Positions 1 through 64,000 of a DNA stretch of 64,000 bases are shown here, in pieces. The notes below the pieces were generated by a model. The model ran no database searches. It was given only the letters and a program-made list of their open reading frames with translations, and was not told the DNA's origin. Made by a program: the position numbers and the translations under genes. The number at the start of each line of letters is the position of its first letter. The first letter of the stretch is position 1. Source of the DNA: Epinephelus fuscoguttatus (Eukaryota > Chordata > Actinopteri > Perciformes > Serranidae); the NCBI RefSeq assembly GCF_011397635.1, contig NC_064763.1, positions 19,667,437 through 19,731,436 on the forward strand. Reading direction: 5' to 3'.

Positions 1-2640
1 GTCCCTGAATTCTTTCCTTGAATTATACGCTGAGGTTTACATTGTTTGACTCAGCCAGACACTGGGTAAACATGGCGGCGTTTCACTGATCTTCATGTGA
101 ATAAAGCCGTGCCGCTGCCCTCTTTAACCCCTCTCAGTAATGGTAGTTAGTTAGCTGTTTTTTTCTCTGGGTTTGTTGACTCCTCGACTGAGGGCGCAGC
201 CCGCTCTGTCGGCCCCCTGGCCAGATTTACTGTGATTACACGGAGCAGTGTTTACTTTTCCCAGCGTACTTAGCTCGCTGTTTCTTTTATTCGTATTAAT
301 TCAGTCTCGCTTCTTTCTCCCCTCCACGGCTCTTTTCATCTATCCTTCCCTTGATAGCTTATACTGAGGGTCTGCCATCCAGATAGGCACTGATTCACTG
401 TGTGTTGACATTACAGAAGTATAAATTTATCTGTTGTCGCGGGTTAAAGACGAGTTTAGTCTGAAGATGAACAAATCTGTTTTTATCCCAAACAATGTGG
501 CATGTCCTCAACTTATATAAACCAAAGTCCTTTTACTTTAATGGAGGATTTACGGCTCAAAAACTGAAAATAAGTTGCTTTAATTTTGTTTCATACAGTT
601 TCCAAACACTGCAGAAAGAATTTGACGGAGATGTTTAACTGTAGATATGTAATCTGAATAATTCTTGAGTCTGATTCATGTGCCTATATATGGCCAAGCT
701 TCTCAGCTGTGTCGACCTCAGTCACACACATCTTGATTTGTGTGCTTTATTAAATTGTAGGCTTATTGCGATTACCTTGAGAGACTCACTGTGACTCAAC
801 AAAAAAACCCTGACAACCCGCACTGCAGCTCAGCTCCCGTTTGATATATGTGACCAAAGTGGTCGTAAAAATAAAAGTGGAAAAAGGAAAAGGTTTACAG
901 AAAGAAATACTGTTTAAACTGTGATATTTTATTCACATGTTGACGTAGGTTTCGTGTTTATTGTTGTTTTTATAGCTGCTTTCACACTTAAATTCATTTG
1001 AAAACATATTCAGGGTAGAAATACATGACTTGTGATCTGTTCCAGGATTTGTTTCCAGAATTATGTAATCTGAAAGAGTAGTAGAGTGATTTAAAATGAA
1101 GGTGAAACTTGGTTTTGTCTCTAATTAACAACCTAAACATAACGCACGTGTCCACATATTCTCAAAACGACAAAAAGAATAAACCCCTAACACAGGACAC
1201 ATGTGCCAGGAATGCAGAGACAAAAAAGAAAACATGAAATTAAATATAACAAGCTGTAAATAACACAAAACACAAACAAGATGTTGTGCATAAAACTGAA
1301 GGATGGCAAAGAATAAAAGCATTAAAAGTTAATATAAATTATTTCCACTGTGAAATCTGAAATCTTTATTTGCATCCCCTTGGCCATATTAGTTTCCGAC
1401 TCAGCGGTGTCACTGTCTGCTCCTCAGACATCCGCTGGGTTGTCTTAGAAAGGTGCATGCTTTGCATGATCCGCTATCTCCCAGCAACATGCCCGAGGAC
1501 ACACACACATGCACACACTCACCACAAACAAAAAAAATGGCCTTTAACAGCACATACTGCTGGGTTCCTATTTAAAGGGCGGAGGGTGAGAGCGGGGGCG
1601 GGGTCCACAAAAGTCAGTTTACAGTACGGGTCAGTACATCTGAAAGCCTTTACCACTTCAGCCAAATTCTTTGTCTCCCTCATTCACTGCTTGTTATCTA
1701 GGCCGCAGGCATCACAAAGGCAATTGGCATTATATTGTCCGGGCTGACATTAACCCCTGATATTTTCACTGCTCTCCATTAAAGTCCTCTTTTCCTTCTC
1801 AATTACCAGGCAATTCCCACAGAGCAAAGGGTCACACCAACCGTGGAGAGATACTTAGATACTTTCTGACAAAGACAGACAGTAAGAAAAGAAACATAAA
1901 CTGCAGCCGAGATTAGTTCCGTTTTTTTGTCGTCTTTCTGACACAAAGGTCCCTAACAGCCCAGATAAGGGCCGCTCTTAAGCTGTTTTTTACCTGATCA
2001 CCGCCAAACTGGCAGCCCATTCATGTCCCTTTCTCCACACTGTCTCTCTTCCGCACCGTCACAGCTTTGTGTCGACAGGAAAAAAAAATGGAAGAATGAG
2101 GGCCAAATTAATGTTAACAACAGCTTTATATTGTCGCAGACATCTTTTATCGTGTGGACCATATCCAAGTGAGATATTTCAGGAGGGTTAGACTGAGGTC
2201 AGTGGAATAGTTGCACGGCTTAATGATAACAATGGTTGCTCAGAGGGTCAGTCAGGTTCAGCATTTCCAGACGAAAGCAGGTCAGACTTGAGGCCCTATC
2301 TAATCTTTAAAGGCGTGATAAAATTACTCTAATGTCATGCTTACTTTTTAGTCTGGAAAAAAAATTCATATGGTAGTAGTGCGTGACAGAATTCCACAAC
2401 CTGATTTCAACATTTACATAAGCACAGTTTCGTCATTTTTAAAGTAAATTTCTAGACCTGGATTAAACTCACAGAGGATGAAGAAAGTAAATTTGAAAAC
2501 ATCTTAACACGGGTCAAGAGTTCAGCTCATTCATTCACTGTCAGCAGATTTTCAGAGGTGCTTTAGTAGAGTAAAAAACAATGTCTGTCCAGCTTACTTA
2601 ATGCAGAGGTCCATGGTAGAGGTTGGCAGTCTCAAAAGCA
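1..2640. other. Intergenic, no gene recognised
   Basis: I see no supported gene here. Open frames are short, lack family motifs and lack paired splice sites. An ATGGCGGCG near position 72 runs into a stop after four codons (MAAF). A short interrupted CA tract lies near 1500. The stretch could hold regulatory DNA for a gene to the left, but nothing in the sequence shows it. Confidence 0.5.
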
Positions 2641-2692
2641 TCTTGGATTGTCAGTAAAAATCCCGAATTAATGTGGATTACCAGCGCCCTTT

Positions 2693-2714
2693 GGACTTTA
2701 AGAGCCTTCATCAG
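2693..2714 (-). other. Degenerate hammerhead-like core in a repeat relic
   Basis: Read on the minus strand, CTGATGA (2714-2708) is followed by a weak GGCTCT...AGTCC pairing and then AAAG where an intact hammerhead would have GAAA. Penelope-like retroelements are known to carry type I hammerhead motifs with this layout. The copy is decayed, so it is listed as a relic only; a chance match cannot be excluded. Confidence 0.25.
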
Positions 2715-2827
2715 GGTGTAAAATGGATTGGGGACAGGTGTTCAACTTAAACCTCACCAAGAGGTCATGTGACACAGGTCACATGGCATTTTAGTAGTGC
2801 CTACTTGAAAAAGAAAACACCTCTTCA

Positions 2828-3262
2828 GAGGCCGTTTACACGTACACGGTGATTTTGATAAACGGAGACATCTTCCTTCGTTTGTGCCCTTCATTTACAC
2901 GCAAACGGAGATTTCTCCTCTGAAAACGAGTCTTTCTAAAAACTCCGGCCAGAGTGGAGATTTTGAAAAACTCCGGTTGCGCGTTTGCATGTAAACTGAG
3001 ATAAACGGAGATAAACGGAGTTACAGGCAGCCGACGTCACAGTATGCACCGGAACTTGCGCCTGTGTCAAAAGTGCGACCTATGTTGCTACAGCGACAAT
3101 GGATACGTGGAAGGTTTGAGCTTCTCGTTACACTGCTACCTACAGGTTTGGCATGCTGTTGTGTATATATACACGGGTAAGTGTAAACGAAGATCTTTTT
3201 GAAAACGGAGACGGTGAAATGTCCGTTTATGAAAATAGCCGGCAACATGTAAACAGCCTCTC
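2828..3262. mobile_element. MITE, non-autonomous DNA transposon
   Basis: The ends are inverted: GAGGCCGTTTACA on the left, and GCTGTTTACATG when the right end is read on the other strand. Flanking octamers CCTCTTCA and AGTCTTCA match at 6 of 8 positions, as expected for an old hAT-type 8-bp target duplication. AAACGGAGA-like words recur inside. No transposase frame is present. Confidence 0.6.
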
Positions 3263-3284
3263 AGTCTTCATTTATTCCCTAGAG

Positions 3285-3604
3285 CAGTGGTTCCTAACTG
3301 ATCCAGATTTCCCCTTAGTCATTAGTTAAGGTGCACACAGTTTAAAATACTGAGCGTCATACTTGCGTTTGGCCACGTTGTTGAACTACTTTCTTGTCTC
3401 TGTCAAGTAGCTGTATGTTGGTCGCCCACTCTACAGCAGGAAATGGCACTTCAAAATAAAAGCTCTGTGCTGGAAATTCACTGTACTTCAAAATAAAATG
3501 TTTTTCTTTTACAAACTCGACATGTTTTCGAGTCCCTTGCAGTCCATTCATGATGGGTTCACAATCCACTTTCGGGGCCACGACCCACCAGTTGGGAACC
3601 ACTG
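3285..3604 (-). mobile_element. hAT-Charlie-type MITE, copy 1 (ZBED5-like origin)
   Basis: The termini CAGTGGTTCC and GGGAACCACTG are inverted. Flanking octamers CCCTAGAG and TTCTAGAA are partly matched (5 of 8). The inside resembles the copy at 13303-13611 in the opposite orientation. Near the left end, read on the minus strand, is the start of a frame similar to MAKRKYD, the N-terminus typical of ZBED5/FAM200-type hAT transposases. The element is a deletion derivative with no complete transposase. Confidence 0.75.
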
Positions 3605-3851
3605 TTCTAGAAAGTATTTTACATACTTAAAATACGCTCTTTTGTGGCTTATTTTTTAAAATGTATTAAGAGTAACATCTGTAAATCTTCCGTACATCTC
3701 AGGCAGGGACGTTGGTGTCAGGCACGTATGAAATGGAGGAGCTGGGGATCAAAATTCTGAGCATCAAACACTTTTTTATGCACCAGTTTGTGCATTTCCT
3801 GCATTAATCGACAGAATAAATGTCTTTTATTACTCCTGTACACTGTCTAAC

Positions 3852-4240
3852 TTGCAAAAATATTGATTTAAATGCTGCTGCAACATTTTGGTGACGAGAT
3901 CTTCATCGGGCAAACAGCTCTGTAACAAAGAGAAGCCATTTTAAGGTGGAGTGGCTGTGAGTTTGCAATCAGTCACATTACTGCATTACGTGCAGTAGGA
4001 AGACATCAATACCACACATCTATAAGACAATCAACATTATACATAGAAATAGAGGAACAAGAAATTAAAAACAGCTTAGTGACAATCCTAAACGTACCCC
4101 CCCCCAAAAACTAAGTTACGTCACTGGTTGCAAACTCACAGCCACTCCGTCTTAAGATGGCTTCTCTTTGTTACAGAACTGTTGCCTGACGAAGGTGTCG
4201 TCACTGAAACGTTGCACCAGCATTAAAAATTTTGCAAGAC
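3852..4240. repeat. Long inverted repeat with hammerhead-like cores
   Basis: Two arms of about 120 bp (about 3852-3980 and 4115-4240) are inverted copies of each other, separated by about 135 bp. The right arm contains CTGACGA (4186-4192), a GGTG/CACT stem with loop TCGT, and GAAAC (4206-4210). This is the layout of a type I hammerhead core as found in Penelope-like retroelements. The left arm holds a decayed version on the other strand. This looks like two head-to-head fragments of one retroelement family. Confidence 0.5.
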
Positions 4241-5860
4241 AATCTTTTCTTCAAGTTTAATTCTTCTCGTCCCTCTCCTATGCACCAGTTTGAGAATAGA
4301 TACATGAAGTATTCCCTCATTTTGTGTTACAGCTGATTTGCCATGTTTTTTTGCATCCCCTGCAAAGTCTACACCTATGTGCTCAGACACACTAACATGA
4401 CTTTGGTGTCCTCATTAGCACTTTTCCACCCACTGCTAGTCCTTCGACTCCACCTGTATTTGAGAACAGCGTGCAAGTCGTCAATCAGCCGGCGAGGCTT
4501 CACATTTCTGCAGCAGTGAACCCAGTGACAGACGTATACACACACACACATACGCACACCCTCTTCTCTCCAACTGCCAGGCTGAGGAATGCCAGTGACT
4601 GAGGAGTCCTTGAGGCTGTCGACGGACAGGCCTGTGTGCAGACAGCGCAGCAGACCCCCGCTCACCTGCACGCAGCAGATCCTCCCAGCCCCCAAACCAA
4701 AAGACCACAGTACACTGTGTCCACCCTCACTGCCTGTGACTGCTTTTAGACTGCGGCTATACAACAACATCCACTCATTGAATCTTTATATATGTAAGGC
4801 TTCTTAGAGTTCATTGTTCAGCTGCTCCTCTTGGTCGCACTGTTAGCAAGCATCGTCTTTGGTTCTCTGCTGGAACATTAAAGAGCTTTTTGTATTCACA
4901 GTCTTGGCTTTGGATCCAGAGTCATATTTCTGCTCATTACCTTAAATAGACGTGCCTAATCAACTCTTCTTAACCTGTGTTTGTATCCAAAATGAAATGG
5001 ACAGCTGTGAAAGAAGTCCAGAGTCATAAAAGGGCCACTAAAATCTAAATGGCTGGTGATAATATCCCCCTCCACCTTGTTTTTCCAGGGTTGTTTTGGC
5101 TGTTTCTGTGTCCTAGTCCACAGGCTAGGTTCAAGGAGTGTTACAGCTCCAGTGAGTGTGCAGCTTGTGTGCGCTGGTGGTGCCATGTATCATGTGAGCT
5201 CACAGCATGGGCCCTACATCTTCCACAGCTATTTCTGTCAGTGCAAAATCATGAGAACCACTTTAACCAACACACAGCAGGCCAGAGGGTAATGTCTCGG
5301 CTCTGTGCAGCGCCAAGTCTGCTCCCTCCAACAGGCCAACAGTCTGGCTATACATTCAAAATAAATTAGATTTCTGTCTTGTTTTTTGATTTGATGTTTG
5401 TCCATTGGAGGTCGGGCTCCCAGATGGATGAGTGTTTGAGTGCTAAAGCCATGATAGGAGTGACAAAGTCCCTTCGCAATGGCCTTTGTGAGGACGTGGA
5501 ATGTCCAAACAAACACTTTCCCAGGGTTTGGGTAATTCACCGAGCCATCCCAAAAGGCTGTCAGGTCGAACCCTGCAACTCATTACTGGCTGCGCTGAGC
5601 TGATTTACAATCACAGTGTGCTATAAGTTGTGGTAAAGTCTTATTTTATAACACTTGGATTTGCAGTGAATTACGGTAAATGTTGCTTAGTTTAGAAGTA
5701 ATTAGCCTTGGAGGTTATGAATTTGTCTTTGCCAAAATCCTGTAAGATGATCTACACAGTACATCATTAAAGGTGCAGTTCACAGAAGAAAAAAAAGCCA
5801 TGCAATTCCCATGTAAAGATGATGGTGAGGATCATTTAATTATTTTATAAATACTTCTTT
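4241..5860. other. Intergenic, no gene recognised
   Basis: Apart from a short interrupted CA tract near 4540, I see nothing definable. The open frames here overlap on both strands and carry no family motif. Confidence 0.45.
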
Positions 5861-5861
5861 C

Positions 5862-5867
5862 TTTATT
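5862..5867 (-). terminator. wnt11: Candidate wnt11 polyadenylation signal
   Basis: AATAAA on the minus strand, about 800 bp downstream of the wnt11 stop codon at 6664-6666. It would give a 3' untranslated region of ordinary length. No transcript evidence was available. Confidence 0.35.
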
Positions 5868-6663
5868 TCAGTATACAAAATAACAGTATGTACATCCACA
5901 CAAAAGTGGTTTACAAAAACGCTCATATGCTCTGAAAAATAGAATATATTTTGAACTGCATGTCAGACATAAAGGAGATAATGCACCATTTCACAAAGTC
6001 CTTAATGCTCTTCTCTCAATCCACAGGGATGCAGTCATGTCAAGATCCACACAGGACACATGGTGAGAGTCCAAAAACTCAACCACAAAAAAAGTTCCAT
6101 GGTTAAAAGTACTTGAAGTTCCCTTTGTGTTCCTTTTTCCCCCCATTGTCCTTTTGCCGCAGAGGAAAAAAGTCTTAATAGTACCTTAAGAAGTACCACG
6201 TGGATCCATCAGAACCCTTTGATTTCCGTGGAATGAAGCCAAACACAAGTGTCTGTCTAGTGAGGGGAAAAGACAATCCCTCTCCTCCAGCATAAAATCC
6301 AATATTATTTCTTTTTTATTAGAGATATAATAAAATAGACTTTCAATATCCCTGTTAAGGGGATTTATAATCATTAACATGAAAAAAAGGAAATACCCAG
6401 GAGGACGGCGGTCTTCACGTAAACCGGCACTGTTGCCACGCTCTCCACGTCCCGGTTTGTGAAGCAAAAAAAAAAAAAAAGCTTAGAGGCCCAATTGGCA
6501 GTTTGGAGATACAAAAATGATACTGACACAAGAATAGACCACTTCTCGCTGAAGATACACATGCTAAAGCTTAAGACAACAGTAAGCCTTCTTGGTATTG
6601 TAGTGCTTTGGTTAATCTGTAGCCTCGGGCGGCTGGGTGCGAGTAGAGGACTGTAGGTGGGGC

Positions 6664-9600
6664 TCATTTACAGACGTATCTCTCCACGATCCGCTCGCAC
6701 TTTTTGCAGGTAACGTAGCAGCACCAGTGGTACTTGCAGTGGCAGCGCTCCACCAGCTTCTCCGTGTAGGGGTTGTATCCACGCCCACAGCACATCAGGT
6801 CACAGCTGTCACTGCCGAGGGAGGTTTTGTTGCACTGCCTGAAAGCACCAAAGACAATACAAAGGAAAATATTAGTTTTATTTTGCGTTATTTTTTGCTT
6901 CAACAAGATGGAATAAATGGAGGAGCATTTCGGCCAGCTATGAACATAATTTCAGTTTAGTTTCCTTCCTGAGACAATTAGGTTTACAGCTTCTCTCTAA
7001 AATATTTTCACTATTTTGCAGCCGTTGAACAGCCCACAATAGTCCTTTAAAAGCACTTGTTGGTCCTGTGTGCCTCAACCTTTTGTGCAGTCCTTTTTCC
7101 AAACATTTTTTCCCTTTCATTTTCTTTTTGTTTCATCGTCTTTGGGCTGTGGATGCTCATTTCAGAAGCCCGAGGCATCCTGAATGAGCAGAGAATAGCC
7201 CCGTCGTAAATCACACTGAATACACAGGGCTGCCCTCCCTTTCTTTAGCTTGACCTCTTCACATAATTGCATTGTTTTATGATGGCAGAGCGTTAATGAC
7301 CAGCATGGTGAGGGAGACACTGGGGCTGCTGCGGGAGTGGAGGAGAAGGAGGAGAGTTACTGCGAGTGCAAGACAGGTTTATTACATCAGTGGGAGCTGG
7401 GAAAGAGACAGAAACCCCACACAGTTAATGTTTAGTCAGGAGCGAGATCTTGTTATATCACTGCTGCGCTGTAAGTAGAGAAAGAGGACAGCAGTGTGCA
7501 TTCTGCAGCTCACATCTGGTGGTTTAAGTGGACGCATAGTAATGTAATTTAAGACTAAAGCACAGGCTTCAATAGCATGTCTCTTCCCAGGGCCATGACA
7601 CAGCTTTGCACCAGTGATCACATTTTATCCATTAGGAACTGCTGCTAAAATTTACCTGTCCCAGATTCTATCATTAAATGTGCCGCTCTCGAGTCTCGTG
7701 AGTTAACAATTTGGACAGCAGAAGCGTAAAAACTAATAAAACCTTTCCTCAAGGGGCCGTCAGTGAGCGAGAAGTCAGCGGTGAGATGATTATGGCAGAA
7801 GATATATTGAGCATGTGATTGAATGCTGTGACGCAGTGAGGTTTGAGTATCCCTCCACACACATATGGGTATAATCGATACCCACGCACGCACACTCACG
7901 GTTACTCATACACAAACAACAGCGTCACACGTTCGTATAATAACAGCAGCAAAGAGGGCGCCTCGTGATTTGGCAAAAGCACTAATGTTGCAGACATGTG
8001 TGTGGCTGCTGCGTTATCAGTGAGTGCTCAGTGACATGAAACATGTCGCTGGTTATCTGTGGAGTGGCCTCTGACTGAGGGACACATGATATGACAGTCA
8101 TATGATGTATGACATTTATAATATACAACAACATCATGTGCCATTTAGTGGAGCTTCTTATCCCCAGTGACCTACTCAGCCATGATTGCTGGCTGTTGAC
8201 ACTGAAGCATGCTAAAGTACATGAAGATGCACAAAAAGATTTATTCTTATGCCTCTGTTAGAGAAAAGTTAAATGGACTTGCAGTTGTATAGCACCTTTC
8301 TAGTTTCCTGACTACTCAAAGTGCTTTTTTACACTATGAGTCACATTCACACACTGATGTGTGAGGCTACTGTACAGGGTGCCACCTGCTACGCAGCCTT
8401 AACACACTCATACATCAATGGAACAGCGATCGGGAGCAATTCTGGGTTCAGTATCTTGGGGACTGAAGGCTGGGGATTGAACCGCTGATCTTCCACTTGG
8501 ATGACCTGCCCTACCTCCTGAGCCACAGCTGCCTCTAAAGGGACTTAGAAACTTAAAGGGTAACTTTGGTATATTTCACCCTTGAGTCTATTTTTGTGCG
8601 TGTTTTTGTCATGTTTTTGTGTCTACATGATTAATGGGAACAAGAATTTTTTAAGTTGGTCCAGCACTGAGGAAGACCTGCAGTGTAACCGCTTGGGGCA
8701 TGTGCACACCGTCCACTAAAAGTGCTTGTTTTTGCCACTGACAGGCTCATTTTGTTATTCTAAGTGTCCAACAACTTACCGAAGGGATCCCTACAGAGAT
8801 AGACCTTTGTGTTAAAGAGAAGGGTCCTTTTTATTTAAACAGAAACAACCCCGAAATTGCTATCACCAAAGCCACCAGACTCCATTTTAAAAAACAGCAC
8901 TTTTACAATCGTAAAACACACTTCATTCAAAATTGACAGAAACAAAATGAAGTCCTAAAACCCATCCTGGTTCATCTGTCCACTGTTCAAACAATCACCA
9001 ACTCTGGTTTAGTTGAAATAAACCCTTAATTCACCCAGTCAGATGTGTAAATATGCTGTCTTTAAATGGAGTCTCACTGGTGGGTTTGGTGATGTGATTT
9101 CGAAGGTTGTTTCTGGTTAAACAAAGAGGATCTCACTCTTTCAAAAGGGTCTAACTATGTAGAGATCCTTTCCATAATGTTGTCAGACACTGTCAGTAGG
9201 GCTGTAACTAACGATTATTTTCATTGTCGACTATTTCTTCGATTAGTCGACTAATCATTTTACTGAAAAATGTGTTAAAATGTTGAAAAATGTCTGTCTC
9301 TCCCAAACCCCAAAATTATGTCATCTAATGTCTTGTTTCATACTCACGCTAAAGGGTTTTAGTTCACTGTCATGGGAGAGTGTGTAAAGCTGCCAATATT
9401 TGAACATAAACTGCAATAAGATTATTTTGGGGGACTTTTATAATACTTTTCTATGAAAAATGACTCAAACCGATGAGTCGACTACTAAAATAGTCACCGA
9501 TTATTTTAATAGTCGATTAGTCATCGATTAGTCGACTAATCGTTGCAGCCCTAAATGTCGGACAATAATCTGATCCTGTCAGTGGCAAAAACAAGCACAT

Positions 9601-12600
9601 ATTCTGGATGTAAGCTGATGGTGCCCACATGTCCTAAGTGGTTGCATTGCAGCATGTTTTCTGGCTGCCAGCTGCAGTGCTCCTAATCAATACTGGACCT
9701 TATTTAAAATTTCTTGTTCCAGTAAGTCACGTAGACACAAAAACATGGGAAAATATGGTCCAGGTTGAAGTATCAGAAGTTATTCTTTACGCAACCACAA
9801 TAGTCATCCTCATAATTTGCCTCCCGATCCACACATCTCAACACAACCTGTTCTTCTCTGCAAAACATGAATGAAAAATAGTGATAGTGCTGCATAGTTG
9901 TACCATATTTCTCCAGCCAGATCTCAGCCTGAGACAGACCCTCAGACAATGGGCTCCTTTCCTGCCCACTTACTTCTCACAGAGCACAAAGCAGCAACAT
10001 GTAGCACTGTCCCAACTAAAACACTGGGGCTGAATGGTGTAAATAAACCTTTATCTCAGGGGGGCTATTTCCCCATTTGTGTGGCCCTCTCCAATCGATA
10101 TCAGCTCGAGTGCACTCAGTCCTAAGAATAACGTCATTAGATAGCGGGACAACGACTCCAGTCACAGGGCCAGTGACACATGCTCAGACAAGTCACAGAC
10201 AGAGTACTTTCAGGGTTGTTATCAGCCAGCCTGCAAACTAACTGGTGCCACCAGGCAGGACGGCACTTCACTAAGTCAACATCCTGGATGACCAGACATT
10301 CAGGATCGGTCGCTTCCTATTTGTCAGCCGTGCGGGTCTGTTGCTGATATGAGTCGTGCTAATAAATCTAACACCAGACAACAGAGAATTATCACTACCA
10401 CCACATATCCCCCTCTTTCTCATGCACGCTCACAGTCAAACACAGTGATGTGACGCTGCAGTCTCACCTGTCCTGTGTGCCAACAGAGCCCTGTTTGTCG
10501 TTCTTAACACAGAAGTCCGGGGAGCTCTGCAGGTAGACCAGCTCGTTCTCCCTCACAGGCCTGATGTCAATGTCTTTGGGTACCAGCTGCTTGCGTGTCC
10601 CCATGGGCCGGTGAACCACTTTGGTGGCAGACAGGTACTTTGTCTTCAGGTCCATGGCGATCTCCCTCAGGTCTTGCAGGCCTCTCCAGCAGGTCCTTAT
10701 GGAGCAGGAGCCGGACACGCCGTGACATTTACACTTCATCACCAGCGCATCTCTCAATACCTACATCAGCACATGGAGGTTAGACAGTACTCAGGCATAA
10801 AAAAAAAAAAATTTTCGCAAGCAAAATATGTCCATATTGCTTACTTGTCTCCCAACTTCACTGTTGTGTAGGTGCATCAGTTTGTTGGCATGTGAGCCTG
10901 CGCGCTTCATCTTCATGGGAGCATCAGAGAACTTGGAGCCCATCATCAAACCGTAGTGCAGGTTGTCAGCGCAGCCGCCCCAACGATAGCCTGGCTCTGG
11001 GATCTCCGCGGGGATAGGACCACACGAGCACAGCCGCAGATCTCCAGAAGTGCACGCCCGTGCTATGGTGTGACTGATGGTTGCTGCGGACAGGGCATAG
11101 ACAAATGCAGCCTCTCTTGTTCCTGGTAAAAAAAAAAACAAAAAAAAAACAGAAAAAAGAAACAAATTAAATAAGTAAAAAAGAGTCCAGTGCTAACAAA
11201 TTATAGTCAGCGGTCAGTGGCATTTATCAGGGCTGCATCCAACATTTATTCTCATTATTAATTATTTTCTTGGTTAATCAAGAAATCTTTTGGTCTGTTT
11301 TAACATCAGGATAGAGTAAAGTTTTCTTTCACAATTTCCTAACACCCACAGTAACATCATCAGATGCCTTGTTTTGTCCGACCAACAGTCCAAAACTCAA
11401 GTTTGCTATCACACAAGACAAAGAAAACCAGCAAATGCTCTCATTTTAGAAGCTGGAACTGGTAAATGTTGGCATTTATTTGCTTGAAAAATGACTTCAA
11501 CAATTAATCGTTTATTAAAATACCTGTATTTTATTCTTCTGTTGACTGATTAATCGACTTATCGTTGCAGCTCTTACAGTTGTTCATAGCAAAGCGCCTG
11601 CAGATTCAAAAATGTAATACTTGAAATAATATTTGCTTAATGTAAAGAGCTACCAGCGCAGTGTGTGAATATTTTTCTCTGATTTAAGTTTAGTGAGATT
11701 AGTCTTTTTTGTGTGTGTGCTTTCCTGCAGTTGTCAGAATACATTCCGTTCGCAGTAAATGTTGCATCGTCCATTTCTGCAAACCACAGATATGTAAAAT
11801 TTGTGCATTATTATGTAGTGAATATGTTGAAACTTTATGTTTGCTTTATATTTTAACAATGTTGTTTTGTGGTTACATTTAGCTACAAAAACCACTTGGT
11901 TATGTTCAGTAAAACATCATGTTTTTGCTTCACAAACCGCCCGCCTATGACCCGCTAAAAATGGTTTTGTTGTTTGTTTGTCTCAAACAGCGGTCGGCAG
12001 TCTGGCAGCCATCTCTCCCAGGTGTCACACCATCCAACATCCCCTCCACCTCGGGACTATGTCACTTTAGAAACATTGATAGAATACGTATGAAGGAGAA
12101 AAATGTAACTGTGGTTTGCAGAGACGTACATTGAAAACATTTTCCTCTGGCGACTTGGCTGCAGAATATTATTATTCGCCAAAATGTATGCGGAAGCGTG
12201 TGATGGTCAGCTTAAATTTAAAAAATCCCAAATGAAAACACCCTTAAAAAATTCTCAAACCACTTCTGCTGTATATTCATCTCCTCTGCTATCCATTTAT
12301 CCTCCAGTTCCCTCTGTCTCGGCAAAAAAAAAAAAAAAAAAGAGTGCACAAAATGAAACTATCAAACATAGTTCCAGCCCATCACTGCTCGGGCTGTAAC
12401 GCAGAGTGAGCACTGATGTAATTGGTGGTGATGTGCGTACACAGAAAGCACATATGTTAAAGGCCGGGGAGCAATTGGAAGTAAGGGAAGAAATCATGTA
12501 TGACCGTGGGCTGGTTAGATCAAAGCCATCCCTGGACAGAGATGAGCCATTTCCTGTTCGGAGCAGACTGTTCATTTGGCAAATGGCAGCCATGTCTTTT

Positions 12601-15600
12601 TCTTAGAGGAGCGCTGCACCGCTCCCCCCACCCAAAACCCTGCAACTGTCTCCGGCTAACTCAAGGTCCTTTTTGGCAATAAAAACAACAAAAACCAGAC
12701 GGTGACGCGAACAGGCATGTGGAGTTTGGAAATAAGGAGACAATTTTTTTTTCCATACAGAAAGTATGCATTTTGTTTGTGGGGGTCATTTCAAATAACA
12801 GCTTCAGTAAAAGTCCCTGGTGAAGGCTCCTCGGGAAAAAATGATGGTGTCATTTGGCTGGCAGTAGAGGCTTAAAAAGATGAGGCATTAAGTCGTCTTT
12901 AAACCAGAAATCTTTTTTGATTGGTATTAAACCAGAAGTGTACTTTTTGTCATATCTCGCAGATGCTTTATTCTTTCATTCCAATATTTCATGACTTTGT
13001 CGATCGGTTCCAGTCCAATTCCGCCTATGCAGTTTTAATAGATTTAAATATTTATTGAGTTAGTGTTTGCCATGTGTCCTAATTTAGAGTATCACACACA
13101 TTATCAGTGGGGGTGGGGCACTCTGTCAGTCATTATGAAGGAGACAGACACAGATTTGCTCATGTGCTCTGTTGACAATGTTATATACTGAGGGTCAGGG
13201 AAATAATCGATATAGCATAGCACTGTCATCTTTTGTGTATTTTTAAATAATATAAACTATTAAATACTGCAAATAAATTAAGCTTTTGGCAGCCTGCTAG
13301 AGTAGTGGTTCCCAACTGGTGGGTCGTGGTCCAAAAGTGGGTCAGAGGTCGATTCTGAATGGGCCGCAAGTGACTCGCAAACATGTCGAGTTTGTAAAAA
13401 AACACACTTTATTTTGAAGTAATTTCCGTCACAGAGCTTTTGTTGTGAAGTGCCATTTCATGCTGTAGAGTGTGTGACTAAAGGACAGCAAACTAGCTTG
13501 ACAACATGGCCAAACACAAGTATGACGCTGAATATATTAAGCTGTGTGGACCTTGAACTAATGACTGAGGAGAAATCTGGACCCTGTAGCTGGACCAGTT
13601 GGGGACCACTGTGCTAGAACAATAAATACAATAGCTTTTTCAGTCTCCTGCATAAATTTTGCTGCCATTAAAGTGACTGAGGTGACTGGATAAAACTGAT
13701 GTTGACAGTTTTCCTCTGAGGACATGATTTGCAGCTGTAAAAAGGTAATAAATTGCAATATATGATATGGTAATACTCTGCATATTGCAATAAAATTTAA
13801 ATCTTGGATCATGACTTAAGTATCCTATCGTATGGTGATTCCCACCTCTAATAAATACTGCTACTCCTACAGTAAGAAGATGTCAACTAACTCTAACTTA
13901 ACTGTAATAATAATTATCTGTTGTTACCCTTTAGATTACATTATTTGCAAAACTACAATGTTTTGAGGAGAAATAGGTCAACATTTTCTTATAATGGTTG
14001 TTTCTTTCAGTAGGCCCTCAGGGGCCCCAGATGGTAGTCCCTTGTATGTTATGTTCATAGGTGTAGACTAAAGGAGGGATGCAGGGGACACGTCCACCTC
14101 AATATTCACAACATGAGCATTTGTCCCTCGAGTAAAACATGAAAGTAGCAGAGGACTATTTTTTTTTGACAAAACTAAAGATATTTACACCATAAATTTC
14201 ATATAGAGAACACACAAATCAGTGCATTTTGATTCACCAGATGGCAGTAAATCAAGTGTTTGATGCTGGCGGGGGACCCCCCAAACCCCCTGTTTAATTT
14301 GTATCTCCCTCAAAGTTAAACTAAACCTACACACTTCAATATATTGGATGGATGAGGGTTTATATGTACGGACAAATCTATTGTGGCGTCTGAGCGCAGA
14401 CACTGTTAAACAGCTGAGGATCATTTCACCAGTTACTGTAAACTGAACTGCAATACATGCAGCACTTCATGACCTCGGTTTTGGATATTCACTGAATGTC
14501 AAGCGTGACCGTAAACATCAGACTCTTGTGGGGAAATGAGGAAAAAAAAAAAAAAAAAAAAAAAACTTGGAGCGGCTCTTTGGAAACAAAAGCGTCCGTG
14601 CTGTCATTCCAAACAATTTATGACCATACCTCGGTCGAGGTCTGGCCGATACTTTGGAGCATCGATGGGGATGTCGATGGAGGAGCAGTTCCAACGCATG
14701 TCAGAGAAGGTCTTCTGGCATGTTTTCTTGACTTCTCGGGCGGCTGTGATAATAGTTTGCATGAGCTCCAGGTTGCTGCGGCACAGCTGAGCTTGGGAGG
14801 ACACCAGGCCGGGCAGCAGCTTACAGTGTTGGGTCTGGTTGATGTGTAAAGACGTAGGAGTGTGTGATAGTGATCTGCAAACAAGAGGAATTGATTAGTA
14901 TGCATTATACAATATACTTATTTTCTGGTGTTGACGTTGTGATGATTTCTTAATCGTGTTTCTTTGTATTATGAGTTGTAAAATCAGGTTTATGCGCCTA
15001 AGAAAGCTGTGAGTTTTAGTTACAATTGTGTGTTCGCGATTTCAGTTTGTTGTGTTCACACATTTCAAGCCTCTGAGATGCATCAGAACAAACAACTGAA
15101 AAATTGAAACAGATAATGCTTCAGGCAGGGAAATATCTGTGGCATGTGTTGCAGAGAAGAGCCATCTTATCACAGTGAAGAACTTGAAGGAAAGTCAGCT
15201 GGGGATTCATAAAATATAAGTGACACGTTCTTGGCACGGAGCTTTTCTTTTGTTAAAGCACAGAGGAGGCCTCGAGATAGTCCAAGAAAATATTTTAAAA
15301 TAACCCGAATAAATTCAGATCCACAGTCAGATGAGAAACTGCATCGTTCCTTTACGTTTGCATTCTGCACCACAGAAAGCGTCGTCCTCCAGGCCTCAGT
15401 TTGACATGAATCATCAGTGTACGGGTTATCAAAGGGTGCACACTTTTGATTTAAACATTTCAGACTTATTGAGTATTAACTTAATAGAGAAACCACAGGC
15501 GGAGCAGGTTAGCTCTGATCTCCACTCTCTGTGTCTCGCACTCTGCTCAGAGTTCGTGAGAACCAGGCAGCACCGCCTGCACCTTGGCCTGTTTTGCATT

Positions 15601-16735
15601 AGGGGGCCGTGGGGCCGCCACTCTGTGCCCAATGATAAGCTGTGACTCCACTGGGCCGGTGGTAACCCGGCACTCACAGGTGTTTACAGCCGCATCTGTT
15701 TTGCATTGCACCGTTGTGCATTATCAAGACTGAAGGACCTCTAGCTTAGATTTAGCACATGCCATCCAGGCTCTCATGGGCACATCTGCTTAAGTCTTCC
15801 CACTGTGAGTATTACAACACTCTGATGAGAAGCCATGGATATTTTTGGTGAAGCCAACGCAGAGAGTTTTCGCGGTGATCTGACATGAAGCAGAGGGATA
15901 AAAACTCAGATAAAGAAATACACAAGACACACATGAAGAAAACCTCAAAGCGTTTATGGGTCGACCAAACAAAAGCGTGCAAAACATCCAATTGAAACTC
16001 AAACAAATTCAAAAAATAGCAACTTGGGAATTTTATGGACTTTCCAAAATTATTGCGAAAATTATTGTTTACTTTTACCCTGCCATAAAAACAGCGTGCT
16101 GTTCAGTGCGAGCAATCAACATTTGTGTCAACATTTGCAGCTTCCCTCTGCAGCACACTACTTTTACACTAACCAAGGCCTAGCTAGACTACACACACTG
16201 TCACTGTCTGCGCCACCGTGACGCCTCCTCATCTCCATCTCAGTTTCTCTTCTCATCATCTTATTACAACACAGCAGGGGGTGCATGTGATCTGAGATCT
16301 TGGAGCTAAAATGCACACGCCGTCTCCTTTTACTGAAGACACAGTATTAATAAAACAAAAAAGGTTTCCGCTCATAACTTGAAGACCTGCCAGCTAATCT
16401 ACTGTCCCCTTCATCAGACGCACATGTACAGAACACATAGCCTCTCCCTTGATCAGAAGCAACACGAGGAATGCTGGGGGCCCTTTTCAAAGCTGCCACG
16501 GGGCCCTCCACTCCATAAAACACTGAAACATGCAGAAAAGAGCTGCACAATATCGCATATCTTCACCACGTCATCTGTTTGGACATTGTTCGAATGCGAG
16601 GATGGTGAAGAGGCCTAAAGAATGAGACGGCGCCACTCCTGAGGATACTTACAGCCATTTGATGCCGGAGCAGACCTGAGACAGCAGCAGAGCCGTGAGC
16701 ACACCAAGAGGCAGGACATGAGAGCTGCTCCTCAT
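6664..16735 (-). CDS. wnt11: Wnt11 secreted signalling protein, five coding exons
   Basis: This encodes a secreted lipid-modified glycoprotein of the Wnt11 subfamily, known for non-canonical (planar polarity, convergent extension) signalling through Frizzled receptors. Coding exons are 16735-16653, 14874-14630, 11122-10845, 10760-10468 and 6838-6664. They join in frame with GT-AG introns to give about 357 residues (human WNT11 has 354). Residues 1-24 look like a signal peptide (hydrophobic core [12 protein letters not shown]). The acylation hairpin [14 protein letters not shown] lies at about 214-227; Ser218 is the expected Porcupine-modified serine. The cysteine-rich end finishes in VERYVCK. 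Wording such as [19 protein letters not shown] and [18 protein letters not shown] is diagnostic of Wnt11. It appears closer to the zebrafish wnt11 (formerly wnt11r) lineage than to silberblick/wnt11f2, though that paralogue call is from memory. The same-strand thap12 to the right fits the human 11q13.5 order. Confidence 0.95.
8275..8540. repeat. Dispersed fish repeat in wnt11 intron 4
   Basis: The left part reads TTGTATAGCACCTTTCTAG with an ACTCAAAGTGCTTT phrase. The right part has GGGATTGAACCGCTGATCTT and ends in CCTGAGCCACAGCTGCC. This phrasing is familiar from a repeat dispersed in many teleost genomes. I cannot assign its class from the sequence alone. Confidence 0.5.
8557..9786. mobile_element. 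Long-inverted-terminus element, copy 1, with nested MITE
   Basis: The left arm (about 8557-8760) and right arm (about 9563-9786) are inverted relatives. Shared phrases include GTGCTTGTTTTTGCCACTGA and GGTCCAG(T/C)A(T/C)TGA. The left end follows TTAA and starts AGGGTAAC, like the copy at 45336, which suggests a TTAA-targeting family (piggyBac-like). That class is inferred. The right boundary is decayed. The MITE at 9197-9553 sits inside, so it inserted later. Confidence 0.6.
9197..9553. mobile_element. hAT-type MITE (TAGGGCTG family), copy 1
   Basis: Begins TAGGGCTGTAACTAACG and ends GTTGCAGCCCTA, which are inverted. Further internal palindromy comes from repeated GATTAGTCGAC words. Flanking octamers ACTGTCAG and AATGTCGG match at 6 of 8. 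It is closely similar along its whole length to 38373-38752. There is no coding capacity. Confidence 0.8.
11228..11575. mobile_element. hAT-type MITE (TAGGGCTG family), decayed copy 2
   Basis: The left end AGGGCTGCATCCAAC and right end TCGTTGCAGCTCT match the termini of the 9197 and 38373 copies. The interior keeps GATTAATCGACTTATCG and the GTCTGTTTTAACA region but is much diverged. It lies in wnt11 intron 2, just upstream (in transcript sense) of exon 3. Confidence 0.6.
13303..13611 (+). mobile_element. hAT-Charlie-type MITE, copy 2 (ZBED5-like origin)
   Basis: Termini TAGTGGTTCCCAACTGG and CCAGTTGGGGACCACTG are inverted. The flanking octamers TGCTAGAG and TGCTAGAA agree at 7 of 8, a clear hAT target duplication. 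From about 13506, ATGGCCAAACACAAGTATGA encodes [13 protein letters not shown] then a stop. This resembles the first residues of ZBED5-type hAT transposases. It sits in wnt11 intron 2. Confidence 0.8.
14542..14565. repeat. Poly-A tract
   Basis: About 23 uninterrupted A residues on the plus strand, in the wnt11 intron 60 bp downstream (transcript sense) of exon 2. Confidence 0.9.
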
Positions 16736-16845
16736 GGTTGGACAGGGGCTCCGGTTCACACAGGACACAAATACAAAGGGCTGTCGGGGCTTCTTGGCTC
16801 AGACTCAAAAGTCAGCTCTCATGGCACGGCCTCCTCTTTGAAACC
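16736..16845 (-). other. wnt11: wnt11 5' untranslated part of first coding exon
   Basis: Minus-strand TTATTTATTCCAG followed by GGTTTC at 16845 is a good splice acceptor upstream of the wnt11 ATG. The exon would then run 16845-16653 with about 110 bases of leader. The leader holds a short upstream frame, ATG AGA GCT GAC TTT TGA, near 16822-16805, which may lower translation of the main frame. Confidence 0.5.
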
Positions 16846-17280
16846 CTGGAATAAATAACAAAAATAATATGAATGACCATGCAGATTTTAGGTAGTTTTT
16901 TCTTGATGCGTTCATGAAAACTGTGAAAGTCTGAATCATTACAAGGCTTTTGAGAAAGTCATTTTAAAATCTGATGAGGGAATATTATTTTAAATCTCTG
17001 TCTGCAATCTCAAAAAATATGCACGCATTACGTAACTAATAACTAAAAGATAGAAAAAAATTGAAACTAGCAAAACTGTTCTACTCAATGGACTACATAT
17101 ACAGACTATGACAAGCGTTCACGCACAATAACAGTAAGTAGTGAGTAAACTTAATTTATAAATTGCCTTTCCAAACCAGAGTTAAAAGGCGCTGTACAAG
17201 TGCAACAATAAAGAGTGTGCAAAAGGCAAAAACACAAAACAACAAAAACAACACAGCACTTCAACCTCCTAACACACGTG

Positions 17281-17925
17281 TGTATGCATTTATTTAATCA
17301 TTTATTTAACCTTTACTTAACCAGGAAGTCTCATTGAGACTGAAAATCTATTTTAAAAGAGAGACCTGTCCGATAGCAGCCGATTAAAACACATTTAAAA
17401 TGCAACAAATGCAAAAGATAATACAAAAATCCACAATAAAACAACTTTTCAAAGATAGAGAAGCAAGCACCACATTCATCATGATGCCCTTAAATTCATC
17501 GATGGATATAAGTGTTCCTAATTTTAGATGTTAGATCAGAGTAGGAGAATGCAGTTTCCCCAGATCTGTTAAAACCCAGGGTACATTATAAAGTAACCAC
17601 CTGGAGGAGTGTAGCTGGTAACTACCAGAGCTGACACACAGAAGGGTGCAGAGGTCGGACGGAAGTTTGCCTAACATTGCTTTATAGGTAAAATATACCA
17701 GTGCTGCTGTCTGCGAGTGGTCAGTGATGTCCAACCCACCAAATCATAAAGAATGCAGTGATGAGTAAGGGACTTTTCATTTGTAATAAAATGTAGAGAT
17801 GCATAGTACACTGAATCAAGGCTACGTAAAATTGAGGTTGCATGTATATACAATATGTCACCGTAATCAATCACAGACAGAAAAGTAGCTTCTGCAAGTT
17901 TTTCCTTAGCACTGAAACACAAGAA
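17281..17925 (-). mobile_element. LINE relic, 3' end of reverse transcriptase (L2-like)
   Basis: The minus-strand frame 17922-17671 reads in part VIDYGDILYIHA and RQQHWYILPIK, the C-terminal wording of fish L2/CR1-type LINE polymerases. Homology continues after a frameshift into PSDLCTLL (about 17640). A 3' tail at 17340-17281 has the familiar GAGACTTCCTGGTTAAGTAAA phrase and ends in an A-rich TTTAAATAAA-like run. It is 5' truncated and frameshifted, hence dead. Confidence 0.7.
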
Positions 17926-18392
17926 ATTTGCAATGAAACCTGCGTGACAAAGACATTTTTAGGAATTTTTGGAGGAAAAATTACTTTTTGCTTCTTTCTG
18001 TTGTTTTGTAGTCACCCTAGAATTTACAGTAACAGTCATGAAAGCTGGTTGTTACACAGCTGTACTCAGTGTCCCATTGTTTGGCGCTCACTTAAAATGA
18101 TTTTGCTCAACTTTAAAAGAAGCATGCAAACAAAGAAAAAGGGCCCCCTTTCCTCTGCTTCATTTGCACCTCAGCCTCTGTGTGTCACCTGGTCGTCCTC
18201 TCAGCTCCACATGGAGAAATGCAAAGAATTTTACATTTAGAGTGACAGCAGTGGGATCAACGCGCAGATCAACGCAGTAATCTGCAGTCAGAGCATCAGG
18301 AGCATTATCTGATAATGAGCTGCCGCTGATAAGCAATCTCTTTGAAGAGAGCTTAAAGTGAGTGCATTCAAACTACAGATAAAGGGCTTTTT

Positions 18393-18414
18393 AAAAAAAA
18401 AAAAAAAAAAAAAA
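18393..18414. repeat. Poly-A tract
   Basis: About 22 A residues on the plus strand, upstream of the wnt11 coding exons. No attached SINE or pseudogene was recognised. Confidence 0.85.
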
Positions 18415-19185
18415 GCACGAGTTCCGCTGCTGGCCTCTGATTGGCGGAGGCGCTTTCGAAACTGTGTGATATTAATTATTTAAATGAGCAAACACATTTC
18501 ACAACTTTTCAAACACTTTGGATTCTGAACTTTGAGCTAAAACATTGAAATAAAAAAGGATATTTCCTGAATATAAACAGTCATATCTGTTTAAACACAT
18601 TTGAGGCCTCAAGTGGATTAACTGGTTAAATTTACATTTGGCCCAAGTGGGCTAAAAGGCAGCTCCTGTTTCCCTCCTGGAAGATAAAGGCTGATAGCGT
18701 CACACTCACACCATCCGATGTGTGTCTCTCATCGAGCCAAGATAAGCTGGGCAGGGTGCACCAAGTGGACAATACATCATATTTCCTACGATCAACAAGG
18801 AGTTTATTAGCGGGGATTAACTAACAAGGTCGGGCAAAGATATCTTTATGAAATACTAATGTTGTTTGCAAGAAAACAGAAGTGTTCAGAATGAGAAAGT
18901 CACTTTAAAGACAGATTTCTTCAGACGCATTTTGCGCTTAAGCGTTGATAAATGAAATTAAACCAGCTCCTATCTTAAAGCAAACTTTGCTGCCATTCTT
19001 CCCACACTTTCCCCTAAGCAGATAACTCCTCCACAGCCAAACTGTGGCGACAAACAATCAGCTTTTTGTGCGGTACTTACTCCATAATCCTAAACCTTTG
19101 TGCGTAAAGACGCACTCCAGTCCCAAACTGCCGCCTACAGCCAAACAAGTTTCCCCTCACCTTTGCGTCGGCGCTCAGCTCTCAC

Positions 19186-19460
19186 CGTTGAACAAAACCA
19201 GACAAGTTAAAAAGAAATAAAAAAATCTCAGCAGGTCGGAATATCCTTTCAACCAGACGCAGGAGTAAAATCCAGCATGGGGTGGTAGAATAGCTCCGGA
19301 CAGGTACGCATGGTGTGTGTGAGAGCGGTGTCGGTGTGAGAGTGTGAGTGGGACACAGACACAGAGAGGTTGGAGTAGAGGAGAGTGAGTGAGCCTTAGT
19401 GGGGGCAGACTCAGCTTTAAAGTACCCCTGCTGGCCTGCTTTGATCTCACTGCTGATGTC
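19186..19460 (-). promoter_or_regulatory. wnt11: Probable wnt11 first exon and core promoter
   Basis: On the minus strand a good splice donor (TTCAACG then GTGAGAGC, at about 19187) fits the acceptor at 16846, so a non-coding first exon is likely here. About 230 bp further upstream is TTTAAAG (about 19416-19422), TATA-like. A CTTTGATC word near 19440 matches the TCF/LEF site consensus. The leader contains upstream ATGs (for example MRTCPELFYHPM). All of this is inferred from motifs; no transcript start is shown. Confidence 0.4.
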
Positions 19461-19504
19461 AGACCAGCATTAGCATAAGAAAGCACGCTGCACCGGGACC
19501 ACAG

Positions 19505-19510
<6 letters not shown>

Positions 19511-19570
<60 letters not shown>
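19511..19570. repeat. (CA)30 microsatellite at the wnt11 5' end
   Basis: Sixty bases of uninterrupted CA preceded by GCGCGCG. It lies about 90 bp upstream of the TATA-like word of the likely wnt11 promoter, reading as GT on the transcribed sense strand. Confidence 0.95.
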
Positions 19571-19571
<1 letters not shown>

Positions 19572-19759
19572 CCAGCTACTCGGAAATGCTGCAAGTATCG
19601 CAGTTGGGTTGATAACCTAGAGGAAAGTACTCTGGAAAAGATCCATAATATTCCCACAGGGACGCGGGGTGAGTTATAGCGTGTCTGTGATGATGAAGAG
19701 TCCACACAGTGACCTTATTTTAATGGTATTTTTATAGCTGCTCTGGTATCAGAGGCTAC

Positions 19760-20610
19760 TCCCATAAAATGCCATTACAGATTCCTGAAGTTCTCAAAGG
19801 ACACTTTGTAGTGACCTTATCATAAATAGTAGCCAATACTTTAAATATTTCACCAATCACATGGCTGTACAATATTACTGAGATTAAGCTGCTACAAATT
19901 TATAAAGCCCTGGATTATAATAATTCTTAGACCAAAATTATCTGTGGTTTTGCAGTCATCTTCAGAAACAGTTAGTCCTTCTACTTTGTGCATTGCTAAA
20001 ACAAGAATAGTTATTTGTTATAAAATAATGAGAACTAAAAAACTGACAGCATTAAAGTAACACTGGTGTTAAAAGGCTACAATGAGACATTTATGTATTT
20101 TAAGTGATTATATGTATTATAAAGCATCTAATTCTTAAGACAAAAACCATTAAATTAAACAAGACGTGCTGTATCGGCAGATTTTTTAATGCGGATTTGC
20201 ATGAAAAATACAAAAATAATCAAATCCTGCATCTACAATTACTGAACATTTTGATGCCCTATGTTTTGTGTCCAGATCCCTTTAGAAGCAACATGTTAAA
20301 TTCAGATGTCGTTATATTTTTCTGTTGCTTTTGTGCACTTGGAACAACTAAAAAGTTCAGCAACATCTGGGCTGTAAAACTCTTCCCCGCACGGTCTCTC
20401 CTTTGAAAGCATATTTCCTTCATAACAGACAGTCATAGTCACGGACACACCCTTTTATCTGCACTCAAATGTCATGTATTTTTTGGATACAGTTTCATTT
20501 GATATTGGACTAATTTCCCATTTGAAATATAAACGATGCTCTGAATTCCACCCTCATTTTATAATAGTTACAATATATTGCAATGCAATGTGACATGATA
20601 TTGTAGTGAG
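19760..20610. other. Intergenic, nothing recognised
   Basis: AT-rich single-copy-looking sequence. No splice-framed reading frame, RNA gene or paired repeat termini were seen. Confidence 0.4.
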
Positions 20611-20617
20611 TACACAC

Positions 20618-20620
<3 letters not shown>

Positions 20621-20686
<66 letters not shown>
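20621..20686. repeat. (CA)33 microsatellite
   Basis: Uninterrupted CA dinucleotides over about 66 bases. Confidence 0.95.
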
Positions 20687-20687
<1 letters not shown>

Positions 20688-20689
20688 CA

Positions 20690-23390
20690 TGTTTCCTTTA
20701 AAATGTTTTAAATAAAACCTTCCTAAAGTTACATAGAGTTTTTCTGGCTGATTTCCTCAAAAATGAACCCACACTGTAAGTGATACGCCGCAAAGCCAGT
20801 TGTGGGAAAGCAATGTATAGTTTCCCTGAGAATCTGCTGTACCTCAGACGCTCACACAAAGGCAATAGTGAGCTGTTGTCCAGACCTTGACCTTGCAACT
20901 GGTATAACTAACATGGCTGGCCTCATGTGCTCGCTGCTCCGCCGGGAACAGCAGATCAGGTGTTGTCTTTGCTGTGTGGAGCAGACACATTTCCAGACCA
21001 CAACAAGCCCCTCGACCTCTGGGAACGCCCGGCTCTTGTGTCTAAATCTGTTGGCCAAACAGGGCCCACTGTTACGTTTTACACGCAGTATGATAGCTCC
21101 GTGTTTACAGTGGAGCTGTGATCCTGGTTCCAGAGAGTCAATGTGTTTTACATGGCAGTCAACTGCGAATGGGCACAGGTCGGAGCGTGTGTGGGAGTCG
21201 TGGAGCTTCCAGCAGGACCGGGCCCGTCTACAGAGAGACTTTTTACACACAGGCTCTCCATTCCTGAGCTAGGATCAACACGCAGCCCCTTGATCTTCAC
21301 ATCTCACCTTCCAAGCAACACAGAGGTGGATGGGTGGGGGTGGGGGTGGGGGGGGCACCTTCTGAGGGAGGCAGAGGGGGATAAGCGAGCCACTGGAGTC
21401 CATGATAATGAAATAACTCATGTCACATAACGGAGCTGAGTTATGATACATAATCTACATGCGGGATCAAAACCAGCTTTACGGAGATAATATTACAGTT
21501 ACATTTTTCTTTTCAACTGTCACGATAATCAGCTTTGGACATGGTGGGATTACTGGTGATAAAACATACAACATGTCTACGAAAAGATGTCCTGTTATAT
21601 AGACAGTAAAAACATTTCCAAGCATTGCAATTTTTTCTAAGTCACTATTGTTTAATCCAGATGAGGTTTGAACCTGAGCTGAAAGTTTATTTTCAAATGA
21701 ATCTCAATAAAGAATTAGATAAATCTCTTTAAATTCTGGGATATCAAGACACCAATGAAATATTTCAAGAACCCAAAATGTAAATATACATAAACACAAA
21801 CTGCAGCTTATTCATCTGTGGTATAACACTGCTTTTGCAAACTGTATATCACAGTTCTTGTGTTACAAAAAGGTTGTCGAAAAATATACAATTTCTAAAT
21901 TGCCTGAATGAAGAATAGAGTTAGCCCAGCTCTGGATGAATACAGTGTCAATCCTCGGGCTCGCAGCATTGAGCCATTGTCCTTCAACTCTCAAGAGGGT
22001 CGAGCCAATATCACAAATCTGGAGGCTCAGCGACGGGGGGAGTAAGGACACTCAACTTTCACCCAGGAGGATCAGAGCCTGAATGGGTGCAGAGTTACTA
22101 TTATGCCCCTGGAAAATACTCCCATGCTCCCATCAGCATAAACCCAAACCGGGCTCCAAAGAAAGACGATAAAAAGATGGTATGTTCTCGAATGCTGAAC
22201 CTTCATTACACAATCGGAAAAGCTGCCCTCATAAGCACAGTGGCATGTTTTTTATTTTTAAATGTAGTCCCTTTTATTTTGTCAATTTTTGATAAATTGA
22301 CTCGAATATGCAAACCACAATGATAAACTAATAAAGTTAAACTCTGATGAGGTACGTTCGGTTTGGCCTGTTTTGTATTACCGACGAAACGCATCTGACC
22401 GTAGATAAATTTCCAATCAAAATTAGAACCAGGACTTTGATTAACAGACATCATAAATACAATAAAAGCAAAAACTTAAAAGGGAAGTTTCAAATGGAAA
22501 CAATCAGTGAACCATGTCCGGAACGGTTAGCTTTCATTTAGGCTCTTATCTCCGACCAGACAGTGCTGGGCTCTGCTGCCAGCTGATTATTGACAAATAA
22601 CAAGAACATCATGGATTCTCAGCAGAACTCCTAAAGGGTAAAATCTATCAAATGAGGCCCGCAGAGGGACGGTGACAGCTTCGGATCGGCCACGTGAAAA
22701 TCCAATCACCCTCTGGCGTCCCTCCTGTGCTCACAGTGGGGATCGCACCAGAAACAACAAGCTCCGTCCAATCCGTCTGACTGGACCCACGTCTTTGTAT
22801 ACCATTTGTTTATAACCTCTGTCTCTACTGTGCTTTGAGGACAGAGGCCTTTCAAGTGACAGATGGGTGGCACCTTTGAACACGTCATGTGGTCCCTACA
22901 GGAGCCGTCACCATGAGCTGTGTGTTCACGAAGCCCAGGAGTTTACCAAACCAGCGCTGAAGGATCATTCCCGAAAAACAGATCACCATGGCTGTTCTGG
23001 TTTGAGCTGCTGGGGGTGTAAAAGTTGCCTGCGTTATGGGTTAACCAGCCAAGAGAGGAGTGGATTCCAGTAAATAATTAATCACATTGCAGTCCTGTCA
23101 TATCAACAGATTATCGTAAATCTGAGTTAAATGAGTCCATTCGCTGCATGGAAATGAAGTTTAAAGGGAAAATCCACCCTAAAACAGATTGATTTTTACA
23201 TCTGTTTACTCCACTGATTAAGTCATTTTAACACGTTTTAACTACTGACACCTAAGTCGGAATTTAGATCAAGACATTAATTGACGTTGCCTGGGTCCAG
23301 ACCTTTGAATCCACCCACTCCAGAGACTCATTCGGAGTAGCAGGCCTGCAAAAATCATTCGGAAGAAACATACTGACCTGGAAGAGATTT
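20690..23390. other. Intergenic, nothing recognised
   Basis: Two overlapping opposite-strand open frames of 132-156 codons near 20.8-21.3 kb have no family motif, no partner exons and mirror each other, so they are not called as genes. Some of this could be conserved non-coding DNA upstream of wnt11, which would need a cross-species alignment. Confidence 0.4.
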
Positions 23391-23394
23391 AAAA

Positions 23395-23690
23395 TGACCA
23401 CAAAGAGATGCAAAACAGCTGCAAGGAGACACAAAGAGACTACAAAGAGATATAAACAACAACAAAGAGATGCGGGATGACTACTTAGAGACACATTACT
23501 AAAAGACACTCAAAGTAGCTACAGACTTAAAATCTCTACAAAGTGACACAAGGCCACTCCAAAGAGACTAGAAACGACTACAGAGACAAAACAACTACGA
23601 AGACACTCAAAATGACCACAAAAAGAGACAAAAGAACTTCAAAGAGACACTAAACAACAGCAACAAGACTTTAAACTACCACAAAGTATT
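23395..23690. repeat. Degenerate minisatellite, AAAGAGACACAAAA-type unit
   Basis: Variants of a roughly 20-25 base unit (CACAAAGAGAT, ACTACAAAGAG, CAAAATGACCAC) repeat about a dozen times with drift in length and sequence. Similar A/G-rich arrays are common in teleosts. The minus strand is consequently T/C-rich and gives a spurious frame of leucine, serine and valine. Confidence 0.8.
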
Positions 23691-23699
23691 TGTCTTGCT

Positions 23700-26600
23700 C
23701 CTGGGTCGGAGAGGTGGTGGGGCCTTCTGCATGTCAGTGCCTACAGACCAATTGTCTCATAGTCCGTCCATGGCTGCTCTCTCAGCTGTTCTAAATTGAT
23801 ACATAGACCGCATGTCTTCTCAATACTGCCCACGACATAGTTTGTTTTATTTCACTCTGCTCTTAAAACCCCAGAAAAACAGGTATGTGGACATGGCTAC
23901 GCAAAAGTGTGGACATAAAATGACTTTACGTTCAGGCAGATGGGGAAAACTGAATCTCCCTCCCCCACAGAAATCGGTTAGATTAGACTGACGATGGAAA
24001 CAGAGTGTAATGACTTAACAATTCTGATATCAGGCAATATCTAATGATGTCATCAGGTGACATGATTTGGATTTGTTTCACTGACACATAGTTAGCAACT
24101 GTATTAATGGAGAAGTCTTGTCATCCAGTAAATGATATATTTGAAAGATGTGTCTGTCTATAATCCACTAAAATATCTTGGGGATTAGTTTTATTATTTA
24201 CTGTCTACGGAGCAGCTGCATGACTCGTCTCATGACATCATCACTGCAGATTGTCTCTTTGCTCTTCATCTGGTCCAAGACGTTTATTAAAACTGAGCCA
24301 ATACATCACTACAAAATTAACACGTGTGAATTATATCTTGAGGTCTATTTTATTACACTATATGTAGCCATATCGCTGCGTCTGAAGAGGTGTTACCAAA
24401 GAAGAGCAAAAGGTGTTGAGGGCAGAGGGGGCTGAGGTGAACCATGTGGGTGGGGTGATGACTTCACCAGAGTCTGGGGTGCTCTCCGCCCGCACCTCTT
24501 GGTAAACATAAAGCCAAAGAGCGATGGAGGAATCGAAAAGGACAGGCACCAGCCCGGCTGCAGGCCTCTAAACAGTACAATAGATAAATTGTGCAGATAC
24601 ATCTGGTTCTTATGAATTTGGCCCTTTAGATTGTGGTTGGTGGAGGCGTGAGAGCACCAGAGCATCCTTATAAATGATTAAAGCTTCCTTCTTTAGGGAT
24701 TACAAAAGCATTTGAAATTCCAAGCCGTGTGCCCGTTGCTCTGTTAAAGTATTACAGGACCAAATCAATAGATGCTTTTGCACCAGTCCAAAAAGGGTGC
24801 TGAGGATTTTTTTGCAATCAAGTAAACCTTGTCAGCAATCATAAAATAAATTGTAACTGCATCACGATCAGAAAATCTCTTACACACCTCAGTACTGGTT
24901 AAACACACTCGCTGTAGACAATCCGTCACATTTTACTTACAATCCTTAAGCTTTACAATGGCAAGTAAAAATGAAGTGCTCTTTAAGCGTACAATCAACA
25001 AGTTGACATCTGAATAATTCAAACCAAAAGTTTTGCTCGTAATACTAGGAGGATCTGAATTCTGGCTTGTGCTGCCAATTTTCCCTGAAAGGGAACCTTG
25101 AAATAAAATCCACTTAAGCCCTGTGTCTTCCCCTCCAGAGTATAGTTAAATCCTGGCTGTGTATGGACATGATTACAGAGTGCCACGGGTCTTACATCAG
25201 TGCAGAACCTTGACTTCCAGCAGGAAGCCTGGTGCACGGGTCAATTATGGCAATACCTTGTTTTGCTTTAAGATGGAGGATGTGTTCTTCATGCTCAAAC
25301 ACACCGGCTGCACCTGAGATTTAAACTAACAAAGCCCACCTCTTCGTCGAAAGTGTAAATAAATAAAACACAGCTTGTTGGAGGTATATAGCTCTTGGCC
25401 GCGAGTGTAGAGAAGGGGTTATTACGAGACAATGCTGGTGTGCTCCTGTGCTGCACATGGCTACGCTGAGGCCTGTGAACAACACAGATCCGTTTGCTCA
25501 GCAGCTGAGCGGGGGGACACGGAGATGCTCCTTTCACACTGAGCTGAGCACCGACAATCGGGGCTTTGTCAGGGAGGCATCTGCTATTCCGGCTTACAGG
25601 AAGAATACATGTTTCTTTAAAAAGTGTACTCAGTGGGGTTATCAGTGTTAAAGATAAGGTGGCTTCATGTCAACAAACAAAGTCTATGTACTGTATGTGG
25701 AAGGGTTTTAACAGCAGCAGTCTTTGTTTTCACGAAACAAGTAGGAGAAAACAGGAAAGATACTTCAGTTTAGTCCTGGGGATCATGTCTTTAAGTGACT
25801 AAAATAAGCCCTGGGGTAATGAGTCAGTTAACAGCACCAATTTACTATCAGCGGAAGAAAGCTACTGCAGAAAACTAGAATGAACCTGGATAGAGATTCA
25901 AATAAGTTTTTAATAATCCCATTTATTACAGGTGTTTGTCAGCTTTAAACCCAGTTTAGCATTTGGTGGAGCATTGCCATTGGCCACAAGTACAAAAGAG
26001 TAATTACTTAGGGCTTAAATAAAGCTGTAACACAAACGCAGCTACAATACCTTGCTTTTCTAACTGTCAGTACAGTAGCTGTTATTGAAATTCCTCTTAA
26101 AAAGGCTTATACACCAGACTGGAATTCACAGCAAATAATTGACAGGAAGGCCAGACTCCATGCCACAGCAAACCCACAGAATACATTTGTTCTACGAAAT
26201 TACATATTAACCAAATCACAATGGTAACAATGGAGCCCGAAAGCCACGAATTGCATTACTGACCAATACTAGTCAAACCTGTCCACCTCACATACCCAGC
26301 ATTGCACAGACCTTAGACTTTATTTGAAGATAAAAGGTAATTGTAAAATAAATATTTACCAGGTGTCTTGAGATAATGTAGCGGTCGTATGACCTCAGCA
26401 ACCCTCCCTGTAAAGCCACATCCGTGTTGATCAGTGAAGTGAATCATGCAAGAATTTTTTTTTTATTCAACATATTGTGACCGGAACTTGAGGGTGAAGT
26501 GCCCTTTTTCAGCCAGCAATCATTAACACTGGCAACCTTGAACACGACTGAAATTCCACATAAAATTAAACTTCCTTTAGGTTTTTCTTTAAAAAAAGAA

Positions 26601-26950
26601 AAAGAAAAAAAACAAACATATAGGTCATTTGCAGAAAGCAATAATTCCACTAGTACCCTGTCCTTCCTTCTGCCCAGTTGGACTTCATTATTGTAAAATA
26701 TTGCTGCAGGTATCATGATTCAACTTTTTCAAATCACATTTTGCTTTAAAATTACCAGCTACTGCACATTCACCTATTTAGAGTGGCACTTCTGACCTGA
26801 TTCAATTATTTCCTCCAAAGACAAATTACAGCCCCACTGCGCCATCTTGTGTTCACTCACAGACAGGACTAGACTTGACAACACATGAAAGCCTATTGCA
26901 CATCTAGCTTGAGGGGGAAAAAAGCCAAACACAAAAGCCAAACATCTTTT
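23700..26950. other. Intergenic, nothing recognised
   Basis: No gene, paired repeat ends or RNA gene could be supported. The sequence lies 3' of the four-body THAP12-like gene and 5' of wnt11. Confidence 0.4.
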
Positions 26951-26958
26951 TGGAGCGT

Positions 26959-26964
26959 TTTATT
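26959..26964 (-). terminator. Candidate polyadenylation signal of the THAP12-like gene
   Basis: AATAAA on the minus strand about 580 bp downstream of the stop codon at 27541-27543. It is the closest good match downstream of the last exon. Confidence 0.4.
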
Positions 26965-27540
26965 ACTTTTTTGACAAATATATATGAAGGTTTTCCTATT
27001 AAGGAAACATTCTTTCAAAAGATACGTTTACAGCAAATTCATTCCTGCAGAGAGACAGGAAACATGAGAAATCATCAGAAGACATGATGGAACTAACCAT
27101 TTCTATTTGTGCCCAGGAAAGGTAAGGGTGCAATTTAATCATTTATAATGAATTCATGACAGCGATACAGAAGTCAGTCAACGCCAATGGGACATTTTTC
27201 AACATCTGAATTATCATGATACATGTGGTGAATTATTCGTTTCGCATCAAGGCACACAAGCATTGCTTTTTTTTTGCCAAGACATTGGTCCCATTGGGCA
27301 GTACAACTGTACAAACTACAGAATAATAAAAAAACCCAAAACATAACATAGGGCTTGGTTTGCAGGATAACAACAAAAGGAAATCTCAAAGAATTTAGAT
27401 CAATAATGTACACAGAAATATTGAGTTCAGAACTTGGGACCTCAATTGGGGTTGAGACACGTTAGTTCCTAAGTATGGTGATGGTGACATCTCAAACGCA
27501 ATGCTCAAATCTGCTAGCCGTGAAGGAAGACCTGCAACTC

Positions 27541-29072
27541 TTAAAGAGGATGTAGCTCAGTGAGGGACCGCTTTTCCTGGTGTATGAACTCCTGTAAGCT
27601 TCTTTTTCCCTGCCTGAAGTTGCTCTCCCTCCTTGAAAACGGCAAGATGACTTGGAGTCTGAGGAGAGTTTCAATGTTACCAAAACTTCTTATCTGTGAC
27701 GTCTTGAGCGTATCAAGCACAGTAGTTGGGAGATAGCCTGCCAGGGGATCCAACCATCGCTCCTTCCACAACCTCATCTCAGAGTGAAGAGAGACCTGAT
27801 CTGGCAAGTCCTCCTTATACAGGCGGAAAACAAGACCACTAAGAATGCTGGTTTCTACTTTGGACATTGCGTAAGGCACAATCTCCAGACACCTCAAGGT
27901 ATCCAGTACCTTTTCTGTGAAGAGGTCATCAATTTCTGCTATTGAGTGCTCTATAGCTTTCATGCTTACCGATTCTTTGTAAAACTCACTCAATGGCTCG
28001 AGAAGCACTGAATGCAACATTGTTACATCGAGTTTAGAAGCCAGCGTGGTGGCTTCCTCAAACCAGGCCTTGTGATGCGTGTCAATATCGCTCTTCAGTT
28101 TACTGAGGGATGCTTTCACATCAGGCAAATTATTCACAGCGAGTAACATATCTAAGGGTTTGCCCTGAAGAGACTGACTTAGCTTTTTAGTTACACTCAA
28201 GATGTTCTTCTGCACCACTGTTGATAGGATAAACTCAAAGTTTCTGATCGCATTGAAGAACTGTGATGCTTGCTGCTGGTTCGGAGTGCTTCCCTCCCCT
28301 TTCAACTCATTCAAACAGAGCATGACAGCTTCCAAAATCTCTGCCATCACCTCATGCATGTCATGACTCTTCTCCCAGTTTTTGATGAGCTTGTCTCTCA
28401 GCTCGTTGCCCTTTCCTTCATCCTGCTGGAATACGTGAATGATCATGTCTTCCAGTTTGTTCTGGCGTTCTGCATCCTCTGTGAGCCAATGTAATATTTT
28501 ACCTACGAGAACTGCTCCATCAGCTGCTTCTTCAACGGGAGATGATTTAGCCAGCCAAACATTAAGAGACAAAGCAGAGCTGACAGTTCTTACAGCATGG
28601 GGGTATGTCGTAGCTATAGCTAAACTTACAGCCCTCATCTGAGCTCCTACTTCACCAACACTCAGCATGGCCTGCCCTCTACAGTACTCCATGTTCAGCC
28701 CCCATTTCTCAGACAGGGCAGTCTGAATAGCTTCTGCAAGGGCAACTGGGTCATCACCGAATGGGATGAAGGCCAGCGTTTCCTCACACTGGATGTCCTC
28801 TTTGTTTAAGTACCTGATGCACAACGGGATGTAGATCTCACCGTCAATTTCAACAGCTTGCTCAGTTATAATTGTAAAGAACTGAGAGTCCCAGAGTTCC
28901 TTGAGGATTTGTTCACGCAGCTGTGGCTCGTAGAAAGACACTGCTTTTCTTGGTCCTTGAGCTACCTCTGCTGTCACTTTACTTTCTGCAGGTTTTACTT
29001 CTCCATCAGCAGGCTTCTCTGCTACACTGGAGGAGTGTGATTCTGCTGGTGCCGCCGGTTTTACCTCCACAC
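27541..29072 (-). CDS. Module 4 giant exon (last exon, C-terminally shortened)
   Basis: This exon encodes residues about 1949-2458. Starting in phase 1 after acceptor CAAATCAG, it has a low-complexity linker rich in Ala, Glu and Lys (GVEVKPAAPAE, VAEKPADGEVKPAE). The body starts at the FYEPQLREQILKELWDSQFF region. It keeps the CRGQA signature (NMEYCRGQAMLSVGE), LNVWLAKSSPV, and the late FGNIETLLRLQVILPF block, then stops. The final stretch found in thap12 and modules 1-2 (S-LALL-N-D block and beyond, about 50-70 residues) is missing. The preceding short exon 29250-29214 is 37 nt, the same length as in thap12. Confidence 0.8.
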
Positions 29073-32000
29073 CTGATTTGAAAAGTAAAAATACATGTTG
29101 ATTGCACACATACAAATTCACCCGCTAGCAAAATGGTTATTTTTGTCATCTCATTGTTTGAATCAAAGACACAGTGATGCTTTTATAAATCAAGTTGCCA
29201 CGAATGGACTTACCACTGTCCAACCTTAGTCTTTGCAAAGTTCCCATCACCTAAAAAAATATGTGGTGCAGATTAGAATGGCTGTAAAAATCCTATAATA
29301 TTTGGATACAACAGGACAAATAATCAAATATCTATCTTAAAACTATTTTAAATGTACCTGGGAAAGACATGGTCTGCTCTCTGGATCAATCTCCATACAC
29401 TTCTCAATGACCTCTGGCAGTCTCTGTAGTGTTGTGCAATGAAAGAGGAGCACCACATGATCCTTTCTGCTGCCTTTGCATACAGTGTGTTTCAACAGAT
29501 CCCTCATTGCATTCAGAGTGGTCTTCATCAGGTCCCACTCCATACTGACACTAGGCAGGACAGCTACAAGCCTAAGCAGTGAGGTAACAGTTGGGTGGCT
29601 CTTTGACTCAGGATGGACAAGTGTTTCAGCGATGGATGATGGAGGAGCAGCATCCTGGTATTTCTCTCTCCAGACAGCTGACCATGCATTGATTTCCTGC
29701 TCGGCTGCTTCGGGTTCAGAAAGATCTGTAAGGTAGAGGCTGAATGGCTTGTCTGTGTACTCTGACAGAATGGGCTGTGGATTGCAGGAGGGCAGTAACG
29801 ACAGGACCGACAGGGCCTTCAAGTGGCTGTCTGAGAAGCAGTACTTCATTTCATCGGTGAGACTTCTGAGGAGAGGAACACTAAGGTTTTCTCTGTAATA
29901 TATCTCAGGTGATTCATAGCTGTTGGCCTCCTCTGAGAAGCACACTTGCTCAGGAGCTACCTTGGTTGCTAGCTGGAATGCCTGCTCGAACCAAGTGGAG
30001 TGCAGGGTGCTCACGTTTTCTAACATTTTGTTAAGAGTCTCTATGATCGAGGGAATTTTTTCCACTTCACAGAGAATATCAGCAGGATTTCCACAGCGGA
30101 ATACAGTGCTACAGTTACGAAGAGGAGCACAGGCGTTCTTCAAAATCACTAGGGTGACAATGAAATCCATATTTCTCAGAGCGGTGGAGAGAACTTGTGC
30201 ATGCATTGACTTGGCACCTGTTGCACTAGAGCTAACAGCATCCAGGCAGCTGAGGATGCCCTCTAATGTGTCAGCGAGTATGTCAAAGAAGTCCTCTCTC
30301 TTTTTCCACCTTGAGCAACAGGTTTCTGGTATTTCCTCCAGGGCCTCTCTTGGCATATTCAAAAGCCCATCAACAGCCTGCGCTAGCTGTCCCTCCAGAC
30401 AAGGAGATTCGTCAAAGAACAGCAGCAGGTCTTCTGTGATGTCCAACATTTTTGCTACTGAGGGGCAAGGCACACTTCCTGCCAGCCAATGGGCAAGGCC
30501 GCAAGACTCACTGGGTGTTACAACAGCGAGCGGATAACTCTTGAGGAAATCCAGAGACATTTTCTTCAGGCTTTGATAACCTGAGCCCAAGTGCATGAAT
30601 GCTTGTCCACGACACTGAGACATTGGTAAGCCCCAGTCTTCAGTGAGAATCTTCGCAAGTCTAGTGGCTTGTGTCTCAACGTGACAGTTTTCATCAAATG
30701 GTAAGAAACCCATGAGCTCTACCTTTGGGGTAGATTCTCCAACATACCTGACAAAAACAGGCAGGTGGGTCTTGTCAGCAATTTTTACAGGTTTGTCTGT
30801 GATAAGTGAGAAGAACGGTGACTCCTGGATTTCCTTGAGAATGACATCTCGGATTCCATTTATCAGAAGGTTCACCATTTCATCATCACCTATAGAAGGT
30901 GTGCTTTTGCTCTCATTTCCAAACCAGTGGCAAATACTAAGCTCCTGGATGAAAAGCTCTCTGTCCTCTTCTGAGAGATCAGAGAGACTGCCATTCTTTT
31001 TCCCCAGTAGTGCAGCCAGTTTGAATACTGTCGCCAAACTCTGACGATTGTCACCTGAGTGCCCATTCTCATCTGCTGGTTTCATTTCTTGGTCCTCAAT
31101 CTTGGCAGGAGATTGTTGATTTTTAAGCTCTTCAGGTTCCTCTTTGACACAATCAACTAAATATAGAGAAAAACAAACCACACAACACTGGTTAAGACAA
31201 TCATTTAAATCAAGGCAAAAGCTACTTTCAATAACTTTGTATGGGCATTAGTAACTCGTTTTCTTTTGAGTTGTTAGTAAATCATATAAAACAAAAAACC
31301 ATCCAACATACCTTCCATATTATTCTCAGAGTTTCTGACAAAACTTTTGGATTCCTTGTCCTGCAAATATAGCCAAGAAAATGAAAATTAGTCAGGCATT
31401 CGTATTGATAATAAAATACAGGAAATAAAATAAGAATAAACCAGAAATATAGCACAGACATTTTTTTATGAAAGAATACAACCACATACCAGACATATAC
31501 CCTCCAAGGCTTGCGGAGTAACCTTCAAACACTGGGTCACCATGCGGTCCAGGTCTCTGCTGAAGTCTGTGCTCACCTGCAGCAAAGCCAAGCACGGGGA
31601 CCTGTCTTTGGGATTTGTATTTCTCAGGTACTCTTGGAACTTCTTGTGGCGCATTACGACACCACAGTCCTCCAGTGCTGTGCTGGGTAGCACGGACATA
31701 ATCCTCAGCAGTGCATTGATGTTACCGAAGTACTGCATGAGTGGCAGGCGCAACGTCTGAAATATTGAGCCTGGGATGGTCACAGATGCAACTTTGGTCT
31801 TCCACGTTACTCTCCAACAGCACAGCTCTGTGAAGAAGTTGTCGGCATCAGGAAGGTCACTGCTGTAGAGGGGAGGCTTTGACTTCAAGCTCTCAAACAT
31901 GTAACTCACTGTGACTGAGCATGGAACTAGGGAGAGGAAGTTCAGAGCTTCTTTGTGGTCCTCTGAAAAATGATCCTTCACAGCATTGATGAGGTTATCT

Positions 32001-35000
32001 ACTAGGGGCACACTCAAGCCATCTTTGTAAAAACCCACTGGCTTAATCATGCCGTCTCTTGGCAAAGAATTCTCAGGCACTTCAATCTGCACTCTTAGAC
32101 TCTGTGCCATTGCACAGGCCTCATCGAACCAGTTCTGGTGAAACACCTTCATGTTTGTTTTCACTCGGTTCAGAGTGGCCACAATACCACTGATTTGGCA
32201 AAGTTGGGATGCGGCACTGAAGTGGTCCTTCTGGAGACCCGCGCTTAGCTCTCTGGTGAAAGAGGATGCATTCTTCAAGACCACCATAGCGATGATGAAA
32301 TCAAACTCCATTACCTTGCGGAGGAGTCCCCCAGCTTGGTCAGACACAAAGGCTTTCCATCTCTGTGGGTTATTTTTGATCTTCTCCAGACATTCAACGA
32401 GGGGTTCCAGCATCTGCACAAACACCTCATAAGAATCGTGCTTCTCTTGCCAAAGGGCACAGAACTTCCCCTGTAACTCTTGAACCTTTTCATAGCTCTC
32501 TCTAAGACCAAAAGCTATCACATGGTCTAGCTGTTTTTGTAGAGTAGCGCTGCTGCCAAAAAACATCAGCACTTCTTCAAATGTATCCAGGGCTCTCTTA
32601 ACAGCAGGCACTGGGATGGATTTTGACCACCATGTGTTGAAAGAGTAGGAAGAGCAGTGTGTGCTTATAGCGAGAGGATGAGTCTCCTGGACTTTGCAGG
32701 CAAAGGCTTTCAGCTTGTAGGAAACATCACCAGAGCCGAGGTATGCTTGACCTCTGCAGTTATTTAAATCAAGACTCCACTCAACTGTTACTATTTCATG
32801 GAGACGCTGTATCATGGCATCACAGTCAAGATCTGCCTCAAGAAAACCCATCAACTCCAATCGCATGACATCAAAACTGTCCACAAACCTCAGGAAGAGG
32901 GGAAGATAGTCTTTCTCCCCCAACTTCACAACACGGTCGATGAACAAGGAAAAGAATGAAGTCCCCACTTCCATGAGGATTCCCTCCCTGACAGCGTTTT
33001 CGCACACAGTGAGAACTTCTTTCATTTCAGACTTGGTCACATACTCGACCTCTCCTTCGTGAGCAAGAGCTTCATTGTTTTGCCTGCTTTGAGTGCTGTA
33101 TGCAGCCGTCACTGCAGCCTGCAGAGCAGATTTAAGAGCTTCTCTATCAGTCTCCGCACACTTCATCTCCACAAGCCTTTCAGCATCCATCTCTAGGTTT
33201 ATGTACTGTAACTCTTCTTCAGTGTCCTTTTCAGCATGGTTCCCATGGGATGCCACTGAAATGAGAGGTGAGAGTGGTCTTGAAAATCAAAGGCATTAGT
33301 AAATCAGCAAATGTGCATATTCAAGATTGTAGTTAAACAAAAATTTTCATTTTGCCCCAGTTACTTCAACTGAACTAATTTAATCCCAAAACATCTTTTT
33401 AAATGTAGCCATTATTGTGTGTACTACCCATATATTTGTCTACAGCTCTATTTCCAGATCAACATTTCCTTAAATTGGCATATTATGTGATAGAATAGCT
33501 GTGCCATTAACCAAAAATGTGGCATGCTGAAATGGTAAATAAATAATTTCAAAGCCATCTCACCTTGCGGAGGCTTCTCCTTTGTGTCATCATCCTGAAA
33601 TAAACATTCACATAGTTTAATGTAATTTCAGCAAGAACAGTTGTTTGATCACAAAAGAGGGCAATGAAATTTCAACATTGCTCTGCTAATGAGAACCTAC
33701 TAACCGTTTGAAGCAGTTGCAGGATGTCTGGATGCTTCTGGGTATATGACTCCACCATTTGTTCCACATTGAAATGCACATCTTGGTTCACGTAGACATA
33801 TGCCATGCTGCATTTTCTTTGGTCCTCTGGCGTGGCTCTCAGGTATGAGTGGCACCGCTCAAGTACCATATGGTACTGACCATACACATCTGCTTCTGCA
33901 TTTACACACGGAACAGTACCCAACACCCGCAGCAGGCTCTGCACATTTGGGTAAAACCCAATATCTGGAATCTTGAGCGTGGCAAACACTGTGGTAGGTA
34001 GGATTCTGCGCTTGCTCGCATGCCTCCACTTCACTTCCCAACAACCAAGCTCTTCGTAGAACGTGTCAGGCCTGGCAAGGTTGTTCAAGTTGGCGTCTGC
34101 TACTTTGTCCCTGCGAATGCTGAAATTGTGGTCAGCCATGTAAGATGGCACTAACGAAAGCCATCGGAGAATCCTTACCATCTCTGTGCTGAACACTCTC
34201 TTCACCTCTGCGACAAGATACTGCAAGATAGGCCGGCTCAGAGTCTCTCTGTAAAAGTCCTCCAGTGGTATTTCATTTGTGTCTCCTTGGTCCATCTCTG
34301 GTTTAGTGACCTCCACTCCCAACTTCTTTGCTCTGCCAACTGCATCTGAAAACCATTTCCTGTGGAATATTGCGAGCTCCTGTTGGTATTTGCTTACCAG
34401 CTTTAAGGCATTGGAAATTGTGTACTGCAACGTACTGCTGATGCTAATTATTCCCCTGAGACTCGAGTTGAGTATGCTCACACAACAGAGGGTGTTCTTC
34501 AGAACAACAAGTGTGATGATGAAGTTGAAATTCTTCAGTACTGGCTTGAGCTTGGCCATCTGTTCAGCAGTATCTTCATCTACCTTTGAAATCATCTCAT
34601 TGATGCAGTTCAGGAATGGCTCCAGAATGTCCAACATGGTCTGGAAGGCATCAGTACCATATTCCCAATTCTCGCTGACTGCTGCTTTGATCCTGTCCAC
34701 TTCCCCTTTTACGTGCCCATATGTCATCTGGATCTTTCCCTCCAATCTTTTCCACAGCTCTGGTGTTCTCCTGAGTAACGAGGCCACCTCCTCTACAGTG
34801 TTGGCAACATTCTGAATGGAGGGCACAGGCATGCAGCGAATAATCCATATGTTGAAGGCATATGGGTCACTTGGTGACAGGACTACTTGTGGGAACTCCT
34901 GCAGAATCCTGGAGGTAAGGTCTCGCATTTTCTGACACATGCTTCCTGTAACCAAATACGTCAGTCCTCTGCAGTGCTCCATCCTCAGCCCCCACTTGTT

Positions 35001-38000
35001 TCGCAGCTCTGAGAGAAGCATGTAAAACAGATTCTCTGCATCCATGTCGCATGGCAAGAACCCAATGAGGTGCTTCTGTGGGAACCCGTCTACTGTGACA
35101 GACCTGATGAAAACTGGGATCTGCTCCTTTCCCTCTATACTTGTCACATCCTGAAGCAGAATGGAGAAGAATCGCGCCAGTCTGAGGCTGTTTTGGATCT
35201 CCTCACGCATGAGGTCTTCGCTAAACTGGAGGATTTCTTTCTTGTCAATTTTCTCCACACAGATACGATTGAGAGCCTGCTGTCCCCTCGCGCCTCCGAT
35301 GGGCTCATCAGTGTTGATGTTTGCACCGTTTATGCTGAATCCAGTCAGTGCCAGGATTTCCTTGAAATAGACTTTCAGAGTCTCTTTTGCTTTAGAGTTG
35401 GCTACATCCTCTTGGGTTTGGTTCTCTTTTTGCAGTTCAGGTGCTGCACTGTTCTCGCCAGATACTTCTGTCCTCTCCTCAGTCACTTCTGTTGTTGCTG
35501 TGTTTTCTGATGAGAAAGAGGAAAAACCTGAGTAAAAGCCTGAGATCATTTTAATAGCTGCTAATTGAATCAGTGGATAATAATTTACAGCAGTGACTAT
35601 TACAATCTCACAGACTAAACCTCAAGGGGCTTAAATGAGACAATTTTCCAAGAATGAAGTGAACTAGTTACTGTACCTTTTGTTTTCTTCACAGACGTGG
35701 GGTCCTCTTCAGACTAGGTAAATGGAAAGGATAATTCAAGGTTTGCATTCTAGTGTCTTAATGTGTCATAGAAAATGTTCAGAAGACAAATGTTAAAGAT
35801 TGAATATAACACTTACAGGATCTCTAGCTCGTTTCCTGTTGCAGGTTGATTGATTATTCACAGGCATTGTTGAGTCAAATATTGTTGGAACAGCATCTTC
35901 CCTTAAGACACAACTGGAAGCGCTCTGAAAAACAATAAGCAGAGGATCCCACTTTTATCCTAATCCTCAATATTCTATAGCCCCATTTCCACCAAGTAGT
36001 ACGGTGTGGTACAGTTCAGTACGGATTTTTTCCATTTCCACTGTGAAAAGTTATGGATGGTATCAATGAAACGTTCTGTACCGTCCCCACTTTTGGTCCC
36101 CCCCCCGTTGGGGTACCTAGCACACAGATCTGGTACTAAAAGGTGGAGCTGTGAACACTGCAGTCTGTTGATTGGTCAATAGAGGACGGTCACTCTGCTC
36201 AGGGCTGAGTTGTGGCTGGTTTTGAACTGTGAGAGTTTTATCAGTAGACTGTAACTATAGATTGAACGGATGTTTTGCTGCGTCTCGCAGCAGCTGGAGT
36301 CGGAGTAAAAATAACTTGGGCCGACTCTGGCAACTTTTAAGATGGAACATTAACTTGTAATGTTACTCAAGGCATGAATTGACGACATGAATCCATCAAC
36401 ACACCTTCAATTTCACTGTAACAACTATGACCATTGCTTTAGCTCTTTATGACATTTTAAATACCCCATCGAGAGAGACTCTCATTGCAGCCAGTTTTAT
36501 TTTGTTCTGAAAATGTCGGCATGCAACCTCGTTCCGTGGACGATAAACAAGGTGCAGACTTCCATCTCTTTGCGGTGAAGGGTTACTTCTGGCTCCAAAG
36601 GTACCGTACCTAAAGTGTTTGGTGGAAATGGGGCTTATGTGAAGCAGGGAATTCCCCACTGACTAGTCAACACAATATCATATGGAGCTTAAGAAATCTA
36701 ACTAAATATACAGCAGCACTGAGTACACAAATGTTGAATAACAAAACCTTTACTAACTCTGAGGATTTGTGCAGCTATAAAATAAAAAAGACTTTCAATG
36801 ACCCCCATTTTTGCACTGACAAACTGTCTAATAAACCAAAGGGTTTCAGTAGCCGTTTAAAAAAGAAAGTTTGTAACATTTTTAAAACCCAATCACATTA
36901 GTAATGTAGCACTAAAAACCACCAACTTGTGTTACTACTACTACTACTAATAATTATAATAAAATTAATTTGATATAGCACCTTTCACACATATGAAATT
37001 CACAAAGTGCCTCACAAAATACAATCAAGCAATCAAACAATAATAATCAATAAAAACAAAGGCAATATAACAAATAAAACAAAGCAACAAAAAGAAAGTA
37101 AACCATAGGGCAAATACAGGCTACTGAGGCCTCAGGCAGAAACATACCAGGGAACAAGCACGAGACAATTTAGGGTGGGACAAAGGCCATTTTGAAAAGA
37201 TGGGTCTTCAGTTGTTTTTTAAGTTACTAAAGAGGCCACAGACCGTAAACCTAATGGACGAGAGTTCATGTGTTGGAGCCACTTCTTCAAAGGCATGAGC
37301 ACCTATGTTTTGAGTCTGGAGCAGGGGAGAGCCAGTAGATCATTGTCAGTAGACTTAAGGGACCTACCGATGATACATGGATGGAGGAGGTCACTGATGT
37401 ATTCAGGTGCCTGACCCTGGAGGCACCGAGTTACATGTGACGCCACTGCATTACACTAATCGAATGCACAAATGAGTTTCTAATATTCTTAACACCTATG
37501 GTTTTTGACACTGTAAGCTTCAAAGACAGGAATCATTACTGTTGCTTTAAAATGCACTAGACTGTTTAGGTGTACCTAACAAACAGGTAATCCAGGTTTA
37601 CATACAGTTGTGAAAAAGCATATTAAGTGTTATTAGCCTGCAGTATTTGCTTACTTAGAACAGCACTAGTCTGGCTCTAATAACAAAAAAATAGGTCAAA
37701 ATTACAATTATAATTATTATTATTATTATTATTATTATTGAAACATTTACAAAAAGGTTATTGGCAACAGATTTGATTCTTACCTGACGACAGATCACAG
37801 AGGGCTCAAAGTGCTTTGCACAAAGTCTGTACAGCTTATGCAACTGTTCAGGAGGTTCTGATGCCAAATCTTGGCGGTGACAGTTGTTCAGCCATTGTTT
37901 GCATCTGAAAAAACAGCAGGATAAGGCATAAGTTGTTGTCGGGGTCACAGCCATAGACTCAATAATTAAACCAAGCATTAGGCAAAAAATTTGCACAAGA

Positions 38001-41000
38001 ATGTTCTGTGTTCTAAATGTGCTAAATAATGACCTGACGAACAGATATGAGCTCTCAAAGGCTGATGAAACAGTCTGCTTTAATTAAGACACTGTTCATT
38101 GTGATGTAACAGCCTAACATGGGTGAGCATGGCGAATCTTTGCATTACTAAAATGTCACCATAGCAGCAGGTCTGAACTGTACCCTATAAACAACTGATA
38201 GGACTGCTTGAGCTAGGGCTTGTAAGGTTATAAAATATTGAAGGACCAAGAACTTCAACAGAAAAAAACAGCTACAGTATTCATTCAATGACATTTCATC
38301 TTATTTCAGAGAGTTCAACATGCTTACTGAGCGAAAAACATTTTTTTTTTGTTATCACATTTGTCTGCATGCTAGGGCTGCAACTAACGATTATTTTCAT
38401 TGTCGACTAATCTGTCGATTATTTCTTCGATTAGTCGAAGTTTAATTTAATCATTAATCATTTTATCGAAAAATGTGTTAAAATGTTGAAGAATGATGGT
38501 CTGTCTCTCCCAAACCCCAAAATGATGTCATCTAATGTCTTGTTTCATACTCACGCCAAAGGATTTTAGTTTATCGTCATGGGAGAGTGTGTAAAGCTGC
38601 CAATATCTGAATGTAAGAAGCTGCAATAAGAGTATTTTGGGGGACTTTTATAGCACTTTTCTATGAAAAATGACTCAGACTGATCAGTCGACTACTAAAA
38701 TAGTCACCGATTATTTTAATAGTCAATTAGTCGACTAATCTTTGCAGCCCTACTGCATACATTATATTACTGCATTGGTCCAAACCACTGTATCGGACCT
38801 GCAGTCTGTTTCTTTATAAAATCTTTGTCTCAGTCATCTACGTAATAGGATGAGGTTACATCACATATTATTCTTGTAACTCTTGTACTCTTTATGAATT
38901 TTGTTTGAATGTTTTTGAAGACTGTAAAAGAAAAAATACTGAAAAAGAAAAGTGAAATAAGTCATGTGACCCATTAGCATGCCTGTGAGTGCTCGTGTGA
39001 TCCTGTTGAGCAAGCCTGAAGAAGCCATGGGCGAAACGCTTTGTTCGCTCTTAATAAAATCACAGCAATTCAGTTCGGTGCGCAGTGGTTTATGTTCACG
39101 ATTTTATCTTAGATGTTCCTGCAGCCGACCGACACCTGATCGTTGAGACTGGCTGTGCAGAGGGAGTTCTGTTAACTCACGAACTCCCTTTACTAAATGT
39201 GCAAATTGCTATGTGGAGATACTAGTTCAAATACATTTTTAGACTAACATTTATAGACAACTGTGTTTGTGAGAGATGCGTCTGATGTTTGCTGCACATG
39301 CATTAAGGCTGCACGATATGAAAAAGAAAAAAATATATATTGTACTTTGATTATTTTACAGATACTGCAATTGCCTTGCATTTTTCTGGGGAATGGTAAT
39401 TTCATTTATTTATCTTTTAATTAAAAAATTATAAAAATGATGATGGTGGTGTGATTTTTGCTAGAGTCTGTATCAAACAAGCACGTTCCCTTGCATCCAG
39501 GGTTGGAAATTAATCTATTGTAATCTATTGAGTGTCTGGTAAAGTTTGGAGTCCACCAGACACAGTGGCAGGTGGACAAAAAGTTAATTTCCAACCCTGC
39601 TTACATCTGGAATATCATTTGAAGGCCGGGGCCTGTTTAGGGTTGGCTTGTGGAACGAGCTGCGTGATGAGTTGAAACAAAGCACATACATAAACCAATT
39701 AAAAACACTTTACAAAAAAACAAAAAAACAAAAACAAAAAAAAAACAACCATATTTGTGGCAGATATATAGATAAGGAAAGGTTGTGTTAGGGGAGTGCA
39801 TATTTTTTGTAACGCTGGATGGTACTTGAACTGTAAATAAACTGGGTTTATTACTTATTTATTAACAAGGTGGTAGATAGATTGGGGATTGTTGTTTATT
39901 ATTTAAATATTAAATTGGGAATTCATGCATTCATTCATCTCTGCAGCACCACAATCATCTGTTCATCTCAATTAATCTATTATGGTAACTGTGACACATT
40001 AAAAAATAGCACCTCCTGCAGTTTGGATATTGCATTTGGCCATATTACAATTCTGATAATATTTGAATTAACTGTGCAGCGCTGAGCATGACCACATCAC
40101 ACATGATAAAGAGGTGATATCTGCAACAATAACATGGATTTGATTTATACAATTCTGCTTTAATTAGCTGCATCTGTAACAAAACACTGCCTCAGTGCTG
40201 GCGCTAATAAAACAGGTACCAAGTTGTGACATATTGCTAAAAAGCCTTCACCACTTCACAAGCTCTTTGCTCTCATAACACAAATTCCTCCTCTCCCTCT
40301 CAGCTGATTTTATTGATGCATGCACAGAATGAGGCTGGATGGATTTGCCCACCAGCAAATGAGATTTACCTCTCTAAATTTAACACAATATCAGGCTGGT
40401 GACAGATTATAAACGAGCACAGGGTGCAAAAGGAGAGGAAGAGAAAAAAATCATTGCAGGGACTGGACGTGAAATATTCTGGTGATCTATAAGTCTTGGC
40501 TGGGAGGTTTGCATTTCGTGAGCTGTGATGCAGCAAGCTCAACTGCAGCTGCCAATCAATCACCGTCCTTAAATTACTTGTGTTGCATAGATTTTTATGC
40601 AACACAGCACTCCTATGGTTGCACAATAGCACCGGAATCTAAGAGTGAACAGAGCCAGTGAGGAGGTCTGATAAAGGGGGCGCTAGACTGCTATTTATTC
40701 ATAGGGACATCACCTGTTAAAACTACGTTAATATTAGTTTCCATTGATATCCAGTATGCTGTGCTGCAACCTGACTCCACTGTATAAACGCAATTTTGTA
40801 CGCAAAAGCAACAATAACGCAAAGTCAGCTCTATAAATAGGAGGTGTTTTTATTTTGCTAAGCTAACATCAGTTTTCCTACTAATGTTACCGCACTGTGG
40901 AGACGGTAGGTGTCGTGTATACCGATGGCGATTTAAATTACAGCACAAAAAGTTTTAAACTATGGTTTCTGTCGGTTTGAGACACACCTGAACACAAAGA

Positions 41001-41352
41001 CAAACGGACACCAGCTAATATCATGAGTCAGTGTCGGTCTCCGAGGCTGAATGAGTGAGCGGAGTCTGTTTCACACGGACTTTTCTTTCAAGAGTAACGT
41101 TAGTCTGCGCCATTTTCGACAGAGTTGTGTCACTGTTAGCCAACATGATGTTAAGCTAACGCCAGTGCTAACAGTGGATAGCTAACACATTCATTCTGCA
41201 TGCTCACTGGCTCGTTTTTTTACACCCACATCTCAATGAAATAAGCACAACTCTTACCGCTCCGGGTCCAAGGGGAAGCTGAAGAGTGGAGGGGAGTTTT
41301 CGGATCCCCCTTGCTGGTAATCACAGTTCGCTGCGGCGCAGCAGTCAGTCAT
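27541..41352 (-). CDS. THAP12-like protein with four tandem transposase-derived bodies
   Basis: Eleven exons join in frame: 41352-41258, 37904-37784, 35924-35817, 35713-35677, 35506-33705, 33594-33564, 33255-31490, 31360-31312, 31156-29358, 29250-29214 and 29072-27541. All junctions are GT-AG, and the predicted protein is 2,458 residues. Residues 1-88 form a THAP zinc finger (C5, C10, C60, H63; conserved W36; AVPTIF at 83-88). Four bodies follow (109-721, 722-1320, 1321-1936, 1937-2458), each resembling the whole post-THAP part of THAP12, a domesticated transposase with an RNase H-like (hAT/DUF4371-like) fold. THAP12 was described as a regulator of the P58IPK/PKR pathway; no function can be inferred for this protein beyond likely DNA binding and multimer-like behaviour. 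About 7 kb of frame stays open, which argues for selection. Separate shorter transcripts are the main alternative, but no module has its own THAP exons. Confidence 0.78.
29358..31156 (-). CDS. Module 3 giant exon
   Basis: This exon adds 599 codons plus two bases, with phase 1 entry and phase 0 exit (CAG then GTACAT). It opens with an acidic linker (VDCVKEEPEELKNQQSP). The body carries FFSLITDKPVKIADKTHLPV, where the first catalytic-type Asp position is kept, and the PMSQCRGQAF signature. It also has HWLAGSVPC and a late TVTSLLRLVAVLPSV block. The last 70 residues are divergent from thap12. The preceding short exon 31360-31312 is 49 nt (DKESKSFVRNSENNME). A small terminal exon 29250-29214 joins it to module 4. 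Confidence 0.8.
31490..33255 (-). CDS. Module 2 giant exon
   Basis: This exon has 588 codons plus two bases, phase 1 in and phase 0 out. The exit uses CTG then GTATGT; an earlier GTATAT 9 bases upstream would break the frame. The body includes FFSLFIDRVVKLGEKDYLPL, DLNNCRGQAYLGSGD, FNTWWSKSIPV, ELCCWRVTWK, the FGNINALLRIMSVLP block and a C-terminal LALLQVSTDFSRDLDRMV block that parallels the very end of THAP12. The preceding exon (33594-33564, 31 nt) encodes DDDTKEKPPQ, a charged linker. Confidence 0.8.
33705..35506 (-). CDS. Module 1 giant exon
   Basis: This exon has 600 codons plus two bases, phase 1 in and phase 0 out (ACG then GTTAGT). It directly follows the 37-nt exon 35713-35677 (SEEDPTSVKKTK), exactly the position and size of the matching thap12 exon. 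After an acidic linker the body reads FFSILLQDVTSIEGKEQIPV, RMEHCRGLTYLVTG (the usual CRGQ has become CRGL), FNIWIIRCMPV, ELGCWEVKWRHASK, FYPNVQSLLRVLGTVPC and a complete end block (YVYVNQDVHFNVEQMVESY). Confidence 0.8.
35979..36635. mobile_element. MITE with AGCCCCATTTCCACCA termini
   Basis: The 16-base end AGCCCCATTTCCACCA recurs exactly, inverted, at the right edge (TGGTGGAAATGGGGCT). The next bases, with GTAC-rich words on both sides, are also partly inverted. The trinucleotide TAT flanks both ends. No transposase is encoded. The element lies in the intron between exons 2 and 3 of the four-body gene, just 55 bp upstream of exon 3. Confidence 0.7.
36950..37460. repeat. Dispersed repeat, class unassigned
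   Basis: The left edge TTGATATAGCACCTTTCACA and inner GATGGGTCTTCAGTTGTTTT, GAGTTCATGTGTTGGAGCC and GACCTACCGATGATACATGG phrases are familiar from a dispersed teleost repeat. There are no clear inverted ends or coding frame. Confidence 0.45.
37709..37739. repeat. (ATT)n microsatellite
   Basis: About nine ATT units, 45 bp downstream (transcript sense) of THAP exon 2 of the four-body gene. Confidence 0.9.
38373..38752. mobile_element. hAT-type MITE (TAGGGCTG family), copy 3
   Basis: Starts TAGGGCTGCAACTAACG and ends TTTGCAGCCCTA. The flanks CTGCATGC and CTGCATAC match at 7 of 8, a clear 8-bp target duplication. It is near-collinear with 9197-9553 apart from a short extra internal repeat. Confidence 0.85.
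39016..39037 (+). other. Hammerhead-like core, Penelope-type
   Basis: CTGAAGA (39016-39022), then a 3-bp GCC/GGC stem with ATG loop, then GAAAC (39033-39037): all conserved core positions of a type I hammerhead (CUGANGA, GAAA) are present. The surrounding 39000-39160 sequence is not otherwise recognised. Penelope-like retroelements carry such motifs with very short stems. Stem III and the cleavage triplet cannot be fixed by eye, so catalytic activity is unproven. Confidence 0.4.
39498..39599. mobile_element. 102-bp hAT-type MITE
   Basis: CAGGGTTGGAAATTAA on the left is matched by inverted TTAATTTCCAACCCTG on the right. The flanking octamers CTTGCATC and CTTACATC agree at 7 of 8. The middle also folds (CCAGACAC and GTGTCTGG). 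The element is close to the minimum size for a mobilisable MITE. Confidence 0.85.
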
Positions 41353-41839
41353 TTTGGACTGCAATGATGCTAGCTAGCAAGTTAGCTAGCTTAGCTGGCG
41401 GTTGCAAGCTGGCAAGCCTACTGTGAGCAAACCTGCAGGAGAGTCTACAGAGTCATGCCTCGGGCGAAATCTGCAACCGACACAGTTGGGTTTCAATGTT
41501 GTTCTCGCTTAACGTCTGTTTGGTGAACTAAGAACCCACTAATTCCATGCTTTTAAAAGTTGATGTTGCGTGGTGAGCCAAGAGTCGCCGAAAGCGTGTT
41601 ATCCCATCAACCAGGAACTGGACCGTGCAGTGCAACACGTTGACCAGCAGAGGGCAGGATGGCACCGTCGGCTCCGGCCAAAGAGTTTCATTGTCAAGAT
41701 AAAACACTTCCTGATTCATTGTAACCGCCCTGTGTCGACTGGTTTGTGCTAATTCCTTTTAAAATTTAGCGATATGCACCATCCAGGCATCAACTAATGT
41801 ACTTGTTAGCATATCTGACAATTAATTATTGTGTCAGTG

Positions 41840-41990
41840 TGACGAAACAGATGGATATAGTACTTTATTGACCCCAATTTAGGACATTCTTTTGTTACAC
41901 CAACAGATTAAAATTTAAAGCAGTAAACAAACAGCAATACTCATACCACTCTTGACAGAAAAATGCAACAACAAATAGAAAAAAGATAAA
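41840..41990. repeat. Left part of a dispersed repeat split by a Tc1 element
   Basis: The stretch ATAGTACTTTATTGACCCC and the A-rich run that follows are of the type seen in dispersed fish retroelement tails. The Tc1 element at 41993 starts right after it. A partner piece appears to continue at about 43026-43135. Confidence 0.4.
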
Positions 41991-41992
41991 TA

Positions 41993-43025
41993 CACTCGCC
42001 AGCCACTTTATTAGGTACACCTTGTTAGTACCAGGTTGGACCCCTTTTGCCTTTAGAACTAGCCTTAATTCTTCATGGCATAGATTCAACAAGGTGCTGG
42101 AAATATTCCTCAGAGATTTTGGTCCATATTGACATGATAGCATCACACAGTTGCTGCAGATTTGTCGGCTGCACATCCATGATGAGAATCTCCTGTTCCA
42201 CCACATCCCAAAGGTGCTCTATTGGACTGAGATCTCGTGACTGTGGAGGCCATTGGAGTACAGTGAACTCATTGTCATGTTCAAGAAACCAGTTTGAGAT
42301 GATTTGAGCTTTGTGACATGGTGCGTTATCCTGCTGGAAGTAGCCATCAGAAGATGGGTACACTGTGGTCATAAAGGGATGGACACAGTCAGCAACAATA
42401 CTCAGGTAGGCTGTGGTGTTTAAACCATGCTCAGTTGGTACTAAGAAAATCTCCCCCACACCATTACACCACCAGCAGCAGCCCGAACTGTTGATACAAG
42501 GCAGGATGGATCCATGCTTTCATGTTGTTGACACCAGATTCTGACCCTACCATCTGAATGTGGCAGCAGAAATCCAGACTCATCAGACCAGGCAACGTTT
42601 TTCCAATCTTCTATTGTCCAGTTTTGGTGAGCCTGTGTGAACTGTAGCCTCAGTTTCCTGTTGTTAGCTGACAGGAGTGGCACCTGGTGTGGTCTCCTGC
42701 TGCTGTAGCCCATCTGCTTCAAGGTTGGACGTGTTGTTGGTTCAGAGATGGTCTTCTGCAGACCTTGGTTGTAACCAGTGGTTATTTGAGTTACTGTTGC
42801 CTTTCTATCATCTTGAACCAGTCTGGCCATTCTCCTCTGACCTCTGGCATCAACAAGCCATTTTGGCTCATTGGATATTGTCTTTTTTTTCGGACCATCA
42901 TCTGTGAATTCTAGAGATGGTTGTATGTGAAAATCCCAGTAGATCAGGGGAACAAGATGTGCAAAATTTCCATGTGCAAGGTTACTGAAGGGCAAAAACA
43001 CGGTGGAGTTGGGACAGAAAACCAT
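41993..43025 (-). mobile_element. Decayed Tc1/mariner element, 5' truncated (DD36E spacing)
   Basis: After a TA at 41991-41992 the 3' terminus CACTCGCCAGCCACTTTATT begins, the known end of a widespread fish Tc1 family. Two minus-strand frames cover transposase: 43025-42441 (WSDESGF with the first Asp; HQNWTIEDWKNV) and 42459-42073 (FQQDNAPCH, SPIEHLWD). They are joined by a frameshift near 42450. Thirty-six residues separate the second Asp from the Glu. The other terminus and the N-terminal helix-turn-helix are absent. The right boundary near 43025 is approximate. Confidence 0.85.
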
Positions 43026-43135
43026 AAAGCTGACAGCTCTCTGTTAGAGAGAGGTGAGGTGGTGTACAGAGTCATTGCTTTGGACAGGCAACATTTCCTT
43101 TATCTGTCCTTGTGACAGCGAAGCACAGACAGATA
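43026..43135. repeat. Right part of the repeat split by the Tc1 element
   Basis: GAGGTGGTGTACAGAGTCATT and CTTGTGACAGCGAAGC are phrases of a dispersed fish repeat. Together with 41840-41990 this looks like one older element interrupted by the Tc1 insertion. Confidence 0.35.
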
Positions 43136-43139
43136 AAGG

Positions 43140-45330
43140 AAATCTTTGCCACTGACTTTTATGTGTGTATGTTTATGTAGGCTACACATCAACATATGTG
43201 CCATTCAAGCTATTTTTTGCTATAACATTTTTCAATTTAGTTTTTTTAATAGGCTATATATTAATGGGCATGCTCTTGTTGTTTTGACTGCTTAAGAAAC
43301 ACAATAACTTATTTGGATGTAACCAACCGCAAAGGCATTTCTGGAACTGCTCCTGCACTGTAATTTGAGCTTCTGTTAATAAAAACAAATCTTTGCAAAA
43401 AAGAAACACAGTAACTTTGTGATTTCATAGAAATGCTATGCACGGCAACTTTTGTTGAGTTTAGAATCTTGATCAGTATTCACTGATTATATCACACTTG
43501 TCTTTATACAAGCACGACACAGAAACTTTTGACATAGCTCATACAGCTCTCACAGTTTCAGCACTGCTCGTTTTGTCTTGATACTCTGATTTGGATTTTC
43601 AGCTTCCCGTTCTTTACACTTAAGTAAATTTTGTTAATTTTATTGTTACTGTTGCACCCCATAGACCCTGAATGCTCAACACACCCTATCTATGTCTCAG
43701 TAGACCATTTAAATCTCTCTGATCATCCATTTAATTATTTCTGTTAACGTGTCTTGGCAGAGAAGAACGAGTACACTCACTGGACCCTACAGAGTAATTA
43801 CTCTTATTAAATTTGTCCCTTTTAAAAAAAAAATAATAATAATACAATTTTCTGATATAAAAATTTATTATTTCCTAGTATCAGTCCTCCTTCTGTCAGT
43901 GTCCTTTCCTTCTTACAATGGCAAGTGAAAAACACACAAGACCTAAACCAGTCTTGCTCAGTCAGGGTCCAGGAACTGGAGCACAGGGTGATCAATCACA
44001 GCAGTGGTAGTATAAAATGTTTTCAGTGAAAAGGGTCTAACTCAAGCAAGAGATGAAGCAGCTGAATCATTTTACAGCTTTATTATACACAAGAAAACAA
44101 ATGCATCCAAGTCATAAAAACATACTTTTCTAAAACCTGAGCAATCTACGCTTATTTTGTCATTCATACATTTTTTATAGCTGCCGATGAGAGGTTGTAA
44201 TGATGTCCCTTTCGACACGTGTCATTAAATGTATGAAAAACAATAGATTATGACAGTTAAAGGAATTTATTTGGCATTTTTTAATCAAAAAAGCATCTCT
44301 TTTTTACCTTTTTGTCCTCCGTAGCAAATCGTGTCTGTAGTCTAAATAGATTTAGTTTTCAATCATTTCAGATTTCATTAACACCAAACACTAAAAGTGG
44401 AAATATGAGTCTTAGAGCAGACAGTGACTCAGCTGTTTGGTCACAAGCATCCACTCCATTCTCAGACACACTAGCCAAAGTGCAAGATGGATAGAATTGT
44501 GGACTTATTCACAGGACGCTGAACCTCACGCTACTTTGTCCTTAAGACAACAACTCACTATGAAGTCTAAACTTGATTAATAGTCAGGACACATTCCTAC
44601 ACATTTTAGGCACAAACCAGGTTGTACTTGGCTGTCATTACCACCTTGCACAAGTCTCAATTCTGAATATGTCTTGAAAGGAAAAATCTGTTTTAGTTTG
44701 GACAGAAGACAAAAATGTAATAATCTAAATTACCTCACTACTATTCTGGTTCAGTTTCTGCGTTGCTATTTTAAGATTTGTTTGTAACAGACTTGGAAAA
44801 CATGAAGAAAAAAGAAAAAATTAAGAATGACCATAAATGGCTATTAAACCCATTAGAAGAATTTCCGGCTGATCCTCTTTATCCACTTGTTATATGTCAG
44901 CAGATCAGTGGATGACACAGCAAAAACACTTCAACAAGGCTTACATGAGTATTAACTCCCACTCTTAAAACATGAACAATTTGCAACTTATTCCAACAAA
45001 GGACTCGAGGAATGGACATCATCATCATTAGATATCAGGAATCAGGACTCACATTCAAGCAGAGAAGTTTACAGGTGGTAACAGAGTGGCCAATACTGGC
45101 TCCCAAAATATAACATGACAACAGCATGGAGAACAAGTATAGCAAAAACGAAATTGAAACATGTCTGGTGTTTATCACTGACTTGATGACACTGCAGGCC
45201 AGTATCTTCTATTTACATTTATCTACATTTTATCACAAAAACATAAACAGGCTATAAAAGATGGTACTTCAGTATGATGGATAGAAAGTAACAACAAAAG
45301 GCCAACAACAAAACAAAAGATGTCCGATTC
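43140..45330. other. Intergenic or long thap12 3' UTR
   Basis: No coding exon is seen. A minus-strand AATAAA at 44079-44084 could end the thap12 transcript, which would give a 2.3-kb 3' untranslated region containing the composite element at 45336-46368. The left part (43140-44060) holds nothing recognised. Confidence 0.35.
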
Positions 45331-45497
45331 ATTAAAGGGTAAGTTTGGTATTTTTCAATGTGGACCATGTTTTCCTGTGTTTCTGAGTCTGGGTGGCTAA
45401 TGGGAGCAATGATTTTTTGATCCAGTACTGAGCAAGAGCTCTGCAACTGGCAGTGACGAAACAGGCTGCTACGTAACCACTCAGGGCATGTTCCCAC

Positions 45498-45842
45498 TAG
45501 TAGTGCAACGATGATCAATGATCAATACATAATGAAAACATCGATTCATATCATCATCTTTAAGATACACCTTTATTTTGAAATTCCCATGGTACTTCTG
45601 TCACCATTTCCATCCATGGACACCTTGTTCCTAAACACTTCACAGTGCTAGTGCCCTAGCACCAGGCAGAGAATGGTAAGCAGCCAAGAAAAAGACAATG
45701 AGGGTATTTACTGATATCACCTCATATTGATCGCGACCCCTGAATTGAAATCATATTGTGGCAGACCTTGGGATATCGGCATATACCATATTGTTGTTTA
45801 AAGAATCGATATAGTATTGTATTGTGATCATTTACACCCCTA
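45498..45842. mobile_element. Nested hAT-type MITE (TAGGGGTGTAA ends)
   Basis: Left TAGTAGTGCAACGATGATC and right (inverted) TAGGGGTGTAAATGATCAC are terminal inverted repeats of a common fish hAT MITE. The flanking octamers do not match, so one border may be lost or rearranged. Confidence 0.55.
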
Positions 45843-45844
45843 GT

Positions 45845-46175
45845 TTGAATCTTCAATCCATCCTTCCATTTTCATTCGCTTATCCAGAGCCGGGTCGTGG
45901 GGGCAGCATGGCGAGCAAAGCGCCCCAGACGTCCCTCTTCCCAGCAACGCTTTCCAGCTCCTCTGGGGGGACCCCAAGGTGTTCCCAGGCCAGATGAGAT
46001 ATGTAATTCCTCCAGCGTGTTCTGGGTCTGCCCCGGGACCTCCTACCAGTGGGATATGCCTGAAACGCCCAGGAGGCATCCTGATCAGATGCCCGAACCA
46101 CCTCAACTGACCCCTTTCGGCACAAAGGAGCCGGATGGATTTTTTCCCCATAAATTGTCAGACACTTGGAATAAC
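45845..46175 (-). mobile_element. Nested LINE 3' fragment
   Basis: The minus strand encodes GRRSRGRPRTRWRNYISHL and AWEHLGVPPEELESVA, the C-terminal tail wording of abundant fish non-LTR retrotransposons. The upstream part (LRWFGHLIRMPPGRF) is in another frame, so there is a frameshift. It ends in a GGATGG-type tail. It is 5' truncated and dead. Confidence 0.75.
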
Positions 46176-46423
46176 AGTCAGAGCCCGTCAGTGGCAAATA
46201 CAAGCACTTTTATTGGACTTAAACTGACAATGCGAACCTGCCCGGAGTGTAGCTGTCTCAAGTTACACTAGACTGATTTTAAAAATTGTTGATGCCATTA
46301 CTCACTTCAACACAAAAACATGGGAAAATAGGGTCCAAGCTGAAAAATACCATACCGGTACTTACCCTTTAGCAAAGCTGTGGATAATCTGTCTGCAGGC
46401 TTAACTACCACATTACAACCGAC

Positions 46424-49400
46424 TTAAGACACATCCTCCCTGTCAGGGTATGTCTTCATGTAGAGCTCAACCATTGAATCCAGGTCATACCCAACATCAG
46501 TGTTCATGTTCAAAAGAGCGAGACTTTTTGATTTGAATTTGTCAGGTGTGTTCTCCATGTACATCTGGAAGCGCTTGTACGCCACATCACAGCTGTCTTC
46601 CAGAGCCAAGGTAGGCAGGATGCCAATCCGTCTAAGAACTGCGAGCATGTTTGGGAAGAACTTCACGTCAGCCAGCTGCAGTGTTTCGTGGAGACTGGAG
46701 GGCAGACTCTCCCCTTTGCCTCTTTTGCTCCATTTAACCCACCAACAGTGCAGCTCAGCGGAGAGGGTTCCTGCATTGGGGATGTCATTTTTAAACACTT
46801 GTACGCTCTCTTCCTCAGGTTCTGTTGACTTATGCAGCTCTATGACGGCAGGGAGCAGCGACAGACATCTCAGAGCCTTCAGGTGGTCCTCACAGAAGAG
46901 TTCATTCACTTCATTGATTATGTGCTGCACCACTGGAACAGACAGGTGATCCTTGTAGTGAATTTCTGGCCGAATGGCTCGACATTCTGACTGGTACTTT
47001 CTCAAGAATGACCGAGGAATCTTTACTGGGATCTCCATCGCAGCAGCTAGATTAACGGCCTCATCGTTCCAGAACTCATGATACACATCGATGTTGTCAG
47101 ACACCTCCTTCAGAGAGTGCAACACAGCTTTTGAACTGGCTGCAGCAAAGTGGGCATCTGCTCCCGTCCCTTGCAGGTTCTTCCCAAATGCTTGTGTAAG
47201 TGTCAGAGCGTTTTTCAGCACCACCAGCGCCATGACAAACTCAAAATCAGCCAGTGCTTTTGAAATCTCTAAGGCAGTGTGTGTGACTTGGTCATTCCAC
47301 CTCATGTCCTCGTTGTCATGAACACTGTCCACACACAGCAGCAACGCCTCTAGGATTTCCACTGCCACCTCAAACGCATCTTGCCGTCTGGTCCAGCTGG
47401 TTCCACAAATCTCCTTCAGTTCCTTGGCCTTCTCCTCTCTGTCCGCATAGAAAATCGAAATGGCGTGCTCCAACTCCAACTGCAGCAAAGGGGACTGACT
47501 GAAGAATGACTCAATCTTCTTAAAGGTAGACAAAACAAGCTGAACCCCTGACAACGCCATACCATTTGCCAGTGAGAGGTTCAACGCATGAGTAGATCTT
47601 AGCATCAGCACTGCCATCGGGTACCTCTCCATCAGTTTGGCAGCAAATGTTTTCATTTTACTAAAATGTGTCCCAGAGCATGAGTGGGCTTGACCTCTAC
47701 ACTGTTCCATATCCAAGCCCCATTTTTCAGTCATTTCAGACAGCATTTTCTCTGCAAAGTCAGCTCCCTCTCCTTCAAAGGATAAGAATCCAACAAACCT
47801 CTCCCGCTGGTAGTTAGACTGGTCCACATAACGGAGAAACACGGGGAGGTACCATTCTCCTGAGATCTTCACCAAATCATCAGTAAGTAATGAGAAATAG
47901 CCATTTTGTTTAACTTCCTCCAACAGCTTACTGCGGATGTATCTCTCGCACACCTCGATCAACTGATTCAGCTGAGCTGATGAGCAGCACACCTGATTCA
48001 CGTCGTACCTCTTCTTAAGGGCTTCATCTCCACAATTCATGCGATATTCTAACAGAGACTGAAAGTTGCTCGACACAAGGCCATCCTGTTTATTATCACC
48101 AGGCCCTGTCAGAGGAATGTTTTGCTCTCCCAGCAGTACGACAACTTCAAATAATGACTTAAGATACTCTTTGTCTTCCTCCTCCTGGGGGAGTGTCTTG
48201 ACATCTTCTTTAGCTGTCTTTTTGATTTCTAAAAAGGAACAGAGAAACAGTTGCACGTTTATCAAGTGATTAATGTGGGAGTCATTACTTTCATTTTCGA
48301 GTAATAAATGTGTGTTGATATTTCGACCTACTTTTTCTCCCCTTACTGCTCGTTTCATCCTCTTTGGTCTACAAAAATTGTCAAAGTAAAAAGGTGTTTA
48401 CATAAAAACTACATTAATCAAATTATACAAAATATTTTCCCCATTTTCATGAATGAAGATTTCTTTTACCCACCGTCTCTTTGCTGCGCTTCACTTGCCC
48501 GTTTTGAGGTTGCCCTGTTACATCGAAGATAGTTGGCACTGCATCATCCTTCAGTACTGTACTCTGAGCGTCCTGAAAACAAAGACAAGCCAGAAAAGCT
48601 CAAAATAGTAAATATAAAGACTAAGGACAGTATAAAGATATACAGTGGTGGAAAAAAGTTTTCGGACACCCCATGCTTTTGTGAAATATTGCATTAAGAA
48701 TCACTCTTAGGTCTTCAAGTGCAATTTCTTTTAGTACAGTCACAGCCAAAATACTAAATAAATCCTAAAAAAGCCATTAAAAACTTAAAATTGATTGGTT
48801 CCATAAAAATACATAAGAAATTTTGAGTATTGGGTCATTTTGGTACCAGTGATGAAGGTCGTTCTTTTTATTAAAAGACACAATTTTTGTTGCCAAGCTT
48901 CGTGTCTAAGCCAGCACATTTGAAAGTTCTTCAGACACAAAAATGGCTAAAACAAGGAACCTAACGCAGGAAACACACCTGAAGACAAAGATTCTCAGCC
49001 AGAAAGGGTACAGCTGCCGCCAGATAGCCAGGAAGTGCAGATGCAGTCCTTCAGCAGTTGGATACACTCTGCAGAAATACAGAAGAACCAACAGCTTGGA
49101 AGACAAACCAAGATCTGGGCATCCAAGGGTTTCTTCAGCAAGAAATGACCGCATCCTGATGCGCATGTGCAGGCAAAACCGCGGAATGTCTTCACTGGAG
49201 CTTTAGCAGCAGTGGTCAAAGCAAACTGGTGTCCAGTGTTCCACCCGCACTGTCGTGGCGACTTTTAGATCATGGCTTAAGGTCCTACAAGGCTATCAAG
49301 AAGCCCCTGATCAATGAGAGACAGAGGTTAGCCTGTCGTTGGGCCCAGGCACACAAGAACTGGACAGCCAGGAATTGGAAGAAGATTTTGTGGTCAGATG

Positions 49401-52400
49401 AGTCCAGTTTCCAGCTTTATCTTCCTCCTACTAATGTGAGGGTACGCAGAAGGCCAGGCGAGCATTATCTCCAGCATGTACAGTACCTACTGTCAAGCAT
49501 GGTGGAGGCAGTATCATGGTTTGGGGATGCATGAGTGCTGCTGGTGTTGGTCATCTCACTGTCTGTGATGGCACATTGAACTCTACCAAGTATTGTACCA
49601 TTCTCAAACCACATGCTCCCTTCTGCGTGTGCACTGTTCCGTCGAGGTAAAAACTGGATGTTTCAACAAGATAATGCCCCTTGCCACACATCCAAGGCCA
49701 GTAGAACTTGGCTGCAGGAGCACAGTATCCAGGTCTTAGAGTGGCCAGCTCAATCCCCGGACATGAGCCCCATTGAAAATCTGTGGTGGATTATCAAAAG
49801 GTCTGTTTCAAAGCATAAACCAAAGAATTTAGAAGAATTAAAAGCAGTAATTCAAGAAGAATGGGACCCCTCAACAGTGTGAAAGGCTCGTGGGGAACAT
49901 GCCAGCCAGGATTAGAGCTCTACTACGTGCCAGTGGCAGGACTACTAAATATTGATTTGATGATGTGATGGTTTATTTATTTTTTGTTCAGTTTTGAACA
50001 CATTCTCTGTTATTTGTTGACTTTGATACCGACAATGTTGAGAACTGACATATTGACACTGTCAAGAATTTAGTTTTGTTATTTTTTTTTGTAAATAAAC
50101 AAAAAAATATAATTTGTATTTGTTTGTATCTGTCTAATGCAACCACACCTTTTGAAACACAAAAGAGATTTTTCCACAAATATTTCATGATAATATTTGA
50201 GATTGTGTAAAATTTTAAGGGTGTCCGAAAACTTTTTTCCACCACTGTATAATATGAAGACAGTAAATATAAAGATTGAATAAAAACTATTTCTTATGTT
50301 GAACTTATCTCAAAACCTTATTTATCTACATATTCACTTAGCACTACACAATATATTGTATTAACTAAATAATCTGTGAAATAATATGCAAGGCTGGTTT
50401 AAGCACTTTTCACATTTTACTTGAAGATTGGCAAAAAAGCACTGCAAAGTCAAGGGCAGGGGCAAACTGAGGCTCCAGAGCCACATGCGGATCTTTAGCC
50501 CCTCTCCAGTGGCCCCCAGTGGCTTTGACCAAAAATCATATGGAAATAATGCTGCATTCCAGGCAAGTCTCTGAGTCTGTAAGTCACCACTTCAAGTCAC
50601 AACTCAAGACTTCATAGCGTTCCAGGCAAGTCACGCCAAACTGTCAAACCAACATAGTGGACCGTGCAGGGTTTATGTTTGTTTACCATCACTTCTATCA
50701 GCAAAGGTGGCATTTCTTTGCCCTTGAGCGAAACGGAGGAGAAGAAACGGTCCATAAGGTCACAGATGCTATTATACTTTTTATTTTACGTTATCTGTGT
50801 GTTTGGAAACGTATTTTGTATTGATTTATTCTTGCATTGACTTTAGAGCAATGCCTTGCTATAATACTCCATGGGGGCTGCAGTTGTTTAGAGGGCTGTG
50901 TGACATCAGAGAGCATAACTAGGAGAACATCTGGTACGAGTTCACAAGTAGTAAGTTACGGGTTTGACTGCCATTCTGGTACACTTTCACAGGTAGAATT
51001 TTGTAAAAACACGGGTTACAGGTTGCCTGGAACACTCCATAAAATCACAGTGATTTTTTTTTTTTTTTTTTTTTTACAGTTTAATTAATTGATTGTTATA
51101 CGCCTAAAGTGATTCTTACATTGTTCAACTGTAAAAATGTGTAGTCTACACACCAATTTAAAAAAATGTTTTAACATTTCATCGACTAAAGTGTACATCA
51201 TACGTCTGTGGCCTGTCAGCTCTTCCTCTAAAAACATCACTAGTGATGCCTGCAGTTGTCTTGAATCTTCCTAGCTAGGCTAGCTGTGGATTCCAAATCT
51301 AATAAGGGAAAAGCCTCAGGAGAAAATAGAGAATAGTGTGTAGACAAGTTTGTTTGCTTTCATCTGCAACACTGCAAAGTTTAAGTACCAAATAATCAAA
51401 CATAGCCCACTGTACAATAGCCACCTTTTCCTAAAACATTAACAAATGCTCACTTAGCTCTATTAGTAATGTAATAGTAGTAGTCATGTTGACTGGCTAA
51501 ATTCGATTTGAAAGGCTGTGTTACTTCTATTAAGAGGCTCAAATTGGCCAAATATGGCTCTTTTGAAAGTAAAAGTTGCCAACCCTTGGTCTAGGGTCAC
51601 ATTGTTTTCTGCAATGTGGTACTAAATTATGTACTTTAAAAACATTACTTACACTATCAACCGATGCTGTTTCAAAATGTTTTCCACACACTCGGTAGTA
51701 TCTGTACAACTGGTCTGGTGATTTGTCTATGAGCTCTGGTCTCTGGCATTTTTCAACCCACTTCTTGGACCTGAAAGGAGATGGTACACCAAAATGAGAA
51801 CAAGTTTTAAAGTCAATAGAAGTTATGAGTTGGAGGTTTTTCCACTCTTTAATTACTAGTAACACTGTCGGAGAATATGGTGATCAACAATACATAAAAA
51901 AAAATAAAAGTGTATTAATCAATCCTATAAATGAGTGGCTGGTGACACCTGTCTATGTTGTGGCTTAGTGGGGCAATGGTGTATAAATAGCATGAGCTGT
52001 TATAAAACACACCTCCTGCTGACTGTTAAACAATTTGTAATGCAGCACAGTAGTTCAAATGGATCAGCAATTAAGTGACCCTCGTTTGATTCACAAATGC
52101 ATGTTTCTGAAGATGCAGTGACTACGCAAGGGTTGAATGGATACAGGTGTTCATGGTGCTAGGTACATACATCAACACGTGAAGTCACTAAAGCAGCAAA
52201 GTAACGTTAGCACGTGAAGAAGACAATACACCAATACTTTGCACTGGGAATAACATTAACGACATGTCTTGACTTGTCGTAGCAGAGAAAGCACAGGAGA
52301 AACTAATTTTGCACGCAGTATTCAAAATTACAGGACCCTGGAGCTAGCTTGTCTGCTCAGGGTAGCTCGAGAGCTTCCTGTTTGCTTTAGCATCTGTATT

Positions 52401-52498
52401 AGCATTAGTTACCTTTCTGGATCTTGCGGAAACCTGAAGAGTGGCTGCGGGCCGGATTTGCCACTCGCACAGTTCGGAACAGCGCAGCGATTCTGCAT
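46424..52498 (-). CDS. thap12: THAP domain-containing protein 12
   Basis: Five exons join in frame: 52498-52413, 51770-51653, 48572-48474, 48368-48332 and 48228-46424. They encode 714 residues (human THAP12 has 761). The THAP zinc finger is at 1-84: C5, C10, C57, H60, W33 and AVPTIF at 79-84. The remainder is the domesticated transposase body: KEYLKSLFEVVVLLGEQNIP, YFSLLTDDLVKISGEWYLPV, DMEQCRGQAHSCSGT, AELHCWWVKW, FFPNMLAVLRRIGILPT and SLALLNMNTDVGYDLDSMV. All are in the same order as human THAP12 (PRKRIR, P52rIPK), which has been linked to relief of P58IPK inhibition of PKR. The YDGA Asp typical of active hAT enzymes after CRGQ is absent, so the protein should not transpose. A 3.1-kb intron (48573-51652) carries a Tc1 and a hAT element. 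Confidence 0.93.
48643..50247 (+). mobile_element. Full-length but inactivated Tc1 element (DD34E)
   Basis: The target TA flanks both ends (48641-48642 and 50248-50249). The 30-base termini beginning CAGTGGTGGAAAAAAGTTTT are inverted with about one mismatch. The length is 1,605 bp, normal for Tc1. Transposase pieces on the plus strand are 48943-49206 (helix-turn-helix, CRQIARKCRCSPSAVGYTL), 49229-49534 (ILWSDESSFQL, first Asp) and 49613-49882 (FQQDNAPCHTS, SPIENLWW). The last Asp and Glu are 34 residues apart. Stops and frame changes between pieces kill the gene. It sits in the large thap12 intron, opposite to thap12. Confidence 0.95.
50457..51588. mobile_element. hAT element relic with nested MITE
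   Basis: The left region CAGGGGCAAACTGAGGCTCC, with GAGCCACATGCGG, and the right region GGCCAAATATGGCTCTTTTG ending GTTGCCAACCCTTG are the two halves of a known fish hAT repeat. The flanks GTCAAGGG and GTCTAGGG match at 7 of 8. The interior is interrupted by the element at 50550-51040. It lies in the thap12 large intron. Confidence 0.75.
50550..51040. mobile_element. Nested MITE (GCATTCCAGGCAA ends)
   Basis: GCTGCATTCCAGGCAAGTC on the left and, inverted, GAGTGTTCCAGGCAACCTG on the right. AAGTCAC(A/C)A and GTTACGGGTT words near the ends are also partly mirrored. There is no coding capacity. It lies inside the hAT relic 50457-51588, so it is younger than that insertion. Confidence 0.65.
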
Positions 52499-52598
52499 TA
52501 TAATTTTATTTTTGTATCATATACAAAAATCCTTTTGAGGATAGCCAACTGTGTTGCTAACGCTTGTTAGCTGTCAAGTAACGGTCAACACCAGGGTA

Positions 52599-52608
52599 AC
52601 TTCCGGTG
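52599..52608 (-). promoter_or_regulatory. thap12: ETS-type site upstream of thap12
   Basis: CACCGGAAGT on the minus strand, about 100 bp upstream of the thap12 ATG. Single strong ETS/GABPA sites at this distance are common in housekeeping promoters. This is a motif match only. Confidence 0.4.
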
Positions 52609-53576
52609 TTCGCTTTCAAAATAAAAATACATCGCGTTTGAGTAGCTAACATATATCTCTTTCTGTATGTGTACTGTATTTTTTATTTTTTTATAAGTGA
52701 AAACACTTGTTTCCAAAGGCCACCGACAAACAATATCGTGCATGCTTCTTGTTTTAGATTGTGATTTAGATTTTATTTTGAAGGCTAATTCGCTTGCATT
52801 CGCAGTTTTGTGAAACGTGATGGTTTAACAACGTGCATCAAAGCGCGCGCTTCGCTTCTTTCCCATAATCCTTTGTAGTCTTTTCAAAGCCCAATGGTTG
52901 GAAACATGCCATGGCATATTTCAGTTCTTGAAGTTAACCTCAGTTCATGAATAATGATACACTTACCCGTGACAACAAATTTTAAGAAAAGACATTTATC
53001 ATAAATCTATTGTTTATTCCTACAAAAATTTATCCCCAGAAGTGTAACTTTACAAATCAAAGGCCATAATAAACTGTATATGGCATGTGATGAATAAGGT
53101 GATGTGATCTCATCTGGATACAAGCAGTGTTGGAAATGTTTCTTTTGAAATGTAATAGGTTACAGATTAGAAGTTACCCTGTTAAAATGTTCTAGGTAAT
53201 GTAACTATTTAATTACCTCATCAAAGTAATGCAAGTTATTACATTTGATTACTTTTCAGACAACTGTTTAAACTGGGCAATAAAGCTGAGAAATGTCTGG
53301 AAAAAGGCTATGCCAAAAGAAGACATTCCTTCGTAGTGAATGTTATACTCAATTTTACTGTAAAAATTATAGTTGAATGTAACCCTTTTGTAATCACCAA
53401 CATTTTGATTAGTAACTATATTTAATTATACATGTTTTCTCAGTAATTGTAACTGATTGTAGCTACATTTATTATGTAATTTAATTACTGCAACTAGTTA
53501 CATGCCATCTAAATAGTTGCTCCTCAACACTGGATACAAGAGACACTTGTTTTTCATCTATGAGTTGTGTGCTAAG

Positions 53577-53640
53577 GTAAGATAAGATAAAATTTTATTA
53601 ATCCCACACTTAGGAAATTCACATGTCACAACTTTATTTG
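53577..53640. repeat. Short LINE-tail-like fragment
   Basis: AGATAAAATTTTATTAATCCC followed by AGGAAATTCAC resembles the 3' tail phrase of fish non-LTR elements. It is too short for a firm class. Confidence 0.35.
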
Positions 53641-53650
53641 TACAGTCAAA

Positions 53651-53835
53651 TTTTGAAGTGCCATTTTCTGCTGTAGAGTGAGTGACTAACCGACAGCTAC
53701 ATGACAGAGACAGAAAACTAGCTCAACAACATGGCCAAACGCAAGCATGATGCTGCATGCATTAATCTGTGGGACCTCAAACTAATGATGAAGGAGAAAT
53801 TTGGACCCTGTGGCTGGACCAGTTGGGAGCCACTG
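53651..53835 (+). mobile_element. hAT-Charlie-type MITE, copy 3, left-truncated
   Basis: It is collinear with the second half of 13303-13611 and ends CCAGTTGGGAGCCACTG. The ATGGCCAAACGCAAGCATGA word again encodes MAKRKHDA, the ZBED5-like transposase start, here with the frame open for about 35 codons. The left terminus is missing. Confidence 0.75.
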
Positions 53836-54476
53836 GGCTATAATATCATAGTAGGTGGGCCTTAAATGTGCCCTTAGTTTCTTTCTTTTGTCTTTTTTTA
53901 TTATGCTCTTAACCTCCCAGGCATGTTTTTTTTTTTTTTTAATTTTGCACTGTGGTTATTTTTACTGTCAAAATGAGTGACATGCAATTTAATCAGAAAA
54001 GTTTTATTTTAAAAAAATGACACACACGCTTTTCTTTATATTATTCTTATTATTCTTATTATTATTAATAGTAGTAGTAGTATTAAAACATGCAATTGCA
54101 TTTGCCTACTTGTGCAGAAAAATATTACCATAGATATTTAATTTCCTTGTGCTGACCTTATAAAACAGTGAGTGTAGTTCATTTCTACACGCTATTTACA
54201 TTATAGCAACATGATGTAAATATGCAATGTTTCCTGAAAATACTTGTTTTTGTTGACCTTGTGTCCCTGATGATGATTTGTGGTTTGTTTTCCACTGACA
54301 GAAGCTGTCAGGGCCGTCATGCATGGGGCATGTGTGGAGAAACTGTTTGCACGGACCGGTATCAGAGGAATCCTATTTGGTTTCAAACATTCAAACAAGA
54401 AGGCACGAAAACTTGTGACATGAAAGAAATGACGTAGTCTTTTCTCCAGTTCTCGTTTTCAGTTTCGAGGCATCCT

Positions 54477-54517
54477 ATTGGTTGATTTCGTTCTCTCGCG
54501 ATACTACGGTAACCAAT
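54477..54517 (+). promoter_or_regulatory. ckap2: ckap2 promoter: paired CCAAT boxes and TCTCGCGA
   Basis: An inverted CCAAT (ATTGG, 54477-54481) and a forward CCAAT (54513-54517) are 31 bp apart, with TCTCGCGA (54494-54501) between them. Closely spaced CCAAT boxes bound by NF-Y are typical of G2/M genes, which fits a mitotic spindle protein. A likely non-coding first exon ends at the donor GCAGG-GTGAGT at about 54637. No clear cell-cycle homology region (TTTGAA) was found. Confidence 0.5.
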
Positions 54518-55026
54518 TGCAGCGCAGCAGCGCCAAGTCAAATCGAATATTTTTCCGCAGAGAGGCAAACGGCGTAAACTGCTCCGGAGTTGTGCTCTCT
54601 CCTCCTGTTGTAACTCACAATAAGGGACCACAGCAGGGTGAGTTAACTTTTATTTTTAACTTTGAGATAAAGATAAAGACAAAGCCAGCACACTCGCTCA
54701 CATTTTGCTAACGGCTAACGTCCCGCTGACAATAACGTTTTATCGCGTTTATCGTCATGTAAGCTAACGTTAAGTTGTGTGCACAAAATTCACATGAAAC
54801 TAGATAAAGAGTATATGTTGTTCTCTCAAAATGTAAAAGGAAAAACGCATGAAAGCTGCTAATACTTAGAGTGAAATGTTGTCAAAAAGTTTTGACAGTT
54901 TACCCCCAGCATGCTAGATGATGCAAGCTAACGCAAATGACCTAGTTTAGCTACTAACAGTTACAACCTAACGTAATTACTTTGTTCCAGAAATACCCAT
55001 TAATCTGACGTGGTCGAGGCTTCACC

Positions 55027-57315
55027 ATGGAAAACGTCGCCGTTTCAAGACGAAACCACACCTATAAGAAAGTAAGCTACCATCACTGAATATCATGTGA
55101 ACTACATTCATTGTTTTAGCCCACGCTCCACCTACATAATGCTCTTCTTGTTTTAGGGAAACAAGGAAAATGCTCAGCCTGTTCATGGAAGCAAGTCTTT
55201 AATCAAAAGAGACAAACCGTCTGTTACTCCCTTCCAACTGACAAACAAGAAAGAGGAAATCTTGGCAGTAAACGGCCCCCTTAAAGCCAAGGCAGACACA
55301 AAGTCAGCGTCTGTTGAGGTTCTGAAAAAGACTGTGCAGAAAGATGGAAAGGGAGCCACTGCTGCTGCTAATGTCAAACAACAACAAACACATAGCCGAG
55401 CCTTCCTCACCGAACAGGCTGTGAGGCACAAAAAAATAGTTGCTGAAGCTCCAAAGCCCCCAGCCCCTGTGCCATCATCAAAATCAGCTCTCGGCATGTA
55501 CAAAGGCAAGATTGTCCAGTCAAAAATTGGGTCAATTTGGAAGTCAGCTAGCACCACTGCCTTGGTAGATCCCAAGCCTGCAGCAGCTAAAACAGAGCGC
55601 CAAAGGGTTGGAAATGCAACCAAACGCAGGTCCAAATCTGTCGCTGACCTTCCCAGGCATGTCGCACAAAAACCTGTGCCGACAAGGTCCAAGTCAGTGT
55701 CGGATAGATCTGCTCAGGTGTCCAAGCCTGCTGTCACCAGCCGCCCTCCTGCTAGGTTCTACTCTGCTCGCCCTCCTGCCAGAACCGTCCCAGCAACACT
55801 AGCCAGTACCAGCTCCAGAAACGCTAAAGTGGATCCCACCAAGAGAAGTGGGACTCAAGACTCAAAGCCAAAGACTACAGCGACAGAAAAGAAGGTCAAC
55901 AAACCTGTCTCAAGTGCCAGCAGTCAGTACAGATATACAATGGAGACTGCAGAGGAAAGAAGGTGAGACTTTTTCCTTCACACATTTGCCTTGGTGTTAT
56001 TGTACGTCAAATGCTTAAAAAATGTTTTTGTGTTCCCTCTGCAGAGCGAAACTGGCCGAGTGGATGGCCTCCAAGGGCAAAACTTTCAAGAGACCAGCCA
56101 TGACAACAGAACCCGCTAAAACCAAAGCCTCTACAAAACCTGAAACTGATCTCAAACCACAGCTTTGTGTTGAGCCGCAGCCGCCTACACAGCGCAACCC
56201 TGAACCTGAACCTGAACCCAGACTGGAAGCACACATGCCAGACTCTGTCACCGCTTACTGTGCAGAGTTACCAACATGCAGCCAAACTCCAGGGATCATG
56301 AACACCACTCTGGACCTGCTGGAAAACTCTGATGCAGATCCGCTTGTTGAGCCACAGGACAGTGTGGATGATGTAAGGGAACAGGCACAGTTTCTAGTAA
56401 TTTTGTTTTCGCTGCATCAAAAATCTTGCCTTCTGCACTGATAAACCGTGTTTATTTGTTTCATTGTGACAGATCGTCGTGAACCTGTGTGATGCTTTAG
56501 AGGCCATGGCAACACCCTCTAGATGTGATGATGGTAAGTTCACTAGTGACTGACGACTTTGGTATTTATCTACTCAGATAACTGGCATCTCTGGTTTAAA
56601 CATGAATAACAGACAATATAACTGCAGTCGTTTAAGGGCTGTAATGACACTTCTCACACCAACACCGTCTTTATTTTCATTAGAAATTTCCCAGGCGACA
56701 GATGTGTGCAGTGATGTTGAAATGGAAGACAACAAACCGAATGATGACTGTGAAGAAGAGGAGCTGAAGAAGGAAGTGCCTGAGGGTGTTAGCGAGCAGC
56801 CAAAGGTTGAGCAAGTGAAGGATGAAAAAGAAGAAAGTGATGATGATGAGGAAGTGGAAAGTGATGATGAGGGTGTAATGAAGACCACACCACAGATGGA
56901 GAATGCTTCAGTAATAAAATACAGCGTGAAGACTACTCCATACCTGCAGAGGTGCGTCCATACATTTTTTTTTCTTTAACCTTGAATTAACTTACAACAA
57001 AGTACTTTTTTGACACTTGTAATATTGTGTTTTTTTTCCCCTTCAAACAGTGTGAAGAAGACGATCGAAGATGAGGTCAGCACAAGCACATCCCGGAAAA
57101 AGAGCAACATCAAAGACCTGAAGTTTCTGACCCCGGTGCGCCGCTCCAGCCGCATCCATCGCAAATCCTCCCGCCTGCCCGCGATGCTGGTTGATCATGA
57201 TCCCTGTGTGTCGTCACTGGCTGAGCTGGTGAAGCTGGACGACGACGCGAATGCCTACATCTACAGGAAAAATGAGGCACTTCTGGAAGATCTGCCAGAT
57301 CAGCCCAGCCAGTGA
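55027..57315 (+). CDS. ckap2: Cytoskeleton-associated protein 2
   Basis: Six coding exons, 55027-55071, 55157-55962, 56045-56372, 56473-56533, 56684-56951 and 57051-57315, join in frame to 590 residues (human CKAP2 has 683). CKAP2 binds and stabilises microtubules at spindle poles in mitosis. The first two-thirds is basic, Lys/Ser/Pro/Ala-rich and low in complexity, as in the family. Family markers are AEERRAKLAEWMASKGKTF and KRP across the exon 3-4 junction, and, at the C-terminus, IKYSVKTTPYLQSVKK, LKFLTPVRRSSRI and RLPAMLVDHDPCVSSL. IKY-TTPYLQSVKK favours CKAP2 over CKAP2L, although YIYRKNEALL is CKAP2L-like. An acidic stretch (EEELKKE, ESDDDEEVESDDE) lies before the tail. A non-coding first exon near 54.6 kb is likely. 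Confidence 0.9.
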
Positions 57316-57519
57316 GGAGCTCTGTAAATGTGTTGTTTAAAAAAAAATCCTACATGTATGGGACTGGAACTAATGGACACTTTATACTGATACTCTTAAA
57401 TGGTTTTTATTAATCTGAATGTGTCTGAATGAAGACTTTTACTGTTGTTTATTGTACTGAGAGGGACTTTTCCTTAACACTGTTCATATTAAGTTGACAT
57501 GTATTGGCAAACGCACTAC

Positions 57520-57525
57520 AATAAA
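57520..57525 (+). terminator. ckap2: ckap2 polyadenylation signal
   Basis: AATAAA about 205 bp after the ckap2 stop codon, the first such hexamer downstream and in a typical position. Confidence 0.65.
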
Positions 57526-57539
57526 AGAATTTTGCCTTA

Positions 57540-58270
57540 TGCTTTTATTTGAGACTTGAATGCATCTGTATCATACAGACTACATTGCTGACTACAACTT
57601 TGCTACTTTTACATTAATTTGCATTTGTTTCAAATTTGTCATTACTAAAAGTTAAAGAGGTAGGCTGCTCACAGCTGAAAATCTGGCCCAATTGAATTTG
57701 TAATTTAATAACCCTGTGCTGGGCCATAGTTGTATGACACATTTTTCTTGACGAAATGTTATTTAATTTGGTGTATAGGCTACACAGGGAGCAACTGGAG
57801 AGAGGCTAACGAGGAGCATGAGGCTGCACGTTGCCTTCCCCTGGTTTAGATCGTCATAAAGTTCCCACATCAATTATCTCAATTTATTTTGTGAAGCTGT
57901 GCAAGAGGGAAATAAAAGACACACCACTATTAACTCACGTTTAATCCCACTTTAATTGACCACATAGTAAAAACCCAAAGCGCTCTTGAATGAACACTGC
58001 TTTCTTTTAACTGCTTCATGGCAAATCGTGCCTCCTGACATCAGACTGGACGTTTCCACACCAGCTCCCTCTGATCCCAGATGAGACATTTCATTATGAC
58101 AAAATAAAAAAAAGAAAGAAAATCATCCACAAAAAAAAAAATCTCTGATGCAATTTTCTTCCACCAAACAAAAAGTATAAAAAGTACTCTTTTCCCACTC
58201 ATCTGCAGACCACAGGGGAAGGCGTTCAGTGCTGTGTGCTAAAAGGCTGTTTCCACCGCCATCTGAAGAT
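57540..58270. other. Convergent 3' region between ckap2 and stt3a
   Basis: No coding exon. A minus-strand AATAAA at 57883-57888 could end the stt3a transcript with a 3' untranslated region of about 390 bases. Alternative ATTAAA words lie near 57945-57955. Confidence 0.4.
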
Positions 58271-58271
58271 T

Positions 58272-63943
<5,672 letters not shown>

Positions 63944-64000
63944 TCACGGTCCAGACTGAAAGAATCAGTTTCTCACAAGACAAACGCAAACATTTTAAAA

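Follow-up and report, generated by a model that had tools for sequence, protein, structure and literature searches.

To our knowledge, transposases and the genes domesticated from them carry one body per chain and reach their assemblies by association. THAP12, also known as THAP0, PRKRIR, P52rIPK and DAP4, is the single-body gene with which the locus described here is compared. In a table of PMC3257199, PRKRIR is given as an hAT-derived gene with four coding introns, a number matched by the ordinary THAP12 gene found next to this locus. A preprint (PMC13404843) reports that human THAP12 acts in the nucleus, where it binds the promoters of complex I assembly genes and activates them independently of PKR. 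The premise of the original prediction, that a THAP12 protein would normally self-associate, is supported by the homodimerisation of THAP0/THAP12 through residues 1-488, as cited in a passage of PMC6402169. Two papers on fish (PMC9204966, PMC5525251) name prkrir as an expression hit. Two transposase systems are also instructive. The hAT transposase Hermes, as described in part of PMC10368747, forms a ring that is a tetramer of dimers and uses several DNA-binding heads in site finding, and an artificial Tn5 transposase dimer, described in part of PMC6182136, has its subunits joined in one polypeptide.

The stretch of DNA analysed here, 64 kb in length, probably from a bony fish and referred to below as the window, carries on its minus strand a gene whose 11 exons, in a model rebuilt from the sequence, join into a single frame of 2,458 amino acids with its sole stop at the end (Table 1). 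All ten introns run from GT to AG and their phases are consistent, confirming the eleven in-frame exons and the protein length that had been predicted; the boundaries predicted for the short exons 6, 8 and 10 proved exact. The one THAP domain of that prediction was recovered at residues 5-88 with a Pfam score of 64.4 bits, the cut-off being 23.9, and a bipartite NLS-like site occurs once, at residues 102-120. Behind this head lie four bodies (M1-M4), separated by gaps of 449, 333 and 285 bp with the small exons included. The first 60 residues encoded by each body exon are polar and mildly acidic, as linkers would be. Judged from the sequence, its product seems to be a single, very large protein in which one head is followed by four diverged bodies in a row. 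That no gene with such a layout had been described, as was originally stated, agrees with the PMC literature, papers on THAP12 included, in which we found none; RefSeq, Ensembl and UniProt lay outside that search, and an automatic annotation may well exist. A search of the 64-kb window with Rfam at gathering scores returned 0 matches.

Table 1. Coordinates of the four-body gene, the two single-body THAP12 genes and other features of the window (T5 lies on another contig).
Feature	Position	Strand	Description
Four-body gene	41352-27541	-	11 exons
exon 1	41352-41258	-	start codon (A at -3) and initial part of the THAP zinc finger
exon 2	37904-37784	-	121 nt; THAP domain continued; length identical in T5
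exon 3	35924-35817	-	108 nt; AVPTIF stretch and opening of the bipartite NLS-like stretch
exon 4 (E4)	35713-35677	-	37 nt, phase 0 to 1; completes the NLS-like stretch
exon 5	35506-33705	-	601-aa body M1, with its donor 8 residues past a conserved Pro
exon 6 (E6)	33594-33564	-	31 nt, phase 0 to 1; putative exon 4 counterpart by place and phase
exon 7	33255-31490	-	body M2, 589 aa; of the four bodies the nearest to single-body THAP12 (34%)
exon 8 (E8)	31360-31312	-	49 nt, phase 0 to 1; putative exon 4 counterpart by place and phase
exon 9	31156-29358	-	body M3, 600 aa
exon 10 (E10)	29250-29214	-	37 nt, phase 0 to 1; putative exon 4 counterpart by place and phase
exon 11	29072-27541	-	body M4, 510 aa, short at both ends; stop codon 27543-27541
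ATTAAA motifs	33621 and 33384	-	poly(A)-like, in the introns flanking exon 6
T12	52498-46424	-	ordinary single-body THAP12 gene, 714 aa, five exons
T12 exons	52498-52413, 51770-51653, 48572-48474, 48368-48332, 48228-46424	-	
T5	~26,862,060-26,866,133 (contig 5)		second single-body THAP12 gene
WNT-family gene exons	10464-14894	-	downstream of the four-body gene
Tc1/mariner-type transposase remnant	42073-43043	-	two overlapping frames; Pfam HTH_Tnp_Tc3_2 on 42441-43043
Tc1-like remnant, fragmented	48910-49882	+	in T12 intron 2
STT3-type oligosaccharyltransferase exon	60260-60544	-	Pfam STT3-PglB_core

A gene of the parental type, which the original prediction did not mention, lies in the same window: T12, an ordinary single-body THAP12 gene, is located ~5 kb upstream on the same strand, the four-body gene starting ~5 kb past the T12 stop. 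A second single-body THAP12 gene, T5, is found on contig 5, its body 49-50% identical to that of T12. Exons 2, 3 and 4 measure 121, 108 and 37 nt in both the four-body gene and T5, against 118, 99 and 37 nt in T12, and in all three genes exons 2-5 start in phases 2, 0, 0 and 1 (the start of T5 exon 5 was taken directly from the sequence), exon 4 of the four-body gene being the counterpart of the 37-nt exon 4 in T12 and T5. The four-body gene thus resembles THAP12 in its THAP head, its 37-nt phase 0-1 exon 4, its hAT-type body encoded in one exon, the bipartite NLS-like stretch where exons 3 and 4 meet and the loss of the same presumed catalytic Asp. It differs in having four bodies where THAP12 has one and in the shortening of the last of them; its THAP head shares only 49% identity with that of either single-body gene, and its bodies share 26-32% with the THAP12 body. 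The original assignment as a THAP12 paralogue was borne out by the lengths of exons 2-4, shared with T5, and by the order of one THAP head and then four THAP12-type bodies; because there are four bodies and not one, we class the gene as a divergent THAP12 paralogue and not as THAP12 itself.

Pairwise comparison of M1-M4 gave 26.5-29.3% identity (E 5e-53 to 2e-73), and comparison of each with T12 gave 27-34% (E 2e-93 to 2e-56). The claim that each copy comprises the entire THAP12 body stood for the presence of four THAP12-type bodies but not for the completeness of M4, which lacks most of its N-terminal block as well as the C-terminal tail and covers 506 of the 598 columns common to T12 and T5; M1-M3 cover 561-573. 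The Pfam family DUF4371 (cut-off 32.1) scores above its threshold in T12 (33.3 bits) and below it in M2 (24.2), a stretch of T5 (18.8) and M1 (12.1), with no match to that family in M3 or M4. Since this profile is weak or absent in the bodies, their homology rests on the comparison with THAP12 itself.

Coding constraint was assessed by shuffling third codon positions, a procedure that produced a mean of 8-15 stops per body and never fewer than 2 (2,000 shuffles), against 0 observed in each of M1-M4. Agreement among M1-M4 and T12 was highest at second codon positions (0.49-0.59), followed by first (0.40-0.46) and third (0.29-0.35, where ~0.25 is expected from composition), an order that held in 10/10 pairs. 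The divergence of the bodies, their codon constraint and the lack of stops together indicate old copies kept as protein, and neither chance nor an assembly duplicate. An assembly artefact is ruled out by the identity of just 26-29% among the bodies. The six THAP exon peptides matched only the heads of T12 and the four-body gene in a search of the window with an E limit of 0.05, and the notion that M2, M3 and M4 are separate genes, each with a THAP head of its own, was rejected because none of the inter-body gaps holds a THAP exon.

A small exon (31, 49 or 37 nt, each of phase 0 to 1) precedes every additional body, whose large exon begins in phase 1; the large exons of M1-M3 end in phase 0. 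The repeated unit is therefore the THAP12 pair of exon 4 and exon 5, which is frame-neutral (0-0), and by place, phase and size E6, E8 and E10 are putative homologues of exon 4. When possible exons with a fitting length, phase and open frame were ranked by a splice score built on general consensus frequencies, E4, E6, E8 and E10 each came first in their own intervals, among 6, 3, 9 and 7 candidates, respectively; the weakest splice site of the gene is the E4 donor (4.8). Skipping E4, E6, E8 or E10 alone would end the protein at residue 115, 739, 1,344 or 1,939. Of the 6 exon pairs tried, 5 can be skipped one at a time without loss of frame, leaving 1,842-1,859 aa, and skipping the sixth removes the last exon together with its stop. 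M1, M2 and M3 share a donor position exactly 8 residues past the same Pro, and T12 stops 6 residues past it. This shared position suggests a donor that arose once, at the end of what was then the last exon, before the unit was copied; a single origin of the donor thus probably preceded the amplification.

These features led us to favor, with reasonable though by no means full confidence, an explanation in which the gene is a tandem THAP12 paralogue whose exons 4 and 5 were copied within the gene, and whose product acts as a single-headed scaffold or modulator and not as an enzyme. The last exon pair, consisting of the 37-nt exon 4 and the whole-body exon 5, would have been copied intragenically until four bodies stood behind one THAP head, and the full 11-exon chain is likely transcribed.

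The four-body chain could instead be a read-through product that is minor or goes unused, the chief product being an ordinary one-body THAP12-like protein made of the THAP domain and M1, with M2-M4 confined to rare isoforms. The sequence past M1 offers the means: an in-frame stop lies 10 codons beyond the M1 donor, and the next two introns contain ATTAAA motifs, poly(A)-like and so placed that they could terminate a one-body transcript. In-frame stops also follow the donors of M2 and M3, after 7 and 4 codons, so intron retention or missed splicing would give proteins with fewer bodies. We nevertheless regard a predominantly one-body product as unlikely, given that M2, M3 and M4 match M1 in codon-position constraint and in having no stops, that the gaps between the bodies contain no THAP exon, and that the donors of M1-M3 occupy one homologous position.

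The same donors bear on the origin of the repeats. T12 and the four-body gene already stand in tandem on one strand, and trees do not resolve the order in which the bodies were duplicated, as might be expected if an array of whole THAP12 genes had later been fused by losing its downstream THAP exons, with no internal amplification of the exon pair. Such a fusion would, however, need repeated origins of the donor position in M1-M3 where internal copying needs one, and the THAP exon peptides match no head in the window besides those of T12 and the four-body gene; we judge it improbable, somewhat more so than a one-body main product. That the gene is decaying or recently dead, its frame intact by chance, is very hard to credit, for although all four bodies sit on long branches, 2,458 codons are free of stops, 10/10 introns are canonical and third positions are near-saturated.

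To place the bodies among transposases, nine hAT transposon copies from the same genome, two of them near-identical and four containing stops (read as X), served as the outgroup. A branch with 100/100 support separates M1-M4, T12 and T5 from the nine copies, and T12 and T5 are joined by a second branch with the same support. The end branches of M1-M4 are long (1.0-1.42, versus 0.40-0.50 for T5 and T12), and neither of two trees resolves a branching order among the four bodies. Constraining M1-M4 to one clade was not rejected (p 0.49 and 0.42), whereas a clade of M1-M4 and T12 without T5 was weakly rejected (p 0.044 and 0.038), as was one that joined M1-M4 with T5 alone (p 0.042). With branches this long and a test chosen after the tree had been seen, these values give only a hint that the four-body lineage branched before the split of T12 and T5. 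Outside THAP12, the nearest relatives of the bodies found in the genome are two of the hAT copies, L015 and L016, with 2 and 5 stops in the stretches used. No relative was confirmed in three non-animal collections, whether among the 55 pattern matches in viral contigs, the 8 in prokaryote genomes or in phages. A search of PDB sequences with the four-body profile gave two chance-level matches (E 0.84 and 0.88).

For the hAT catalytic triad, presumed positions were used. At the presumed second Asp, the residue is lost in all six THAP12-type bodies (M1-M4, T12 and T5) and present in 8/9 hAT copies. The presumed first Asp is present in 9/9 hAT copies and in M2, M3 and T12, and is replaced by Gln in M1, Glu in M4 and Gly in T5; the alignment of the third residue in the bodies is uncertain. 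Given the loss of the presumed catalytic Asp, M1-M4 are expected to be enzymatically inert, and on these residues they are probably catalytically dead. The relation to Hermes and other hAT transposases is thus one of remote kinship, M1-M4 being distant relatives of the hAT (DUF4371-type) copies in the same genome. Unlike those enzymes, the four-body protein has lost the presumed catalytic Asp and holds its copies in one chain; Hermes-type transposases have one BED finger per protomer, whereas the four-body protein has one THAP head in all. The single-chain Tn5 dimer is engineered, active and made of two subunits, whereas the four-body protein is natural and consists of four presumably inactive bodies with one head.

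Returning to the intragenic copying of exons 4 and 5, the resulting protein would be nuclear and contact DNA through its sole THAP finger, while its four inert hAT-type bodies could serve as protein-binding modules. The bodies might pack on each other, and perhaps on ordinary THAP12 protomers, to give a built-in oligomer in which the ratio of heads to bodies shifts to one per four, compared with one per body in THAP12. The original proposal of a neofunctionalised paralogue forming a covalent tetramer presumes such assembly of the bodies within the chain, and it is plausible that the protein is a one-headed, single-chain pseudo-oligomer. At THAP12-type promoters it would work as a scaffold or modulator, with no enzymatic role; with bodies on such long branches, THAP12 contacts and targets may have been lost. 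It is possible, though not what we would expect, that the gene is old and predates the split of T12 and T5, that it forms a natural single-chain oligomer in which valency is uncoupled from body number, and that skipping of exon pairs could tune the number of bodies. If true, frame-neutral amplification of an exon pair, altering the number of bodies per head, would be a route of growth that differs from association. In the 0-0 pair, with a splice donor whose origin can be traced, there is also a clear model for how proteins grow when exons are duplicated, and the four-body gene gives a direct test of what the THAP12 body does apart from its finger, THAP12 being a human disease gene.

A search of the genome (1.05 Gb in 26 contigs) with T12, in which only the best candidates were scored, listed 71 matches, comprising five in the C12 cluster, T5 and 65 others; no further multi-body array was found among these 65 listed matches, no two of which lie nearer than ~56 kb. 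T5 is adjoined by a MAP6-like gene, which we take to be MAP6 itself. For the first exon of this gene there is a 63% match on the contig of the window, ~263 kb before the window, and a third, shorter match on contig 15 (55% over 40 residues). The WNT-family gene in the window, presumably WNT11, was recognized by the Pfam wnt family on the two exons tested and has 24 matches in the genome, with 0 on contig 5, which leaves the MAP6-like pair as the one link behind synteny between the window and contig 5. On the basis of this one linked pair, the T12 and T5 blocks fit an origin by genome duplication.

Other elements of the window surround these genes. The Tc1/mariner-type remnant lies between T12 and the four-body gene, and T12 intron 2 contains a second, fragmented Tc1-like remnant on the other strand, one piece of it with a weak HTH_Tnp_Tc3_2 match below the cut-off. 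The STT3-type oligosaccharyltransferase exon has two 81% matches elsewhere, on contigs 8 and 17.
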